In this document: positions 1 to 64,000 of the stretch, piece by piece
How the letters are laid out: every line of letters begins with the position of its first letter
Numbering within the stretch: position 1 is the first letter of the stretch
Origin: Xylanimonas allomyrinae
GTDB taxonomy: Bacteria > Actinomycetota > Actinomycetes > Actinomycetales > Cellulomonadaceae
NCBI RefSeq assembly: GCF_004135345.1
Contig: NZ_CP035495.1
Coordinates: forward strand, 1,984,001-2,048,000
DNA length: 64,000 bases
Reading direction: 5' to 3'
The notes under the pieces: model-generated
Told to the model about the DNA's origin: nothing
Databases searched by the model: none
What the model saw: the letters and a program-made list of their open reading frames with translations, nothing else
Position numbers and translations under genes: made by a program

Positions 1-85
1 GCGCCGCGTGCTCGCCAGCTACGTCAGGCAGTCTGCCGGCGCTGTACGCCGCACGGTGCTCGGCGGCGAGGACCGCCGCGTCACG

Positions 86-1666
86 CTAGCGCGCTGGCGC
101 GGCCTGCGCGATGCTCTCGTCCCCGCTCTCAGAGGGGTCCTGCGTGCCTCCCGCGTCCGGGATGTCCGGAAGGTCCGAGCCTCGCACCAGGAACAAGCCG
201 ATCACCAGGATCGCGAAGCCTAGGCTGCCCAGCACCAGCGTGGCCATCGGTGAGACCGGGGAGGCCCACCACTCGACGTTCCAGTCCAGGTTGAAGTAGG
301 GCGCGTCGAGACCCGTGACGAATCGCCGGATCTGCGTGTGCAGCGCGGCAGCGTTCGCCACGACGAGCGCAACCGCGACGACGAGGGTCTGCACTCGGGT
401 CAGCCGGTCGACCCCGTTGCGGATCGGGTTCCACAGGGCCGTCATGACGATCACGGGAACGATCGGCGTCAGGTACCGGCCCTGCACCTCGGCACCGACG
501 GGCGCCCCAGAGACCTGGAGCAGCAGGAGCGGGAGCGCGCAGAAGGCCACGACCATTCCCAGCAGCGCGATTCCCTTGCGCCAGTTCATCGACTGCAGGC
601 CCCAGAACACCAGGGCCGTGGCGAGCATCGTGACGGGAACCCACGTGATCGCGGGCATCGGGGTGTCGAGCCAGTTGAGGGGACCGGTCAGCGAGTCGAG
701 CAGGAGCGCGGGCAGGGCTCGGATGTTGCTCAGGAGCAGCCCGAGGTCGCCTGGCGGATAGTCGGTCAGACCGCTGGACACCGCCGAGCTCTGCGTGCCG
801 GACAGGAAGCCGGCCACGCCGATCGCCGCGACCACCACGGGTGCGGCGACGCGCTTGAGGTCGGCGCGGATCCGGTCCAGGTGCAGCACCGTGGCGGCCA
901 CGGCGACCAGGGCGGCGAACGCTCCTGCGTCGCCGCGCGACGCGGCAGCAAGCACGGCCCCGAACGCGGCGAGGCCGGCCAGCGTGTAGCGCCGCCAGGC
1001 CTGCGACTCGGTGAAGAACCCGTGCAGGCCGATCCAGGCGGCTGCCACACCGGTGATCGCCCAGCCCGACGGGTTGATGGAGGCAACGAGGTAGACGACC
1101 ATGGGCGCGGCGACGACGAGACCGCCATAGGCGACAAGGCGTCGGTTCCCGGGTGACAGCAATGCGACGAGCGCGCCCAGGAGCGCTACCCCGAGCGTGC
1201 CGTTGACCAGCCGCATCATCATGACCGACGCCGTCATGTCCCCGCCGACGAACCAGTGCATCACGTCGTAGAAGCCGCCCGGGTAGGCACCGTTGTCGAC
1301 CCGGTTGGTCCAGGCCGGCTCCGTGCCGAGACCGTCGACGCAGGCGCCCGAAGCCGCAGGGTTGAAGGCCGTGCAGGCGGCGGCCGACACGATCTTCTGC
1401 GGCACCTTGACGGACGTCGTCTGGTCGTCGTTGACCTTCGTGGAACATGCCCCGTCCAGCGGCGTCGGGCACCAGATCGAGGCGAGGTGCCAGTCCTCGT
1501 CGGGCGACGACCCCGGAGGTGACGCCGTGGCCCAGCTGAAGACGAAGAGGAGCGCACCGATCACGGTGACCGCCGCTGCCCCGGCCCGCCAGGCCCGGGA
1601 GGAACGCACCGGCCCTCGCCCGGACGGCGACCGAGCGCCGCTGCGGCGTGCGTGGCGGTCGTTCAC
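86..1666 (-). CDS. DUF2142-type polytopic membrane protein
   Basis: A 526-residue integral membrane protein. It has a basic Arg/Ser-rich N-terminus, a first membrane helix near residues 30-50, then a long outward loop with several cysteines (about residues 65-110). About ten further hydrophobic helices follow, and the tail is hydrophilic and acidic. The layout and length match DUF2142 predicted membrane proteins, which often sit in actinobacterial polysaccharide clusters and have a GT-C-like topology; their reaction is not established. The GTG start overlaps the stop of the upstream DUF2304 gene (GTGA), so it is the last gene of the minus-strand operon from 6315. A role in assembling or transferring lipid-linked sugar outside the membrane is inference. 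Confidence 0.85.
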   Translation of the reverse strand: MNDRHARRSGARSPSGRGPVRSSRAWRAGAAAVTVIGALLFVFSWATASPPGSSPDEDWHLASIWCPTPLDGACSTKVNDDQTTSVKVPQKIVSAAACTAFNPAASGACVDGLGTEPAWTNRVDNGAYPGGFYDVMHWFVGGDMTASVMMMRLVNGTLGVALLGALVALLSPGNRRLVAYGGLVVAAPMVVYLVASINPSGWAITGVAAAWIGLHGFFTESQAWRRYTLAGLAAFGAVLAAASRGDAGAFAALVAVAATVLHLDRIRADLKRVAAPVVVAAIGVAGFLSGTQSSAVSSGLTDYPPGDLGLLLSNIRALPALLLDSLTGPLNWLDTPMPAITWVPVTMLATALVFWGLQSMNWRKGIALLGMVVAFCALPLLLLQVSGAPVGAEVQGRYLTPIVPVIVMTALWNPIRNGVDRLTRVQTLVVAVALVVANAAALHTQIRRFVTGLDAPYFNLDWNVEWWASPVSPMATLVLGSLGFAILVIGLFLVRGSDLPDIPDAGGTQDPSESGDESIAQAAPAR

Positions 1667-2016
1667 CGCGCTGAGTCCTTCGTCAGGAAGTCCCGCTCGG
1701 CGTTCTCGATCGCGACCGCACGAGCCAGGAGCGTGGTTCGGCGCGCGCCTTCAGTGGCGCGACGTGAGTTCATCGCGAGGCTGCCCACGAAGACGACCAC
1801 GAGCACGTAGAGCACGAGGTCGGTGCCGCGACCGATACCGACGAGGTCGGCGAGCGCCTGCACCCACGACGGGAACAGGATGGCGAGGACGGCGACGACC
1901 AGGAAGGCGATGAGGAACAGCCGCCGGAACGCAATGTTCCGCGACGACGTCGTGATCCGTCCGAGCAGGAACGTGACCACCACCATTCCGGCGACCAGGA
2001 GGATCTGCGAGAGCAT
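1663..2016 (-). CDS. DUF2304 small membrane protein
   Basis: A 117-residue protein starting at the ATG at 2016; the open frame continues upstream but that part overlaps the preceding gene's coding end and looks non-coding. It has two or three hydrophobic helices (residues about 3-20, 35-52 and 65-85) and a charged C-terminus. This matches DUF2304 proteins, which are regularly found directly downstream of a DPM1-like GT2, as here (11-bp gap). The family's role is unknown; partnership with the polyprenyl-phosphate sugar synthase upstream is inferred from this conserved pairing. The stop overlaps the DUF2142 start by 4 bp. Confidence 0.8.
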   Translation of the reverse strand: MLSQILLVAGMVVVTFLLGRITTSSRNIAFRRLFLIAFLVVAVLAILFPSWVQALADLVGIGRGTDLVLYVLVVVFVGSLAMNSRRATEGARRTTLLARAVAIENAERDFLTKDSAR

Positions 2017-2027
2017 CAGTTCTCCAG

Positions 2028-2765
2028 CTAGTTGACGATGAGGTCGATCAGGATGTTCACCGAGTTCCAGAGCGACTGCCCCTTCGCCCGCGAGTAGTCC
2101 GTGTAGAGGACATGCACTGGATGCTCGCGCCACGCAAGCTTGGTGTCGGCAAGCTGGTTCACGATCTCGGACGCGTGCGCCATGCGGTCCTGCTTGATGT
2201 CGACCAGCTGCAGTGCGTCGTCGCGGATGACGCGCAGGCCGTTGTGCGCGTCGGTGAGCTTCAGGCCCGTCGTCCAGCGCGTGAACAGGACGGCGAGCCC
2301 CAGCACGATCTTCTTCAGGAAACCCGGGTCGGTCCGGTCGTCGAGGAATCTCGACCCGAAGACGATCGAGACGTCCTCACGGCGCGCGACGGCCACCATG
2401 TCGCGCGCATCCGAGACCTGGTGCTGACCGTCGGAGTCGAAGGTCACGACGTAGCGAGCCCCGCGGCGCCGCGCCCAGACGAACCCGGTCTGCAGCGCAG
2501 CGCCCTGGCCGAGGTTCATCGGGTGCCTGACGACGACCGCGCCGGCCGCCTCAGCAACGGCCGCGGAGTCGTCACTCGAACCGTCGTCGATGCAGACGAC
2601 GTTGCTGAAGGTACCGAGAACGTCCTCGATGACGGAGCCGACGACGGTTGCCTCGTTGTAGAGCGGGATGACCACCCAGACGTCGGGGTTGCGGGGTCCT
2701 GAGGGTGGCTCCGCGGGGCTCTCGGCTTCCGTGGGGCGAGGCGTCCCTGAGCCTTCGGATCTCAT
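2028..2765 (-). CDS. GT2 glycosyltransferase, DPM1/polyprenyl-phosphate type
   Basis: A family-2 glycosyltransferase of about 245 residues. After a disordered Pro/Ser-rich N-terminus come the start of the GT-A fold (VVIPLYNEA), the nucleotide-binding CIDDGSSDDS and the metal-binding FDSDGQHQ. The family moves a sugar from a nucleotide donor to undecaprenyl- or dolichyl-phosphate on the cytoplasmic face. No C-terminal membrane helices are visible, so it resembles the short DPM1-like form. The start is taken at the ATG at 2765; an upstream in-frame start at 2789 is possible. The following DUF2304 and DUF2142 genes are probably co-transcribed and may use its lipid-linked product (inference). Confidence 0.85.
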   Translation of the reverse strand: MRSEGSGTPRPTEAESPAEPPSGPRNPDVWVVIPLYNEATVVGSVIEDVLGTFSNVVCIDDGSSDDSAAVAEAAGAVVVRHPMNLGQGAALQTGFVWARRRGARYVVTFDSDGQHQVSDARDMVAVARREDVSIVFGSRFLDDRTDPGFLKKIVLGLAVLFTRWTTGLKLTDAHNGLRVIRDDALQLVDIKQDRMAHASEIVNQLADTKLAWREHPVHVLYTDYSRAKGQSLWNSVNILIDLIVN

Positions 2766-2852
2766 GGCGTCATGATGCCAGAGTCGCAATACCTGACGAC
2801 CTTGTGCGTCGCAGCCGGGCGGGCGGTTCCTGACGCAGACGACTCGCAGCGG

Positions 2853-5057
2853 TCACTCGTAGAGCTCCCGGATCTGGCGCCGGTATCGATCGAGGTCCGC
2901 GTAAGGCTCGACGATCTCGGCACAGGCGTCCTGGTAGGCCTGGTAGACGACCGGGTCTTGCAGCTCCACGATCTTCGCGGCGTACTCGTCGACCGTTGCG
3001 CAGAGGAACTCCGGGTGGGACGCGAAGAGATCGCCCAGCCCGCCCGCGCCCGAGTTCAGCACGGGGACTCCGAGCGCCAGACACTCGATCGCCGAGAGCC
3101 CGAGCCCCTCGTACGTCGATGGCATCAGCGCGACTCGCGCGGCACGGACGAACGGGAACGGGTTGTCCTGGAACCCCTCGAGGAAGACGCGATCGCCGAG
3201 CCCGCGCTCGGCTATTTCGCGTGCGCACTCGTCCCGCCGGTCGCCGTCCCCGACGAGCCTCGCCGTCAGTCCCGGGACGGCGGAGCTTGCGGCCGCCACC
3301 GCCCTGACCACCACGCGAGGTTGCTTGAGCGCGGTGAGCCTGCCGAGGAACAGCACGCCGGTCGCCGGGATCTGCCTCTCCATGGAGAGCGACGTCACCC
3401 GGTCGCGATCGACCACGTTGTAGATGACCCGCACCTTGTCGGCGATCGAGTCGGCGAAGACCGTCCCGCGCGTCGCCTCGTCGGACACGAACACCACGCG
3501 ACGGAAGCGCCGGCACGCCACCCGGAACACCGCGCTCAACGGGTTCCACGACTTGACGAAGCCCGGGTTCGAGTGGAGGTGCGAGACGATCGGCCCGCGG
3601 AAGCCCACGAGCGTCGCCACGACGCTCGCCTTGAAGTCGTGCGCGTGGATCACGTCGACGCGCTCGGTCGCCAGGACCGAGCGCAGACCCGCAGGCGTCA
3701 GCCGCGGCAAGGGGACGAACGCAAGGTCGCGCGCGGCGAGCACGTCGCGGATCGGCCCGTCGAGCGAGCAGTACGTCATCTCGAAGTCGGAGTCGCGCAG
3801 CAGCTCCATGAGCGTGATGATCACGTTCTCCGCGCCCGAGACACGGTCGGTCCCCAGCAGGTGCAGCACCCGCTGTCGTCGCGGCGCGGTGTCGGTGAGG
3901 CGGAGGTCCCGCTCCATCTGGTCGACGACGCGGGCCGTGGTGAACCGTGAGAGCACCTCGGCGTGGAGCGCCTGCGCCAGGCGGTGGCGGCGCTCCGGGG
4001 ACTCGATCAGTGAGGCCAGCGCCCGTGCCAGCTCGCTCGTCGACGAGCCGACCACGAGCCCGGTCTCGTCGTTGCGCAGGATCTCGACGATCCCGCCCTG
4101 CGGCGTGCCGACGACCGCGCACGCCGCCGCACCGGCCTCGAGCAACGAGCTGGGCAGTCCTTCGGGAACGACGGGGGCGTAGACGAAGATGTCCGTTCGA
4201 GCAAGGAGCTCGTGGACCTCGCTCTGGGAGATGCGCCCTCGGAACTCGACCCCGGGCACGCGCCCGTACCGTTCCTGGAGCTCCGGCAGGTAGGCGCCGT
4301 CTCCGGCGATGACGCACTCGAGGTCGTACCCGCGGTCCGACAGCTCCGTCTGGACGGTCGCGAATGCCTCGAGGAGGGTGTCCACGCCCTTCTGGCGGAT
4401 CACCCGTCCGACGTACGCGACCGTCAGCCGCGAACGGGCAGGCCGTGGACTCGCCTCGGCGTCGTTCTCGTCGAGGTCGATGCTGTTGTACCAGACGCCT
4501 GCGGGCGTGATGCCGAACCGCTCCTGGACGTGCGCGGCGGCTGCCTGCGAGACGCCGTAGACGTCGGTGACGCTGCCACGGATCAGGCGGGTCAGCACGC
4601 GCTCGACGACGTCGAGGCCGGTGTCGAGCACCTTGGAGTCCAAGGTCAGCGGCGCCGAACCGTGCTCGATGAGCGAGACCGGGACGCCCAGGCGACGCCC
4701 GAACCATGCGCCGACGAGGCTCGTCACGTAGAAGCGCGTGTTGACGACGACGCGCTCGATCCCGGCCCGGCGCAGGTACGCCATGGTGCGGAAGAACCGG
4801 CGATCAGGCTTGACCAGCGGGTAGCGGCTCCGCGCGACGGGGAACACCGGCAGGCGGATCTCCTCGATCCCGGCGACGACCTCCTTCCACGGGCCGTCGT
4901 CGTAGCGCGCGGACACCACGATGACCCGGTAGCCGCGCTTGACCAGCTCCTCCGCGACGCGCCGGGTGTAGGTCTCGACGCCTCCCACGTGCGGCAGCGA
5001 GAAGCCTGAGAAGAAGGCGATCGTTCTGGGGTTCTGCCTCACGTCACGCAAGGTCAC
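2853..5057 (-). CDS. tandem two-domain GT4 glycosyltransferase
   Basis: A 734-residue protein made of two complete GT-B glycosyltransferases in a row. Domain 1 (about residues 10-385) has the N-terminal GG(V)ET motif of GT4 enzymes, the VAYVGR-RQKG donor-domain start, and EGLPSSLLEAGA, whose Glu contacts the nucleotide sugar. Domain 2 (about 392-734) repeats the pattern: HLLGTDRVSGAEN, GVLFLGRLTALKQP and STYEGLGLSAIE. Such a protein could add two different sugars in succession. The GTG at 5057 overlaps the flippase-like gene by 14 bp; a GTG at 5042, one base after that gene's stop, is an equally plausible start. It is the second gene of the minus-strand operon. Confidence 0.88.
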   Translation of the reverse strand: MTLRDVRQNPRTIAFFSGFSLPHVGGVETYTRRVAEELVKRGYRVIVVSARYDDGPWKEVVAGIEEIRLPVFPVARSRYPLVKPDRRFFRTMAYLRRAGIERVVVNTRFYVTSLVGAWFGRRLGVPVSLIEHGSAPLTLDSKVLDTGLDVVERVLTRLIRGSVTDVYGVSQAAAAHVQERFGITPAGVWYNSIDLDENDAEASPRPARSRLTVAYVGRVIRQKGVDTLLEAFATVQTELSDRGYDLECVIAGDGAYLPELQERYGRVPGVEFRGRISQSEVHELLARTDIFVYAPVVPEGLPSSLLEAGAAACAVVGTPQGGIVEILRNDETGLVVGSSTSELARALASLIESPERRHRLAQALHAEVLSRFTTARVVDQMERDLRLTDTAPRRQRVLHLLGTDRVSGAENVIITLMELLRDSDFEMTYCSLDGPIRDVLAARDLAFVPLPRLTPAGLRSVLATERVDVIHAHDFKASVVATLVGFRGPIVSHLHSNPGFVKSWNPLSAVFRVACRRFRRVVFVSDEATRGTVFADSIADKVRVIYNVVDRDRVTSLSMERQIPATGVLFLGRLTALKQPRVVVRAVAAASSAVPGLTARLVGDGDRRDECAREIAERGLGDRVFLEGFQDNPFPFVRAARVALMPSTYEGLGLSAIECLALGVPVLNSGAGGLGDLFASHPEFLCATVDEYAAKIVELQDPVVYQAYQDACAEIVEPYADLDRYRRQIRELYE

Positions 5058-6315
5058 TCCGTCTGTTTCGGATCACGATTGCCAGGACGGTGGCGAACAC
5101 CACGCACTGGACGGCGAAAAGCACCAGGTACAGCCAGCTTGCCCCGAGCAGGCCACCGCGCCGGACCCAGAGCTCGCCCGTGAGGCCGACGGCGGCCGCC
5201 ACGAGAACGCCGATCGTGTACCAGACCTGCTGGCGCACGATCGTCAGGACCGTGGAGTAGAAGCCCGCCCAGGCCGACAGGCCGCCGGCGACGAGCAGGA
5301 CGAGAAGCTCGGTGCGGTACGGCGAGAAGTCCCAGCCGCCGGTGATGAGCTCGAGGAGCGGGACCCCCACGACCCAGCCTCCGGCGACCGCGAGGGCCGC
5401 CACCGCGCCGATGAGGGCGGTCAGGCGCCAGGTCCACGAGCGGAACGCGCGCAGATCACCCGTGGTCCATTGTGTCGCCATCTTGGTGATGACGGGGTTG
5501 AAGATGATCAGGCTCAGCAGCGTGATGAGGAACGGCGCCATCGACAGCCACGTGAAGAACCCCTGGGCCGTCGAGTCCATCGCCGCGTTGATGGCGTACC
5601 GCGGCGCGTTCGAGACGTAGAGCGCCACGAAGGTGCCTGCGAACAAGGGGAAGCAGGTGCCGAGGAGGCGCCAGACGCGTGCTCGTGCGATGGCCTTGTC
5701 CTCGCCCGAGAGCGGGCTCGCGAACGACTTCGGGAGCATCGCCAGCAGGAGCGCCAGCGACACGATGGTCCCGAGCGCTACCGAGAGCGCCACGTCGCGC
5801 GTCACGATGATCGCGACGACGATGACGACCGTGGACAGCACCGAACGGCAGGTCGACATCTTCGAGCCGATGTCGAGGCGTCCGATCTGCTGGAAGTACC
5901 CGAGGTAGACATCTTCGAACGCGTCGACCGCGCGCAGGGCCAGCACCAGCAGCACGAGGACCACCGTGTCGCCGGTCGCTCCGTCGGTCAGGAGGTTCAC
6001 GGCCGCGTACGCGAGGCCGGCCAGGATCATGGCGCCGAGCGTGATCCAGCGCGAGGCGAGGTACTCGTAGAACGAGAACCGGCGCGTCACGTCCGAGGCC
6101 TGATAGCGCCGCATCCCGTAGATGCCGATGCCCCAGAACAGGTACGCCTGAGCGACCGCAAACGCGAACGTGCCCGTCGCGCTCGCTCCGAGCGTGTGGG
6201 TGATCACGAACGAGATGAGGGTCGGCTGGACGGTGAACCAGATTCCGACGACCGTGTTCCACACAAACCCGGATCGATCGACGTTCCGCGTCTGGGTAAG
6301 GATTCGGTGGAGCAT
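5044..6315 (-). CDS. Wzx/MATE-like polysaccharide flippase-type membrane protein
   Basis: A 423-residue protein with about twelve hydrophobic helices and very few large soluble loops, the profile of polysaccharide transport (Wzx/RfbX-like, MOP superfamily) proteins. These flip undecaprenyl-diphosphate-linked repeat units across the membrane. Assignment rests on topology and context, since MOP members share little sequence. It is the first gene of the minus-strand operon. A TAGAAT box lies 7 bp upstream of its ATG with no Shine-Dalgarno sequence, suggesting a leaderless message. An ABC exporter is encoded at 42480-44614, so the window has two potential export routes. Confidence 0.7.
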   Translation of the reverse strand: MLHRILTQTRNVDRSGFVWNTVVGIWFTVQPTLISFVITHTLGASATGTFAFAVAQAYLFWGIGIYGMRRYQASDVTRRFSFYEYLASRWITLGAMILAGLAYAAVNLLTDGATGDTVVLVLLVLALRAVDAFEDVYLGYFQQIGRLDIGSKMSTCRSVLSTVVIVVAIIVTRDVALSVALGTIVSLALLLAMLPKSFASPLSGEDKAIARARVWRLLGTCFPLFAGTFVALYVSNAPRYAINAAMDSTAQGFFTWLSMAPFLITLLSLIIFNPVITKMATQWTTGDLRAFRSWTWRLTALIGAVAALAVAGGWVVGVPLLELITGGWDFSPYRTELLVLLVAGGLSAWAGFYSTVLTIVRQQVWYTIGVLVAAAVGLTGELWVRRGGLLGASWLYLVLFAVQCVVFATVLAIVIRNRRSDLA

Positions 6316-6322
6316 CGCCGGG

Positions 6323-6328
6323 ATTCTA
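6323..6328 (-). promoter_or_regulatory. candidate -10 box (TAGAAT) for the minus-strand operon
   Basis: TAGAAT read on the minus strand, 7 bp before the ATG at 6315, matching the actinobacterial TANNNT -10 pattern. The divergent gene starts only 37 bp away, so any -35 element must lie in or near the opposite gene's start. No clear -35 was recognised. Confidence 0.45.
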
Positions 6329-6340
6329 TCGGCTCTCGGC

Positions 6341-6346
6341 TAGGGT
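6341..6346 (+). promoter_or_regulatory. candidate -10 box (TAGGGT) for the 781-aa GT gene
   Basis: TAGGGT lies 6 bp upstream of the ATG at 6353 with no ribosome-binding sequence between. A transcript starting 6-7 bp downstream of the box would begin at the start codon. The same spacing is seen before 15484, 23486 and 57448. Confidence 0.45.
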
Positions 6347-6352
6347 CTCGCC

Positions 6353-8698
6353 ATGAGAGTCGCAGTCACTGCAACCGCTGACACGGCCGCCCACGCACGA
6401 GTGACCGTCCAGTCGCTGCAGGCAGTGGCACCTCATCTGACGTGCCACGTGCTCGACGTGGACGACACGTATCTCCGGGTCGCCGACGAAGAGATCGCGC
6501 AAGTCGGCGACCTCGCCGTCGCCGCGAGGACGATCGCGCTCACGCATGACGACGACGCGCATGCCCCGGGGCTGACGGTGGCCTGGGCCGCGGCGCTTCT
6601 CGAACACGCCGACGAGGCCGTCGTCGGGATCGCTCCGGGCATCGTGCTGCTCTGTTCCCCCGAGAGGCTGGTGACGGACGAGGCCACCACAGTCGCCGTG
6701 ACGCGCCGCGCGCGCGCCGGCGCCGGTGTCATGGCGCAGCCCTCCGTGCTCTCCACCGACCTCTTCGTGCTGGGCACGGCGGCTCGGGCGCACCTCGACG
6801 AGCTGCGCAGCCTGGCCGAAGGCTGGGCCAGCGCAGCGCGGTCGCTCGACACCATCGTGGCCTACGTGCCCCACCGGCTGGTGGTGGACGACGCCGTGAT
6901 CGTCTCCCGGTGGAACTGCGACCATCGGACCCGCCTGGTTCCTGGCACCCGTACGACGCTGGCCCGCGAAGGCCGGGATGTCGTCGCACTCGACCTCGCC
7001 GAGCACGATCCGTCCGTCCCGTGGCTCTTCAACACGGCGCGCGCCGGATCGACCGGCCCGTGGCTGAGCCGGAACCCCGAGCTCGCCGCCATCGTCGCGG
7101 CTGCTGACCTGCCGGGCCCGGACATCGCCCCGGGCAGGCAGGACGCACAGCTCGTGCGCTCGATCGCGCGCACCGCCCAGGTGCGGGGCGACGACCTCGA
7201 CGACGTGTACGGCCGGCTCGACGAGTGGCTCCTCGAGCTCGTGCCGGCGGGCGACCGGACACCGGTCGCGCGCTACCTCGAAGGGATCTACGCGACGCGC
7301 CCCGACCTCCGGGCGGCCTTCCCGTCCGTGCCCGGCCGGGACAGCGCCCACCTGGCGCAGTGGGCCCGCGACCACGGCGTGCGCGAGGCGGCCTACGACC
7401 CGCACCTCCTGGCACGCGCCGCCGAGCTCACGGCGAGCGCCCAGCCGGAACCGGAACCCGAAGGAACGATCCGCCCCCACGGCGTCAATCTCGTCGGCTA
7501 CCTGGCCGGAGAGGTCGGCGTCGGGACGTCGGCGCGCCTCATGGACGCCGCGCTCGCTGCTGCGGGAGTTCCGACCAGCACGTTCGCCGTGACGAAAGAC
7601 CTCCAGTCGCGAGCCACCGCACGGTTCCGCCACACCGAACCGGTCCGGTTCGACACGACCCTCATCGCCGTCAACGCCGACCAGACGCCGGCCGTCTCCG
7701 CGGCCGTGGACGACGTCGTCGCCGGCACCCACCGCATCGGGATGTGGTACTGGGAGGTGGAGGCCTTCCCGGCCGACCGGGACCACGCGTTCGCGCACGT
7801 CGACGAGATCTGGGCGGCCACCGACTTCGTCCGGGACGCGATCGGCGCCCGGTCCCCCGTTCCCGTGCGCACCGTGCCGCCGCCGCTGCCGCAGCGCACG
7901 GACGGCGACGCCCCCGAAGTCCCCGCGCGGCTCGGGATCCCCACCGACAGGCCCTGGTTCTTCTTCGCGTTCGACTACCTCTCCACGGCCGAGCGCAAGA
8001 ACCCGTGGGGTCTGGTGGCCGCGTTCAGCCGAGCGTTCGCACCCGGCGAGGGTCCGACGCTGGTCGTCAAGACGCTGAACGCCGGCCGCCGCCCGGCCGA
8101 GGCGGAACGCCTCCGGCTGCTCGCGGCGCAGCGCCCGGACGTCATCGTCATCGACGAGTACCTGCACCAGGACGAGCTGACGGCGCTCTCGGCGCGGTGC
8201 ACCGCCTACGTCTCCCTGCACCGCGCGGAGGGCCTGGGGCTGACCATCGCCGAGTCCATGGCGTGGGGCCGGCCCGTCGTGGTGAGCGCCTACTCCGGCA
8301 ACATGCAGTTCACGACGGCCGCCAACGCCTACCTTGTGCCGTGCTCCCCCGGGGTGATCCCGCGGGACGCCGAGCCGTACCCGGCAGGGACACCGTGGGG
8401 CGATCCGGACCTCGACGTCGGGGCCGCGCACATGCGGCGCATCGTCGAGTTCCCCGACGAGGCCGAGGCGCGCGGGCGGCAGGCCGCCGAGGACATCCGC
8501 ACGCTCCACTCGCCCGAGGCCGCGGGAGTCGGCATCTACGAGGCGCTCGACATGGCGCGCGCGGCGAGGGCTGCATGTCTCGAACGACGCGAGGCCGCCG
8601 CCGAGGAGGCCGCGCGTGCGGCAGCCGCGGCCGAGGACGCCGCCCGGACACTGCGCGGGCGTCTGCGGCGGCGAGTGTCCTCGATCGGCTCTCGCTGA
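6353..8698 (+). CDS. large glycosyltransferase with C-terminal GT4 domain
   Basis: A 781-residue protein. The N-terminal ~370 residues are not clearly assignable; they begin like a GT-A or nucleotide-binding fold (MRVAVTATADTAAHARV). The C-terminal part, from about residue 378 (GVNLVGYLAGEVGVGTSAR) to about 725, is a GT-B/GT4 glycosyltransferase. It includes a FAFDYLSTAERKNPWG donor-domain segment and HRAEGLGLTIAESMAWG with the conserved E-x7-E. The last ~50 residues form an Ala/Arg/Glu-rich helix, probably a coiled coil. It is transcribed divergently from the flippase operon and ends at a perfect hairpin shared with the convergent gene. A long minus-strand open frame over the same bases is a GC-rich shadow. 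Confidence 0.82.
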   Translation: MRVAVTATADTAAHARVTVQSLQAVAPHLTCHVLDVDDTYLRVADEEIAQVGDLAVAARTIALTHDDDAHAPGLTVAWAAALLEHADEAVVGIAPGIVLLCSPERLVTDEATTVAVTRRARAGAGVMAQPSVLSTDLFVLGTAARAHLDELRSLAEGWASAARSLDTIVAYVPHRLVVDDAVIVSRWNCDHRTRLVPGTRTTLAREGRDVVALDLAEHDPSVPWLFNTARAGSTGPWLSRNPELAAIVAAADLPGPDIAPGRQDAQLVRSIARTAQVRGDDLDDVYGRLDEWLLELVPAGDRTPVARYLEGIYATRPDLRAAFPSVPGRDSAHLAQWARDHGVREAAYDPHLLARAAELTASAQPEPEPEGTIRPHGVNLVGYLAGEVGVGTSARLMDAALAAAGVPTSTFAVTKDLQSRATARFRHTEPVRFDTTLIAVNADQTPAVSAAVDDVVAGTHRIGMWYWEVEAFPADRDHAFAHVDEIWAATDFVRDAIGARSPVPVRTVPPPLPQRTDGDAPEVPARLGIPTDRPWFFFAFDYLSTAERKNPWGLVAAFSRAFAPGEGPTLVVKTLNAGRRPAEAERLRLLAAQRPDVIVIDEYLHQDELTALSARCTAYVSLHRAEGLGLTIAESMAWGRPVVVSAYSGNMQFTTAANAYLVPCSPGVIPRDAEPYPAGTPWGDPDLDVGAAHMRRIVEFPDEAEARGRQAAEDIRTLHSPEAAGVGIYEALDMARAARAACLERREAAAEEAARAAAAAEDAARTLRGRLRRRVSSIGSR

Positions 8699-8718
8699 AC
8701 CTCCTGCGCACACGAGGC

Positions 8719-8747
8719 GCGGGGCCCGGCAGCGTCCCGGGCCCCGC
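8719..8747. terminator. bidirectional hairpin between convergent GT genes
   Basis: A perfect 11-bp GC stem (GCGGGGCCCGG with its complement) around a 7-base loop, placed in the 57-bp gap between two convergent genes. There is no T-run on either side, as is common in actinobacteria, so it probably serves both strands. Confidence 0.75.
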
Positions 8748-8755
8748 CGCTCGCC

Positions 8756-11257
8756 TCAGTTCTTCTGTGCGATCCGGCGCACACGGCCGGCAGCGCGTCG
8801 CACGACCTCCGTCATTCCCCCCGCCTGCGAGTACTCGCGCAGGAGCCGGAGATCGCCGAGCACGCTCCAAGGCTTCGGGTGCGCGGACGCGCCGATCGTT
8901 ACGTCCGCTCCCGTGTGCTCGAGATCCGCGGCGCGTCGCGGGAACCGGCAGAACTCCACGAGCGGCCGGAGCACCGACGCCCAGCGGAGGCTGTCGGCGA
9001 AGTCGCTCACCGCGGCCCGGGCTGCGGTGATCGCCTCGTCGTCGAACAGGTACTTCTCGAGCGCTGCCTCGAGAGCGTCGACGTCCTCGGGCGGCACCGT
9101 CTGGCCCAGGCCGTGCTCCGTGATGAGGGCGTCGAAGGTGTCGCCGCCTGTCGCGACGATCGGCAGGCCGGCCCACAGGTAGTCGAGGATGCGGGTGCGG
9201 AAGCTGAACGCCGTCTCGATGTGGTGGAAGTGCGTGGAGACACCGAGGTCGGCGTCGAGCAGGTAGTTCGCCCGCTCGTTGTAGGGCACCCACCCCTCGT
9301 TGAAGAAGACGTTCTTGTCGGTGAGTCCCAGCTCTCCGGCCAGCTTCTTGAGCTCCCACGCGATGCGCATGTCGGGCACGCCGGGGTTCGGGTGCTTGAG
9401 CCCGAGGAAGTACAGCTTGACCTCGGGGTGCCGTTTCACGAGGCGGTCGACGGCGCGGACCAGGGTCAGCGGGTCGAACCAGTTGTAGACGCCGCCGCCC
9501 CAGAGGATGACCTTGTCGTCGACGCCGATCCCCGGCACCGTGCCCTTGATCGCTCGCGCCGTCTGGATGGGGGCGTCGTCGGCGACGCCGAACGGGACGA
9601 CGGCGATGAGCGAGTCGAGCGAGTGGTCCTCGTCGTAGACCAGAGCGTTGATGCGCCCCTGGCCGGCGAGCTGCCCGAGCCAGAAGTCGCGCTGCTTCTC
9701 GGACGCGCAGAGGAAGAAGTCCGCCCGGGCAAGCTGCTTGTTGAGCGCCTCGGTGGTCCCGCGCACCGCGAGAGCGCGGCCCTCCGGACCGAGGTCACGC
9801 GCCTGTTCGAGCTGCTCCAGGTGCATGGGGTCGTAGATGTCCGCGACGAGGATCTTGCTCGAGCTCATCAGCCACGGCGCGCCCTCGAGCAAGAACCCCT
9901 GGAAGACGATGACGTCGGCCCAGTCGGTGTCCTTGCGCAGCTGCGGGCCGGCGGCCGTGACAATCTCGAAGTCGGGGCTGGTCACCGTCGCGTCAGACGT
10001 CGACAGCAGCCGCACGTCGGCGACGGGGCTCAGCGCCTTGGCGATCTCCCAGGCGCGGATGGCCGGCCCGGCGAGCTTCTCGCCGAGCGGCTCGCCCGTG
10101 ACGACGAGCACCCTCTGCCGGGACGCGAAGCGCTTGTCGATGCCGAACGCCTGGACGAGCGCGTCATGCCCGGTGTTGTACCCCTCGAACGCATACGCGG
10201 CCTCGATCGCCTTGCGGTAGAGGGGGGCGATCTCGCGGTCGCTTCGCCGGCGCCGGGCCTGGATCTCCAGGCGCGCGTCGTGCAGCCCGTCCTCGATCTG
10301 CTCCACGAAGTAGTCGAGGGCCAGCGGCCCGGTCAGGGCCATCTTCTGAACCTCGACCGTGCCGACGCCGTCGCCGCCGGGGCGGACCTGGAGGTCGAGC
10401 ATCCGCGCGTCCGTCGCCGTGCGCGCCATCGAACGGCGAACGGCGAGCGCCATCGCCGCGGGCAGCGCCTGGGCGAGCGACTCGTCGTCGAGGTTCTTGT
10501 ACATGCTCAGGAGCGCGTTGCGCTCCAGGAGGTACGTCTCGCGGAAGTTCCCGAACTTCTTCATCGTCACGTGGTGCTTGTGGTACGCGAGCGACTCCGG
10601 CACGTACCGCACGCGGTAGCCCAGCACGTTGAGGCGCCAGCCGAGATCCACGTCCTCGTAGAACATGAAGAAGCGCTCGTCGAACCCGCCGACCTCGCGG
10701 TAGAGGGCCGCCGGTACGAACATCGCCGCGCCGGTGCCGTACAGCACGTCCTTCGCGACGTCGTACTGCGGCCCGTCGGGCTGCTCGGCCTCACGCTTGT
10801 ACCCTGCGCCCCACCACGTGAGCGAGCCGTCGACGTAGTCGACGAGGTTGCCGTCCCAGTCGAGCACCTTGCTCGCCACCGCACCGATCGTGGAGTCCGC
10901 CCGCATCGCCGCGACGGCTGCCGAGATCCACTGCGGCCCGGGGCGCGCGTCGTTGTTGATGAAGCCGACGTACTCGCCGCTGGCGTGCGCGACGCCCGCG
11001 TTGCAGCCGCCCGCGAACCCGAGGTTTCCCCCCGACTCGACGACCGTCGCGTGCGGCACTGCCGCCCGGATCTTCTCGGCGGACCCGTCCTGGCTGTCGT
11101 TGTCGACGACGATGAGCTCGAGGAGGTCGCGGGGCCACTCGACGTCATCGAAGTAGCCCAGGCACGTGATCGTGTCCTCGGCGCCCTTGTAGTTGACGAG
11201 GATGACCGAGACGACGCCCGGACGGGTCGTGTGTGCTGGGCTTTCGGCTGTCGTCAC
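8756..11257 (-). CDS. bifunctional GT2 + GT4 glycosyltransferase
   Basis: An 833-residue fusion. Residues about 12-300 form a GT2 rhamnosyltransferase-like domain, with ILVNYKG, VVDNDSQDGS, FINNDARP as metal-binding motif, and FYEDVDLGWRL with the catalytic-base ED pair. Residues about 410-770 form a GT4-like GT-B domain, with RVLVVTGEPLGEKLAGPAIR, VILWGGGVYNWFDP and a SFRTRILDYLWAGLP donor-binding segment. Two transferases in one chain suggest consecutive sugar additions. The GTG at 11257 is chosen because GAGGAAC sits 6 bp upstream; the open frame runs further upstream but crosses the divergent promoter region. The gene diverges from the coiled-coil gene at 11378. Confidence 0.85.
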   Translation of the reverse strand: MTTAESPAHTTRPGVVSVILVNYKGAEDTITCLGYFDDVEWPRDLLELIVVDNDSQDGSAEKIRAAVPHATVVESGGNLGFAGGCNAGVAHASGEYVGFINNDARPGPQWISAAVAAMRADSTIGAVASKVLDWDGNLVDYVDGSLTWWGAGYKREAEQPDGPQYDVAKDVLYGTGAAMFVPAALYREVGGFDERFFMFYEDVDLGWRLNVLGYRVRYVPESLAYHKHHVTMKKFGNFRETYLLERNALLSMYKNLDDESLAQALPAAMALAVRRSMARTATDARMLDLQVRPGGDGVGTVEVQKMALTGPLALDYFVEQIEDGLHDARLEIQARRRRSDREIAPLYRKAIEAAYAFEGYNTGHDALVQAFGIDKRFASRQRVLVVTGEPLGEKLAGPAIRAWEIAKALSPVADVRLLSTSDATVTSPDFEIVTAAGPQLRKDTDWADVIVFQGFLLEGAPWLMSSSKILVADIYDPMHLEQLEQARDLGPEGRALAVRGTTEALNKQLARADFFLCASEKQRDFWLGQLAGQGRINALVYDEDHSLDSLIAVVPFGVADDAPIQTARAIKGTVPGIGVDDKVILWGGGVYNWFDPLTLVRAVDRLVKRHPEVKLYFLGLKHPNPGVPDMRIAWELKKLAGELGLTDKNVFFNEGWVPYNERANYLLDADLGVSTHFHHIETAFSFRTRILDYLWAGLPIVATGGDTFDALITEHGLGQTVPPEDVDALEAALEKYLFDDEAITAARAAVSDFADSLRWASVLRPLVEFCRFPRRAADLEHTGADVTIGASAHPKPWSVLGDLRLLREYSQAGGMTEVVRRAAGRVRRIAQKN

Positions 11258-11330
11258 AGGTCGTTCCTCATCGTCGCTCGGGATGCTGCGGCGCCGCGCC
11301 CGCCGGTGCCGCGCAGTCCGCGCACCCGGA

Positions 11331-11336
11331 TACGCT
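11331..11336 (+). promoter_or_regulatory. possible -10 box (TACGCT) before the coiled-coil gene
   Basis: TACGCT lies 41 bp upstream of the GTG at 11378, in the 120-bp gap between divergent genes. It fits TANNNT; no -35 element was recognised. This is a weak call. Confidence 0.25.
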
Positions 11337-11377
11337 GGTCGGCGTCCGGCACCCATTCTTGCCCATCCGGAGACAGC

Positions 11378-11698
11378 GTGAACAACCCTGGCGTGAGCCC
11401 CACACCCGCCGAGACTCCCGCCACCGACCCAGGCCCTGCGGCGTCGGCGCCCACCGAGCAGCAGTTCCGCGAGCTCAAGGCCCGCGTGGAGCAGCTGGAG
11501 CACGCGCTCTGGGTCGAGCGTGACCGCGCCATCGGCCTCGAGGCCCAGCTCGAGGCGGCACCCGGCAACGCCGCCCGGGTCGAGCAGATCCTCGCCGAGT
11601 TCCACGCGTCGAAGGCCTACCGGACGACCCGCGTCGCGACGATCCCGTTCCGCGCGGCACGCAAGGTCGTCCGCATGGCGACGGGGCGGAGGCCGTGA
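11378..11698 (+). CDS. 106-aa coiled-coil protein of a polysaccharide cluster
   Basis: A short protein with three parts: a Pro/Thr/Ala-rich N-terminus (residues 1-27), a heptad-like charged helix (about 28-65, QFRELKARVEQLEHALWVE), and a basic amphipathic tail (SKAYRTTRVATIPFRAARKV). The same kind of helix followed by a basic tail closes the FkbM methyltransferase at 38459-39421, where it is fused. This gene therefore looks like a free-standing version of a tail module that may tether enzymes to the membrane or to each other (inference). The GTG start precedes the first plausible residues, and the stop overlaps the next gene's GTG (GTGA), implying translational coupling. Confidence 0.7.
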   Translation: MNNPGVSPTPAETPATDPGPAASAPTEQQFRELKARVEQLEHALWVERDRAIGLEAQLEAAPGNAARVEQILAEFHASKAYRTTRVATIPFRAARKVVRMATGRRP

Positions 11699-13332
11699 CG
11701 ACGCCACGCTTCTCGATCGTCACGCCCGTCTACGACCCGGACATCGCCGTTCTCGAGAGGACGATCGCGTCCGTCGTCGGCCAGACGTACCGGGACTGGG
11801 AGTGGATCACCGTCGACGACGCCTCCCCCGATGCGCGTGTGCGTGACGTGCTGCGGCAGGCCGCACGCCGTGACCCACGCATCGTCGTCGTCGACCGGGC
11901 GACCAACGGTCACATCGTCGCGGCGTCGAACGACGGGGTCGCCCGTGCGCGCGGCGAGTTCGTCGCCCTCCTGGACCACGACGACCTGCTCGCCCCGCAC
12001 GCGCTCGCGTCGATGGCCGCGGCGATCGACGCCCACCCTCGGGCGGACTACCTCTACTCCGACGAGGACAAGGTCGACGCTCAGGGCCGGCACTACGACA
12101 CGTTCCGCAAGCCCCCGTGGTCGCCCGAGCGCCTGCGCGGCCAGATGTACACCGGCCACCTCCAGGTGCTGCGCACCGACCTGGTGCGGGAGGTCGGCGC
12201 GTTCCGTGAGGGGTTCGACGGGTCGCAGGACCACGACCTCGCGCTTCGCGTCACCGAGAAGGCGCGGGAGATCGTCCACGTGCCCGAGGTCCTGTACCAC
12301 TGGCGGGCCGTCGACGGCTCGACCGCCGCCGACGAGAACGCGAAGCCCTACACGTGGGAGGCGGGCCGCCGTGCGGTCGCCGAGCACTGTCGGCGCACGG
12401 GGCTCGCGGCGCGCGTCGCGCTCGGCCCCCAGACCGGGACGTACCGCGTCACGCGCACCGGTGCCGTCGACGGGGTCGTCTCCGTCGTCATCCCGACGCG
12501 CGGCGACGCCGGCGTCGTGTTCGGGCAGGAGCGGGTGTTCGTCGTCGACGCCGTACGCTCCCTGGTCGACCTCGCAGGCGACGTCGACCTGGAGATCGTC
12601 GTCGTCTACGACCCTCCGACACCGGCCACCGTGCTCGACGAGCTCCGCGAGATCGCCGGCACGGACCTCGTCCTGGTGCCGTACACCAAGCCGTTCAGCT
12701 ACTCGGAGAAGTGCAACGTCGGCGTCGCTGCGTCGTCGGGCACCTACGTCGTCCAGCTCAACGACGACGTCGAGATTCTCTCGCACGACTTCGTCACCCA
12801 GCTGGTGCTCCCGCTGGCCGATCCGCCCACCGCAGGCTCGCGCGTCGGCATGACGGGCGCGCGCCTCCTGTTCGAGGACGGGACCCTCCAGCACGCCGGG
12901 ATCAACAACCGGTTCGGCGGGCCGTACAACGCGCTCCAGGGGATGCCCGACGGCGCCGCCGGACCGTTCGGCGCCCTCCAGATCGACCGCGAGGTCACCG
13001 CCCTGACCGGAGCGTGCATCGCGTTGCGGCGCGAGACGTGGGACGCCGTCGGCGGGTTCACCGAGACGCTGCCCGTCAACTACAACGACGTCGACCTGTC
13101 GCTCAAGGTCGCCAGGCTCGGCCTGCGACGCGTCTGGCTCGCACACGTGCGCGCCTTCCACTTCGAGTCGAAGTCACGGGTGGCCGGCGTCGCGCAGTGG
13201 GAGATCGACAGGTTCCGGGCCCGGTGGGGGTTCGGGGCCGAGCGGGACCTCTATCTGCCGGAGGAGCCGCCGGTACCCCTGGGGAGGCGGCTGGCCGACG
13301 CCGTGCGCCGCCGCATCGCGCACCGCGGCTGA
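11695..13332 (+). CDS. double-domain GT2 glycosyltransferase
   Basis: A 545-residue protein with two GT-A domains. Domain 1 (about residues 3-230) shows FSIVTPVYDPD, VDDASPDA near residue 41 and LLDHDDLL near 93. Domain 2 (about 260-500) shows VVSVVIPTRGD, LNDDVEIL near 356 and NYNDVDLSLKV with the acceptor-side acidic residues. The architecture matches O-antigen/cell-wall rhamnosyl- or galactofuranosyltransferase-like GT2 proteins. It is translationally coupled to the coiled-coil gene by a 4-bp GTGA overlap. A long bulged hairpin directly after its stop separates it from the convergent dehydratase gene. Confidence 0.87.
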   Translation: MTTPRFSIVTPVYDPDIAVLERTIASVVGQTYRDWEWITVDDASPDARVRDVLRQAARRDPRIVVVDRATNGHIVAASNDGVARARGEFVALLDHDDLLAPHALASMAAAIDAHPRADYLYSDEDKVDAQGRHYDTFRKPPWSPERLRGQMYTGHLQVLRTDLVREVGAFREGFDGSQDHDLALRVTEKAREIVHVPEVLYHWRAVDGSTAADENAKPYTWEAGRRAVAEHCRRTGLAARVALGPQTGTYRVTRTGAVDGVVSVVIPTRGDAGVVFGQERVFVVDAVRSLVDLAGDVDLEIVVVYDPPTPATVLDELREIAGTDLVLVPYTKPFSYSEKCNVGVAASSGTYVVQLNDDVEILSHDFVTQLVLPLADPPTAGSRVGMTGARLLFEDGTLQHAGINNRFGGPYNALQGMPDGAAGPFGALQIDREVTALTGACIALRRETWDAVGGFTETLPVNYNDVDLSLKVARLGLRRVWLAHVRAFHFESKSRVAGVAQWEIDRFRARWGFGAERDLYLPEEPPVPLGRRLADAVRRRIAHRG

Positions 13333-13361
13333 CGATCGAAACCTCGCCTGACGTCCCGCGT

Positions 13362-13400
13362 ACCCGGACCCTCGCGCCGATCAGCGCGAGGAGTCCGGGT
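13362..13400. terminator. bidirectional hairpin between convergent GT2 and dehydratase genes
   Basis: Arms ACCCGGAC-CCTCGCG (13362-13376) and CGCGAGG-A-GTCCGGGT (13385-13400) pair over 15 bp with one bulged A and an 8-base loop. The right arm lies within the last codons of the minus-strand gene, whose stop is at 13381. It probably terminates both transcripts. Confidence 0.7.
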
Positions 13401-14361
13401 GCGCGGTCAGGAGCTCAAGGTCGTGGTCCACCATCCGGCCGACGAGCTCGTCGAACGCGACCGAGGTACTCCACCCGAGTACTCGCTGGGCCTTGCCGGC
13501 GTCGCCAACCTGGACCGCAGCGTCGGCGGGCCGGACGAACCGGGGGTCGAGCTCGACATGGGCCTGCCAGTCGTCGATGCCCGCACGGGCGAAGGCCGCA
13601 CGGACGAAGTCCCCGACCGAGTGGGTCACGCCGGTCGCGACCACGAAGTCGTCCGCCTCGGGATGGCGGACGGCGCGCACCATGGCGTCGACGTAGTCCG
13701 GAGCCCAGCCCCAGTCCCGGCGGGGTTCCAGGTTTCCCATCGCCAGCACGCCACCGCCGTCGCGGGCGATGCGCGCTGCAGCCGCGGTGATCTTGCGCGT
13801 CACGAACGTCTCCGGACGGCGCGGCGACTCGTGGTTGTAGAGCACGCAGGTGGCGACGTGGACACCGCGACTGCGATATACCGCGGCGCTCGTGTGGGCG
13901 TACGCCTTGGCAGCGCCGTACGGCGAGACGGGACGGATCGCGGTCTGCTCGTCCTGGGGAGTGCGGTCGGGCGTCCCGAAGATCTCCGCGCTCGAGGCTT
14001 GCACGACACGCACCTGCTGGCCCGTCTCGTCCTGGAGCCTGCGCGCCGCCTCGAAGACACCCACGGCACCTAGCCCACTGACCAGGCCGGTCAGGACGGG
14101 CTCGTCCCAGGAGAAGCCCACAGAACTGATCCCGCCCAGGTTGTAGATCTCGTCCGGGCGCACCTCCTGCACGATCTGAGCGACACGCCCGGTGTCGCTC
14201 AGATCGCCCAGGTGCGGCGTGACACCTGCTCTGTCAGACAGGAGCACACGCTCGGGCTCGTCACGCACGAGCCCGTGCACGTCCACTCCCTCGGCCACGA
14301 GGCGCTCGGCGAGGTAGGAGCCGTCCTGACCCGTGATGCCTGTGATCAGGGCGGTCGCCAC
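13381..14361 (-). CDS. GDP-mannose 4,6-dehydratase-family SDR (paralog of Gmd)
   Basis: A 326-residue extended short-chain dehydrogenase. The Rossmann motif is TGITGQDGSYLAE. The active-site region QASSAEIFG keeps the Ser and Glu typical of GDP-mannose dehydratases, and SPYGAAKAY supplies the Tyr-x3-Lys pair. NHESPRR and GNLEPRRDWGWAPDYVDAM are family signatures. It is about as long as its neighbour Gmd but more diverged. It may be a second dehydratase or a 4-reductase/epimerase acting on GDP-4-keto-6-deoxymannose; retention of the active-site Glu favours dehydratase chemistry, but this is not certain. Only 3 bp separate it from the upstream gmd. Confidence 0.8.
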   Translation of the reverse strand: MATALITGITGQDGSYLAERLVAEGVDVHGLVRDEPERVLLSDRAGVTPHLGDLSDTGRVAQIVQEVRPDEIYNLGGISSVGFSWDEPVLTGLVSGLGAVGVFEAARRLQDETGQQVRVVQASSAEIFGTPDRTPQDEQTAIRPVSPYGAAKAYAHTSAAVYRSRGVHVATCVLYNHESPRRPETFVTRKITAAAARIARDGGGVLAMGNLEPRRDWGWAPDYVDAMVRAVRHPEADDFVVATGVTHSVGDFVRAAFARAGIDDWQAHVELDPRFVRPADAAVQVGDAGKAQRVLGWSTSVAFDELVGRMVDHDLELLTAHPDSSR

Positions 14362-14364
14362 GGC

Positions 14365-15351
14365 TTACTTGCCAGCCAGGTCGGCCTGCTCGCGCAGGTC
14401 GTTCTCGACCATCATCGTCACGAGGCCCGGGAAGTCGACCTTGCGCTCCCAGCCGAGCTTCTCGTGCGCCTTGGTGGGGTCACCGATGAGCAGGTCGACC
14501 TCGGCAGGCCGCATGAAGCGCGGGTCCTGCTTGACGTACGGGGCCCAGTCCTCGATGCCGACGTGCGTGAACGCGATGTCGAGCAGCTCGCCGATCGAGT
14601 GCGTCTCGCCCGTCGCCACGACGTAGTCGTCGGCCCGATCCTGCTGCAGCATGCGCCACATGGCCTCGACGTAGTCGCCCGCGAAGCCCCAGTCGCGCTT
14701 GGCGTCGAGGTTGCCCAGCGTCACGTCTTCCTGCAGGCCGAGCTTGATGCGCGCGACGGCGGCCGTCACCTTGCGCGTGACGAACTCGAAGCCACGACGC
14801 GGCGACTCGTGGTTGAAGAGGATGCCGCTCGAGGCATGCATCCCATACGACTCGCGGTAGTTGATCGTCATGTAGTGCCCGAAGACCTTCGCCACGCCAT
14901 AGGGCGAGCGCGGCCACAGCAGCGTCGACTCGCGCTGCGGAACCTCCTGGACCTTGCCGAACATCTCCGACGACGACGCCTGGTAGAAGCGAACCTTTTC
15001 CACATCGTCGCCGGCGTACAGACGCACCGCTTCGAGGATGTTCAGCACACCCTTGCCCGTGACGTCCGACGTCACCGATGCGTTCTCCCACGAGTACGCG
15101 ACGAACGAAATCGCACCCAGGTTGTACACCTCGTCCGGCTGCGCGACATTGAGCGCGCGAACAAGAGAAGAAAAGTCGGTCAGGTCGCCGGTGAGCAGCT
15201 TCACACCCGGGACGGTCGCCTCGACCATCTCGCGCTTCGGGTTGTTCTGACCACGGATCAAGCCGTAGACCTCATACCCCTTGCCGAGGAGCAGTTCCGC
15301 AAGGTAGAGGCCGTCTTGTCCAGTGATTCCTGTGATGAGGGCGCGTGCCAT
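14365..15351 (-). CDS. gmd: GDP-mannose 4,6-dehydratase
   Basis: A 328-residue SDR enzyme that converts GDP-D-mannose to GDP-4-keto-6-deoxy-D-mannose. Visible signatures are TGITGQDGLYLAELLL (NADP site), QASSSEMFG (active-site Ser/Glu), SPYGVAKVFGHY (Tyr-x3-Lys), NHESPRRG and GNLDAKRDWGFAGDYVEAM. The ATG at 15351 follows AGAGGAACTC, a good ribosome-binding site; the longer open frame upstream crosses the intergenic region. Its product is the substrate of the GDP-perosamine synthases at 16143 and 24145, which are transcribed divergently from it, so it is the shared entry enzyme of the perosamine branch. Confidence 0.92.
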   Translation of the reverse strand: MARALITGITGQDGLYLAELLLGKGYEVYGLIRGQNNPKREMVEATVPGVKLLTGDLTDFSSLVRALNVAQPDEVYNLGAISFVAYSWENASVTSDVTGKGVLNILEAVRLYAGDDVEKVRFYQASSSEMFGKVQEVPQRESTLLWPRSPYGVAKVFGHYMTINYRESYGMHASSGILFNHESPRRGFEFVTRKVTAAVARIKLGLQEDVTLGNLDAKRDWGFAGDYVEAMWRMLQQDRADDYVVATGETHSIGELLDIAFTHVGIEDWAPYVKQDPRFMRPAEVDLLIGDPTKAHEKLGWERKVDFPGLVTMMVENDLREQADLAGK

Positions 15352-15441
15352 GAGTTCCTCTGTGTGCGTTACGGTCTCGGACGGGTCAACATTACCGGGG
15401 CAATCTTCGACCGAACGGCACACCGCGTCGCAGGACGGTCG

Positions 15442-15477
15442 TTGAGGCGCCACTCCGGCGTCGCCCTAGGTTAGCCT
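15442..15477 (+). promoter_or_regulatory. candidate promoter of module A
   Basis: TTGAGG at 15442-15447 and, 19 bp later, TAGGTT (15467-15472), overlapping a TAGCCT (15472-15477) that ends 6 bp before the ATG at 15484. There is no Shine-Dalgarno sequence, so the message may be leaderless. The same elements with the same spacings are kept in copy 2 although neighbouring bases differ. Confidence 0.5.
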
Positions 15478-15483
15478 CTGCGC

Positions 15484-16146
15484 ATGGCCAAGCCCACTCT
15501 CCCGTCGGGGGCGCCACGTGTCGTCGTCGTCGGCAACTGTGGACACTCTCGTTCCTGCGTCGATGCGTGCAGCGACGAGACCCTTGGCCTGCTGGTGGGC
15601 TGCACGGGTTCCCGGGACGGCGAGCACGGCGAGCTGCGCTATCTCGGAACGGACGCCGTCCTTCCGAGGCTGCTGGCAGAGGGCACGGCCACCCATGCCT
15701 TTGTAGCCATCGGTTCGAACTCGCTGCGCCAGCGACTGACCGCATCGGTGACGGAGCTCGGGTATCAGATGGCGAGCATCGTCAGCCCGACCGCACAGGT
15801 GAGCCGCACCGCGACGGTCGGCGCCGGCGCCGCCGTGCTGCACGGAGCTGTTGTCGGCGCCTTCGCGACGGTCGGCGAGGGTGCGATCATCAACACCGGA
15901 TCATCAATCGATCACGACTGCATCGTGGGAGATTTCGCCCATATCGGTCCGGGTAGTCATCTCGCCGGGGGCGCTATTGTAAGCAGCGGCGCCTTTCTCG
16001 GCGTCGGCGTCAGCGTCATTCCAGGCGTCACCATCGGCGCAGGGGCCGTCATCGGAGCCGGCGCGGTCGTGATCCGCGACGTCCCCGCCGGCACGGTCGC
16101 CGTCGGCATCCCAGCCCGCAACATCCGGAAGGCTCAACCCGAATGA
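15484..16146 (+). CDS. NeuD/PglD-type sugar N-acyltransferase, copy 1 (Cys19 variant)
   Basis: A 220-residue enzyme: an N-terminal Rossmann-like nucleotide-sugar-binding domain (residues about 10-85) and a C-terminal left-handed beta-helix of hexapeptide repeats (about 95-215, e.g. IGAGAVIGAGAVVIRDV). His in the SIDHDC segment corresponds to the catalytic His of PglD-like enzymes. The family transfers an acetyl group from acetyl-CoA to the amine of a UDP- or GDP-amino sugar; next to a GDP-perosamine synthase it probably makes GDP-N-acetylperosamine. In this copy the glycine-rich loop reads GNCGHS (TGT codon), while the otherwise identical copy at 23486 reads GNGGHS. The stop overlaps the next gene (ATGA). 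Confidence 0.87.
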   Translation: MAKPTLPSGAPRVVVVGNCGHSRSCVDACSDETLGLLVGCTGSRDGEHGELRYLGTDAVLPRLLAEGTATHAFVAIGSNSLRQRLTASVTELGYQMASIVSPTAQVSRTATVGAGAAVLHGAVVGAFATVGEGAIINTGSSIDHDCIVGDFAHIGPGSHLAGGAIVSSGAFLGVGVSVIPGVTIGAGAVIGAGAVVIRDVPAGTVAVGIPARNIRKAQPE

Positions 16147-17255
16147 TTCCCGTCGCCAGTCCCGTTCTTTCGGGTATGGAAAAGGCGTACGTCGCCGAGT
16201 GCATCGACAGCACGTGGATCTCTTCCGCCGGAAAGTTCATCGGGAAGTTCGAGGCAGCGTTCGCGGCGCTCTGCGGCTCCGAGTACGCGGTCGCCTGCAA
16301 CAACGGGACGACGGCGCTCCACCTCGCCCTCGCCGCGGTCGGCATCGGCCCCGGGGACGAGGTGATCGTCCCGACGCTCACGTACATCGCGACGGCGAAC
16401 GCGGTCCGCTACTGCGGCGCGACCCCGGTCTTTGCCGACTCCGAGCCGGACACGCTCAATGTCGATCCCACCGACGTGAAGCGCAAGATCACCGAGCGCA
16501 CGAAGGCGATCATCCCCGTGCACCTGTACGGCCACCCGGCCGACATGACCGCGCTCATGAACATCGCGGACGAGCACGGGCTGACCGTCATCGAGGACGC
16601 CGCCGAAGCCCACGGCGCCGAGGTCGACGGCCGCCGGGTCGGCTCCATCGGACACATGGGTGTCTTCTCGTTCTTCGGCAACAAGATCGTCACCACCGGT
16701 GAAGGCGGCGCCGTCACCACCGACGACCCCGACCTCGCTGCACGCCTGCGCCTGCTGCGCGGCCAGGGAATGGACCCCAAGCGCCGGTACTGGTTCCCCG
16801 AGGTCGGCTACAACTACCGCATGACGAACATCGCGGCAGCCATCGGCCTCGCCCAGCTCGAGCAGTTCGACGCTTTCGTGGCCCGCCGCGACGAGATCGG
16901 CGCGCTCTACGACGAGCACCTCGCCGACGTCGAAGGCCTCGCACTCCCGATCCAGCGTCCCGACGCCCGCCGCGTCCACTGGCTGTACACGATCAGCGTC
17001 GAGGACTTCACCGACGCCCAGCGAGACCAGCTCATCGAGGCACTCCACACAGACGGAGTCGAGACCCGCCCAGTCTTCTACCCGCTCCACGTCATGCCCC
17101 CCTACCTGGAAGAGACGCGCTACCCCGTCGCCGAGCACCGCGGCGCCACCGGAATCTCCCTGCCCACACACGTCGGACTCAGCGACCACGACATCCACGA
17201 GGTCTGCGAGAAGCTCATGCGGCATCTGGCCATCGTCCGTGCCGTCCAGGCCTGA
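16143..17255 (+). CDS. per: GDP-perosamine synthase (DegT/DnrJ/EryC1/StrS aminotransferase), copy 1
   Basis: A 370-residue PLP-dependent sugar aminotransferase. The start (PVASPVLSGMEKAYV), STWISSAGKFI, VPTLTYIATANAVRY, HLYGHPADM and RPVFYPLHVMPPY closely follow the pattern of RfbE/Per GDP-perosamine synthases, which aminate GDP-4-keto-6-deoxymannose with glutamate as donor. The PLP lysine is Lys181 in FFGNKIVTTGEGG. Gmd next door supplies the substrate. It is coupled to the acyltransferase by an ATGA overlap. Its last eight or so residues differ from copy 2 (AIVRAVQA versus AVVRGTAN), marking the right edge of the repeat. Confidence 0.9.
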   Translation: MIPVASPVLSGMEKAYVAECIDSTWISSAGKFIGKFEAAFAALCGSEYAVACNNGTTALHLALAAVGIGPGDEVIVPTLTYIATANAVRYCGATPVFADSEPDTLNVDPTDVKRKITERTKAIIPVHLYGHPADMTALMNIADEHGLTVIEDAAEAHGAEVDGRRVGSIGHMGVFSFFGNKIVTTGEGGAVTTDDPDLAARLRLLRGQGMDPKRRYWFPEVGYNYRMTNIAAAIGLAQLEQFDAFVARRDEIGALYDEHLADVEGLALPIQRPDARRVHWLYTISVEDFTDAQRDQLIEALHTDGVETRPVFYPLHVMPPYLEETRYPVAEHRGATGISLPTHVGLSDHDIHEVCEKLMRHLAIVRAVQA

Positions 17256-17267
17256 GCGCGGCCCTTG

Positions 17268-18089
17268 ATGAACACCGAAACCAGCACTCCGGAAGCCGAA
17301 CTGACGCCACCTTCGGCGCCGCCTGCCGTCGAGCCGTCGCTCCGTTCGTCTCGCCGACGCCAGACCTTTCGGGACATCCTGGAGGCCCCTGTCGAACGAC
17401 TCGTCGTCGAGGCACGCGTGGAACCTCGGCGCCGACGACTGCTCGGGGTCGACGTCTCCGAGTTCGGATCCGCGCCGGCGGAAGCAGTAGTCACCACGCT
17501 GTACCGGGAGATCCTTGGGCGCGAGCCCGACGAGCCTGGCCTCATCGCCTGGTCGAACCACCTCACCGAAGGCACACCGATCGACGAGTTGGCCAGGGGT
17601 CTTGCCTCTTCGGATGAGGCAAGGAACGCGTCGCCAGAGCAGCAGGTCCGCGCGCAGCGCCTGCTCCATCGGATCGGCCTGTTCAGAACACTCGAGGACC
17701 TGGGTGCGTACTCCGCACACGCGTACTCCGGGGGCCGACCTGGCCTCTGTGCAGACCAGGTCTTCGTCGCGGCACTGTACGAGGTGGCACTTCGTCGACA
17801 ACCGGCGCCGGCGGAGCTCGACGCAGAGGCCGCGAAGCTGGAGCACGGCGTCTCGCGTGAATGGATGCTCCGTGCTTTCGCGAGCCGCCGCGAAGTGAAG
17901 TGTCGCTTGATCGGGGCGCGCGGCCGGACGCCGAGCAGCGTTCTGCGCTACCTGGTCCACCGCGTCGGATACCTGCGAACCTTCCGCGACATGGTGAACG
18001 CAGCCGAGTCCCGAAGGATCGCGGCACTCACCCGCGCCTTCGCCGATCACGCCGAGATACCCGACCAGCACGACGGAAGGACTGTCTGA
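17268..18089 (+). CDS. cytosolic DUF4214-repeat protein
   Basis: A 273-residue protein with no signal peptide or membrane helix. After a Ser/Pro/Arg-rich N-terminus it has two DUF4214-like helical repeats: residues about 72-118 (VTTLYREILGREPDEPGL) and about 163-208 (VAALYEVALRRQPAPAELD). The C-terminus is basic. It corresponds to residues about 305-548 of the 896-residue fusion in module B, where the same unit is joined to an FkbM domain in front and a GT4 behind. DUF4214 has no established activity. The ATG at 17268 is preferred over an adjacent TTG. It may scaffold the following glycosyltransferase, which starts 2 bp after its stop (inference). Confidence 0.75.
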   Translation: MNTETSTPEAELTPPSAPPAVEPSLRSSRRRQTFRDILEAPVERLVVEARVEPRRRRLLGVDVSEFGSAPAEAVVTTLYREILGREPDEPGLIAWSNHLTEGTPIDELARGLASSDEARNASPEQQVRAQRLLHRIGLFRTLEDLGAYSAHAYSGGRPGLCADQVFVAALYEVALRRQPAPAELDAEAAKLEHGVSREWMLRAFASRREVKCRLIGARGRTPSSVLRYLVHRVGYLRTFRDMVNAAESRRIAALTRAFADHAEIPDQHDGRTV

Positions 18090-18091
18090 TC

Positions 18092-19141
18092 GTGCGAGTC
18101 GCCATCGCTTCCACGACCGTACCCAACATCGATGGAGGCGGCCGCCTGATCGTCCGGTGGACCGCTGACGCGATTCGGGCCGCCGGCCACGAGGTCGAAG
18201 AGTTCTACTTCCCGTTCCCGCCCGGAGTCCGCCCCACGATGGCCGCTCTGGTCGGGTTGAGAGCCGTGCCGCTCGCGACGAGCTGTGATCGGCTCATCGC
18301 GATCCGGTGGCCCGCGCATCTGATCCGCCACGAGAACAAGGCGACGTGGTTCATCCACCACTATCGCGAGTTGTTCGACCTCTGGGACACCAAGTACAGA
18401 ACGCATCCGGACACACCGGAGACCCGAGCGTACAGACGCGCCTTCCGCCAGTTCGACAACCTCGGGCTTGGCGAGTCTCAAGACGTGTTCACCAACTCAC
18501 TGATCGTGCGTGACCGCGTGAAGCGGTACAACGAGATCGACGCGACACCCCTCTTTCCCCCGCTAGGGGGTGACACCTCGCGGTTCCGGAACGACGGGAC
18601 CGGCGACTTCATCTTCTACCCGAGCCGCGTCACTCTCATCAAGCGGCAGTTGCTCGCCGTAGAAGCGATGCGTCACACGACATCCGGCGTGCGTCTCGTC
18701 ATTGCCGGCAAGCCCGAGAACCAAGGCTACGCGGACCTCCTCCGGGAGAGGGTCCGCGAGCACGGCCTGGAGGACAAGGTCACCTTGGAACTCGATTGGA
18801 TGGAGGAGTCGCTCAAGGTCGCACTCATGGCGTCGAGCCTCGCAGTGGCATACCTTCCGTCGGACGAGGACTCGTACGGGTATCCATCCCTGGAGGCGTC
18901 GCACTCCGGCAAACCCATCGTGACGGTGGCCGACGCCGGAGGGGCGCTCGAGTTCGTCCGCGACGGCGTCGAGGGTTTCGTCGCAGAGCCAGATCCGAAG
19001 GCGCTGGCAGCGGCATTCGACCAACTCTACGAAGACAAGTCCGCCAGCGAGCGCATGGGTCTCGCGAGCTACGACCGGCGAGCGGAGCTTGGCATCTCCT
19101 GGGAGAACGTCGTTCCTCGCCTGCTTGGAGTCGCCCCGTGA
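18092..19141 (+). CDS. GT4-type glycosyltransferase (module A, first)
   Basis: A 349-residue GT-B enzyme. The acceptor domain opens with RVAIASTTVPNIDGGGRLI. The donor domain contains IFYPSRVTLIKRQLLAVEAM and the nucleotide-sugar motif DEDSYGYPSLEASHSGKP, with the EX7E-like pair Asp/Glu and Glu. It aligns over its full length with residues 549-896 of the fusion protein at 25259-27949. The GTG at 18092 lies 2 bp after the DUF4214 gene; its stop overlaps the next start (GTGA). The donor sugar cannot be read from sequence; GDP-perosamine is a candidate because the module begins with its synthase (inference). Confidence 0.85.
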   Translation: MRVAIASTTVPNIDGGGRLIVRWTADAIRAAGHEVEEFYFPFPPGVRPTMAALVGLRAVPLATSCDRLIAIRWPAHLIRHENKATWFIHHYRELFDLWDTKYRTHPDTPETRAYRRAFRQFDNLGLGESQDVFTNSLIVRDRVKRYNEIDATPLFPPLGGDTSRFRNDGTGDFIFYPSRVTLIKRQLLAVEAMRHTTSGVRLVIAGKPENQGYADLLRERVREHGLEDKVTLELDWMEESLKVALMASSLAVAYLPSDEDSYGYPSLEASHSGKPIVTVADAGGALEFVRDGVEGFVAEPDPKALAAAFDQLYEDKSASERMGLASYDRRAELGISWENVVPRLLGVAP

Positions 19142-20163
19142 AACTGCTGCTCGCCACCAACGCCGCCCCGTTCGTCAGGGGCGGCGCAGAACTGATGGTC
19201 GACCGGCTCATGCGCGAGCTTCGCGACGCCGGCCACGAGGTCGACCTGCTGCGGATCCCGCTGGGCAACACCCCTGAGGAGATCGTCGACTCCACGATCT
19301 ACGCATCACTGCTTCAGGCCGTCAACGTCGACCGTGTCATCGGGCTCAAGTACCCCGCCTACCTCATTCCCCATGAGGATGTAGTCATCTGGCTGGTTCA
19401 CCAGTTCCGCCAGGCCTACGAGCCGCCACCTGTGGGCTGGCCGTCCGATCCCCAGCTTGACCGCGTTGTTGACGTCGTGCGCACCGCCGATGCGAATGCA
19501 CTCCCACGCGCGAAGCGCATCTACGCGATCTCACCCATGATCGCCGACCGCCTTGAGGAGAACAGTGGCATCCGCGCCGGTATTCTCATGACCCCGCCAC
19601 ACTCCGACACCGACTACCGCACGGCGCCCGCCGAGGACTTCATCGTCGCGCTCGGGCGAGTGTCCGACGGCAAGCGGCAACGTCTCGCGATCGAAGCGAT
19701 GCGCCACGTGCGTTCCGATGTCAGGCTGGTCGTCGCAGGCGCGGCCGAGAGCCCTCAGGTCGCCGCTGACCTTCGGAACCTGATCGAGACCAACTCGCTG
19801 GGCGACCGCGTCGAGCTGATCGATCGGTTCATCTCGGACGACGAGAAGGTCGACCTGCTCTCGAGGTGTCTGGGATCGGTCTACCTACCGATGAACGAAG
19901 ACTCGTACGGATACGTCTGCTACGAGGCGGCGATGTCGCGCAAACCTTCGGTCACGTGCTCGGACTCCGGCGGGACGCTGACGCTGGTGAAGGACGGTCG
20001 CACCGGCCTTGTTCCCTCGCCGCATCCGCAGCGCATCGCCTCCGCATTCGACAAGCTTGCAGGCGACCGAGACCGCGCCCGCGAGATGGGCGAGAACGCC
20101 TACGCGCTCGCGCTCGAACTCGACCTGTCCTGGGCCCAAGTCGTGAAGGAGCTGACCCGTTGA
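19138..20163 (+). CDS. GT4-type glycosyltransferase (module A, second)
   Basis: A 341-residue GT-B enzyme. The N-terminus KLLLATNAAPFVRGGAELM has the glycine-rich acceptor-domain loop. FIVALGRVSDGKRQRLAIEAM opens the donor domain, and NEDSYGYVCYEAAMSRKP is the donor-binding motif. It overlaps the preceding gene by GTGA and the next by TTGA. Its ortholog in module B (27946-28970) is disrupted by a frameshift, so this is the only intact version in the window. Confidence 0.86.
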   Translation: MKLLLATNAAPFVRGGAELMVDRLMRELRDAGHEVDLLRIPLGNTPEEIVDSTIYASLLQAVNVDRVIGLKYPAYLIPHEDVVIWLVHQFRQAYEPPPVGWPSDPQLDRVVDVVRTADANALPRAKRIYAISPMIADRLEENSGIRAGILMTPPHSDTDYRTAPAEDFIVALGRVSDGKRQRLAIEAMRHVRSDVRLVVAGAAESPQVAADLRNLIETNSLGDRVELIDRFISDDEKVDLLSRCLGSVYLPMNEDSYGYVCYEAAMSRKPSVTCSDSGGTLTLVKDGRTGLVPSPHPQRIASAFDKLAGDRDRAREMGENAYALALELDLSWAQVVKELTR

Positions 20164-21476
20164 GAGTCGCGATGGTGACACCGATGGCTCCAGAGAGCGC
20201 GATCGCCGACGTCATGACGCAGGCCGTCGCCCATCTCGCCACCGAATGGGAGATCGACATCTGGTGCCCGGGGTCGCGGACGCTCCGGCCGTCGCCCGTC
20301 AGAGTCGTTCCTTTCGCCCAGCCAGATCTTGAGACTGCGACGGCCTTAGGCGCCTATGACCTGGTCATCTACGCCCTGGGCGACAGCTCCTTCCATGCCG
20401 CGATCCTGCCGCTGGCGAGGCGCGTGCCCGGCCTGGCTGTGGTCCACGATGCCTCACTGACGAACCTTGTCCTGTTCACGGCAAGGCAGGACGAATGGCT
20501 CGAGGACCTCGTCGCCCACGTCCGCCGCGAGCACGGAGCGGACAAGGCCGCCTACCTTCGTGACCCCGGGGACAGCGGTGGTACAGAGACATGGCTACGG
20601 TTGTGCGCAGAGGTAACGCTCGCTGACGTCGCGGTCGAGCACTCTCTGGGAGCGGTGGTCCACTCTCGATGGCACGCGCAGCAAATCGATGGCCGCCTGC
20701 TCGGAGACGTCTCGGTCGCACGGCTCCCTGTCCCCCACGCCCACGGCGGGAACGACGAAGAGATTCGCGAGGTCATTCAGGACCGCCTCGACGCGCTCGA
20801 TGACGACGCTGTGCTTCTCGTGACCGTAGGGCACGTCAACGCCAACCGTGGCCTTGGCGTGCTGCTCGCTGCGATAGCCGAAGATCCTGCGCTTAAGAAC
20901 GTTCACCTGTGGGCAGTCGGGACTCACGGGGCACAGGTAGGGACCGTCGTGCGCCTTGCCGACGAGTTAGGACTCGGAGCCCGGTTTGAGGTTCCCGGCC
21001 GCGTCTCCGACGGTGAGCTTCGTGCCATCCTTCACCGCGCTGACATTGCGGCAGCCCTGCGAGAGCCGGTCCTTGAGGGCCAGTCAGCCAGCGTCCTGAC
21101 CCAGATGCAGGCCGGGCTACCGGTCATTGTCTACAATCACGCACACTATGCGGAGTTGCCCGACGACGCGGTGGTCAAGGCCTCTCCGGTAGACCGGATC
21201 GCATCCGTCCGGGAGGCGATCAGGTCACTGGCACACGACTGTGATCTGCGCACCGCGAAAGGAACGGCCGCACGGGAGTACGTCCTGGGCGGTTCGACCG
21301 GGGCGGCCTACGCAGACGGCATCCGGCGGGCCGCCGATCTCGCTCTGGCCCGCCGGCCTTACGTCCACCTGGCCGAAGACCTAACCAGCCAACTCAGGCG
21401 GAATGGACTGTCTCGAAAGAGTGTCGTCATCGACAACGTGACATCGATCTCGCTCGAACTGTTCGACCTCGACTGA
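20160..21476 (+). CDS. GT-B glycosyltransferase (module A, third)
   Basis: A 438-residue protein starting at a TTG whose last bases form the stop of the previous gene (TTGA). The start is supported by the module B ortholog, which begins at the same place with ATG. It opens RVAMVTPMAPESAIADVM and has a donor-domain start LLVTVGHVNANRGLGVLL and a late HADIAAALREPVLEGQSAS segment in place of a classical EX7E motif. It is therefore a GT4-like but divergent glycosyltransferase. Paralogs are at 28967-30286 (intact) and 32664-33546 (truncated remnant). It is the last gene of module A. Confidence 0.8.
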   Translation: MRVAMVTPMAPESAIADVMTQAVAHLATEWEIDIWCPGSRTLRPSPVRVVPFAQPDLETATALGAYDLVIYALGDSSFHAAILPLARRVPGLAVVHDASLTNLVLFTARQDEWLEDLVAHVRREHGADKAAYLRDPGDSGGTETWLRLCAEVTLADVAVEHSLGAVVHSRWHAQQIDGRLLGDVSVARLPVPHAHGGNDEEIREVIQDRLDALDDDAVLLVTVGHVNANRGLGVLLAAIAEDPALKNVHLWAVGTHGAQVGTVVRLADELGLGARFEVPGRVSDGELRAILHRADIAAALREPVLEGQSASVLTQMQAGLPVIVYNHAHYAELPDDAVVKASPVDRIASVREAIRSLAHDCDLRTAKGTAAREYVLGGSTGAAYADGIRRAADLALARRPYVHLAEDLTSQLRRNGLSRKSVVIDNVTSISLELFDLD

Positions 21477-21889
21477 GCGCCCCCCATATCGAGGATCCCG
21501 GCAGCTGATCCTGGTTCACTCCAGGATTTCCGAGTCGATGCGGCTCGTCCCAGATGAGCGTGTAGTCGGGTCGCTGGTGGCGCGGCTGGTGTTGGCGCGT
21601 CGGTGACCGGGTAGGGGTCGAGGCCTTCCGAAGATGGGGGTTCTCACGCCAACCCATCCGAAAGACCTCGACGTGGACGAACCTACCTCGACACGCCCGC
21701 CACTGGGCCCGATGTGTCACGACACCATCGACGCCCCCACACCCTCATCTGCGATGAGCCTACAAGGCCCCAAGGGGCCCGGCATGCCCCCTTCGGCCTT
21801 CTGACCGACTAGCACGTCGCCCGCATCGCGGCTGTGCCGCAACGGGCGTACGTCACCAACGCGGCCCGGGTCCGTCATGTGCGCATCAG
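21477..21889. other. gene-free stretch with probable mobile-element remnant
   Basis: No convincing coding region. Positions about 21611-21676 form a long imperfect inverted repeat: GTCGAGGCCTTCCGA on the left and TCCGAAAGACCTCGAC on the right, around a loop containing CTCACGCC. A short frame starting at the following GTG (about 21672) reads VDEPTSTRPPLGPMCHDT and stops after some 40 codons. This looks like the truncated 5' end of another insertion sequence that I cannot assign to a family. Confidence 0.35.
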
Positions 21890-21898
21890 TGTCTCGCG

Positions 21899-22894
21899 TC
21901 AAGCGGCTGGCAGGATTTGGGTGTTCTCAAAGTTGGGGATGGTGGGGTCGGCCAGGCCGAGGTGCACCTCCAGGGGCCGGTTCCAGGCGATCGCCTCGTG
22001 CGGGCGCACGGTGTTGTAGTCGTCGCGGTAGTCGTCGGCGTGCTCGACGAGGGCCAGGACGTCGTCGATCTCTTCGAGGAAGAGCCGCTCGTACTTCAAT
22101 GACTGGAAGCCGCGTTCGCGTGACCCGTTCTGCCCGGGCGTGCGCACGCGGGTGCGCACGTGCCGCAGCTCGGGGTGGGCGGTGATGAAGTGCTCGAACC
22201 TAAGCGAGCGGAACGGGCCGCCGTTGTCCGTGACGACCGTGACCGCCGAGATGACGTTCCCGTCGCCGTCTCGCTCGCAGGCGTCGATCAGCGGGCGGCC
22301 GAACATCGTCTCGTAGTCGGTCAGCGCGAGCTCGATCGCGGCGATGGCGTCGTGCTGGTTCGCGGTCGGGGACACATGCCAGGGGTGCTCGTACTTGCTC
22401 CAGTAGTCCCGGCACCCGGCGATCCGCCACGTCCCGCCGGTGGTGGTCTCGAACTCGGAGAAGTCCAGCTGCCACACCTGGTTCGGCCCCGTCGGCTCGG
22501 TCGCGAACGCCGCCTTCCTACGCGCGGCGAGCTGGCGGCGTTCACGCTGGTAGGCCGCGGGCAGGATCAGCCCCTCGTCGCGCAGCAGCCGCAGCACGGA
22601 CGCCTGCGATGCGGTGTGACCCTCGTAGCGGCACATGGCCCAGATCTTGCGGTGCCCCCACGCGGGATGCTTGAGCGCGTGCCGACGGGCAGCCTCGGCG
22701 ACACTCTCGCGGGCCGGGAGCGGCCACGGCCCCTTCGTCGGTGCTCCGGTGCGGGCGCGGGCCTGCCAGCGCCGCCACGTGCGTTCGGGCACGCCGATCA
22801 GAGAGCAGAACCTCGTGGTCGGCATGCCCGCATCCAGACGGATCACCTCGAGGTCCTCGAAGGGCCCAGCCGGCCCTCCGCGGACTTCTTCCAC
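21899..22894 (-). CDS. IS3-family transposase OrfB (DDE/rve integrase domain)
   Basis: The open frame spans up to 331 residues. The N-terminal part carries an HTH_21-like segment, and the C-terminal two-thirds the retroviral-integrase-type catalytic core. The core shows QLDFSEFE (first Asp), VTDNGGPFR (second Asp) and NGSRERGFQSLKYE (Glu), the DD(35)E triad. The frame overlaps OrfA by 52 bp in another frame, so the active enzyme is expected to be an OrfAB fusion made by programmed -1 frameshifting, as in other IS3 elements. The C-terminus (VHLGLADP) ends 9 bp inside the left inverted repeat. Confidence 0.9.
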   Translation of the reverse strand: MEEVRGGPAGPFEDLEVIRLDAGMPTTRFCSLIGVPERTWRRWQARARTGAPTKGPWPLPARESVAEAARRHALKHPAWGHRKIWAMCRYEGHTASQASVLRLLRDEGLILPAAYQRERRQLAARRKAAFATEPTGPNQVWQLDFSEFETTTGGTWRIAGCRDYWSKYEHPWHVSPTANQHDAIAAIELALTDYETMFGRPLIDACERDGDGNVISAVTVVTDNGGPFRSLRFEHFITAHPELRHVRTRVRTPGQNGSRERGFQSLKYERLFLEEIDDVLALVEHADDYRDDYNTVRPHEAIAWNRPLEVHLGLADPTIPNFENTQILPAA

Positions 22895-23160
22895 ACCCGG
22901 ACCTCCAGGTGCGCCTCGCCCAAGGCCTGCGTCAACTCGGCGACCTCGGACTCCAGCTGCTGCTCCCGCGTCGAGGGGCCCGACTTCCCCGCCGCCAGGC
23001 CGGTCTTGCCAGCCTCGAGGAATTGCCGCTTCCAGTTCCCGACCGACTGCTCGGACACCTTCGCCCGCCGGGCGGCCTCGGCGACGGTGACCTCCCCGGC
23101 CAGGACCGACAACACGATCCTGGTCTTCTCCTCAGCCGGAACGGCCGCTGGTCTTGCCAT
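22843..23160 (-). CDS. IS3-family transposase OrfA (helix-turn-helix)
   Basis: A 105-residue DNA-binding protein. The HTH is at about residues 20-50 (VTVAEAARRAKVSEQSVGNWK). It is followed by a leucine-zipper-like stretch (EQQLESEVAELTQALGEAHL), as in OrfA proteins that bind the terminal repeats and dimerise. It begins 69 bp inside the right end of the element and overlaps OrfB. No textbook A6G slippery run is seen; GGAAGAAG in the overlap is the only A-rich candidate. Confidence 0.88.
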   Translation of the reverse strand: MARPAAVPAEEKTRIVLSVLAGEVTVAEAARRAKVSEQSVGNWKRQFLEAGKTGLAAGKSGPSTREQQLESEVAELTQALGEAHLEVRVWKKSAEGRLGPSRTSR

Positions 23161-23229
23161 GAACGATCAGACTCCTCACAGGTCAGGCCCGCAACCAACG
23201 GGCCCTGCCACATAGCCTGACGCGCGACA

Positions 23230-23419
23230 CCAGAGGCCATAGCACTATTCGTGGAGCGTCGTGCAGTTCTTCCGAATGCCGGAGTCCGAGATCGCTACCA
23301 GGCGCCTCGGGACGCGACCAGGGCCAACATCACCTTCGTCACCATCGCACTCGCCGCGACCCTCGTCCACGCTATCTTCAACCAATCCGTCATGTGCACC
23401 ACGGCAAATGAGCAAACTT
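23230..23419. other. gene-free gap between IS3 element and repeat copy 2
   Basis: 190 bp with less G+C than its surroundings and no convincing gene. It separates the right end of the IS from the left edge of the direct repeat. No similarity to the sequence upstream of copy 1 was seen. Confidence 0.4.
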
Positions 23420-23443
23420 GCACACCGCGTCGCGGGACGGTCG

Positions 23444-23479
23444 TTGAGGCGCCACCCCGGCGCTGCCTTAGGTTAGCCT
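23444..23479 (+). promoter_or_regulatory. candidate promoter of module B
   Basis: TTGAGG (23444-23449), a 19-bp spacer, TAGGTT (23469-23474) and the overlapping TAGCCT (23474-23479), 6 bp before the ATG at 23486. It is identical in layout to the promoter of module A, while the spacer has four substitutions. Confidence 0.5.
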
Positions 23480-23485
23480 CTGCGC

Positions 23486-24148
23486 ATGGCCAAGCCCACT
23501 CTCCCGTCGGGGGCGCCACGTGTCGTCGTCGTCGGCAACGGTGGACACTCTCGTTCCTGCGTCGATGCGTGCAGCGACGAGACCCTTGGCCTGCTGGTGG
23601 GCTGTACGGGTTCCCGGGACGGCGAGCACGGCGAGCTGCGCTATCTCGGAACGGACGCCGTCCTTCCGAGGCTGCTGGCAGAGGGCACGGCCACCCATGC
23701 CTTTGTAGCCATCGGTTCGAACTCGCTGCGCCAGCGACTGACCGCATCGGTGACGGAGCTCGGGTATCAGATGGCGAGCATCGTCAGCCCGACCGCACAG
23801 GTGAGCCGCACCGCGACGGTCGGCGCCGGCGCCGCCGTGCTGCACGGAGCTGTTGTCGGCGCCTTCGCGACGGTCGGCGAGGGTGCGATCATCAACACCG
23901 GATCATCAATCGATCACGACTGCATCGTGGGAGATTTCGCCCATATCGGTCCGGGTAGTCATCTCGCCGGGGGCGCTATTGTAAGCAGCGGCGCCTTTCT
24001 CGGCGTCGGCGTCAGCGTCATTCCAGGCGTCACCATCGGCGCAGGGGCCGTCATCGGAGCCGGCGCGGTCGTGATCCGCGACGTCCCCGCCGGCACGGTC
24101 GCCGTCGGCATCCCAGCCCGCAACATCCGGAAGGCTCAACCCGAATGA
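23486..24148 (+). CDS. NeuD/PglD-type sugar N-acyltransferase, copy 2
   Basis: A 220-residue enzyme with an N-terminal nucleotide-sugar-binding domain and a C-terminal hexapeptide beta-helix, differing from copy 1 only at residue 19. Here the canonical glycine-rich loop GNGGHS is intact, so this is the copy more likely to be fully active. The expected reaction is acetyl-CoA-dependent N-acylation of GDP-perosamine. It overlaps the following aminotransferase gene by ATGA. Confidence 0.88.
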   Translation: MAKPTLPSGAPRVVVVGNGGHSRSCVDACSDETLGLLVGCTGSRDGEHGELRYLGTDAVLPRLLAEGTATHAFVAIGSNSLRQRLTASVTELGYQMASIVSPTAQVSRTATVGAGAAVLHGAVVGAFATVGEGAIINTGSSIDHDCIVGDFAHIGPGSHLAGGAIVSSGAFLGVGVSVIPGVTIGAGAVIGAGAVVIRDVPAGTVAVGIPARNIRKAQPE

Positions 24149-25257
24149 TTCCCGTCGCCAGTCCCGTTCTTTCGGGTATGGAAAAGGCGTACGTCGCCGA
24201 GTGCATCGACAGCACGTGGATCTCTTCCGCCGGAAAGTTCATCGGGAAGTTCGAGGCAGCGTTCGCGGCGCTCTGCGGCTCCGAGTACGCGGTCGCCTGC
24301 AACAACGGGACGACGGCGCTCCACCTCGCCCTCGCCGCGGTCGGCATCGGCCCCGGGGACGAGGTGATCGTCCCGACGCTCACGTACATCGCGACGGCGA
24401 ACGCGGTCCGCTACTGCGGCGCGACCCCGGTCTTTGCCGACTCCGAGCCGGACACGCTCAATGTCGATCCCACCGACGTGAAGCGCAAGATCACCGAGCG
24501 CACGAAGGCGATCATCCCCGTGCACCTGTACGGCCACCCGGCCGACATGACCGCGCTCATGAACATCGCGGACGAGCACGGGCTGACCGTCATCGAGGAC
24601 GCCGCCGAAGCCCACGGCGCCGAGGTCGACGGCCGCCGGGTCGGCTCCATCGGACACATGGGTGTCTTCTCGTTCTTCGGCAACAAGATCGTCACCACCG
24701 GTGAAGGCGGCGCCGTCACCACCGACGACCCCGACCTCGCTGCACGCCTGCGCCTGCTGCGCGGCCAGGGAATGGACCCCAAGCGCCGGTACTGGTTCCC
24801 CGAGGTCGGCTACAACTACCGCATGACGAACATCGCGGCAGCCATCGGCCTCGCCCAGCTCGAGCAGTTCGACGCTTTCGTGGCCCGCCGCGACGAGATC
24901 GGCGCGCTCTACGACGAGCACCTCGCCGACGTCGAAGGCCTCGCACTCCCGATCCAGCGTCCCGACGCCCGCCGCGTCCACTGGCTGTACACGATCAGCG
25001 TCGAGGACTTCACCGACGCCCAGCGAGACCAGCTCATCGAGGCACTCCACACAGACGGAGTCGAGACCCGCCCAGTCTTCTACCCGCTCCACGTCATGCC
25101 CCCCTACCTGGAAGAGACGCGCTACCCCGTCGCCGAGCACCGCGGCGCCACCGGAATCTCCCTGCCCACACACGTCGGACTCAGCGACCACGACATCCAC
25201 GAGGTCTGCGAGAAGCTCATGCGGCATCTGGCGGTCGTACGCGGCACGGCCAACTGA
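24145..25257 (+). CDS. per: GDP-perosamine synthase, copy 2
   Basis: A 370-residue PLP aminotransferase identical to copy 1 except for the last residues (AVVRGTAN). It carries the same PLP lysine (Lys181, FFGNK) and the same RfbE/Per signature segments. It converts GDP-4-keto-6-deoxymannose plus glutamate to GDP-perosamine. The next gene, the FkbM fusion, begins at a GTG 1 bp after its stop, so acyltransferase, synthase and fusion probably form one operon. Confidence 0.9.
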   Translation: MIPVASPVLSGMEKAYVAECIDSTWISSAGKFIGKFEAAFAALCGSEYAVACNNGTTALHLALAAVGIGPGDEVIVPTLTYIATANAVRYCGATPVFADSEPDTLNVDPTDVKRKITERTKAIIPVHLYGHPADMTALMNIADEHGLTVIEDAAEAHGAEVDGRRVGSIGHMGVFSFFGNKIVTTGEGGAVTTDDPDLAARLRLLRGQGMDPKRRYWFPEVGYNYRMTNIAAAIGLAQLEQFDAFVARRDEIGALYDEHLADVEGLALPIQRPDARRVHWLYTISVEDFTDAQRDQLIEALHTDGVETRPVFYPLHVMPPYLEETRYPVAEHRGATGISLPTHVGLSDHDIHEVCEKLMRHLAVVRGTAN

Positions 25258-25258
25258 G

Positions 25259-27949
25259 GTGGACACGTTCGTCTCGTACGCGCAGCACGGCGAGGACGTC
25301 ATCCTCTGGCGAGCCCTCGGTGCTCGCTCCGGCATTACGTACGTCGATGTCGGCGCCTACGACCCGACTGAGGAATCCGTCACCCGCGCGCTCTACGAAC
25401 GCGGCTGGCGAGGGGTGAACATCGAGCCGCAGCCCGAGCGGCTGGCGGCGTTCGAGAACGACCGCCCCGACGACACGAACCTGGCGATTGCGATCGGCTC
25501 CAAGGACGGCTCGGTGGAGCTCGTCATCCCGTCGAACCCCGGCTGGACCACGGTCCAAGGCACCGGGTCGCTCGTCTCGGACGATCCGGCCGCGCACCGT
25601 ATCCGGGTGCCGATGCGTCGGCTCGGCACGCTGCTGCCAGAACTCGGGCTCGAACACGTCGATGTTCTGAAGATCGACGTCGAATGCGGAGAGTCGGACG
25701 CGGTACGGGGCCTGCTTGACGGTCCGGTACGCCCGACGGTCTGCGTCATCGAAGGCGTCGGCCCGGGGTGCGGCCGCACCGAGGGTGACCGCGCGGTGGA
25801 ACTGCTCGTCGCGGCGGGCTACACGCACTGCATGTTCGACGGCCTCAACCACTACCTCACCACGGACCCCGCTCTCATCGCGGCACTGTCGGTGCCCGCT
25901 AACCCTATCGACGGGTACGTGCACCGCGCGATCCCCGCGTTCGCGACCGAACGCAGCCACCTCCACGAGACCATCGCGGCGCTGACCGCCGAAAACCTCG
26001 AACTGCGCAGCAAGCTCGCGACATCATCGAGCGAGGGCAACGGCGCAGCGCCCGAGGAGCCCGCAGCGACGTCGTCTGAGCAGACCACGGCGACGACCGC
26101 GGCCACCGACGATGCACCTCTGCCCGTCTCCGCGCCTGCGCCCACGGCCGCATCGCCGCGACCCGCGCCAAGAGCTGCGCCTCACATCGTCGACGACGAG
26201 CGTGCCCGCCGCCGCCGCGCGCTCTTCCTGCGGCTCATCGGCACCAGGGTCGCGGCCGACGCCGGACGGCAACCCGCCGTCGACATCCCTCACCTGTTCG
26301 ACGCCAGCCCTGAGTCCGTCGTCCGGACGCTCTACCTCTCCGTTCTGGGTCGCGAGCCCGACGACAGCGGGAGCGCCTCCTGGATCCACGAGATCGCCAA
26401 CGGAAGGTCGCCGATCGACGTGGCGCGCGTACTGGCCCGTTCGGACGAGGCGGCTGCCGCGTCAGAGAGCCAGCGTCGTCGCGCCGATGCCTTCATAGAG
26501 CGACTGGACCGGTTCGGCCTTCTGGACAGCTTTGGGCTCGGCACGTTCTACTCGAAGGGCCACAGCGCATCGGTCGTCGCCGACCAGATCTTCATCGAGT
26601 CTCTCTACGAGGTTGCCCACCTGCGCCGTCCTACTCACGCCGAGCTGGAGAACGACCTGAACAGGATCCGCATCGGCGTCGGCCGCCAATGGATGCTGCG
26701 CGCATTCGCCGACCGGCCCGAGGCACGCGCCCGCCTCCTCGGCACGGCCGGCGGGGTGCGTACGCGGATGAAGCGCCTGGGCGCCCGCATGTCGTACCGC
26801 CGAGATTTCCAGACACTGGTCGTCGCGGTCGAGTCCCGCCGCATCGCTGCGCTCCTCACGGACCTCAGCGCCACCGACCACTCGATCGCCGGGGGAACTG
26901 AGATGCGCGTCATTCTCGCGACCACCACGATCCCGCACATCTCAGGTGGCGACCGGCTCATCGTTCGCTGGACGGCGGAGGAGCTTCGCGCCCGCGGGCA
27001 CGAGGTCGAGGAGTTCTACCTGCCGTTCCCGCCATCTGCCCGGTACACGCTGCCCGCGCTCGTCGGGCTGCGCTCGACGCCGTTTGCGGGCGCCGGCGAC
27101 CGGCTCATCGCCGTCCGATGGCCGGCGCACATCCTTCGGCACGAGAACAAGGCGACGTGGTTCATCCACCACTTCCGCACGCTGTTCGACCTGTGGGACT
27201 CCCCGTACCGCGACGTCCCGGACAACGCCGAGGGCTACGCGTACCGTGACGCGATCCGCCGCATCGACAACCTCGGGCTCGCCGAGTCGCGCGACGTCTT
27301 CTCGAACTCCAACGTGGTTCGAGACCGCCTGCGCGAGTACAACGACGTCGAGGCGACGCCCCTGCTCCCTCCCATCGGCGGGGACACTACGCGCTTCCAC
27401 ACGGACGCCTACGGCGACTACATCTTCTACCCGAGCCGGGTCGCGCCCATCAAGCGGCAACTGCTCGCGGTCGAGGCGATGCTGTACACCCAGTCGGGCG
27501 TGAAGCTCGTCATCGGCGGCTTGGCCGACGAGGACTACCAGGAGGACATCGTCCGGTTCGTGCGCGAGCACGACCTGGAGGGCAAGGTCGACCTTCGTCT
27601 CGGCTGGATGCCGGAGGACGAGAAGGTCGACCTGCTGGCCGGGTGCCTGGCAGTCGCCTACCTACCTCGCGACGAGGACTCGTACGGGTACACGTCGCTC
27701 GAGGCGTCGCACAGCCGCAAGGCGATCGTCACCGTGACGGACTCCGGCGGTGCCCTGGAGTTCGTCCGGGACGGCATCGAGGGGCGTGTCGTCGCCCCGA
27801 CGCCTCATGCGCTGGCGGCGGCGTTCGACGCGCTTTATGAGGACCGCCAGGCCGCCGAGAGGCTGGGCTACGCGAGCCACGATCGACGCGCGGCGCTCGG
27901 CATCACCTGGGACAACGTGATCCCGCATCTCCTGGGGGTGACTGAATGA
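25259..27949 (+). CDS. FkbM methyltransferase - DUF4214 - GT4 three-part fusion
   Basis: An 896-residue protein. Residues 1-225: FkbM-family SAM methyltransferase (FVSYAQHGEDVILWRALG, YVDVGAYDP, VLKIDVECGES). Residues about 262-310: Ala/Pro/Thr-rich linker. Residues about 350-395 and 445-490: two DUF4214-like repeats (VRTLYLSVLGREPDDSGS). Residues 549-896: GT4 domain (ILATTTIPHISGGDRLI, DEDSYGYTSLEASHSRKA). In module A the DUF4214 and GT4 parts are separate genes and the FkbM part is absent. At the join, GGGGGA lies 7 bp before Met549, so the GT4 could also be made alone by internal initiation. Expected roles are sugar O-methylation and sugar transfer; FkbM acceptor specificity is unknown. 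The stop overlaps the next ATG. Confidence 0.85.
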   Translation: MDTFVSYAQHGEDVILWRALGARSGITYVDVGAYDPTEESVTRALYERGWRGVNIEPQPERLAAFENDRPDDTNLAIAIGSKDGSVELVIPSNPGWTTVQGTGSLVSDDPAAHRIRVPMRRLGTLLPELGLEHVDVLKIDVECGESDAVRGLLDGPVRPTVCVIEGVGPGCGRTEGDRAVELLVAAGYTHCMFDGLNHYLTTDPALIAALSVPANPIDGYVHRAIPAFATERSHLHETIAALTAENLELRSKLATSSSEGNGAAPEEPAATSSEQTTATTAATDDAPLPVSAPAPTAASPRPAPRAAPHIVDDERARRRRALFLRLIGTRVAADAGRQPAVDIPHLFDASPESVVRTLYLSVLGREPDDSGSASWIHEIANGRSPIDVARVLARSDEAAAASESQRRRADAFIERLDRFGLLDSFGLGTFYSKGHSASVVADQIFIESLYEVAHLRRPTHAELENDLNRIRIGVGRQWMLRAFADRPEARARLLGTAGGVRTRMKRLGARMSYRRDFQTLVVAVESRRIAALLTDLSATDHSIAGGTEMRVILATTTIPHISGGDRLIVRWTAEELRARGHEVEEFYLPFPPSARYTLPALVGLRSTPFAGAGDRLIAVRWPAHILRHENKATWFIHHFRTLFDLWDSPYRDVPDNAEGYAYRDAIRRIDNLGLAESRDVFSNSNVVRDRLREYNDVEATPLLPPIGGDTTRFHTDAYGDYIFYPSRVAPIKRQLLAVEAMLYTQSGVKLVIGGLADEDYQEDIVRFVREHDLEGKVDLRLGWMPEDEKVDLLAGCLAVAYLPRDEDSYGYTSLEASHSRKAIVTVTDSGGALEFVRDGIEGRVVAPTPHALAAAFDALYEDRQAAERLGYASHDRRAALGITWDNVIPHLLGVTE

Positions 27950-28970
27950 AGTTGCTCGTCGCGAACAACGCCGCACCTTTCGTGCGGGGAGGGGCAGAGC
28001 TCCTCGCCGACAGGCTCGTCCTCGAACTGCGCCGGGCGGGCCACGAGGCCGAACTCCTGCGCATCCCGCTGGGCGACACCCCGACCAGGTGCTCGACTCG
28101 ACGATCGCCGCGGGCCTGCTCCAGGCCGTGAACGTCGACCGTGTCATCGGGCTGAAGTTCCCGGCGTACCTGATCCCCCACCCGCACATGGTCATGTGGC
28201 TGGTCCACCAGTTCCGCCAGGCGTACGAGCCCGCGCCAGTCGGGTGGCCCGACGACCCGCACCTGAACGAGATCGCCGCAGTCGTCCGCACCGCAGACCG
28301 CCGCGCCTTCGCCGACGCCGAACGCATGTACGCGATCTCCCCGATGATCGCGGAACGGCTCGCAAAGTCGAACGGAATCCGGGCCGACGTGCTGATGACA
28401 CCGCCGCACGCCGACGCCGAGTACCGAACGGTCCCGTCGGAGGACTTCATCGTGGCTCTCGGCCGCGTGTCCGGCGGGAAGCGCCAACTGCTCGCGGTCG
28501 AAGCGATGCGGCACGCACGCCCCGGCTATCGGCTCGTAGTCGCAGGAGCGGCGGACACGCCGCAGCTCGCCGACGAGGTCAAGCGCCGCATCGCCGAGTG
28601 GGGACTCCAGGACCGCGTCGAGTTCATCAACCGCTACATCACGGACGAGGAGAAGCTCGATCTTCTCGCGCGGTGCCGCGGGTCCGTCTACCTTCCCGTG
28701 AACGAGGATTCGTACGGGTACGTCTGCTACGAAGCCGCGATGTCGCGCAAACCCTCGATCACGGCCACCGACTCGGGTGGGACGCTCACTCTCGTCGACC
28801 ACGGCCGTACCGGGCTCGTCAGCGACCCCGACCCGCGCTCGCTCGCCGCAGCGTTCGACGACCTCGCCGCACACCCGGACCAAGCTCACGGCATGGGCGA
28901 GAACGCCCGGACGCTTGCACTCGAGCTGGACCTCTCGTGGTCCCGCGTCATCAAGGAGCTCACCCGATGA
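27946..28970 (+). pseudogene. GT4-type glycosyltransferase (module B, second), frameshifted
   Basis: The ortholog of the intact gene at 19138-20163. Codons from the ATG at 27946 read KLLVANNAAPFVRGGAELL to about position 28080. The reading then moves to another frame, where LDSTIAAGLLQAVNVDRVIG and the remainder (to ELTR) continue. Comparison with the paralog places a single missing base in the CCCC run at about 28079-28083. All other features are intact: IVALGRVSGGKRQLLAVEAM and NEDSYGYVCYEAAMSRKP. It could be a sequencing error, a recent null mutation, or a phase-variable tract. The start and stop overlap both neighbours (ATGA). Confidence 0.82.
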
Positions 28971-30286
28971 AGGTCGCCATGGTGACGCCGATGACGCCTG
29001 AGAGCGCCATCGCCGACGTGATGCTGCAGGCCGTCCCCTACCTGATCGAGAAGGGCTGGGACCTCGAGATCTGGTGTCAGAACGCACCGGCCCTGCGGCC
29101 CTCACCAGTCCGGGTGCTGCCGATCCAGGCGATCGACGAGACCACAGTCGCGGCCCTGCGGCGCTACGACCTTGTCGTGTACGTCCTCGGAAACAGCCCA
29201 CTGCACAGCCAGATCATGGAACTCGCACGACTGGTGCCCGGCCTGGTTGTGCTGCACGACGCGTCCATCACCGACATGGTGCTGCTCAGTGCCGGACAGG
29301 CTGGTGAGCGCGCGGCGCTCGCCGCACTCGCCGGGGCGGTCTACGGCGACGAGGTTGCCGAGAAGGTCCGTCGTCCGTCGAACACCGACCCGGGGGCCTG
29401 GATGCGGTTCTGCGCGGACGTTCCGCTCACGGAGTGGGCGACCGAGCACGCCATCGGGGCGGTCGTGCACTCGCAGTGGCACGCCGCGCGCATCGACGGA
29501 ACACTGATCGGCGACGTCACCGTGGCGCCCCTGCCCATTCCCTCGGCCCGAGTCGGCTTCGACGACAGCCAGAACCACGAACTAGGGACACTCCTCTCCG
29601 AGCTCCCCCCAGACGCCATCCTGGTCGTCACCGTCGGGCACGTGAATGCGAACCGGGGCCTGGACGTCCTCCTCCAAGCCGTCGCAGGAGACGAGAAACT
29701 CCGGCAGGTCCACGTGTGGGCGGTCGGCCCCAACCAAGGACCGGCCGCGGCCACCGCACTGCGCCAAGCCAGCAAACTGGGACTGGCGAGCCGCTTCGCG
29801 GCGCCAGGCGCGGTCGGAGATGCCGAACTCGCTCGCGTGCTCAGTCGCGCCGACATCGCCGCAGCGCTCCGGGATCCCGTCATCGAAGGGCAGTCGGCGT
29901 CGGTGATGACCCAGATGCTCGCCGGCAGACCGGTCATCGTGTTCGACCACGCGCACTACTCCGAACTCCCCGACGACGCCGTGGTCAAAATCGACCCAGC
30001 GGCCGGCGCGCCCGGAATCCGCGCAGCGATTCGCAACCTCGTCAAAAAGCCACGGGATCGCGAGCGACGCGGCGAAGCCGCGCGACGCTACGCGCTCACA
30101 ACCCGCAGCGGTGCTGCATACGCCGATGCGTTGTATCGCGCGGGCGTCCTTGCACTCGCGGCGAAGCCTCACATGCAACTTGCCCAAGACCTCGCGCACT
30201 ACGTGCGGAGACTTGGAATCGAGACCGCCAGCGTGGCTACAGAACGTATGGCTGACATCACCTTTGAGTTGTTCGAACTGGGTTGA
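28967..30286 (+). CDS. GT-B glycosyltransferase (module B, third)
   Basis: A 439-residue enzyme, full-length paralog of 20160-21476. It begins KVAMVTPMTPESAIADVM with ATG in the stop overlap of the broken GT4. Donor-domain landmarks are LVVTVGHVNANRGLDVLL and ADIAAALRDPVIEGQSAS. Positions about 29404-30286 are also strongly similar to the truncated remnant at 32664-33546. It is the last gene of module B. Confidence 0.82.
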   Translation: MKVAMVTPMTPESAIADVMLQAVPYLIEKGWDLEIWCQNAPALRPSPVRVLPIQAIDETTVAALRRYDLVVYVLGNSPLHSQIMELARLVPGLVVLHDASITDMVLLSAGQAGERAALAALAGAVYGDEVAEKVRRPSNTDPGAWMRFCADVPLTEWATEHAIGAVVHSQWHAARIDGTLIGDVTVAPLPIPSARVGFDDSQNHELGTLLSELPPDAILVVTVGHVNANRGLDVLLQAVAGDEKLRQVHVWAVGPNQGPAAATALRQASKLGLASRFAAPGAVGDAELARVLSRADIAAALRDPVIEGQSASVMTQMLAGRPVIVFDHAHYSELPDDAVVKIDPAAGAPGIRAAIRNLVKKPRDRERRGEAARRYALTTRSGAAYADALYRAGVLALAAKPHMQLAQDLAHYVRRLGIETASVATERMADITFELFELG

Positions 30287-30354
30287 GAGCCGGAACGAGT
30301 CGGTCTCGCCCACGTACCCAAGAACCGCCCAGCATTACGACTATGGACTAACCA

Positions 30355-31863
30355 GTGCGCACAGACATCCACCCTGCCACAGCGATACGTTCGGCCACAC
30401 CCCCCTCAGAGAGACGGACCAGAGCTTCCGCAATCGCCTTCTGGGGAACCTTGACCGCGGCGTCGGTCCTCGTGTTCCTCGTGCACTTCCGTCCTTGGCA
30501 AGGAGGCCTGCTCGAGGACTGGGGATTCGTGCAAGCATGGGATGCCACAGGCTTCGCCGCCTACCGACACTTGATTGAGTTGACGGCTGGTCGCCCATTG
30601 CACCTCCTCTGGACCTTCCTTGGTCTCGGCATCAGCGGGGGCGGGTTCGTGGGCATGTTCCTCGTGCTGGGTCTCGTGGCCGTCGCGCAGCTCCTGGGCA
30701 CCGTCTGGGCACTCGCTCCGGTTGTGCGGAACCGTTGGGTGTTGATCTTCCTCGGGCTCGCCATTGCCCTCCACGCATGGTGGCCAGCCGGACAGGTCCT
30801 TAGATTCCTCCCCGCTCAGGTTTCCGCGCTCGCCGTAGTTCTCTGGATCGGCGCGTCGATCAGGTTCCTCGCGGGTCGTTCAACCTTATGGCAAGTCCTT
30901 GCCATCGGAGCACCGCTCGCCGGTCTCCTCACCTACCAGGCACCGGCCGGAGCTCTCTGCGTCGGGGCGGTCGCGATTTCCGCCGTGCATGGCTCAACAA
31001 TACGTCGCCGCCTTTGGCACGTCGGATTGACAGTGTGCACGGTTGTAGCCGCAATGGCTTGGTCCGCGGTGATCGCTCCCAGAATATCGCCTGATTCCTA
31101 CGAATCTGGCCTGATGACTGCACCCCTGGATGTACGCCGGGCGTTGTGCGCAATCGCACGGACGTTGGCGATCGAGTCTCCTGAACTTCTCATCGTCGGC
31201 GCGATCTTGGCGCTCATCATCATCGTCTTGCTGGGTCGCACCGCAATCGCGACATGGCAGGCACTTGTCCTACTCGCGTGCGTCTTCATGGCTCCGTTGA
31301 CAGCGATGTCGTTCGCATTCAATCTCGCCCACCTGAACGACCCAGAGCGCGTTGCCCAGCCTGTTGGGATGACTCTCTGGATCGTCGCAACAGCCGTCTC
31401 CATACTGGGGGCATGGCGCACACGGTTGCCTCACCTCATAGCATCTGTCGGGATCGTCGCAAGCACCGCGGGAGCGATGGGGGCATACTCGACCTGGACT
31501 GCTTTCGCGGAGCTTCAGCAAGCCCTCTTAACATCTGTCGCGCCTATTCGAAGCGATGCATCGCCCTCGACCCGCCTAGTGGTCGAGGATCTCAGTGGTG
31601 AGTTCGGTGATGTCTATACCTTCCTTCCGCCGCATCTCAATATCGCCTTCTACGTCGAGGAGGGCCCGGGCGCAACTGTCACGTTATGTACGCCCGCGGA
31701 CGTTCCTCGCGACCACCCCATTGCCGCACGATTCCCGATCACAACGACCCCCACCTGCGAGGATCTGCTCGTTGGAAAGACGGTCGAGAGGGTCGAAACG
31801 GTGGACGCCGACGGCCGGGCACTGCGAGTGCTGATCGTCAGTCAGCGATCGCTGATTGACTGA
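30355..31863 (+). CDS. polytopic membrane protein, unknown (possible polymerase or GT-C)
   Basis: A 502-residue protein from a GTG start. A basic N-terminus is followed by roughly ten hydrophobic helices, with the motif FRPWQGG after the first helix and a short loop EDWGF. The C-terminal ~95 residues are soluble and probably extracytoplasmic. The profile resembles O-antigen polymerase-like or GT-C sugar-transfer proteins, but no family signature could be confirmed. G+C and codon use appear lower than in the neighbouring modules, suggesting separate acquisition. A second, much shorter protein at 33599 begins with a similar first helix (FFAHFRPC). Confidence 0.65.
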   Translation: MRTDIHPATAIRSATPPSERRTRASAIAFWGTLTAASVLVFLVHFRPWQGGLLEDWGFVQAWDATGFAAYRHLIELTAGRPLHLLWTFLGLGISGGGFVGMFLVLGLVAVAQLLGTVWALAPVVRNRWVLIFLGLAIALHAWWPAGQVLRFLPAQVSALAVVLWIGASIRFLAGRSTLWQVLAIGAPLAGLLTYQAPAGALCVGAVAISAVHGSTIRRRLWHVGLTVCTVVAAMAWSAVIAPRISPDSYESGLMTAPLDVRRALCAIARTLAIESPELLIVGAILALIIIVLLGRTAIATWQALVLLACVFMAPLTAMSFAFNLAHLNDPERVAQPVGMTLWIVATAVSILGAWRTRLPHLIASVGIVASTAGAMGAYSTWTAFAELQQALLTSVAPIRSDASPSTRLVVEDLSGEFGDVYTFLPPHLNIAFYVEEGPGATVTLCTPADVPRDHPIAARFPITTTPTCEDLLVGKTVERVETVDADGRALRVLIVSQRSLID

Positions 31864-32663
31864 GGGTTCGGGGGCACCGCCACCACGAAGTGAACCTCGC
31901 ACACCTGACCGTCCGTTCTTGATCGTTCCCGATCGTCGGCACGTTGAATGCCCTCCCCGACATGGCGATGCGGCTCATCGTGCCGGGCAGGGAGCCGGCC
32001 CAAACTGGGCCGGCGGAACGTGACCGCAGGCGGGCTGGCCCTCAGTTCCTCATGAAGGGAGTCTTCGCCGCGATGGCCGATGTTCTGCAGGCGACCCGAC
32101 AGCGGGCCATCGAGTTCGCGGCTACTACGCCCGCGAGCCTCCGGCTCATCCATCGTCTGTTCGTCACCGTTCCCAGTGCGCATTTGCCCACGGAGTCCCG
32201 GACGCAGAGCGTCTCTGCTGGCAGGTAGGGCAGGTGCCACCATCGAGACAATCATCTGGAACCACTCACCGCACCGTCGCCTCACCTTTTGAACGCTGGC
32301 ATCTGTACACGCTGTCGTTTGACCACTCGACCGCGCCGAACATGGACCCTTTCCATGCCCCAGCGCCAACATCAGTCAGCAAGGAACTGGAGAGCGGCTA
32401 TAGTCATTCCGTGCCCGAGCCGCTGCCAACGCCACACGCGATCAGCATCGCGGCAACCCGTCTATCGGAGAAAACTGTCGCTCCGGGCGTTGATCACAAA
32501 CGTCACTCCGATCGCCCAGGACCCCTTGTTGCCAGGAGGCCTCAAGGCTCATGCCAGAGAGGGCCTGCGGGGCGTGGCTACCTTCGGTTTCGCGGCCGCC
32601 AGAGAGCGAGTCGGCGCTGTCGAGCGTTCGCCACGCGATGTCACGCTGACTCCAGGGCCAGGC
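31864..32663. other. decayed region without intact genes
   Basis: 800 bp with no frame I can defend. Short fragments resemble the protein encoded at 33599: around 32299-32330 one frame reads YTLSFDHSTAP (compare FTLSLDHAATV), and around 32626-32650 one reads ERSPRDVTLTP (compare ECSPREVTLTL). These appear to be scrambled remains of a duplicated membrane-protein gene. Positions about 31960-32240 show no recognisable similarity. Confidence 0.45.
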
Positions 32664-33546
32664 TGCGTTCGTGCGCGGACGTTCCACTCACGAAGTGGGC
32701 GACCGAGCACGCCATCGCGGCGGTCGTGCACTCGCAGTGGCACGCCGCGCGCATCGACGGAACACTGATCGGCGACGTCACCGTGGCGCCCCTGCCCATT
32801 CCCCGGCCCGAGTCGGTTTCGACGACAGCCAGAACCACGAACTAGGGACGCTCCTCGCCGAGCTCCCCCCAGACGCCATCCTCGTCGTCACAGTCGGGCA
32901 CATGAATGCGAACCGGGGCCTCAACATCCAGCTTCGTGCCATGCCTGGCGACGAACAGTTGATTCGTGTTCATCCTTGGGCTGCCGGCCCTCGCCAGGGT
33001 TCGGCAGCGGCCGCGACGCTGCGCCGTGCGTCAAAACCGGAACTCGCGGGCCACTTCGCCGCTCCGGGCGCGGTCGGAGATGCCGAACTCGCTCGCGTGC
33101 TCAGTCGCGCCGACATCGCCACGGCGTTCCGCGACCCCGTCGTTGAAGGGCAGTCGGCATCCGTGATGACCCCGGAGCTCGCCGGTAGACCGGTCATCGT
33201 CTTCGACCACGCGCACTACTCCGAGTTCTCCGACGACGCAGCGTTCATGATCGAATCTGCTGCGGGCGTCGGCGGCGTCGGGGCCGCGCTCCGCGACCTG
33301 GTCCACGACCCCGACTGCAGAGCGAGACTCGGAGAGGCAGGGCTCGACTTCATGCTCACGACTCGCAGCGGTGCTGCGTACGCCGAGGCACCATTCCGCG
33401 CAGGCGACTTCGCACTCGCGGCGCGCCCGCGCATGCCACTCGCTCGGGACGGCACGCAACTGCGGCGCAGACTCGGCGTCGAGAAAGAAGCCATCGTGAC
33501 CGACAGGGTCGGCGAGCCCGCATTCGATCTCCTTGAACTTGCATGA
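32664..33546 (+). pseudogene. truncated, frameshifted remnant of the third GT (module C)
   Basis: Collinear with 29404-30286 of the intact paralog and ending at the same codon, but lacking the first ~145 codons. A one-base deletion near 32805-32810 (CCCTCGG became CCCCGG) changes the frame. The upstream part reads WATEHAIAAVVHSQWHAARI in one frame, and the rest reads FDDSQNHELGTLLAELPPD in another. The reading frame of the larger 3' part has stayed open, and a protein of about 245 residues could still be made, but it would lack the acceptor domain. Confidence 0.85.
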
Positions 33547-33598
33547 ATTGGCGAAAATGTCATTAGCACCCCCCTGCCCGGATGGGAGCACGTTCTTG

Positions 33599-33976
33599 AT
33601 GTCGAACCCCACCGTTCAGCGAGCCCGAACAGTGGATCTCGCACACCGCACCTGGCTGGTGGCGGCGGTCGCTGTCTCATGCCTAGTCGCGTTCTTCGCC
33701 CACTTCCGACCTTGTTTCACGACCGTCAGTGGGCGACTCCGCGCCGCCGAGTGTTCGCCACGCGAGGTCACGCTGACGCTGGTCTCTGGGCCAGAGTCCG
33801 TTACCAAGACGGTCCATCTGGACTCCTTCGCCCTCGGGACGTTCACTCTCTCGCTTGACCATGCCGCGACAGTGGGCGAACTGGTCGTCGAAATGCCCGC
33901 TGACGGGGGCTGCTCGTCCGACGCCGATCCGCAGCCCCGGGCAGTTGCGCTCCTTGACCCGGTCGCCACTGGCTAG
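33599..33976 (+). CDS. small one-helix protein, probably a deletion remnant
   Basis: A 125-residue open frame starting with an ATG at 33599. It has one membrane helix (residues about 20-40, WLVAAVAVSCLVAFFAHF) followed by a short beta-rich soluble domain (SPREVTLTLVSGPES, FTLSLDHAATV). The first helix resembles that of the 502-residue membrane protein at 30355. The most economical reading is an internal deletion that joined the first helix of such a protein to its extracytoplasmic tail. It may be expressed as a membrane-anchored domain or be a pseudogene; the region around it is decayed. Confidence 0.4.
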   Translation: MSNPTVQRARTVDLAHRTWLVAAVAVSCLVAFFAHFRPCFTTVSGRLRAAECSPREVTLTLVSGPESVTKTVHLDSFALGTFTLSLDHAATVGELVVEMPADGGCSSDADPQPRAVALLDPVATG

Positions 33977-33979
33977 CCT
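33974..33979 (+). promoter_or_regulatory. candidate -10 box (TAGCCT) for the 34026-38322 operon
   Basis: TAGCCT 46 bp upstream of the GTG at 34026. A Shine-Dalgarno-like AGGAA lies at 34014-34018. The following five genes overlap or abut, so this would drive the whole sugar-nucleotide/GtrA operon. No -35 was identified. Confidence 0.35.
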
Positions 33980-34025
33980 GCTCGCCAATAATCCCCCTCA
34001 GGTCCGCTCAGACAGGAACTCAGAC

Positions 34026-34727
34026 GTGCGCTACGGATTCATTCTCGCCGGAGGCCTTGGTACGCGGCTCCGCCCTTATACGTTCGTTCTTCCAAAACCG
34101 TTGATCCCGCTCGGCAACGAGACGATCATCGAGCGAGTCCTCCGGTCGTTCCGGCAGGCCGAACTCAGAAACGTTGCCGTCAGCCTCGGCTACCTGGGCC
34201 ATCTCTTGGAAGCCGTGGTCGGCAATGGCGCGAAGTACGAGCTTAACGTCGAGTACACGCACGAGGATGAACCCCTCGGCACAGCGGGCGCTCTCGGCCT
34301 GCTTCCTTTCAACGTCGCGGACGACGACGTCGTCCTGGTGATGAACGGCGATACGCTCACGTCACTCGACCTCAATGAGTTCCTCACGTGGTTCGAACAG
34401 AGTCACGCGGACGCAGCAATGGCCTGCGTTCAGCGCGAAGTCAGAATTGATTACGGTGTCGTAACGACAGATGTCAACGGAAACCTCGAGGCGATCGCCG
34501 AAAAGCCGTCGAGCGTTAATCTACTAAGCACGGGGATCAACGTCTTCCGAGGGTCCGCGCTTCGTGAGCTCCCTGCGGGCCGGGTCGATATGCCGAACTT
34601 CCTGGTTCAGCTCGCGATGTCGGGAAAGACCATCGCATGCAAGACGATCGACGACCTATGGATGGATCTCGGGCGCGTCGAAGATCTCACGGCCGCAAAC
34701 GAACTAGTCGATCGGGGTGTCCTGTGA
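34026..34727 (+). CDS. sugar-1-phosphate nucleotidyltransferase
   Basis: A 233-residue nucleotidyltransferase (RmlA/HddC/ManC-like GT-A fold). Signatures are ILAGGLGTRLRP (nucleotide-binding loop), LPKPLIPLGNETIIE (sugar-phosphate and catalytic Lys segment) and VLVMNGDTLT (metal-binding Asp). The short length, with no C-terminal extension, resembles HddC-type or short glucose-1-phosphate transferases. It activates a hexose or heptose 1-phosphate as NDP-sugar; base and sugar cannot be told from sequence. It heads a tightly overlapping operon with two SDR enzymes, which presumably modify its product. The GTG start is supported by AGGAA 7 bp upstream. Confidence 0.82.
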   Translation: MRYGFILAGGLGTRLRPYTFVLPKPLIPLGNETIIERVLRSFRQAELRNVAVSLGYLGHLLEAVVGNGAKYELNVEYTHEDEPLGTAGALGLLPFNVADDDVVLVMNGDTLTSLDLNEFLTWFEQSHADAAMACVQREVRIDYGVVTTDVNGNLEAIAEKPSSVNLLSTGINVFRGSALRELPAGRVDMPNFLVQLAMSGKTIACKTIDDLWMDLGRVEDLTAANELVDRGVL

Positions 34728-35572
34728 GCACTGACAGGCCGGTATTGATCATCGGCGGTTCCGGCTACTTGGGCGGACGGATCGTGGATGCTCTCCCGGG
34801 AGCGTTAGCGCTTTCGGACGTGGCTGCCCGTGGGCACACCGCACTGCGCGCCGCAGTGGAGGACCTCCGCCCAGAAGTCATCGTGAACGCCGCAGGGGCA
34901 CTGAGAGGGGATTTGGCCGACCTCAAGGCCGCCAATGTCGACCTGCCGCGTCAGCTTGCCCAGATCTCGGACTTTGTCGGCGCTCACCTGGTGCACCTTG
35001 GCTCTGCCGCCGAGTATGGGACAAGCCAACCCAACGGCTGGTGCACAGAGGCTGCCGAGCCGCGTCCCGAGTCGGACTACGGCCGCACGAAACTCCAAGG
35101 GACGCTCGCCGCGGCGTCTGCTTGTTCGTCGACGGTACTGCGGGTCTTCAACCTGGCGGCCGAGCCGACACAGTCGGGCACGCCCCTTGAGGACGTGATC
35201 ACGCGGACCTCCGACGCGCTAAATCGTCAGTCGCCAGCCAATCTCTGGTCACCGGGGACTATCCGCGACTGGGTCCTCCCCGCCTTCGTCATCCATAGCG
35301 TCGCCCGAGCCGTCGAGATTCGACCGCGCGGCGTCTTCAACGTCTGCTCGGGTGTCGGAGTCTCGTTCGGGGACGCCGTCGATTCCGCACTGCGGTCGCT
35401 CGGGTCAGACCTCGGGGTCAGGGCGGGCCGCCCTCCGGGTGGGCCTGTGATTGGTGATCCGCAACAGTGGGAGTCGGTGTCTGGGCTGGCAGAGCAAGTG
35501 ACCACCGAGGTGCTTGCCGGCGTCATCGCTCGTCAAGCCTCCTCCCGACGACCGAAAATGGAGACAAGGTGA
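34724..35572 (+). CDS. NAD-dependent epimerase/dehydratase-family sugar-nucleotide enzyme
   Basis: A 282-residue extended SDR. VLIIGGSGYLGGRIVDAL is the cofactor loop, HLGSAAEYG the active-site Ser region, and SDYGRTKLQ the Tyr-x3-Lys pair. The length suggests a reductase or epimerase such as a dTDP/GDP-4-keto-6-deoxyhexose reductase. GTGA overlaps at both ends couple it to the nucleotidyltransferase and to the next SDR, implying a three-step pathway to one nucleotide sugar whose identity is unknown. Confidence 0.78.
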   Translation: MSTDRPVLIIGGSGYLGGRIVDALPGALALSDVAARGHTALRAAVEDLRPEVIVNAAGALRGDLADLKAANVDLPRQLAQISDFVGAHLVHLGSAAEYGTSQPNGWCTEAAEPRPESDYGRTKLQGTLAAASACSSTVLRVFNLAAEPTQSGTPLEDVITRTSDALNRQSPANLWSPGTIRDWVLPAFVIHSVARAVEIRPRGVFNVCSGVGVSFGDAVDSALRSLGSDLGVRAGRPPGGPVIGDPQQWESVSGLAEQVTTEVLAGVIARQASSRRPKMETR

Positions 35573-36762
35573 CCCCGATCACTTCGCACGACATCGAGAT
35601 CCTGAGCGAGTCCGTCACCGGTCGCACCGAGTCGGTGTTCGCTGCCGCGCAGGCCGCGACCACACAGACCGCCCGCGAGGTTTACACGGGCGCCCGAGTG
35701 TTGGTAACAGGAGCTGCCGGCTTCATTGGCGGCCAAACGCTCCGTCTGATCCTCGATCTCGAACCCTCACTCGTCGTTCTCGCCGACACCTGGGAGAACG
35801 GCCTTGCCGAGAGGGTGCGCCACCTGCGCTCAAGCGGCGCCGTTCGACCTGGCACGCGCATCGAACCGCGCCTTGTCGATGTCACCAGTCCGCTCATGGA
35901 CCGAGTGGTAGCTGAAGAGGGGCCGTTCGAGATCGTCTTGGCGTTCGCTGCAGCCAAGCACGTCCGCAGCGAGCGCGACGCCGCCTCAGCGCTACACATG
36001 CTCAGCGTCAACGTGAACGGCACATTCCGAGTGATCGCCGCAGCCGCAAAGCAGAACCCGGCCTGTCGGCTGTTCATGGTCTCGACGGACAAGGCAGCGG
36101 ACCCGTCGAGCCTCATGGGCGCGAGCAAGCGCCTTATGGAGCGGGCGGTCTACTCCCGGTTCCCGACCGCGACATCGACCCGTTTCGCGAACGTGGCGTT
36201 CTCCAACGGGTCGCTTCTCGAGAGCTGGCTCATCCGGCTCGCAAACGGCCAGGTGCTGCCGGTACCGACTCAGACGTCGCGCTTCTTCGTTCAGCCTTCC
36301 GAGGCTGGACAGCTCTGCCTCGTTTCTTCGCTCGCCCCGCAGGGCAGCATCGTCGTCCCCGCAGCTGGCGTCGTCGAGGACACGCTGCTAGAGGATGCCC
36401 TCGAGCGCGTACTCCAGCGTCTCGCGCTCCGTGCCGAGCACGTCGATGACGAGTCCAAGGCATCTCCGTCGGTGGTCCCCGGCGTCGTGACTGTCCTGCG
36501 CACGCCGCGTGACACGGCAGGTGAGAAGGCCGCCGAAGTCTTCGTCAGCGCCAACGAGCAAGCCACTCGCTGGCTCCCCGCCCTTGAGACCATCTCCGGC
36601 ACCGCCGAGAATCCGGACGTCGGCGACACCCTCGCGTGGATTACCGACGCCTGCGAGGGGCGGAGCGCACCGACACTGCACGAGATCATGGCGCGCGTCG
36701 CCAACGCGGTCCCAGAGTTCCATCACGTCGACAGCATCAAGCGATTGGACGACCGGATATGA
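35569..36762 (+). CDS. CapD/FlaA1-like sugar-nucleotide dehydratase/epimerase
   Basis: A 397-residue SDR of the polysaccharide biosynthesis CapD type. After ~40 N-terminal residues it shows RVLVTGAAGFIGGQTLR. AAAKHVRSERD and STDKAADPSSLMGASKRLMER are the characteristic CapD segments, in which the catalytic Met-Gly-x2-Lys replaces Tyr-x3-Lys. Members are UDP-GlcNAc 4,6-dehydratases or 5-epimerases. The N-terminal membrane domain of full-length CapD is absent, so this is the short cytosolic form. It overlaps both neighbours (GTGA, ATGA). Confidence 0.8.
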   Translation: MTPITSHDIEILSESVTGRTESVFAAAQAATTQTAREVYTGARVLVTGAAGFIGGQTLRLILDLEPSLVVLADTWENGLAERVRHLRSSGAVRPGTRIEPRLVDVTSPLMDRVVAEEGPFEIVLAFAAAKHVRSERDAASALHMLSVNVNGTFRVIAAAAKQNPACRLFMVSTDKAADPSSLMGASKRLMERAVYSRFPTATSTRFANVAFSNGSLLESWLIRLANGQVLPVPTQTSRFFVQPSEAGQLCLVSSLAPQGSIVVPAAGVVEDTLLEDALERVLQRLALRAEHVDDESKASPSVVPGVVTVLRTPRDTAGEKAAEVFVSANEQATRWLPALETISGTAENPDVGDTLAWITDACEGRSAPTLHEIMARVANAVPEFHHVDSIKRLDDRI

Positions 36763-37895
36763 GCGCCGAACCGGCCGAACCGGCCGAACCTTCCGAACCG
36801 GACACCGAGACCGGACGCTCGCGAACGCTTGACGTCGTCGTGCCGTTGTACAGGGAGGCCGAGGGGCTCAGGAACTTCCACCGCGTACTCACCTCGCAAC
36901 TGAACGACCTCAACGACCGATACGACTGGAACGTCGTCTACGTGGCCGACCCGAGCCCGGACGCGACCGCGGACATCGTGCGGGAACTCGCCTCGCGCGA
37001 CCGGCGCGTCCGCGGCGTCGTCATGCTCAGGCGCGCTGGCCACCAGATGTCGCTCATCGCAGGCATGGAGTGGTCGACGGCAGACGCGGTCATCACGATG
37101 GACGGAGACCTCCAGCACCCGCCCGCGCTTATTCCCCAACTCCTGGAGCACTACGAAGCCGGGGTCGACGTCGTCCAGACCATTCGCACCAGGAGCGCCG
37201 GTCGCAGCCGGCTGGGCGGTGCGATGTCGCGCGGCTTCTACCGTGTGATCCGGGGCATCTCCGACGTGCCGATCACGGAAGGCGGTGCAGACTTCCGCCT
37301 CCTGTCCGCTCGCGCGGTGCGGATCCTCACGGCAGAGGTTCGGGAAAGCGACCGCTTCATTCGCGGACTGGTGCCCTGGATGGGGCTGCCGACCGCAACC
37401 GTCGAGTTCGAGGCGCCAGCACGCGAGCACGGCACGTCCAAGTACAACCTCGCGCGCAGCCTCGACTTGGCGGGCTCTGGTGTCGTGTCGTTCAGCAAGG
37501 CGCCCCTTCACCTTGCGATGGTGCTGGGCCTCATCGTGAGCGGCCTCGGTCTGCTGATCGGCATCGCCGCTCTCCTGGCGCGGCTGGCAGGCAGCAACGT
37601 CCCGGCCGGCTGGGCAACACTCGTAGTCATGGTCGCGGTGCTCTCTGGAGTGCAACTCGTCTGTATCGGGTTCATCGGCCTTTATCTAGGGGTTGTCTTC
37701 GACGAGGCGAAGCGTCGACCGCAGATCCTGGTGGAGGAGTACGTCTCAAGTTCCGAAGACCCGCACTCCGGCAAGGCGCCCACCGCATCGAGACGCATTC
37801 GCGCGGTGCCGCCGCGCACCTCGCACCCGGCCCTCGACTCGTGCGAGCGTGGCGGCAGTCGCGTGTCAGTCGCAGGTGGGAGCCACGGTGCCTGA
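36759..37895 (+). CDS. GT2 polyprenyl-phosphate glycosyltransferase (GtrB/ArnC-like)
   Basis: A 378-residue GT2 enzyme. It has an acidic Glu-Pro-rich N-terminus, LDVVVPLYREAEGL, YVADPSPDAT (where family members usually have DDxSxD), ITMDGDLQHPP as metal-binding motif and a REHGTSKYN segment. Two C-terminal membrane helices follow (residues about 250-275 and 285-310). This is the architecture of GtrB/DPM-like synthases that load a sugar onto undecaprenyl phosphate. The very next gene encodes GtrA, its usual partner, so the pair should deliver a lipid-linked sugar to the outer face for side-chain decoration. The C-terminal ~60 residues are low-complexity. Confidence 0.85.
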   Translation: MSAEPAEPAEPSEPDTETGRSRTLDVVVPLYREAEGLRNFHRVLTSQLNDLNDRYDWNVVYVADPSPDATADIVRELASRDRRVRGVVMLRRAGHQMSLIAGMEWSTADAVITMDGDLQHPPALIPQLLEHYEAGVDVVQTIRTRSAGRSRLGGAMSRGFYRVIRGISDVPITEGGADFRLLSARAVRILTAEVRESDRFIRGLVPWMGLPTATVEFEAPAREHGTSKYNLARSLDLAGSGVVSFSKAPLHLAMVLGLIVSGLGLLIGIAALLARLAGSNVPAGWATLVVMVAVLSGVQLVCIGFIGLYLGVVFDEAKRRPQILVEEYVSSSEDPHSGKAPTASRRIRAVPPRTSHPALDSCERGGSRVSVAGGSHGA

Positions 37896-38322
37896 CGGCG
37901 CGACTCCGCTCCGTCGCTCCAGAACTGCTTCGATCATCCAGAGCAGGCTGACGCGGTTTGCCGTCGTCGGCGGCGGGGCAGCGCTGCTTGAGTTTGCCGT
38001 GTTTGCTGGACTCATCGCGGTCGGCACATGGCCTGCGCTGGCGAGCCTGTTGAGTTTCGCAGTCGGAATGACTTCAAGCTTTGTCGGCTACCGCCGGTGG
38101 ACCTTCTCCGGAGATCAAGCCCTGCCGATGTTCAGCCAGTTCGGCGCGTACCTTGCCTTGGCCGTGGTCAACGCTGTGGTGTCAGCGACTCTGGTCCAGG
38201 TCATGGTCAACGTCGGCCTGGACGCCCGCCTTGCAAAGGTGGTCATGATGGCCGCGGTCGCGTGCTGGAACTTCGCGATCCTGGACCGTCTGGTGTTCCG
38301 TCGCGATCTCCCGAAACCGTGA
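37888..38322 (+). CDS. GtrA-family membrane protein
   Basis: A 144-residue protein with four hydrophobic helices and the GtrA signatures RFAVVGGGAALLEF near the first helix and SFVGYRRWTF between helices 2 and 3. GtrA proteins are proposed flippases for undecaprenyl-phosphate-linked monosaccharides made by GtrB. The GTG at 37888 overlaps the preceding GT2 gene by 8 bp, supporting co-expression. A second GtrA gene lies at 54778. It is the last gene of the operon; about 120 bp without a gene follow before the next promoter. Confidence 0.85.
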   Translation: MPDGATPLRRSRTASIIQSRLTRFAVVGGGAALLEFAVFAGLIAVGTWPALASLLSFAVGMTSSFVGYRRWTFSGDQALPMFSQFGAYLALAVVNAVVSATLVQVMVNVGLDARLAKVVMMAAVACWNFAILDRLVFRRDLPKP

Positions 38323-38445
38323 CTGCGTCAGCGGGCGAACCCGGTCTCGCCCGCTGGCGCCCTCAGTTCGGCCGGCGAGGGCGACCACACGTAGGCGTCG
38401 GTCGATCCTCAACGCGACTGCCGCCTACCCGGAAACTTGCGCCGA

Positions 38446-38451
38446 TATGAT
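38446..38451 (+). promoter_or_regulatory. -10 box TATGAT for the FkbM/GT4 operon
   Basis: A perfect TATGAT, 7 bp before the ATG at 38459. It overlaps the earlier in-frame ATG at 38447, so transcription would start after that codon; this decides for the 38459 start and suggests a leaderless message. No clear -35. Confidence 0.5.
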
Positions 38452-38458
38452 GCCCACC

Positions 38459-39421
38459 ATGCCTCAGCCCCCCCTTACCTCGTACGCACAGAACCGTGAG
38501 GACGTCGTCCTCTGGCGTGCGCTCGGCACCCTGAAGTCAGGCCGGTACGTCGAGGTCGGGGCGAATCACCCGGAGCAGGACTCCGTCAGCAAGTCGTTCT
38601 ACGACCACGGCTGGCACGGCATCACGATCGACCCGGTGGAGGACTTCGTCGCGATGCACCGCGAGCGGCGGCCGCACGACGTACAGCTCGCCGCTGCGAT
38701 CACCGCGCGCCCCGTGGACTCCGTGACCCTCCACGCCGTCCCCGGAACCGGCCTTTCCACCCTGGTCGACTCCGTGTCGGAGAAGGCCTCGCGCGACGGC
38801 TACCAGCCCGTCGACGTGACGGTGCCCGCGCGCCGCCTCGACTCCGTGCTCGAGGAGGCGGGGTGGGCCGGGACCGACATCCACTTCCTGCTGATCGACG
38901 TCGAGGGCGCCGAGGCCGACGTGCTCGCCAGCATCGACCTTTCCGTCTGGCGTCCTTGGGTCCTGGTGATCGAGGCGACCGATCCTCGCTCGACGACGCC
39001 GACGCACGAGGCGTGGGAGCCGGCGTTGCTGGCAGCCGGCTACGAGTTCTGCCTCTTCGACGGGCTGTCCCGGTTCTACGTTTCCACCGAGCACGCGGAT
39101 CTGAAGCCCACCCTGAGCTATCCCGCCTGCCCCCTCGACTCCTTCGAGATCGCCGGAGCCGCGGAACGGCGTGCGGCTGAGATCGTCGAGAAGGAGCAGG
39201 AGATCGAGTCGCTGACCCGGCAGCTGGTCCACTGGCGCTCGACCGCGCTCCGCGGCTGGGCCGATGCTCTTGCCGCGTCCGCCGTAGGCGCGGCGAACGC
39301 GGCGAACGCGGCGGACGCTGGCGCAGCGGCAGAGCTCGCCGCGATCCGCCAGACCGTGTCGTGGCGGGTCACAGCACCTCTGCGTGGTGCGCTGCGCGTC
39401 GCGCGGCGGGTGCGGCGGTGA
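38459..39421 (+). CDS. FkbM-family methyltransferase with coiled-coil tail
   Basis: A 320-residue SAM-dependent methyltransferase. SYAQNREDVVLWRALG and RYVEVGANHPEQDSV form the SAM-binding start, and FLLIDVEGAEADVL is the family's acidic motif. It is a paralog of the FkbM part of the fusion at 25259. The C-terminus carries a charged coiled coil (EIVEKEQEIESLTRQL), an Ala/Asn-rich stretch and a basic WRVTAPLRGALRVARR tail like that of the 106-residue protein at 11378. The likely role is O-methylation of a sugar, possibly a capping step that ends chain growth before ABC export (known for other ABC-exported O-antigens; inference here). Its stop overlaps the next GTG. Confidence 0.83.
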   Translation: MPQPPLTSYAQNREDVVLWRALGTLKSGRYVEVGANHPEQDSVSKSFYDHGWHGITIDPVEDFVAMHRERRPHDVQLAAAITARPVDSVTLHAVPGTGLSTLVDSVSEKASRDGYQPVDVTVPARRLDSVLEEAGWAGTDIHFLLIDVEGAEADVLASIDLSVWRPWVLVIEATDPRSTTPTHEAWEPALLAAGYEFCLFDGLSRFYVSTEHADLKPTLSYPACPLDSFEIAGAAERRAAEIVEKEQEIESLTRQLVHWRSTALRGWADALAASAVGAANAANAADAGAAAELAAIRQTVSWRVTAPLRGALRVARRVRR

Positions 39422-40947
39422 CGGCCGTTTCGGACGCCCAGAGGCACCTCTCGGCACGGGTCCTGGCCGCGCTCGATGCTCGCGTCGTCGAGGCGTCGCG
39501 GGTCGTTCTCCCGCCGTCGGTCGTCGAGTCGGCGCTCGAAGAACCCGCGGGCACCGTGACTGCGGTCCTGCTGCCGCAGCTCGTCGCCGCGGCACGCCGG
39601 CCGAACGGGCAGCCGGAGGCGTGGCTCCTCTTCGTCGCGCTCCTCGGCCGGTTCCCGACAACCGCGGAGTTCCTGCGGGTCATGCGCGCCGTCGAGCTTG
39701 AGCCGCCCGACATCATGGCGACGACGCTCCTCGCCCAGGCGCTTGGCTCGCGCGGCCCGTACATGGACCGCGGCATGCGCGTCGTCACGGACCGCCCGGT
39801 CGTGGAGGTCGCGTACTCGGCGATGCACGATCATCACAGCGGCATCCAGCGCGTCGTCCGGGAGACCGTCCCGCGGTGGGCCGCGGCACACCCGCTCGAG
39901 CTCGTCGCGTGGACCACGACAGGGGACGCGTTCCGCACTCTGACTCCGCGGGAGCAGGGCCGGGTCCTCGAGTGGACGGGACCGATCGACGACCCGACCG
40001 TTGACGCGGCCTTTCCATACGAGCTCGTCGTGCCGTTTCGCACCGACGTCCTGCTTCCCGACGTCCCCGTGGCGGCCCAGGCGCCCACCCTCGCGGCCGT
40101 GGCCCGGTTCAGCGGCAACCGCCTCGGCCACGTCGGCTACGACCTGATCCCGATGACCAGCGCAGACCTGCGCCCTGACGGTGAGGCGAGTGCGACCGCC
40201 TCCCAGTTCTCCGTGGTCAAGCACTCGCACCGTGTGGCATGCATCTCGGGCTCGGCGGCCTCGGAGTTCTCCGGGCTGGTCCAGGCCTTGCCCACCCAGG
40301 GGCTCGTCGGGCCGGAGGTTCGCACGGTGCTGCTGCCCGCGGTGGGTGCGCCGCTCCCCGCGAGCGGCGGTTCCCGCCGACAGTCGACCCGACCCGTCAT
40401 CCTCGTGACGGGCACCCGCGAACCGCACAAGAACCAGCGCACCGTGCTCCATGCTGCCGAACGGCTGTGGCGTGAGGGGCTCGACTTCGAGGTGCGGCAG
40501 GCGGGCGGCGAAGGCTGGAGCGACCGGGACTACGCCCCGGCAGTCGAGCGCCTCATCGCGGCGCGTCGCCCGCTCACGCTCCTTGGCCGCGTGTCGGAGC
40601 AGACCCTCTGGGACGAGATGCGGGCAGCGGACGCCGTCGCCTTCATCTCGCTGCACGAAGGCTACGGACTCCCCATCGCGGAGGCACTGTCGGTCGGCAC
40701 GCCCGTGATCACGACGAACTTCGGCAGCCAGGCCGAGGTCGCCGCCGAGGGTGGCTGCCTCCTGGTCGACCCACGCGACGACGACGACGTCACGGCGGCC
40801 CTGCGCCGCATCGTGACGGAGCCGGCACTGCGTGCGTCGCTCGCCGCAGAGGCAGTCCAGCGACCCGTACGGACCTGGGACGACTACGCCTCGGCACTGT
40901 GGGCGTTCCTCGTCGACGGCGTCACCACGGAAGGAGGCCAGCGATGA
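39418..40947 (+). CDS. GT4 glycosyltransferase
   Basis: A 509-residue protein. The N-terminal ~130 residues are helical and specific to this protein and its neighbour. Residues about 140-500 form a GT-B enzyme with HHSGIQRVVRETV, LVTGTREPHKNQRTVLHAA (donor-domain start) and HEGYGLPIAEALSVGTPV (EX7E). It resembles mannosyl-/perosaminyltransferases of ABC-transporter-dependent O-antigen clusters. The start is a GTG overlapping the methyltransferase stop (GTGA). It is a tandem paralog of the next gene, and both sit directly upstream of the ABC exporter. Confidence 0.87.
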   Translation: MTAVSDAQRHLSARVLAALDARVVEASRVVLPPSVVESALEEPAGTVTAVLLPQLVAAARRPNGQPEAWLLFVALLGRFPTTAEFLRVMRAVELEPPDIMATTLLAQALGSRGPYMDRGMRVVTDRPVVEVAYSAMHDHHSGIQRVVRETVPRWAAAHPLELVAWTTTGDAFRTLTPREQGRVLEWTGPIDDPTVDAAFPYELVVPFRTDVLLPDVPVAAQAPTLAAVARFSGNRLGHVGYDLIPMTSADLRPDGEASATASQFSVVKHSHRVACISGSAASEFSGLVQALPTQGLVGPEVRTVLLPAVGAPLPASGGSRRQSTRPVILVTGTREPHKNQRTVLHAAERLWREGLDFEVRQAGGEGWSDRDYAPAVERLIAARRPLTLLGRVSEQTLWDEMRAADAVAFISLHEGYGLPIAEALSVGTPVITTNFGSQAEVAAEGGCLLVDPRDDDDVTAALRRIVTEPALRASLAAEAVQRPVRTWDDYASALWAFLVDGVTTEGGQR

Positions 40948-42431
40948 CCCGGAGCCACCGCACGGCGGGGGTGAGACTCGACCGCACCGTCCTCGCACCG
41001 CGTCTCGCGACCCTGGCGGCCACGCTCGGCAGACCTTCCCCTGCCGTGGACGACCCCGGCGAGGCCGTCAGCCGGCTTGTCGACGCATCCGACCGCGCGG
41101 AGGTCTGGCTCGCGCTCGCGGTGCTCAGCGGACGGCTCCCCGACGAGTCGACGGTCGTCGAGACGGTGCGCGCCGCCGAGTTCGACCCCACCGCACTGCT
41201 CGCCGCCGCAGAGGCCGAGGCGACCGATCTCAGCGTCGCAAGGACGGTCCGCGTGGAGAGCGAGCGCGTCCTGGTCGACGTCGCCCACACGGCGAGCACC
41301 ACGCTCATGACGGGGATCCAGCGCGTCGTCCGGGAGACCGTGCGGCGCTGGCAACGCGACCACGACGTCCTGACGGTCTCCTGGACCGCCGAGTGGGACG
41401 CGCTGCGAACGCTGACCCCGGCCGAGGCAGACCGCATCGCTCACGCGAAAGCTGCCGACGAGGACGAGACCGTCAGGGGCACGCAAGAGATCGTGGTGCC
41501 CTGGCGGTCGCGCTACGTCCTGCCCGAGGTCGCGCTCGACACTCCGCGCGTTGCACGGATGCGAGCGCTCGCGCGATTCTCAGGCAATGCCTTCGCCGCG
41601 ATCGGCTACGACCTCATCCCGCTGACGACAGGCGAGACCACGGCTCCGGCCATGCCGGGCGCCTTCGCCGGCGCGACGACGGTGATGCGGTACGCCGAGC
41701 ATGTCACGCCCATCTCGGAGGCCTCCGCGGTCGAGTACCGCGGCTGGCGCACGACGCTCGCCGCCACTGGCATCCAGGGCCCGCGGATCACCGCCGTCGA
41801 GCTCCCTGTCGAGTCGGTCGCGGTGTCCGACGCGGCGATGGAGGCCACCGCCGAGCGGCTGCTGGTCGGCGGGCTGCCGATGGTGCTCGTCGTCGGCAGC
41901 CACGAGCCACGGAAGAACCATCTCGCCGTGCTGCACGCCGCCGAGGTGCTGTGGCGAGAAGGCCAGAGGTTCTCCTTGACGTTCGTCGGCGGGAACTCGT
42001 GGGGTAGCGAGGAGTTCTCGGCGCAGCTCCTCGATCTCCAGCGCGCGGACCGCCCCGTCGAGTCGATCTCGAAGGTCTCCGAGGACCTGCTCTGGGCGGC
42101 CTACCGCCTCGCCCGGTTCACGGTCTTTCCGTCGTTCAACGAGGGTTTCGGGCTGCCCGTGGCCGAGTCGCTCTCCGTCGGCACGCCGGCCATCACATCC
42201 GACTTCGGAAGCATGGCCGAGATCGCCGCGCTCGGCGGGGCGCTCACCGTCGACCCCAGGTCCGACGTGTCGATCCGTGACGCGATGCGCCGCCTGCTCG
42301 CCGACGACGACCTGCGCGCCCGGCTGTCGGAGGCAGCGCTCGGCCGCCCGCGGAGGTCCTGGGACGAGTACGCGAAAGGTGTGTGGGCGCACCTTGGCAC
42401 AGCGCCTACGACGTCCGACTCCGGTTCCTGA
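40944..42431 (+). CDS. GT4 glycosyltransferase, paralog of the preceding gene
   Basis: A 495-residue protein aligned end to end with the preceding GT. Shared landmarks are TLMTGIQRVVRETV, VLVVGSHEPRKNHLAVLHAA and NEGFGLPVAESLSVGTPA (EX7E). The ATG at 40944 follows a strong AAGGAGG site and overlaps the upstream stop (ATGA). Tandem duplication followed by divergence could give two linkages of the same sugar, as in polymannan or polyperosamine synthesis (inference). Confidence 0.87.
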   Translation: MTRSHRTAGVRLDRTVLAPRLATLAATLGRPSPAVDDPGEAVSRLVDASDRAEVWLALAVLSGRLPDESTVVETVRAAEFDPTALLAAAEAEATDLSVARTVRVESERVLVDVAHTASTTLMTGIQRVVRETVRRWQRDHDVLTVSWTAEWDALRTLTPAEADRIAHAKAADEDETVRGTQEIVVPWRSRYVLPEVALDTPRVARMRALARFSGNAFAAIGYDLIPLTTGETTAPAMPGAFAGATTVMRYAEHVTPISEASAVEYRGWRTTLAATGIQGPRITAVELPVESVAVSDAAMEATAERLLVGGLPMVLVVGSHEPRKNHLAVLHAAEVLWREGQRFSLTFVGGNSWGSEEFSAQLLDLQRADRPVESISKVSEDLLWAAYRLARFTVFPSFNEGFGLPVAESLSVGTPAITSDFGSMAEIAALGGALTVDPRSDVSIRDAMRRLLADDDLRARLSEAALGRPRRSWDEYAKGVWAHLGTAPTTSDSGS

Positions 42432-42436
42432 AGCCG

Positions 42437-42442
42437 TAGGCT
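42437..42442 (+). promoter_or_regulatory. possible -10 box (TAGGCT) upstream of the ABC exporter
   Basis: TAGGCT in the 48-bp gap between the GT4 and the permease gene, the only break in an otherwise overlapping gene string. Suggests separate or additional expression of the exporter. Confidence 0.3.
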
Positions 42443-42479
42443 GTGTGGCGCTGCGCCTGAGCGCGGCGTCTCTGAGACG

Positions 42480-43394
42480 ATGGGAAAGACAATGGTCGAC
42501 CCGCGTGACGTTCGTGCGTCCGCGCTCGCATCCGAGCCCCTCCGCCCTGCCGGTCCCCGCCCCGGCTTCGTCGGTGGAACCGTTCAGTCCGTCAAGGACA
42601 TCTGGACACACCGAGAGCTGCTCGGCCTGCTGACCCGGCGAGAGATCAAGGCGCGCTACAAGGACAGCGCGCTCGGCCTCGTCTGGAGCCTGTTGAAGCC
42701 GATCGCGCTGCTGTGCGTGTACTGGCTGGCCATCGGCAAGTTCCTCGAGGCCGACCGCAGCATCGACGACTTCTCCGTCTACATCTTCGCCGGCCTCACG
42801 GCCTGGCAGCTCTTCAGCGACATCATCCTCGCGGGGACAAGCTCGATCGTCGGCAACTCAGGCCTCATCAAGAAGGTGTACGTCCCGCGCGAGGTCTTCC
42901 CGCTGAGCTCGATCGGGTCCGCGCTGTTCAACTTCTCGCTCCAGCTGATCATCCTCATCGGCTTCACGGTCATTCGAGGCGCCTTCCCGACGGGCACGCG
43001 CTGGCTCTACGCAGCGCTGGGCCTTGCCGTGCTGGTCACCTGGGCGACGACGCTCGTGCTCGTGCTGTCCGCGGTGAACGTGTACCTGCGCGACGTGCAG
43101 TACCTCGTGGAGATCGCCCTGATGCTCTTCATGTGGGTGTCCCCCATCGTGTACGCGTGGAGCATGGTCGCCGACCGCGTACCGCACTGGCTGGCCGAGG
43201 TGTACCTGTCCAACCCGATGACGCAGGTCGTCCTGTCGTTCCAGCGCACGTTCTGGGTTCGCGGTGACGGCTCGCCGATGCCGACACACCTCGCCGCACG
43301 CATGGGTGTCACCCTCGTCGTCTCCCTCGTTCTCCTCTGGGTGGCGCAGCGCACGTTCGCGCGCCTCCAGAGCAACTTCGCCCAGGAGCTGTGA
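42480..43394 (+). CDS. ABC-2 type polysaccharide exporter permease (Wzm/TagG-like)
   Basis: A 304-residue permease with a cytosolic N-terminal segment containing the coupling-helix signature LLTRREIKARYKDSALGLVWS, typical of Wzm/TagG/RfbA. Six membrane helices follow, with the conserved NVYLRDVQYLVEI segment. It forms the channel that moves a lipid-linked glycan or teichoic acid-type polymer outward. The ATG at 42480 is used; a second ATG at 42492, preceded by GGGAAAG, may be the real start. The stop overlaps the ATPase gene. Confidence 0.9.
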   Translation: MGKTMVDPRDVRASALASEPLRPAGPRPGFVGGTVQSVKDIWTHRELLGLLTRREIKARYKDSALGLVWSLLKPIALLCVYWLAIGKFLEADRSIDDFSVYIFAGLTAWQLFSDIILAGTSSIVGNSGLIKKVYVPREVFPLSSIGSALFNFSLQLIILIGFTVIRGAFPTGTRWLYAALGLAVLVTWATTLVLVLSAVNVYLRDVQYLVEIALMLFMWVSPIVYAWSMVADRVPHWLAEVYLSNPMTQVVLSFQRTFWVRGDGSPMPTHLAARMGVTLVVSLVLLWVAQRTFARLQSNFAQEL

Positions 43395-44614
43395 TGAGCA
43401 CCCCCGTCATCTGCATCGACGATCTCTCCAAGCGCTTCGTCATCCGCAAGGAGAAGTCGCTCAAGGAGCGCCTGGTCAACTTCGGTCGGTCCGAGCTGCA
43501 CAAGGACGACTTCTGGGCGCTGCGCAACGTCGGGCTCGAGATCGAGTCCGGGTCCACGGTCGGGCTCGTCGGGCCGAACGGCTCAGGCAAGTCGACGCTG
43601 CTGAAGATGGTCGGCGGCATCCTGCAGCCGACCACGGGCACCGTCAGCGTCCGAGGGCGGCTCGCCGCTCTTCTCGAGCTCGGCGCCGGCTTCCACCCCG
43701 ACCTGACGGGCCGCGAGAACGTCTACCTCAACGGGTCCATCCTCGGCCTCTCGCGCGAACAGACGGAGAAGTACTTCGACGCGATCGTCGACTTCTCGGG
43801 GATCGAGAAGTTCATCGACACCCAGGTCAAGTTCTACTCGTCAGGCATGTACGTGCGGCTCGCGTTCGCCGTTGCCGTCCACGTCGACCCGGACATCCTC
43901 CTCGTCGACGAGGTCCTCGCCGTCGGTGACGAGCCGTTCCAGCGCAAGTGCATGGACCGGATCCGGCAGTTCCAGTCCGAGGGCCGCACGATCCTGTTCG
44001 TCAGCCACGGACTGGACCAGGTCGCGGAACTCTGCGACCGCGCCGTCGTGCTGGAGTCCGGTCACGTGATCGCGGACGGAGAGCCACGCGACGCGCTTCG
44101 GGTCCTGCGGACGGAGTTCGACCAGATCCGTGCCGAGGATCTCGCCCGGCGCGCCGAAGGGACGTCGTCCACGGCCGCGAGCGAGCGGATCACCGTCGAG
44201 GCCGTCGAGGTGTCCGACCTCGACGACGTGCCCCTCTCGGACGCCGGTCCCGTCGCCGACCTGAAGGTTCGCGTCACGGTCAACGTGCCCACGCGAACCG
44301 AGGGCCTCGTCGTCGGTTGCGGCATCGACAGCGCGCTCGGCGTCCCCATCGTGGGCACCAACTCCAAGCTGGTGGGGGTCGACCTCCCCCCTCTTGAGGG
44401 CCGCCAGCAGATCGTGTTCACGCTGTCCGACCTCCGGCTGGGCGAAGGCAACTACTCGTTCCACGGGGCCGTCGTCAGCCACTCCGGTGAGGAGCTCGAC
44501 CGCAAGCGAGACGCGGCGCCTCTTCACGTGTCCGGCGATGGCCGCACCAGCGGGTTCACCTGGGCACGGCCCGAGGTGCGCGTCGCCAGCGCCGTCGGTG
44601 GTCCGGCTCGCTGA
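43394..44614 (+). CDS. ABC polysaccharide exporter ATPase with C-terminal Wzt-type domain
   Basis: A 406-residue ATPase. Motifs in order are Walker A GPNGSGKST, the Wzt/TagH-type ELGAGFHPDLTGREN, signature FYSSGMYVRLAFA, Walker B ILLVDEVLAVGD and H-loop SHGL. Residues about 265-385 form a beta-sandwich of the Wzt C-terminal type (VTVNVPTRTEGLVVG, LGEGNYSFHGAVV). In Wzt proteins this domain recognises the capped end of the finished chain, which makes methylation by the FkbM enzyme upstream relevant. The ATG at 43394 shares its A with the permease stop (TGATG). A strong hairpin follows. Confidence 0.92.
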   Translation: MSTPVICIDDLSKRFVIRKEKSLKERLVNFGRSELHKDDFWALRNVGLEIESGSTVGLVGPNGSGKSTLLKMVGGILQPTTGTVSVRGRLAALLELGAGFHPDLTGRENVYLNGSILGLSREQTEKYFDAIVDFSGIEKFIDTQVKFYSSGMYVRLAFAVAVHVDPDILLVDEVLAVGDEPFQRKCMDRIRQFQSEGRTILFVSHGLDQVAELCDRAVVLESGHVIADGEPRDALRVLRTEFDQIRAEDLARRAEGTSSTAASERITVEAVEVSDLDDVPLSDAGPVADLKVRVTVNVPTRTEGLVVGCGIDSALGVPIVGTNSKLVGVDLPPLEGRQQIVFTLSDLRLGEGNYSFHGAVVSHSGEELDRKRDAAPLHVSGDGRTSGFTWARPEVRVASAVGGPAR

Positions 44615-44638
44615 CATCGTCCGCCGGGGCCCGGCACG

Positions 44639-44671
44639 TCGTCGCGGGGCGCGGACCGCGCCCCGCGACGA
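44639..44671. terminator. strong bidirectional hairpin after the ABC exporter
   Basis: A 16-bp perfect inverted repeat, TCGTCGCGGGGCGCGG and its complement around a single A (effective loop of about 5 bases). It lies in the 64-bp gap between the exporter ATPase and the convergent secreted-protein gene. Confidence 0.8.
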
Positions 44672-44678
44672 GGATCGA

Positions 44679-46136
44679 TCAGGAGTAGTCGCGAATCGCG
44701 AGGTTGCGGTACTCGACCGATCCCGCGATTCCTTCCCGGACGGCCCCTTCACCGCTCGCGAGCATCACATGCGCCCACTGGTCAAGCCCGACCGGGTCGG
44801 GCGCCCGGCCGAGGAACGTCTGGTAGTACTTTCCGGCACGAATCATCGCGGCCTCGAGCGAGAACCACACCCCGGCCGTCGCGGGAACGACGCCGTAGTG
44901 CGCGATCTGGTCGGTCCAGTACGCAATCTCCCACGCCGAAGCCTCACGATTCAGCATGACGCGGTACATGTGCTTGACATAATCCGTCGGGTTGGCGCCA
45001 CCCTGGAGATAAAACTCCTCGGTGCGATAGAAGACGAACTGAACCTCGTCGACCGTGTACACGCCCTCCTGGATCCACCTCACCCAGTCCACATAGTGCG
45101 GGTCAGGCTCCCTCCGAAGAACCTCGCGATACGCCTGAACCACCCGCAGCGTCCGATACTCCGTCGAACTCGTCAACGTCCGCACAAGCTCACTCTGCGA
45201 ACGGCCGGCACGCAGGTCGTTCGTCCACGTTGCCAAACCTGACGGGTCGACCTCCCTTCCCAGCAGGTCCGCGTACAGCTTCTTGACAATGGGCGCCTCG
45301 GATCCTCGCGGGTCGCCGAACCAGTCGCTGAAGATCCTGAAGAAGTTTCGGTTGCCGTACGAGGAGCAGCTGTCACCCGTACCGTAGAAGTTCGCCAGCG
45401 CGGCAGCGTTGGGAACGTACGGGGTGTAGTTGTACAGCCCCGCGGTGGCCTGGTTCTGGATGTAGACCTGGGCAGAACCGCAGGCCGTGTTGGGGTTGTA
45501 GAGGATCGAGTTGACGCGGCCCGCCTGATAGCCGTAGCCCGTCGGGTTGTTGCGGTAGCGCAGGTACTGACGTGCCGCGCGGTACAGCTGGTTGAAGAAC
45601 CCGTAGTACGCCGCGTCGCAGTTCGCCGTGTGGTTGGGCCCCGTGTCCGGGCACCCGAAGCCGGTCGCCCGGTTGTAGTTCGACGTCGTCGGGCGCGTCT
45701 TGGTGACGAGCGACGTCTCCTTCTGCAGCAGGACCAGGAGCACCTGCTGGTTGATGCCGCACGCCCGGCCCACGTTCGTGATGATCTCGGCGGCCGACTG
45801 GCTGCCCGAGCCCGAGTACGCGCCGCAGAGGCCCGCCTCCGCCGCCATCGACGGTGTCGCGGTCCGGTAGTCCTTGAGACACGGCTGCTCGCCCGCCACG
45901 CATCCTGCGCCCTGCTGGTTCAGGAACGCCTGGACCTGCCCGGCGTCCATCGTGCTCGGGGCGTAGAAGACGCCGTCGGCGATGATGTTGCCCGCGTCGA
46001 ACTGGCTTGCGCTCGTGGCCGTGCGCAGCGGCGCCGCATCCGCGCGGGGCTCGCCTGGCAGACCGGGGAGAGCCGCGAGCACGAGCGCACCGACCAGCGC
46101 CGTCGCGATAGCGCCGGCCGTGTTCGTTCGCCTCAC
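44679..46136 (-). CDS. secreted lysozyme-like protein with four DUF4214 repeats
   Basis: A 485-residue exported protein. The signal peptide is at residues 1-33 (ALVGALVLAALPGLPGEPRADA). The N-terminal domain (about 45-280) contains VLLVLLQKETSLVT, resembling the catalytic Gln-x-Glu-Ser helix of lytic transglycosylases, plus several cysteines; enzymatic activity is inference. Residues about 286-482 hold four DUF4214-like repeats (KLYADLLGREVDPSGLATW, YREVLRREPDPHYVDW, MYRVMLNREASAWEIAYW, YYQTFLGRAPDPVGLDQW). The GTG at 46136 overlaps the upstream lipoprotein stop (GTGA). Its C-terminal 511 bp are nearly identical to those of the amidase gene at 46764. Confidence 0.8.
   Translation of the reverse strand: MRRTNTAGAIATALVGALVLAALPGLPGEPRADAAPLRTATSASQFDAGNIIADGVFYAPSTMDAGQVQAFLNQQGAGCVAGEQPCLKDYRTATPSMAAEAGLCGAYSGSGSQSAAEIITNVGRACGINQQVLLVLLQKETSLVTKTRPTTSNYNRATGFGCPDTGPNHTANCDAAYYGFFNQLYRAARQYLRYRNNPTGYGYQAGRVNSILYNPNTACGSAQVYIQNQATAGLYNYTPYVPNAAALANFYGTGDSCSSYGNRNFFRIFSDWFGDPRGSEAPIVKKLYADLLGREVDPSGLATWTNDLRAGRSQSELVRTLTSSTEYRTLRVVQAYREVLRREPDPHYVDWVRWIQEGVYTVDEVQFVFYRTEEFYLQGGANPTDYVKHMYRVMLNREASAWEIAYWTDQIAHYGVVPATAGVWFSLEAAMIRAGKYYQTFLGRAPDPVGLDQWAHVMLASGEGAVREGIAGSVEYRNLAIRDYS
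44697..45207. repeat. 511-bp direct repeat, copy 1 (DUF4214 coding)
   Basis: Almost identical to 46785-47295 (offset 2,088 bp), with only scattered substitutions. It encodes the end of the first and all of the following DUF4214 repeats. The sequences on either side are different or clearly diverged. Confidence 0.93.
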
Positions 46137-46669
46137 GAGACTTCTCCGGTCGACGTCACGGTGCCGGTCCCCACGGAGGTGGGCGACTCGTAGCGCATCT
46201 CGAGCGACCACGGCTGGTCGGCGACAGGCAGCGCAAGGTCCACGTTGGCACACCACGTCGTCGTCGCGTCAGGCTCGGCGGCCGACTCACCGGTCACCGA
46301 CTGCTCGCCCTGCGTCAGCGTGTAGCGGCACGTCCCACCCAGTTCGATGACGCCTCGGACGTAGCCGCCCGCCGTGACGACTGCCGGCCCGCCGACCGTC
46401 CCCACGGGGACCACGTCGACGACGGTGCGGCCGTCGGGCACTGCTTGCGTCTCCGTGGGGGCCGGAACGTCCGGCTGCTCCGGCGCTCCCGACTGCTCCG
46501 GCTGCTCCGGCTGCGGCGTCGTGTCCGCCGGCGTCGCGTCGTCCGACTGACCCACCTCGGGTGGCTCGCCACCCGCAGCGGTGATGCCTGCGCACCCGGA
46601 CATCGCCCACGCGATGGCCGCGATGACCCCTGTTGCACCGACCAGCGCTCGCGTTCTCGACGTACGCAT
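46133..46669 (-). CDS. putative lipoprotein
   Basis: A 178-residue protein with a lipoprotein signal (AMSGCAG, lipidated Cys at about residue 26). A Pro/Glu/Gln/Thr-rich spacer (about 35-80, PQPEQPEQSG) is followed by a small beta-rich domain with two cysteines (TCRYTLTQGEQ and TTWCANVDLAL). No family recognised. The ATG follows GGAGGCAGG. The overlap with the DUF4214 protein gene downstream suggests the two are made together and act at the cell surface. Confidence 0.7.
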   Translation of the reverse strand: MRTSRTRALVGATGVIAAIAWAMSGCAGITAAGGEPPEVGQSDDATPADTTPQPEQPEQSGAPEQPDVPAPTETQAVPDGRTVVDVVPVGTVGGPAVVTAGGYVRGVIELGGTCRYTLTQGEQSVTGESAAEPDATTTWCANVDLALPVADQPWSLEMRYESPTSVGTGTVTSTGEVS

Positions 46670-46763
46670 CCTGCCTCCATGTTCTTCGATGTGCGGTCGA
46701 CCGATCGGCGGCGCACCGCACAGGAATGCTCACTACGAGTCTGGGTGTGCGAGGCCTGAGGTC

Positions 46764-49965
<3,202 letters not shown>

Positions 49966-50088
49966 CCCCGCGGCGGCGCCGCACGCCCCCGCGGCCTGCA
50001 CTCCCCTTCGAGCAGAAGCCCAGGGCCGCTTCACAAACCCTGCACCGTCTGAACGCCGCCGACCCCGATGCTCCGCCGATGCGCCACG

Positions 50089-50094
50089 TATGCT
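50089..50094 (+). promoter_or_regulatory. candidate -10 box (TATGCT) before the first LCP gene
   Basis: TATGCT 8 bp upstream of the GTG at 50103. It lies downstream of the alternative ATG at 50079, which argues for the GTG as the real start. Confidence 0.35.
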
Positions 50095-50102
50095 CATCGA
50101 CC

Positions 50103-51467
50103 GTGACGAGCACGAACCGACGCGACTCCACACCCCGGCACGCGCGTCTGTCGACGCCGGGAACTCTCGCGGAGGAGGCCGCCATTCCCCACGGTGCACC
50201 TCGCCGTCCTGCCCACGCGCGCTCGCTGCAACGCCACCGCGTGATCCGCGGCATCGCGATGGGCGTGACCGCCGTCCTCGCGTTCGGCGTCGGCGGCGCC
50301 GCCGCCGCGACGCTCCGGTTCACCAACAACATCCAGACGGTCGACGCCGACGCGGCTCTCGCCGTCGTCGAGCGCCCCGAGGTCGTCGTCCCCGAGGACC
50401 CGAACGCGGGCACCGCGCTCAACATCGTGCTCATGGGCAGCGACGACCGCAGCGGCGAGAACGCCGCCCTCGGCGGCGAGAACGAGGGCATGCGGTCGGA
50501 CACGACGATGATCCTGCACATCTCGGCGGACCGGTCCCGGGCGGAGATGATCTCGATCCCCCGCGACTCCATCGTCGACACGCCGCAGTGCCCGACGTCG
50601 GGCGGCAAGCTCGCGCCCGCGATGAAGAACACGCGGTTCAACGCGGCCTTCGCGCAGGGCGTCATGTACGGCAAGGACGTCCAGTCGGGCGCGCTGTGCA
50701 CCATGACGACGATCGAGAACCTCACCGACGTGCGGATGGACGGGTTCGTCGTCATCGACTTCGCCGGGTTCAAGAACATGATCGACGCGCTCGGTGGCGT
50801 CACGATGTGCATCCCGCAGGACGTCTACTCGCCCAAGGCCGACCACCTGCGACTGGCGGCCGGGAACCAGGCCCTCAACGGGACGCAGGCCCTCCAGTAC
50901 GCTCGCGCGCGCACCGGCCAGGGCCTGGGCGACGGATCCGACATCAGCCGCATCGGCCGCCAGCAGGAGATGATGGCCGCCATCGCACGTGAGGTGCTCA
51001 GCAAGAACCTGCTCACGGACTCGCCTGCGCTCATCTCCTTCCTGAACGCGGTCACGAGCTCGCTGACGATGTCGAGCAACCTCTCCTCGCTGACGGGACT
51101 CCCCGGCCTCGCCTACAGCCTGCGCAACGTCCGGCCTGACACGATCACGTTCATGACCGTCCCCTGGGGAGCCAACCCCGCCGACAAGAACACGGTCGTC
51201 TGGACCGCCGACGCGGACACGCTGTGGGACAACCTCAGGAACGACCGCCCGATCACCACCCCCGTGGGCGGTGCCGACCCCGCCACCGACGGCGCGGCCG
51301 GGTCCGCCACCACGCCCGACACCGGCGACGCCGCGTCCGGCACGCCGACGAGCGCCGCACCACCGGCCACGCCCCAGGCCCCGGTCGACACCCCGGCCCC
51401 GAGCGAGACCAAATCGGCCGGCAAGGAAGCCTTCACCGGCGCCGACACCACGTCCGTCTGCGGGTGA
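50103..51467 (+). CDS. LytR-CpsA-Psr (LCP) cell-wall polymer ligase
   Basis: A 454-residue membrane-anchored protein: a short basic cytosolic segment, one membrane helix (about residues 45-65, GIAMGVTAVLAFGVGGAAAA) and an extracytoplasmic LCP domain (about 100-330). The domain shows LNIVLMGSDDRSG, MRSDTTMILH, ISIPRDS and QYARARTG with conserved Arg/Asp. The C-terminal tail is Pro/Thr/Ala-rich. LCP proteins transfer glycopolymers from undecaprenyl diphosphate to peptidoglycan, fitting the end of a glycan locus. The GTG at 50103 is preferred over the ATG at 50079. A second LCP gene follows 4 bp after the stop. Confidence 0.87.
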   Translation: MTSTNRRDSTPRHARLSTPGTLAEEAAIPHGAPRRPAHARSLQRHRVIRGIAMGVTAVLAFGVGGAAAATLRFTNNIQTVDADAALAVVERPEVVVPEDPNAGTALNIVLMGSDDRSGENAALGGENEGMRSDTTMILHISADRSRAEMISIPRDSIVDTPQCPTSGGKLAPAMKNTRFNAAFAQGVMYGKDVQSGALCTMTTIENLTDVRMDGFVVIDFAGFKNMIDALGGVTMCIPQDVYSPKADHLRLAAGNQALNGTQALQYARARTGQGLGDGSDISRIGRQQEMMAAIAREVLSKNLLTDSPALISFLNAVTSSLTMSSNLSSLTGLPGLAYSLRNVRPDTITFMTVPWGANPADKNTVVWTADADTLWDNLRNDRPITTPVGGADPATDGAAGSATTPDTGDAASGTPTSAAPPATPQAPVDTPAPSETKSAGKEAFTGADTTSVCG

Positions 51468-51471
51468 GACC

Positions 51472-52970
51472 ATGACCGACGCGCCCCGGATCCCCCCGTC
51501 GTTCAGTCCGTCGGGCGCCCAGCGCCGCCCGGCGGCGGCCGACGACGTCGTTCCCGTCCGCGGGCAGCGACGCGAGGGCGTCGCGCCTCGCTCGGCCGTG
51601 CCCGACGACGCCGTCGTGGGCGGCCAGACGCCGCGCGTGCGGCGGCAGTCGTCGCGCGAGGTGCCGGTCACGCCGCCCGCGAACCGGGCACGCGCGTCCG
51701 CGCGCCCCCGCCCGGCAGCCGCGCCGCGCCCACAGTCCTTCGAGCCTGGGTCCGCACCCCGCCGGCCGATGCCCGACACCTCGGGCGGCGCGCCCCGCAG
51801 CGCCGACGGCAGGCCTGCGGCACCCCAGGCGTTCCCGCCTCGCGGGTCCGCGGGAGCGACCCGCGCCCCGGTCGGGTCCGCACGGCCGAGCGCCCACCCG
51901 ACGGCGTCTGGCGGGCCCTCCCTCGCGGGCGGCGGTGCGTCGCGCCCCGGGGTCGCCTCGCCACGCCCGGCCCGGACCGCCCCGGCACCCGTCCACGGGC
52001 CTGCCGGCGCTGCCCCGCAGCGCCGACGCCGGCGCAAGGGCCGCATCGTCGCCCTGACCGCCGCCCTCGCGCTGGTGCTCCTGCTGGCGTGGCCGGTCGG
52101 CCTGCTGATCTGGGCCAACGGCAAGATCCAGCACACCGAGGCGCTGTCGGGCGCAGCCGGCACGCCGGGCACCACGTACCTGCTCGCCGGCTCCGACGCC
52201 CGCGGCAGCGGCGGCATCGAGGACGAGACCTCGGGCGCCCGCACCGACACGATCATGCTCCTGCACAAGCCGTCGAGCGGCCCGGCGGCCCTGCTGAGCC
52301 TGCCGCGCGACTCCTTCGTCGAGATCCCCGGTCACGGCTCCAACAAGCTCAACGCGGCGTTCTCGTTCGGCGGCGCACCCTTGCTGGTCCAGACCGTCGA
52401 ACAGCTCACGGGCCTGACGGTCGACCACTACGTCGAGGTCGGCTTCGGCGGCATCTCCGGCGTGGTCGACGCCGTCGGCGGGGTCAACCTGTGCCTCGAC
52501 CTCGACGTCGACGACGCCAACAGCGGCCTGCAGTGGACCAAGGGCTGCCACGACGTCGACGGCACCACCGCGATCGCCTTCTCCCGCATGCGCTACGCCG
52601 ACCCGCAGGGCGACATCGGGCGCACCGACCGGCAGCGGCAGCTCATCAACGCGGTGACCGGGAAGGTCGCCGACCCGGGCCTGGTGTTCCGCCCCGGGCG
52701 CAGGTCTCGCTCGCCAGCGCGGGGCTCGGGGCGCTGACGGTCGACGAGGACACCGGCATCCTCGACTTCGCCCGCCTCGCGCTCGCGTTCCGGGCGGCCA
52801 ACGGCCCCGGCGGGGTCACCGGCACGCCGTGGATCTCGAGCGTCGACTACCGGCCGGGCAACGGCGTCGGATCGACGGTGAAGCTCGACGCGGACCGCAA
52901 CGCCCAGCTCTGGTCGGACCTGCGCGACGGCCGGCTCGAGCCCGGCCAGGTCGGCGGCATGCCGTCCTGA
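51472..52970 (+). pseudogene. second LCP-family ligase gene, frameshifted near its 3' end
   Basis: The ATG at 51472 starts a long Pro/Arg/Ala-rich cytosolic segment (about 190 residues). One membrane helix (IVALTAALALVLLLAWPVGLL) and an LCP domain follow (TYLLAGSDARGSG, ARTDTIMLLH, LSLPRDSFVEIPG, FSRMRYADPQGDIGRTDRQ). After DPGLVF at about 52688 the frame is lost. The expected continuation (AQVSLASAGLGALTVDEDTG to GQVGGMPS, stop 52970) is present in another frame. One missing G in the CCCCGGG run at about 52692-52699 explains this. As written the protein would lack its last ~95 residues; a sequencing error is likely. Confidence 0.85.
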
Positions 52971-52988
52971 CCGGCGTCGTGCGCGGCG

Positions 52989-53522
52989 CTACGCGCTGAA
53001 CCCCGGCGTCTGGCTGCGGCGCGCCCGCAGGGCCGCGCCCTTGGCGTGCGCGACCTCCCCCAGCTCGGCCTGGAACGCCTCCATGCGAGCGCGCAGCGCG
53101 ACGTCGTCCGGCGTCGTCCCCGCACCGAGGATCCGCGCCGCGAGCAGGCCCGCGTTGCGCGCCCCGCCGATCGACACCGTCGCGACGGGCACCCCCGCCG
53201 GCATCTGCACGATCGACAGCAGCGAGTCCATCCCGTCGAGGTACCGCAGCGGCACCGGCACCCCGATCACCGGCAGGGGCGTCACCGCGGCCAGCATGCC
53301 GGGCAGGTGCGCGGCGCCCCCGGCGCCCGCGATGACGACCCGCAGCCCGCGCGACGACGCCGTCCGCCCGTACTCGATCATCTCCACGGGCATGCGGTGC
53401 GCGGAGACGACGTCGGCCTCGTAGGCGACGCCGAGCTCGTCGAGCGCGACGGCGGCGGCCTCCATCGTGGGCCAGTCGGAGTCCGACCCCATGACGATGC
53501 CGACGACAGGCTGTGCGGTCAC
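52989..53522 (-). CDS. purE: N5-carboxyaminoimidazole ribonucleotide mutase
   Basis: A 177-residue class I Pur[17 protein letters not shown] holds the Ser-Asp-Ser-Asp substrate loop, VVSAHRMP the catalytic His region, and [11 protein letters not shown] the second active-site segment. It converts N5-CAIR to CAIR in purine synthesis. The start is GTG. It is the usual partner of purK directly upstream (24-bp gap), and its 3' end faces the LCP gene. Confidence 0.94.
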
Positions 53523-53546
53523 TGCGTTCTCCTCAGGTTCGGTCGG

Positions 53547-54730
53547 TCATTCGCCGCGCAGCAACGCCGCCGCGGCCACGGCCCGACGCCGGACCTCGTC
53601 GAGGTCGGTGCCGCTCACGTTGACGTGGCCGAGCTTGCGCCCGGCACGGATGCCCTTGCCGTACAGGTTGACCCGCGCGTCGGGGAACCGCTCCATGAGC
53701 TGCGGCAGGGCGTCGGTCAGCTCGTCGAGCGACGATCCCAGCACGTTGGCCATCACGGTCCAGGGGGCGACGGCGTCGGTGGCGCCCAGCGGCAGGTCGA
53801 GCACGGCACGCAGGTGCTGCTCGAACTGGCTGGTCACCGCCCCGTCGATGGTCCAGTGACCCGAGTTGTGCGGCCGCATCGCGAGCTCGTTGACGAACAC
53901 CTCGGGCTCGCCCGCGGCACCGGGCGCCTCGAACAGCTCGACGGCGAGCACGCCGGTGACGTCAAGGCCCTCGACGACGGCGGCGGCCAGGGCGCGCACA
54001 CGCGCCTCCAGCTCCGCCGGCAGGCCCGGGGCGGGCGCGATGACCTCGGAGCACACGCCGTCGCGCTGGATCGACTCGACGACCGGCCAGGTGCGCACCT
54101 CGCCCGACGGGCGGCGCGCGACCAGCGCGGCCAGCTCGCGGGTGAACGGCACCTTCTCCTCCACCAGGAGCTGCGGCGCCCCGGCGGCAGCGGCGGCGAT
54201 CCAGTCCGCGACGTCGTCGGGCGACGAGACGACGCGCACCCCCTTGCCGTCGTAGCCGCCGCGCGACGTCTTGACGACGGCCTCGCCGCCCGGCTCCCCG
54301 GCGAGGAACTGCGCGAGCGTCTCGCGGGCGGACGCGGGGTCGAGGGGCAGGGGCGCCCAGCGCGGGCACGGCAGCCCGAGCGCGCTCAGGCGGGTGCGCA
54401 TGACGATCTTGTCCTGCGCGTGGACCAGCGCGTCGGGACCGGGACGCACGGGAGTGCCGTGGTCGAGCAGGTCCTGCAGCAGCGCGTTCGGCACATGCTC
54501 GTGCTCGAAGGTCAGGACGTCCGCGGCGTCGTCGCCGGGCGGGGCGATGAGCGATCGGATCGCGGCCTCGTCGGACGCGGCGCCCACCGGGGCGTCGGTG
54601 ACGACCTGCGCGGCCGAGCTGCCCGGCTCCTCGACCAGCACCCGGAGCCGGATGCCGAGCTCCCCGGCCGCGGGGCCATCATGCGGGCGAGCTGTCCTCC
54701 GCCGACCACGGCGATCACGGGTGCTGTCAC
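53547..54730 (-). pseudogene. purK: N5-carboxyaminoimidazole ribonucleotide synthetase, frameshifted near the start
   Basis: An ATP-grasp enzyme making N5-CAIR from AIR, bicarbonate and ATP. The start (TAPVIAVVGGGQLARMMAP, GTG at 54730) is in one frame. The rest, from AAGELGIRLRVLVEEP through FEHEHVPNALLQD, KTSRGGYDGKGVRVV and VNELAMRPHNSGHWTIDGA, is in another. A single missing base in the GCCGCGGGGCC run at about 54667-54674 accounts for the shift. Everything else is intact and of normal length. Because purE is intact and adjacent, a sequencing error is more likely than true loss of the pathway. Confidence 0.88.
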
Positions 54731-54777
54731 GGGTGACCAGGGTACCCGCGGCGGGCCGGTGACCAGTGCGCGATGCC

Positions 54778-55260
54778 TCAGTCGCCCGGGCACTCGGCGT
54801 TCGGCGGCGCCGCCCCCGTGAACACCCACCGGCGGTAGGCCAGATACCGGAACGCCGTGCCGAGCACCAGCCCGACGACGTTGGCCGAGATGTTGTCCGC
54901 GAGCTGCGAGCGGAAGCCCAGCACGTAGTGCGACACCGCGAGGCACGCCACCGCGACGAGCATGCCGCCCACGTTGACCACGACGAAGCCCAGCAGCTCA
55001 CGCGCGTGGGTGTCGGTGCGCCGGTCGGAGAACGTCCAGTACCGGTTGCCGAGCCAGGCGACGAGCGTGGCGACGGCCACCGAGACCACCTTGGCGGTGA
55101 TCGGCTTGTGCCCCAGCATCTCCGAGCCGCGGATGAGGTTGAAGATCCCCAGGTCGACGACGTAGGCGACCGCACCGACCGAGCCGAACCTGATCAGCTC
55201 GAGCATCCGCGTCCAGGCACGCCGTCGCAGGTCCGGCTCCTGTGCCGTGGTGCTCGTCAT
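54778..55260 (-). CDS. GtrA-family membrane protein
   Basis: A 160-residue protein with four hydrophobic helices. GtrA signatures are RFGSVGAVAYVVDLG, WLGNRYWTF and FRYLAYRRWVF. The family is implicated in flipping polyprenyl-phosphate-linked sugars in teichoic acid, arabinogalactan or O-antigen modification. It is placed between purK and the histidine kinase and overlaps the latter by 4 bp, so it may be translated with the two-component system. Confidence 0.88.
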   Translation of the reverse strand: MTSTTAQEPDLRRRAWTRMLELIRFGSVGAVAYVVDLGIFNLIRGSEMLGHKPITAKVVSVAVATLVAWLGNRYWTFSDRRTDTHARELLGFVVVNVGGMLVAVACLAVSHYVLGFRSQLADNISANVVGLVLGTAFRYLAYRRWVFTGAAPPNAECPGD

Positions 55261-56600
55261 CCGTCAGTCTCCCGTTCGGCGCCGCCCTCGACGGCCGTGT
55301 GAGGAGATCGTAGTGCCGGGGGGAGCACGACCCTCGGATCGAGCGACTTTGGCACTCCCGCGAGGAACACGGCGAACACCGGCGGACGCCGCTGCGCGAG
55401 CTCCAGCCGACCGCCGTCGGCCGCCGCGAGGTCGCGCGCCAGCGCGAGGCCCAGCCCGGTGCCCGCGCCCGAGGTCGTGCCGCGCTCGAAGATCTTGCCC
55501 GCGAGCTCGTCCGGCACGCCGGGCCCCTCGTCCGTGACCTCGACGGCCACGGCACCCGTGGTTCCCGACGGACGCGAACGCACCGTGGTGGCCCCCTCGC
55601 CGTGGCGCAGCGAGTTCTCCAGCAACGTCGCCAGCACCTGGGCGAGCGCCCCCGGCGTCGCCAGCACGAGCTGGTCGTTCGACACGTCGACGACGAGGCG
55701 GCGGCCCTCGCGAGCGAAGGTCGCGCCCCACTCCTCCTCCTGCTGGCGCACGATGTCGACCAGGCGGACCGGCTCGGTCGTCCCGCCCTGCGTGCGCCGC
55801 GACGCGACGAGCAGGTCGTCGACGACGGCGACCAGCCGCTCGACCTGCTCGAGCGAGATGCGTGCCTCCTCCTGCACCTGCGGGTCCTGCGACGACACCT
55901 GGATCTCCTCCAGGCGCATGGTCAGGGCCGTCAGCGGCGTGCGGAGCTGGTGGGAGGCGTTCGAGGTGAACTGCCTCTCGGCGGCCAGGCGGGCCGCGAG
56001 GCGGTCGCTCGTGCGGGCCAGCTCGGCCGCGACGAGGTCGATCTCCTCGACGCCGCTCGGTTCCAGGCGCGGGCGCACCTGGCCGCTCGCGAGCTGCTCG
56101 GCCGATGCCGCGAGATACACCAGCGGCGCCGCGAGCCGGTTCGCCTGCCACACCGCCATCAGGACGCCCGCGGCGATCGCGACGACGCTCGCGGCGACGA
56201 CCAGCGCCACGAGGTAGGCGGCCCTGATCCACGCCGACCAGCTCGAGACGGTGAGCGAGACGCTCGCACTCAGCGTCGTCGCGTACCCGACGGTCATCGC
56301 CGGTCCGTCGACAGGCTCGCCCGCCTCGACCAGCGTGCCGTCGGGCAGCACCACGCTCACGTAGGCGGGGATGTCACCCGCGCGGCCCTCGACGGCACGC
56401 CGCATCGCCACCTCGGGGATGGGATACCCGCCCTCCTGCGCCGTCTGGACGTTGCTGACCAGGCGGTCGAGACGGTCCGAGAGCCGCTGCCGCTCGTTGT
56501 CCATGACGTACTGCGCACCGAAGATGCCCAGCGGCACCCCGAGCAGCAGGACGGCGACGGCGACCGCGGCGATCGTCGCGAGGAGGACCCTGCGACGCAC
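55257..56600 (-). CDS. sensor histidine kinase (HisKA type)
   Basis: A 447-residue membrane kinase. The first membrane helix (about 8-28) is followed by an extracytoplasmic sensor region (to about 125), a second helix (about 125-150, YLVALVVAASVVAIAAGVLM) and a HAMP-like linker. NASHQLRTPLTALTMRLEE carries the phospho-accepting His. The HATPase domain has NSLRHGEG, DEGPGVPDE and GAGTGLGLALARDL. It phosphorylates the OmpR-type regulator encoded 3 bp upstream. The signal is unknown. The GTG start is at 56600. Confidence 0.9.
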   Translation of the reverse strand: MRRRVLLATIAAVAVAVLLLGVPLGIFGAQYVMDNERQRLSDRLDRLVSNVQTAQEGGYPIPEVAMRRAVEGRAGDIPAYVSVVLPDGTLVEAGEPVDGPAMTVGYATTLSASVSLTVSSWSAWIRAAYLVALVVAASVVAIAAGVLMAVWQANRLAAPLVYLAASAEQLASGQVRPRLEPSGVEEIDLVAAELARTSDRLAARLAAERQFTSNASHQLRTPLTALTMRLEEIQVSSQDPQVQEEARISLEQVERLVAVVDDLLVASRRTQGGTTEPVRLVDIVRQQEEEWGATFAREGRRLVVDVSNDQLVLATPGALAQVLATLLENSLRHGEGATTVRSRPSGTTGAVAVEVTDEGPGVPDELAGKIFERGTTSGAGTGLGLALARDLAAADGGRLELAQRRPPVFAVFLAGVPKSLDPRVVLPPALRSPHTAVEGGAERETDG

Positions 56601-56603
56601 GCG

Positions 56604-57287
56604 TCAGCTCGCTCCGGCCTCGAACCGGAAGCCCAGCCCCCGGACGGTCGAGACGTAACGGGGAGCGTTGGCGTCGTCGCCGAGCTTGCGCCGCAGCCAC
56701 GACACGTGCATGTCGAGGGTCTTCGTCGACCCGACCGGGTCGGAGCCCCACACGTCGCGCATGAGCGTGTCGCGCACGACGACGGAGCCGGCGTTGGCGA
56801 CCAGCACGCGCAGCAGGTCGAACTCCTTGGTGGTCAGGTGCAGCTCCCGCTCGCCCTGGAACGCGCGGTGCGCGGAGACGTCGACGCGCACGTCCTGCGC
56901 GTGCAGCTCCTCCTCGTCGACGACCTCGCCGTGCGTGCGGCGCAGCAGCGCGCGGACGCGGGCCAGGAGCTCGGCAAGACGGAATGGCTTGGTGACGTAG
57001 TCGTCGGCGCCGGCGTCGAGGCCCACCACGAGGTCGACCTCGTCGGCGCGGGCCGTGAGCACGAGGATCGGGACGGTCAGCCCGCTGCCGCGCACCTTGC
57101 GCGCGACGTCGAGCCCGTCCATGTCGGGCAGGCCCAGGTCGAGGACGACGACGTCCGCGGTGCCCGCATGGTCGAGAGCACCTTGACCAGTCCCTTGCAC
57201 GATGACGTCGTAACCCTCACGCGTGAGGGCCCGAGCCAACGGTTCGGCAATCGCCGGGTCGTCCTCTGCTAGCAACACGTGGGTCAT
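56604..57287 (-). CDS. OmpR/PhoB-family response regulator
   Basis: A 227-residue regulator. The receiver domain is at residues 1-115, with acidic pair EDD, phospho-acceptor VVLDLGLPDMDG, LTAR and the YVTKPF lysine. The winged-helix DNA-binding domain follows (about 130-225, ELHLTTKEFDLLRVL, VSWLRRKLGDD, TVRGLGFRFE). The ATG at 57287 lies after GGCGGA; upstream in-frame sequence has no regulator similarity. It is transcribed just ahead of its kinase and divergently from the second two-component system at 57448. Confidence 0.92.
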   Translation of the reverse strand: MTHVLLAEDDPAIAEPLARALTREGYDVIVQGTGQGALDHAGTADVVVLDLGLPDMDGLDVARKVRGSGLTVPILVLTARADEVDLVVGLDAGADDYVTKPFRLAELLARVRALLRRTHGEVVDEEELHAQDVRVDVSAHRAFQGERELHLTTKEFDLLRVLVANAGSVVVRDTLMRDVWGSDPVGSTKTLDMHVSWLRRKLGDDANAPRYVSTVRGLGFRFEAGAS

Positions 57288-57435
57288 TCCGCCATGGTAG
57301 CGGCATCGCGCCTGGCGACAGCCCTCGACTGCGGCGCCACGCCGGGACCCTGGCCGCGCGCACACCCGACCCCAGGGGGAGGATCGCGCGCGCCGGACCA
57401 TCCCCTGGTCTGACGCGCTTCCGCCGCGCGCCCCC

Positions 57436-57441
57436 TAGCCT
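57436..57441 (+). promoter_or_regulatory. candidate -10 box (TAGCCT) for the NarL-type kinase gene
   Basis: TAGCCT exactly 6 bp before the ATG at 57448 and no Shine-Dalgarno, suggesting a leaderless transcript. It has the same box and spacing as the module A and B promoters. Confidence 0.45.
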
Positions 57442-57447
57442 CGGGGC

Positions 57448-58824
57448 ATGGGCTGGTACGAGCGGATGCAGCGCTGGGCGGAGGCGCACCGCTTCGGCGT
57501 CGACATCACCGCCACGCTGGTGCTCGGCCTGCCCGCCGCGGCGCTCTCGTGGGGCTTCGCCGGCGGCGGGGTCCTGTTCGATCTGAGCTGGTGGAGCGGG
57601 CGCGCGAGCCTCGTGCTGACGCTGGCCCTCATCGTGCCTCTCGCGTGGCGGCGCGTGCGGCCCGTGCACTCGACCGCGGTGATCGCCGTCGTCGCCGTCG
57701 CGCACGTCGTGGTCGGCGTCCCGATGATCTTCCCCGCCGACCTCGCCATCCTCGTCGCGCTCTACTCGGTGACGGTCAACGGTCCCGTCTGGGCGCACCG
57801 GGCAGCCCTCGCGACAGCGATGTGCGGGGCCGGGCTGCTCGGCCTCGCCGTGCTCCGCGCCGGCCAGTGGTCGAGCACCTACCTGGACCAGGCGGTCACC
57901 TTCTCCGTGTTCGCCGCGATCGCCGCGTTCGCCGCCTGGGCGTTCGGGCTCGTGCGCCGCTCACGGCGGGAGATGCTGGAGACCCTGCGCGACCGCGCGC
58001 GCAGGCTGGAGATCGAGCGCGACCAGCAGGCCCAGATCGCGACCGCCGCCGAGCGCGCGCGCATCGCCCGTGAGCTGCACGACATCGTCGCCCACTCGCT
58101 GTCCGTCGTCATCGCGCAGGCCGACGGCGGACGGTACGCCGCCGCGAGCGACCCCGACGCCGCGGGGCGGTCGCTCGGCGTGATCGCCGAGACCGGTCGC
58201 GCCGCGCTCGCCGACATGCGCCGGCTGCTGGGCGTGCTGCGGTCCGACGACGGTCCCGGAGGCGGGCGCGCACCCCGGGCGCCCCAGCCGGGGATGAGGA
58301 CGGCGGGCGCGACGACGGGCGGCGCCGCACCGCCGTCTGCGGACGGCGCGGGCGGCATCGCTTCCCCGCCCGACGACGCCAGCCTCGAGTCCCTCCTCGA
58401 CCAGGCGCGGGCTGCCGGAGCGCGCGTGTCTTTCGTGCGGGTCGGCGATCCGCGACGCCTGCCACCGGGCGCCGGCCTGACGTTGCACCGTGTGTGCCAG
58501 GAGGCGCTGACCAACGTGCGCAAGCACGCCGGGCCCGACGTGTCGGTGACCGTCGTCATGCGCTGGAGCCGCCAGGGCGTCGAGCTGGAGGTGTCCGACG
58601 ACGGACGCGGCGCGGCGGGCGAAGACGCCCCGGGTGCGGCGCCGGGCTACGGTCTGCTCGGCATGCGTGAGCGCGCCACGCTGTTCGGCGGCACGGTCAC
58701 CGCAGGGCCACGGCCCGGCGGCGGGTGGCGGGTGCGGTTCACGCTGCCGCTGCCGCCCGACGCGCGCGACGGGGACCCGGCACCCGACGTGACCGATCAG
58801 ACGACCGCGCAGACGAAGGGGTGA
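57448..58824 (+). CDS. sensor histidine kinase (HisKA_3, NarL/LiaS type)
   Basis: A 458-residue kinase with about five N-terminal membrane helices and a short coiled linker. The dimerisation segment ERARIARELHDIVAHSLSVV contains the phospho-accepting His. A Gly/Ala-rich insert follows (about 270-310), then a HATPase domain (VCQEALTNVRKHAG, VSDDGRGAAGE, GYGLLGMRERATLFGG). This is the actinobacterial kinase type that pairs with LuxR-like regulators. The regulator gene follows 7 bp downstream, and an FtsX-type ABC transporter beyond it is a probable target or sensor partner (inference). Confidence 0.9.
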   Translation: MGWYERMQRWAEAHRFGVDITATLVLGLPAAALSWGFAGGGVLFDLSWWSGRASLVLTLALIVPLAWRRVRPVHSTAVIAVVAVAHVVVGVPMIFPADLAILVALYSVTVNGPVWAHRAALATAMCGAGLLGLAVLRAGQWSSTYLDQAVTFSVFAAIAAFAAWAFGLVRRSRREMLETLRDRARRLEIERDQQAQIATAAERARIARELHDIVAHSLSVVIAQADGGRYAAASDPDAAGRSLGVIAETGRAALADMRRLLGVLRSDDGPGGGRAPRAPQPGMRTAGATTGGAAPPSADGAGGIASPPDDASLESLLDQARAAGARVSFVRVGDPRRLPPGAGLTLHRVCQEALTNVRKHAGPDVSVTVVMRWSRQGVELEVSDDGRGAAGEDAPGAAPGYGLLGMRERATLFGGTVTAGPRPGGGWRVRFTLPLPPDARDGDPAPDVTDQTTAQTKG

Positions 58825-58831
58825 CCAGAGA

Positions 58832-59599
58832 ATGGAGACCGTGAACCCGGCGAACGGCACTGTCGGCCCTGTTGGCTCTGTCGGCTCTGTCGGCACCGGC
58901 GGCCCGGACGAGGCCGCGAGCGCCGACGCCCCGGTACGGGTCGTGCTGGTCGACGACCAGCAGCTCGTCCGCGCGGGGTTCCGCATGGTGATCGACTCGC
59001 AGCCGGACCTGAGGGTCGTCGCCGAGGCGGGCGACGGCGTCGAGGCGCTGCGGGTCCTGGCGCGCGAGCGCGCCGACGTCGTGCTCATGGACGTGCGCAT
59101 GCCCCGCATGGACGGGCTGGCCGCGACGGCACGGCTGACCGAGGCGCCCGACGCGCCGCGCGTCGTCGTGCTGACGACGTTCGATCTGGACGAGTACGTG
59201 CTCGAGGCGATCCGCTCCGGGGCGTCGGGGTTCCTGCTCAAGGACGCGCCGCCCGAGGAGATGCTGTCGGCGATCCGCACGGTGCACCGGGGTGACGCGG
59301 TGATCGCGCCGTCGTCGACGCGGCGGCTGCTGGAGCACCTGGTGACGGCGTTGCCGGAGCCTCCCGACGGCGCCTCGCCCGCGCACGAGGCGCTCGCGAC
59401 GCTCACCGACCGCGAGCGCGAGGTGCTGGTGCTCATGGCCAGGGGCCGCTCGAACACCGAGATCGCCTCCGACCTGTTCGTGGCCGAGGCGACCGTCAAG
59501 ACGCATGTGGGTCGCATCCTGGCGAAGCTGGGTGCGCGCGACCGCGTCCAGGCCGTGGTGCTGGCCTACGAGACGCGCCTGGTCCGCCCGACGGCGTAG
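58832..59599 (+). CDS. LuxR/NarL-family response regulator
   Basis: A 255-residue protein with a Gly/Val/Ser-rich N-terminal extension of about 28 residues. The receiver domain (about 30-150) shows LVDDQQLVRAGF, VLMDVRMPRMDG with the phospho-acceptor Asp, and FLLKDAPPEE. The LuxR-type helix-turn-helix (about 190-250) shows LTDREREVLVLMARG, NTEIASDLFVAEATVKTHV. It is co-transcribed with its kinase and likely controls the ABC transporter genes that follow 185 bp downstream. Confidence 0.92.
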   Translation: METVNPANGTVGPVGSVGSVGTGGPDEAASADAPVRVVLVDDQQLVRAGFRMVIDSQPDLRVVAEAGDGVEALRVLARERADVVLMDVRMPRMDGLAATARLTEAPDAPRVVVLTTFDLDEYVLEAIRSGASGFLLKDAPPEEMLSAIRTVHRGDAVIAPSSTRRLLEHLVTALPEPPDGASPAHEALATLTDREREVLVLMARGRSNTEIASDLFVAEATVKTHVGRILAKLGARDRVQAVVLAYETRLVRPTA

Positions 59600-59734
59600 G
59601 CCGGGCGCGCGGCTGGGTCGCAGGCCGGGATCACGACCCGGGATGACGGCCTCGCCCGCGGGTCCACCCGGGGGATGACCCGGGCGCCGCGAGGACCAGA
59701 CCGAGGGGCGACGACCGGCGGCACGTCCGTTCAT

Positions 59735-59740
59735 TAGCGT
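59735..59740 (+). promoter_or_regulatory. possible -10 box (TAGCGT) upstream of the ABC transporter
   Basis: TAGCGT 44 bp before the GTG at 59785, in the 185-bp gap after the response regulator gene. The rest of the gap is GC-rich with no evident gene. Candidate target region for the adjacent LuxR-type regulator. Confidence 0.3.
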
Positions 59741-59784
59741 CGACGTGACCTGATCGACCCGCGACCTTGAAACCGGAGCTTCCC

Positions 59785-60621
59785 GTGGACACCACCGTGT
59801 TCGTCCCGCTCGTCGAAGGCGCGTCGCGCGCCGACGGCGCCCGCACCGTTGCCGCCGTCCGTGCTCGCACGCTGGCCAAGACCTACGGCCGGGGCGCCGC
59901 CGAGGTGCGCGCTCTCGACGCCGTGGACGTCGACTTCGAGGCCGGCCGCTTCACCGCGATCATGGGCCCGTCCGGCTCGGGCAAGTCGACCCTCATGCAC
60001 CTGCTCGCCGGGCTCGACTCGGCCACGAGCGGTCAGGCGTTCATCGGCACGACGGAGATCACCGGCCTGGGCGACAAGGAGCTGACGCTGCTGCGCCGCA
60101 AGCGCGTCGGGTTCGTGTTCCAGCAGTTCAACCTGCTGCCGATGTTCACGGCCGAGAAGAACATCACGCTGCCCGTCGAGCTCGCGGGCGGGGCCGTCGA
60201 TCGCGAGTGGTTCGCGACGCTGACCCGCACGCTGGGCATCTCGGACCGCCTGGAGCACCGGCCGTCCGAGATGTCCGGCGGCCAGCAGCAGCGCGTCGCC
60301 ATCGCACGCGCGCTCATCGCCAAGCCCGACGTCGTCTTCGCCGACGAGCCCACGGGCAACCTCGACTCGCGCAGCGGCGCCCAGGTGCTCAGCTTCCTGC
60401 GGCGGTCGGTGCGCGAGCTGGGCCGCACGATCATCATGGTCACGCACGACCCGGCCGCGGCCGCGTACGCCGACCGCGTCATCCTGCTGGCCGACGGCCG
60501 CATCGCCGGCGAGATCACCGACCCCACGCCCGAGGCCGTGCTCGCCGGCCTCGACGCGCTGCGCTCGCTCGAAGAGCCCCTCGACGGGTCCGGCGACGCG
60601 ACCACGACGGCGGGTGCGTGA
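59785..60621 (+). CDS. ABC transporter ATP-binding protein (LolD/MacB type)
   Basis: A 278-residue ATPase. Walker A is GPSGSGKST, followed by the MacB/LolD-like FVFQQFNLLPMFTAEKN Q-loop, signature MSGGQQQRVAIARAL, Walker B VVFADEPTGNLDS and H-loop VTHDP. The GTG at 59785 has GGAG 6 bp upstream; a TTG at 59767 is possible. It powers the FtsX-like permease encoded immediately downstream (overlapping start). Such pairs export antimicrobial peptides, lipids or act as mechanotransmitters of the MacB class. Confidence 0.92.
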   Translation: MDTTVFVPLVEGASRADGARTVAAVRARTLAKTYGRGAAEVRALDAVDVDFEAGRFTAIMGPSGSGKSTLMHLLAGLDSATSGQAFIGTTEITGLGDKELTLLRRKRVGFVFQQFNLLPMFTAEKNITLPVELAGGAVDREWFATLTRTLGISDRLEHRPSEMSGGQQQRVAIARALIAKPDVVFADEPTGNLDSRSGAQVLSFLRRSVRELGRTIIMVTHDPAAAAYADRVILLADGRIAGEITDPTPEAVLAGLDALRSLEEPLDGSGDATTTAGA

Positions 60622-63188
60622 TGCTGCGCCTCACCCTGGCGCAGATGCGCCGCAGCATCGGGCGGCTCACCGCCGCCGGCATCGCCATCGTCATCGGCAC
60701 GGCGTTCGTCGCCGCGACGCTCCTGGCCGGCGGTCTCATCACCCGTTCCACCTACGACTCCATCGCAGCCCAGTACGCGTCCGCCGACCTCGTCGTCGAG
60801 GCGCCGCCCGGCGCGTCGCTGACAAAGGCCCAGCTCGACTCGATCCGCACGACGGCGGGCGTGGCCGCCGCCGCCGACCAGTTCGAGGCTGCCGAGTGGT
60901 TCGAGCAGGGCAACCGCACCATCTACCAGCGGACGATCGGCACGACCGACCCTCGCCTCATGCCGCTCACGCTGGCCGAGGGCGCCTGGCCCAGCGGGCC
61001 CGGCGAGGTCGCGCTCCCGCCCGACCTCGCACGGCGCCTGAACACGAGCGTCGGCGGGACGGTCGGCATGTCCGAGTACGACGAGGACGGCGAGGCGACG
61101 ACCGGACAGGTCATGGTCACCGGTCTGGTCGAGGACCCCAAGGGCGCGTTCGGCGCGCAGGGCGGCGCGGCCGTCATCGACAGCGCCACCCTGCACGCCC
61201 GCGCGGCACCCGTCACCCAGGTCGCGGTGCTGCTGGCCGACGGCGCCTCGCTGGCGCAGGTCCGCGACGCGCTCGACCAGGCCCTGCCCAGCGGCGTCGG
61301 CGTCGTCACCCCGCACGAGCACGCGGCCGCCACCGCCCGCGCGATGACCGGAGGCCAGGACGTCATCTTCCTCGTCTTCGTGCTGACGTTCGCCGCGATC
61401 GCGCTGCTCGTGGCCGGGCTCGTCATCACCAACACGTTCCAGGTGCTGGTCGCCCAGCGCACGCGCACGCTCGCGATGCTGCGCGCCGTCGGCGCCGGCA
61501 AGCGGCAGGTCGGCGCGGGCGTGCTGCTGGAGGCGGCGCTGCTGGGCGTGGTCGCCTCGGCCACCGGGGTCGCCGTGGGCTGCGGGCTGGGGCAGGCCGC
61601 GCTCCTGGTCGCGGGCGCCGGGGACGGCGCCGCGACCCTGCCGTCGGCCATCACCGTGACCTGGCAGGTGGTGGTGATCCCGTTGCTGGTCGGGACGGCG
61701 GTGACCGTGCTCGCCGCGCTCGTGCCGGCGCGCGCGGCGACGCGCGTCGCACCGCTCGCGGCGCTGCGCCCCGACACCGGCCCCTCGGTCGAGAAGGGTT
61801 CGGGCGGGCGCGTGCGGCTCGTGCTGTCGCTGCTCGCGATCGTCGGCGGCCTGGGCCTGCTGGGCGGCGGCGTCGCGCTCGGCCTCCTCGCCGACCAGCC
61901 CGACTACGGCCTCGTGCTGGGGATCGCGGGCGGCGCCACGTCGTTCGTCGGCGTGGCCGTCTCGGCGGTGTTCTGGCTGCCGCGGGTGGCGTCGGCCGCC
62001 GGGCGCCTCGTCGGCCTCACCGGGCCGACGGCGCGCCTGGCCGCCGCGAACACGCTGCGCAACCCGCGGCGCACGGCGACGACGTCGACCGCCCTGCTCA
62101 TCGGCGTCACGCTCGTGGCCATGATGTCGACGGGCGCGGCCAGCGCGCGGGCGAGCCTCGACGCGATGCTCGACGGCCGCTTCCCGGTGGACGTCCTGAT
62201 CGCATCAGGCACCATGGACGACGACGGCCCGGTGTCCCTGCCTGCGAGCATCGTCGCGGCGGTCGAGGGGTCCGAAGGGGTGACGTCGGTGGCCCAGCCT
62301 GCGTCCGCGGAGGTCACCATCGACCGGTACTTCGACGCCGACGGCAACGTCGTCACCGGCCACGCGCCCGAGGGCGTACGCAGTCTCGAGGCCACGGTGA
62401 CCGGCGTCGACCCGGCCGCGGCACAGCGCACGCTCGCGGACCGGTCCGCACTCGACGCGCTCACCCCCGGAACCGTCGTCGTAGGCACCCACACCGCCGA
62501 CGCGTGGTCGCTCGCCGACGGCGACCGGATCACGCTGCGGGGCGCCGACGGCTCGGCGGAGCTGACGGTGGCCGTCGCCCCGGTCGACCAGCTCGCACCG
62601 CTGATGGTCGTTCCCGCCGACCTGTCGGCCATCGACACGCACCCGGACACCTCGACCCTGTGGGTCTCGCTGTCCGGTGACGCGGCCGCGGTCGGCAACG
62701 TCCAGGACGCCGTCGCAGACACCGGCGAGCCGGCCTCGGTCGAGGGTGCCGCGATCGACCGGGCCACGTTCGACCAGGTCATCGACACCGCGCTCGGCAT
62801 CGTCGTCGGGCTGCTCGCCGTCGCCGTCGTCATCGCGCTCATCGGCGTGGCGAACACGCTCTCGCTGAGCGTGCTGGAGCGGCGCCGCGAGTCGGCGACG
62901 CTGCGCGCGATCGGCGTCACCCGCGGGCAGCTGCGGTGGATGCTGGCGGTCGAGGGCATGCTCATCGCGGGCGTCGGGGCGGTGCTCGGCATCGTGCTCG
63001 GGCTCGTGTACGGGTGGGCGGGGTCGCTCACCGTCCTGAGCTCCATCGGGCCGATCGAGCTGTCCGTGCCGTGGCGGGACGTCGCGCTGGTCGCCGTGAT
63101 CGCGCTGGCGGCGGGGCTGGTCGCATCGGTCGCACCGGGACGGTCGGCGGCCCGGCCGTCGCCGGTGGCGGCGCTCGCCACCGAGTAG
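60621..63188 (+). CDS. FtsX/MacB-type ABC transporter permease
   Basis: An 855-residue permease with the double FtsX layout: an N-terminal helix (about 15-40), a large extracytoplasmic domain (about 45-240), and three helices (about 250-400). Two further helices (about 400-455), a second extracytoplasmic domain (about 510-715) and three C-terminal helices (about 720-845) follow, with the conserved LERRRESATLRAIGVTRGQL segment. A matching QRTRTLAMLRAVGAGKRQV follows the first set. The ATG overlaps the ATPase stop. The substrate is unknown. Two hairpins follow the stop. Confidence 0.92.
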   Translation: MLRLTLAQMRRSIGRLTAAGIAIVIGTAFVAATLLAGGLITRSTYDSIAAQYASADLVVEAPPGASLTKAQLDSIRTTAGVAAAADQFEAAEWFEQGNRTIYQRTIGTTDPRLMPLTLAEGAWPSGPGEVALPPDLARRLNTSVGGTVGMSEYDEDGEATTGQVMVTGLVEDPKGAFGAQGGAAVIDSATLHARAAPVTQVAVLLADGASLAQVRDALDQALPSGVGVVTPHEHAAATARAMTGGQDVIFLVFVLTFAAIALLVAGLVITNTFQVLVAQRTRTLAMLRAVGAGKRQVGAGVLLEAALLGVVASATGVAVGCGLGQAALLVAGAGDGAATLPSAITVTWQVVVIPLLVGTAVTVLAALVPARAATRVAPLAALRPDTGPSVEKGSGGRVRLVLSLLAIVGGLGLLGGGVALGLLADQPDYGLVLGIAGGATSFVGVAVSAVFWLPRVASAAGRLVGLTGPTARLAAANTLRNPRRTATTSTALLIGVTLVAMMSTGAASARASLDAMLDGRFPVDVLIASGTMDDDGPVSLPASIVAAVEGSEGVTSVAQPASAEVTIDRYFDADGNVVTGHAPEGVRSLEATVTGVDPAAAQRTLADRSALDALTPGTVVVGTHTADAWSLADGDRITLRGADGSAELTVAVAPVDQLAPLMVVPADLSAIDTHPDTSTLWVSLSGDAAAVGNVQDAVADTGEPASVEGAAIDRATFDQVIDTALGIVVGLLAVAVVIALIGVANTLSLSVLERRRESATLRAIGVTRGQLRWMLAVEGMLIAGVGAVLGIVLGLVYGWAGSLTVLSSIGPIELSVPWRDVALVAVIALAAGLVASVAPGRSAARPSPVAALATE

Positions 63189-63252
63189 CGCCCCGCGCGG
63201 GGTGCGTGCCGCGGGGCTTCCGTCGTGGCACCCACCCGCTGCCGGCAGCCCG

Positions 63253-63295
63253 CGCGCGTGCGGCCCTCGGCCTCCTGGCCGGGGCCGCACGCGCG
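63253..63295 (+). terminator. hairpin terminator after the ABC transporter
   Basis: A perfect 14-bp stem, CGCGCGTGCGGCCC and its complement, around a 15-base loop. It sits in the 246-bp gap before the next gene. A smaller GCCCCGC/GCGGGGC hairpin begins right after the permease stop. Confidence 0.7.
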
Positions 63296-63434
63296 TCCAC
63301 GGCACGCCCGTGACTCTCGTCCGGTCCCCCGGCGGCGGCGCACCGCCCGTGGCGTCGCTGGGGACGCGCGCCCCGGGCCGAGTTGTCCACAGGCCGCCCG
63401 CGGGAGTCGCCCGCAACGCGACATCCTGTCCGGC

Positions 63435-64000
63435 GTGAACACGACCCAGGCGGACGACGTACGCGTGACCGTGCATCCCGGCGAGGACGTGCTGCTGCCG
63501 GTCGGCCGCACGATCGCGCTGCTGCGCGACCCTCTCGCCGACCTGCTGCGCCGGCCCGAACTGCGGCACGCCGCGCTCACGGCCGACGGGGTCGCGCTCG
63601 GGGCCCACGACGTCGTCGGCGAACGCCCGCTGCTGAACGGCGCGACGCTGCGCGCCGCGCTCGGGGACGGCGGCACGGCACCTCCCGACGACGACGCGGT
63701 GCGCGCGCCCTGGCTCGTCATGCGCCTGACCGGCCCCGACGCGGGCGAGCTCGCACCGCTGGCACCGGGCAGGGCGCTCGCGCCGGCCCGCGGCGTCCGC
63801 GTGCGGGTCACGGCGCGCGGCACGGTGCGCGTGCGCCGGCCGCTGCGCGAGAGAGCAGGCGTGCTCACGCCGGCCTCCGTGCCGGCAGGCACGCACCGCC
63901 GAGACGAGCGGGCATCGCTGCCCGCGGCAGCGGACAGCGCGACCCCGCGGGCGCGACGGCCGAGGTGCGCGCCTGGTGACGGCGCCGCGAGCGCCCTCCG
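63435..64000 (+). CDS. partial protein of unknown function, open at the right edge
   Basis: An open frame from a GTG at 63435 (NTTQADDVRVTVHPGEDVLL) with no stop before the window ends, so at least 188 residues are encoded. The first ~100 residues look like a small beta-rich domain with repeated VRVRV/TVHPG strands, followed by an Ala/Pro/Arg-rich stretch. FtsK/SpoIIIE-type secretion ATPases of actinobacteria often begin with a comparable beta domain, but there is not enough sequence to claim this. The frame is supported by strong GC bias at third codon positions. Confidence 0.5.
   Translation, partial: MNTTQADDVRVTVHPGEDVLLPVGRTIALLRDPLADLLRRPELRHAALTADGVALGAHDVVGERPLLNGATLRAALGDGGTAPPDDDAVRAPWLVMRLTGPDAGELAPLAPGRALAPARGVRVRVTARGTVRVRRPLRERAGVLTPASVPAGTHRRDERASLPAAADSATPRARRPRCAPGDGAASAL

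Follow-up and report, generated by a model that had tools for sequence, protein, structure and literature searches.

A near-identical acetyltransferase-perA cassette in two diverged glycosyltransferase modules of Xylanimonas allomyrinae

Organisation of the two modules

The window, the whole 64,000-nucleotide stretch of Xylanimonas allomyrinae DNA that was analysed, carries an ungapped repeat whose copies lie exactly 8,002 bp apart on the forward strand (15418-17230 and 23420-25232). The copies are 99.6 % identical over 1,813 bp, and each comprises a 66-bp upstream region, an acetyltransferase gene and an aminotransferase gene, perA, into codon 363. The preliminary description had reported two near-identical 1.8-kb cassettes at this distance, with about five promoter and two coding differences, and we find the same counts among the 7 mismatches: five upstream of the acetyltransferase (15432, 15454, 15461, 15462 and 15466) and two in its codons 19 and 40 (15538 and 15603). 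A search of 15340-15500 for a sigma-70-like promoter was negative. All 7 mismatches fall within the first 186 of the 1813 bp, with a probability of about 1e-7 if they were uniformly distributed, and what follows (15604-17230, forward strand) is a tract of 1627 bp without mismatch to 23606-25232, presumably the latest to be homogenised. The full-length block occurs at only two places in the 3.85-Mb assembly, the three other matches being 26-44 bp each. In the 1.2 Mb of chromosome surveyed, just four repeats reach both 300 bp and 90 % identity: this block, a DUF4214 island, one insertion sequence and one satellite. The repeat is therefore not due to chance.

Both acetyltransferases, at 15484-16146 in module 1 and 23486-24148 in module 2 (forward strand), belong to the NeuD/PglD-type sugar acetyltransferases, with 186.7 and 190.5 bits respectively against a cut-off of 160.8 for TIGR03570. 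The mismatch at 15538 places a cysteine at residue 19 of copy 1, where the canonical glycine is found in copy 2 and in all 7 relatives compared. The perA genes, also on the forward strand, occupy 16143-17255 (PF01041, 432.5 bits) and 24145-25257, the latter identified from the family profile and the nearest solved structures. With copy 2 as query, the nearest solved structure of the acetyltransferase is perosamine N-acetyltransferase 4ea7, and that of the aminotransferase is perosamine synthetase 3bn1 (E 3.5e-133); 3bn1, 3dr7 and 3dr4 match perA at E 3e-132 or better and the next structure follows at 2.5e-87. The NCBIfam LegC model gives perA 378 bits, under its cut-off of 420. Two GDP-mannose 4,6-dehydratase-like genes (PF16363) lie divergently from module 1 at 13381-15351 on the reverse strand and score 414 and 291 bits, both under the NCBIfam gmd cut-off of 415. 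The perosamine label given earlier is backed, short of proof, by the nearest solved relatives and the neighbouring gmd-like genes, and the sequence supports the prediction of perA as a GDP-perosamine synthase of the DegT/DnrJ/EryC1 class, for which GDP-4-keto-6-deoxymannose would be the substrate. Both cassette copies would serve the same GDP-perosamine supply.

Genes were called with a custom script, and the region from 30 to 36 kb is partly resolved. The genes directly 3' of the cassettes are non-homologous, a DUF4214 protein in module 1 (17268-18089, PF13946) versus a fusion of FkbM methyltransferase, DUF4214 and glycosyltransferase 1 in module 2 (25259-27949; PF05050, PF13946 and PF00534). 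The moderate similarity ascribed to the downstream glycosyltransferases (GTs) holds for those further on, which start some 0.9 kb away in module 1 and 1.7 kb away in module 2, and not for these immediate neighbours. Module 1 continues with GT1 of GT4 type (18092-19141), GT2 (19138-20163) and GT3 (20160-21476), all PF00534, and module 2 with GT2 (27946-28970), broken near its 5' end by a one-base deletion, and GT3 (28967-30286); all are on the forward strand. A decayed third copy of GT3 lies on the same strand at 32642-33540, with a frame break near 32803; across 840 aligned bases its DNA is 80 % identical to GT3 of module 2. A downstream search for a further copy of ORF 30355 did not establish one. 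Between the modules lie a remnant (21539-21688, one other chromosomal match at 97 %), which by eye we take to be an ISL3-type end, and an IS3-like insertion sequence on the reverse strand (21889-23229) that scores below the family cut-off and has two more genome copies at 99 %. A 12-bp direct repeat around the insertion sequence (21871-21882 and 23386-23397) is possibly a chance occurrence.

Divergence within and around the cassette

Between modules 1 and 2, dS is 0.01 for the acetyltransferase and 0.02 for perA, versus 1.14 for DUF4214, 0.91 for GT1, 1.15 for GT2 and 1.74 for GT3, and this rest-of-module range is the level seen between genera. One synonymous change is found in about 183 acetyltransferase sites and none in perA before its tail, the copy-to-copy dS of perA lying wholly within the last 8 codons. 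Synonymous divergence of the cassette relative to the following GTs had been set beforehand as the test on which recent homogenisation of an old duplicate would stand or fall, and the contrast, about 0 against 0.91-1.74, bears that claim out.

Comparison genomes were represented by one per species. None of the 220 other genomes of the family has two perA genes at E<=1e-120. The protein is 66-72 % identical to seven relatives at this threshold, versus the DNA identity of the cassette copies given above, and dS to four relatives is 0.64-0.81; a fragment at a contig end (G022, 75 % over 185 residues) was under the cut-off and left out. The analysed stretches of four genomes from other genera (G047, G541, G550 and G568) hold single homologous modules, with the cassette at the same place, and module types with and without FkbM both occur singly in other family genomes. 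Modules 1 and 2 are sisters in a concatenated DUF4214 and GT tree of 6 ingroup rows (support 100/99). Single-gene support for this pairing is 95/98 for GT3, 91/94 for DUF4214 and 83/91 for GT2, GT1 being unresolved, and a GT1 and GT2 tree with outgroups gives 83/90, not starred. Four relatives from other genera have one module each, and modules 1 and 2 group as sisters; it follows that the modules were duplicated long ago and that the cassette copies became near-identical only recently, in agreement with the earlier reading of an identity island inside older duplicated modules.

In the 10 other genomes of the genus, four of them only 65-79 % complete, we found no perA above 45 % identity (E<=1e-40) and no GT3 match at E<=1e-30. 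A contig search with a one-protein query, suited to finding close relatives alone, turned up a single distant perA (Paenibacillus caui, 54 %). A plasmid search returned 17 records, none of which reaches 60 % protein identity, and nothing at the DNA level. Among 396 genomes of the order searched at E<=1e-130, with at most 5 candidates scored per genome, only the window's own was returned; this silence is weak evidence because family relatives passing E<=1e-130 elsewhere were missed by that search.

The right edge of identity lies inside a gene, 25 bp before the perA stop, so that 5 of the final 7 residues are different in the two aminotransferases. The diverged tails (17231-17255 and 25233-25257, forward strand) stop at the same position. 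Codons 363-370 read AIVRAVQA in module 1 and AVVRGTAN in module 2, that is A/A, I/V, V/V and R/R from the edge, followed by divergence up to the shared stop. The tails match at 12 of 25 bases, as do 3.4 % of random stretches, the stop coincidence has a frequency of 1.2 % and both together 0.1 %. An A-x-V/L-R ending is present in three of seven relatives (G550, G517 and G541) and missing from the other four. The right edge would fall in diverged homologous DNA, although the shortness of the tail, 25 bp, and the four relatives that lack the ending count against this, and the left edge has no residual homology beyond 15418. For this reason the left edge, taken by itself, could mark the junction of an insertion, and it does not discriminate between gene conversion and cassette transfer.

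Probable gene conversion and alternative explanations

Recent ectopic gene conversion of the cassette within old, diverged duplicate modules very probably accounts for these observations. The paralogs are closer to each other than to their orthologs, and their synonymous sites are homogenised while those of the flanking paralogs are not. A second homogenised segment 20 kb away also counts for conversion, and no others were found in the 1.2 Mb, the insertion sequence and satellite aside. The preliminary description had offered gene conversion or cassette transfer; of these, conversion fits better, because the right edge is inside a gene and each copy retains its own diverged C-terminus. On this reading, an ancient duplication within the lineage of an operon module of acetyltransferase, perA, optional FkbM, DUF4214 and three glycosyltransferases gave two copies that diverged, and the acetyltransferase-perA segment of one was recently overwritten from the other via homologous recombination. 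Probably this happened at least twice, first in an event that took in the 66 bp upstream and later in one of 1.6 kb or more. The direction may weakly favour module 2 to module 1: GC3 of perA (0.90) resembles that of GT1 in module 2 (0.905), unlike the acetyltransferase value of 0.77.

It is unlikely that a related strain was instead the recent source of one module, with near-identical acetyltransferase-perA as crossover arm and the 8-kb unit entering via a single crossover. The repeat-insert-repeat layout suits such an event, as do the insertion-sequence remains between the modules and the single occurrence of FkbM-plus and FkbM-less modules elsewhere in the family, but the donor would have to combine an identical cassette with a perA tail that has diverged and with GTs whose dS is about 1, and the two modules are sisters in the concatenated tree. 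We therefore infer that conversion took place, and not an exchange of modules among strains. Insertion of the cassette with its promoter as a copy beside a module without one is very improbable: the left edge takes in the 66-bp upstream region and ends abruptly, as such a copy might, but both perA C-termini are diverged yet plausible and stop at the same place, and in four relatives the single module already includes the cassette in this position. We give hardly any credence to an assembly artefact in which one cassette was duplicated in the contig, since the copies show seven mismatches, different flanks and different tails in a contig of 3.82 Mb. Purifying selection alone on old paralogs, conceivable for two copies encoding core pathway enzymes, has a negligible probability and is refuted by identity at synonymous sites, at which perA has diverged from four relatives.

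In E. coli, manB is present at separate loci, the other copy being the colanic-acid one. Among known systems, manB of the E. coli O157-antigen gene clusters is one of the closest (PMC3158064). In X. allomyrinae the modules instead share a single locus at a distance of 8 kb, and a pair of neighbouring genes is homogenised together. In Salmonella galactose-initiated O-antigen clusters, NDP-sugar gene modules are conserved and can evolve in concert while central glycosyltransferases diverge; the same pattern of conserved sugar genes and diverging GTs is seen here, within one chromosome rather than between serogroups (PMC3715488). Nothing relevant was found in the literature searched on gene conversion in polysaccharide loci or on duplicated perosamine clusters.

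A second homogenised segment and a possible role of DUF4214

The second segment lies on the reverse strand and joins two secreted proteins through a common DUF4214 domain (PF13946). The C-terminal region of the protein at 44679-46136 (44697-45270) is 96 % identical to the corresponding region (46785-47358) of an amidase at 46764-48773. A single-sequence search with the former protein gave no match at E<=1. DUF4214 matches at E<=1e-20 occur in 30 of 221 genomes, and we sampled 19 of the 29 others through 20 stretches, of which 19 were analysed along with the window (L086 was left out); G541 and G147 have one domain only in the analysed stretch, so that pair counts refer to 18 genomes including the window's. 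In 8 of these 18 genomes with at least two domains, the domains of the same genome resemble each other more than they do those of any other genome in the set, a fraction that is no estimate for the family because sampling favoured genomes with two nearby matches. The remaining 10 are G129 and nine two-type genomes. Between seven genomes, six of them among the eight, the N-terminal parts are 47-60 % (amidase) and 45-61 % (SpoIID) alike. The SpoIID partner is confirmed by Pfam in five genomes (G038, G563, G104, G550 and G099) and elsewhere by N-terminal similarity; G099 has a third, distant domain at 38-40 %. The test for concerted evolution of DUF4214 in the amidase and its partner, which asks for a closer pair within the genome while the remainder of both proteins follows orthology, was positive in the eight genomes.

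The region common to Bacillus subtilis LytC and LytB is another wall-binding repeat, not DUF4214. The pairing of an amidase with a SpoIID-family modifier is common to B. subtilis, with LytC and LytB/CwbA, and to the case described here; by the titles cited in that source the modifier resembles the autolysin and stimulates amidases, and its available text does not mention homogenisation (PMC10653849). Nothing relevant was found in the literature searched on SpoIID with LytB/LytC. Long-lasting concerted evolution in prokaryotes has been described for 26 genes, and the DUF4214 case shares with them paralogs nearer within the genome than to orthologs, synonymous sites included (PMC6053082). Unlike those genes, it affects a single domain of proteins that are not homologous elsewhere, and the words 'cell wall', 'polysaccharide' and 'amidase' are absent from the main text (PMC6053082). 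The literature searched yielded no description of concerted evolution limited to a domain in this way.

The Caulobacter S-layer protein RsaA binds perosamine O-antigen. The idea that DUF4214 is an RsaA-type perosamine-binding domain is unsupported, no S-layer protein being present among 42 PDB profile hits at E<=10. The DUF4214 profile matches phycobilisome linkers, the best at 2.7e-14 as a sum across weak repeats.

We tentatively propose, as a possible rather than a probable reading, that surface-glycan loci of the family are repeatedly homogenised with function kept. The C-terminal DUF4214 of a peptidoglycan amidase and its SpoIID-type partner may be kept alike in each genome by recurrent conversion while diverging between genomes, because the two enzymes would need to recognise one and the same strain-specific wall glycan from the neighbouring locus, and the perosamine cassette may be another product. 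At the places examined, DUF4214 pairs lie near variable glycan genes.

The cassette offers a clean case with usable outgroups in which sugar-supply genes are overwritten to identity and sugar-placing enzymes still diverge. Repeats of this type could give such loci a route to losing or gaining modules, and the 8-kb loss by recombination between the cassettes suggested earlier is plausible. The DUF4214 island is more general, with one domain of two otherwise unrelated secreted proteins evolving in concert in several genera, and it provides a testable clue, drawn from sequence, that DUF4214 may act as a matched wall-glycan or partner-binding domain.

Two copies of a sugar cassette in diverged modules

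The window carries two related gene modules, each opening with an acetyltransferase gene and perA, an aminotransferase gene. Base-by-base comparison of this cassette (15418-17230 versus 23420-25232) gave an ungapped block of 1,813 bp at an offset of 8,002 with 7 mismatches, confirming the near-identical repeat reported in the preliminary description, and full-length matches were found at these two places only in the 3.85-Mb assembly. The differences are distributed as that description had estimated, with five in the 66 bp upstream of the acetyltransferase start and two within the acetyltransferase gene, at codon 19 (Cys versus Gly) and codon 40 (silent), while the last 1,627 bp are identical. 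If mismatches were uniformly spread, all seven would fall in the first 186 bp with a probability of about 1e-7, and their density is higher upstream (5/66) than in the coding part (2/1,747; Fisher P 1e-6). This clustering indicates that either the block has at least two ages or its upstream part is diverging under its own pressure.

In module 1 the cassette is followed by a DUF4214 protein and three glycosyltransferases (GT1, GT2 and GT3), and in module 2 by a fused FkbM methyltransferase-DUF4214-GT1 protein, GT2 and GT3. The DNA just past the block is unrelated between the modules, and similarity resumes at 18134 and 26945 with about 74 % DNA identity over 2.1 kb. A one-base deletion close to the start disrupts the GT2 gene of module 2 (27946-28970); module 1 GT2 is open. 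A decayed third copy of GT3 (32642-33540), upstream of a nucleotidyltransferase gene, hints at a further module once present in the locus. The stretch separating the modules holds an IS3-like element (21889-23229; three genome copies at 99 %) and a 150 bp remnant of another element (21539-21688), which is 97 % identical to one other place on the chromosome contig C1 (1909572-1909721) and resembles the end of an insertion sequence. Were recombination to delete the DNA between the repeats, 8,002 bp would be lost with one DUF4214 gene, three glycosyltransferases and the IS, and a single cassette would be left before module 2 with its broken GT2.

Perosamine identity of the cassette is likely from sequence relationships. 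The first gene encodes a NeuD/PglD-type sugar acetyltransferase (TIGR03570, score above cut-off) whose nearest solved relative, queried with copy 2, is the perosamine N-acetyltransferase 4ea7 (E 1.9e-42). The perA product is a DegT/DnrJ/EryC1 aminotransferase; again for copy 2, it is closest among solved structures to the perosamine synthetases 3bn1, 3dr7 and 3dr4 (E of 3e-132 or better, against 2.5e-87 for the following hit). Two gmd-like genes adjoin module 1 divergently and would provide GDP-4-keto-6-deoxymannose, the product of gmd-type enzymes; both score below the NCBIfam gmd cut-off, one by 1 bit. Farther along are the nucleotidyltransferase, a dehydratase, additional glycosyltransferases and an ABC exporter whose C-terminal domain is Wzt-type, which together point to a surface-polysaccharide locus. 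Cys19 of the copy 1 acetyltransferase (position 15538) is Gly in copy 2 and in all seven relatives; the residue presumably lies within the nucleotide-sugar-binding loop, and the family score of copy 1 is 3.8 bits below that of copy 2.

Age contrast and the edges of the block

To compare ages we calculated dS between the modules by the Nei-Gojobori method, taking GT2 from the part after the frame break. The recent identity inside older modules proposed in the preliminary description survives this synonymous-divergence test, with dS of 0.01-0.02 for the cassette (acetyltransferase 0.01; perA 0.02, all within the last 8 codons) against 0.91-1.74 for the rest (DUF4214 1.14, GT1 0.91, GT2 1.15, GT3 1.74). 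As dS to four relatives of other genera is 0.64-0.81 for perA and ranges from 0.65 to saturation for the glycosyltransferases, the modules have diverged about as much as those of different genera, with the cassette nearly unchanged.

Matches to perA at E<=1e-120 occur in 8 of the 221 family genomes, the window's own included, and two copies there alone. G047 and G541 have a single module with FkbM after perA, like module 2, G550 and G568 a single module without FkbM, like module 1, and G038, G104 and G517 the acetyltransferase-perA pair with more distant glycosyltransferase sets. In the ten other genomes of the genus, no perA match exceeded 45 % identity and GT3 was not matched. Modules 1 and 2 are sisters in the concatenated DUF4214+GT1+GT2+GT3 tree of six rows (100/99) and, with lower support, in the single-gene trees of GT3 (95/98), DUF4214 (91/94) and GT2 (83/91), and in a GT1+GT2 tree with outgroups (83/90). 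The GT1 tree alone did not recover this relation as resolved.

The right edge of identity falls inside perA codon 363, from where the codons read GCC/GCG, ATC/GTC, GTC/GTA and CGT/CGC (A/A, I/V, V/V, R/R). Past these the tails diverge, with the stop codon at the same position. The tails match at 12 of 25 bases (3.4 % of random window stretches), the stop coincidence is found in 1.2 % and both jointly in 0.1 %. Similar A-x-V/L-R-like endings are present in three of the seven relatives (G550, G517, G541) and absent in the other four. Both copies therefore appear to have retained separate old perA ends. A conversion tract stopping in homologous genes would leave this pattern, whereas an insertion junction would not be expected to. 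At the left edge no homology was detected beyond 15418, and this edge fits either reading.

We consider it quite probable that the module was duplicated long ago and that the sugar-supply genes of the copies were recently homogenised by ectopic gene conversion, probably in more than one episode. A direction from module 2 to module 1 is at most weakly indicated: perA resembles module 2 in its GC3 (0.90) and in its dS to relatives, but the acetyltransferase, with a GC3 of 0.77, differs from it. Within polysaccharide clusters, nucleotide-sugar genes are known to undergo gene conversion, as described for manB (PMC3158064), and PMC3715488 holds a related case. The cassette is therefore a further example of a known phenomenon.

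DUF4214 domain pairs

We compared C1 1,600,001-2,800,000 (1.2 Mb, 31 % of the assembly) with itself by megablast. Four repeats reached the limits of 300 bp length and 90 % identity, namely the cassette, the IS, a second island and one further repeat resembling a tandem array of low complexity. The second island (44697-45270 versus 46785-47358 (-), 96 % identical) falls in the DUF4214 regions at the C-termini of two proteins that are unrelated in their N-terminal parts, one of them an Amidase_2 enzyme. Both are probably secreted, judging by eye from their N-termini.

In the stretches analysed, 18 genomes show two or more domains of this kind. Eight of them, from five genera by group codes, have a pair that is closer within the genome than to any domain of the set's other genomes (71-100 % of residues within, 55-84 % for the best elsewhere). 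Residues alike amount to 94 % in G000 (the window's own genome) and G099, 100 % in G038, G570 and G104, 99.5 % in G563, 88 % in G517 and 71 % in G533, with DNA identity only 83 % in G517 and 74 % in G533; the G533 pair has support of 92/81. G129 falls outside this group, with 63 % within the genome versus 70 % to G099. Nine genomes (stretches L087-L095) carry the amidase and a partner with two old DUF4214 types, 31-39 % alike, so one type may have replaced the other to give the homogenised state.

One alternative is that the domains were captured separately in each lineage. In seven genomes the partner of the amidase is a SpoIID-type protein, and between genomes the amidase N-terminal parts are 47-60 % and the SpoIID parts 45-61 % alike, indicating that both proteins are old; six of the seven have the homogenised domain. 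Where amidase and partner are both orthologous, separate captures are the less economical reading; the window and G570 have a different type of partner protein. To judge from these sequence comparisons, a single domain evolves in concert in two proteins that are not themselves homologous. Prokaryotic concerted evolution has been surveyed (PMC6053082), and we found no description of the domain-limited form for DUF4214 in the searchable literature, outside which most subscription journals lie.

DUF4214 and the cell surface

The DUF4214 profile matches phycobilisome linker polypeptides in PDB (window domains, 44694-47378 (-)) and some relatives' domains match Pfam PBS_linker_poly, which suggests a related fold. 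This domain occurs in 30 of the 221 genomes, including all eight that have perA (hypergeometric 4.7e-8, kinship ignored). In these eight, a domain gene and the closest perA share a contig at a distance of 11-22 kb, and the glycosyltransferase modules themselves contain DUF4214. Both states nevertheless occur among perA genomes (homogenised in G000, G038, G104 and G517, two-type in G047, G550 and G568), which counts against a simple link between perA and the domain. In B. subtilis, the amidase LytC and the SpoIID-family modifier LytB (PMC10653849) form a pair comparable in make-up to the DUF4214 amidase/SpoIID-type pairs. We suggest that DUF4214 may target or pair wall enzymes in a strain-specific manner.
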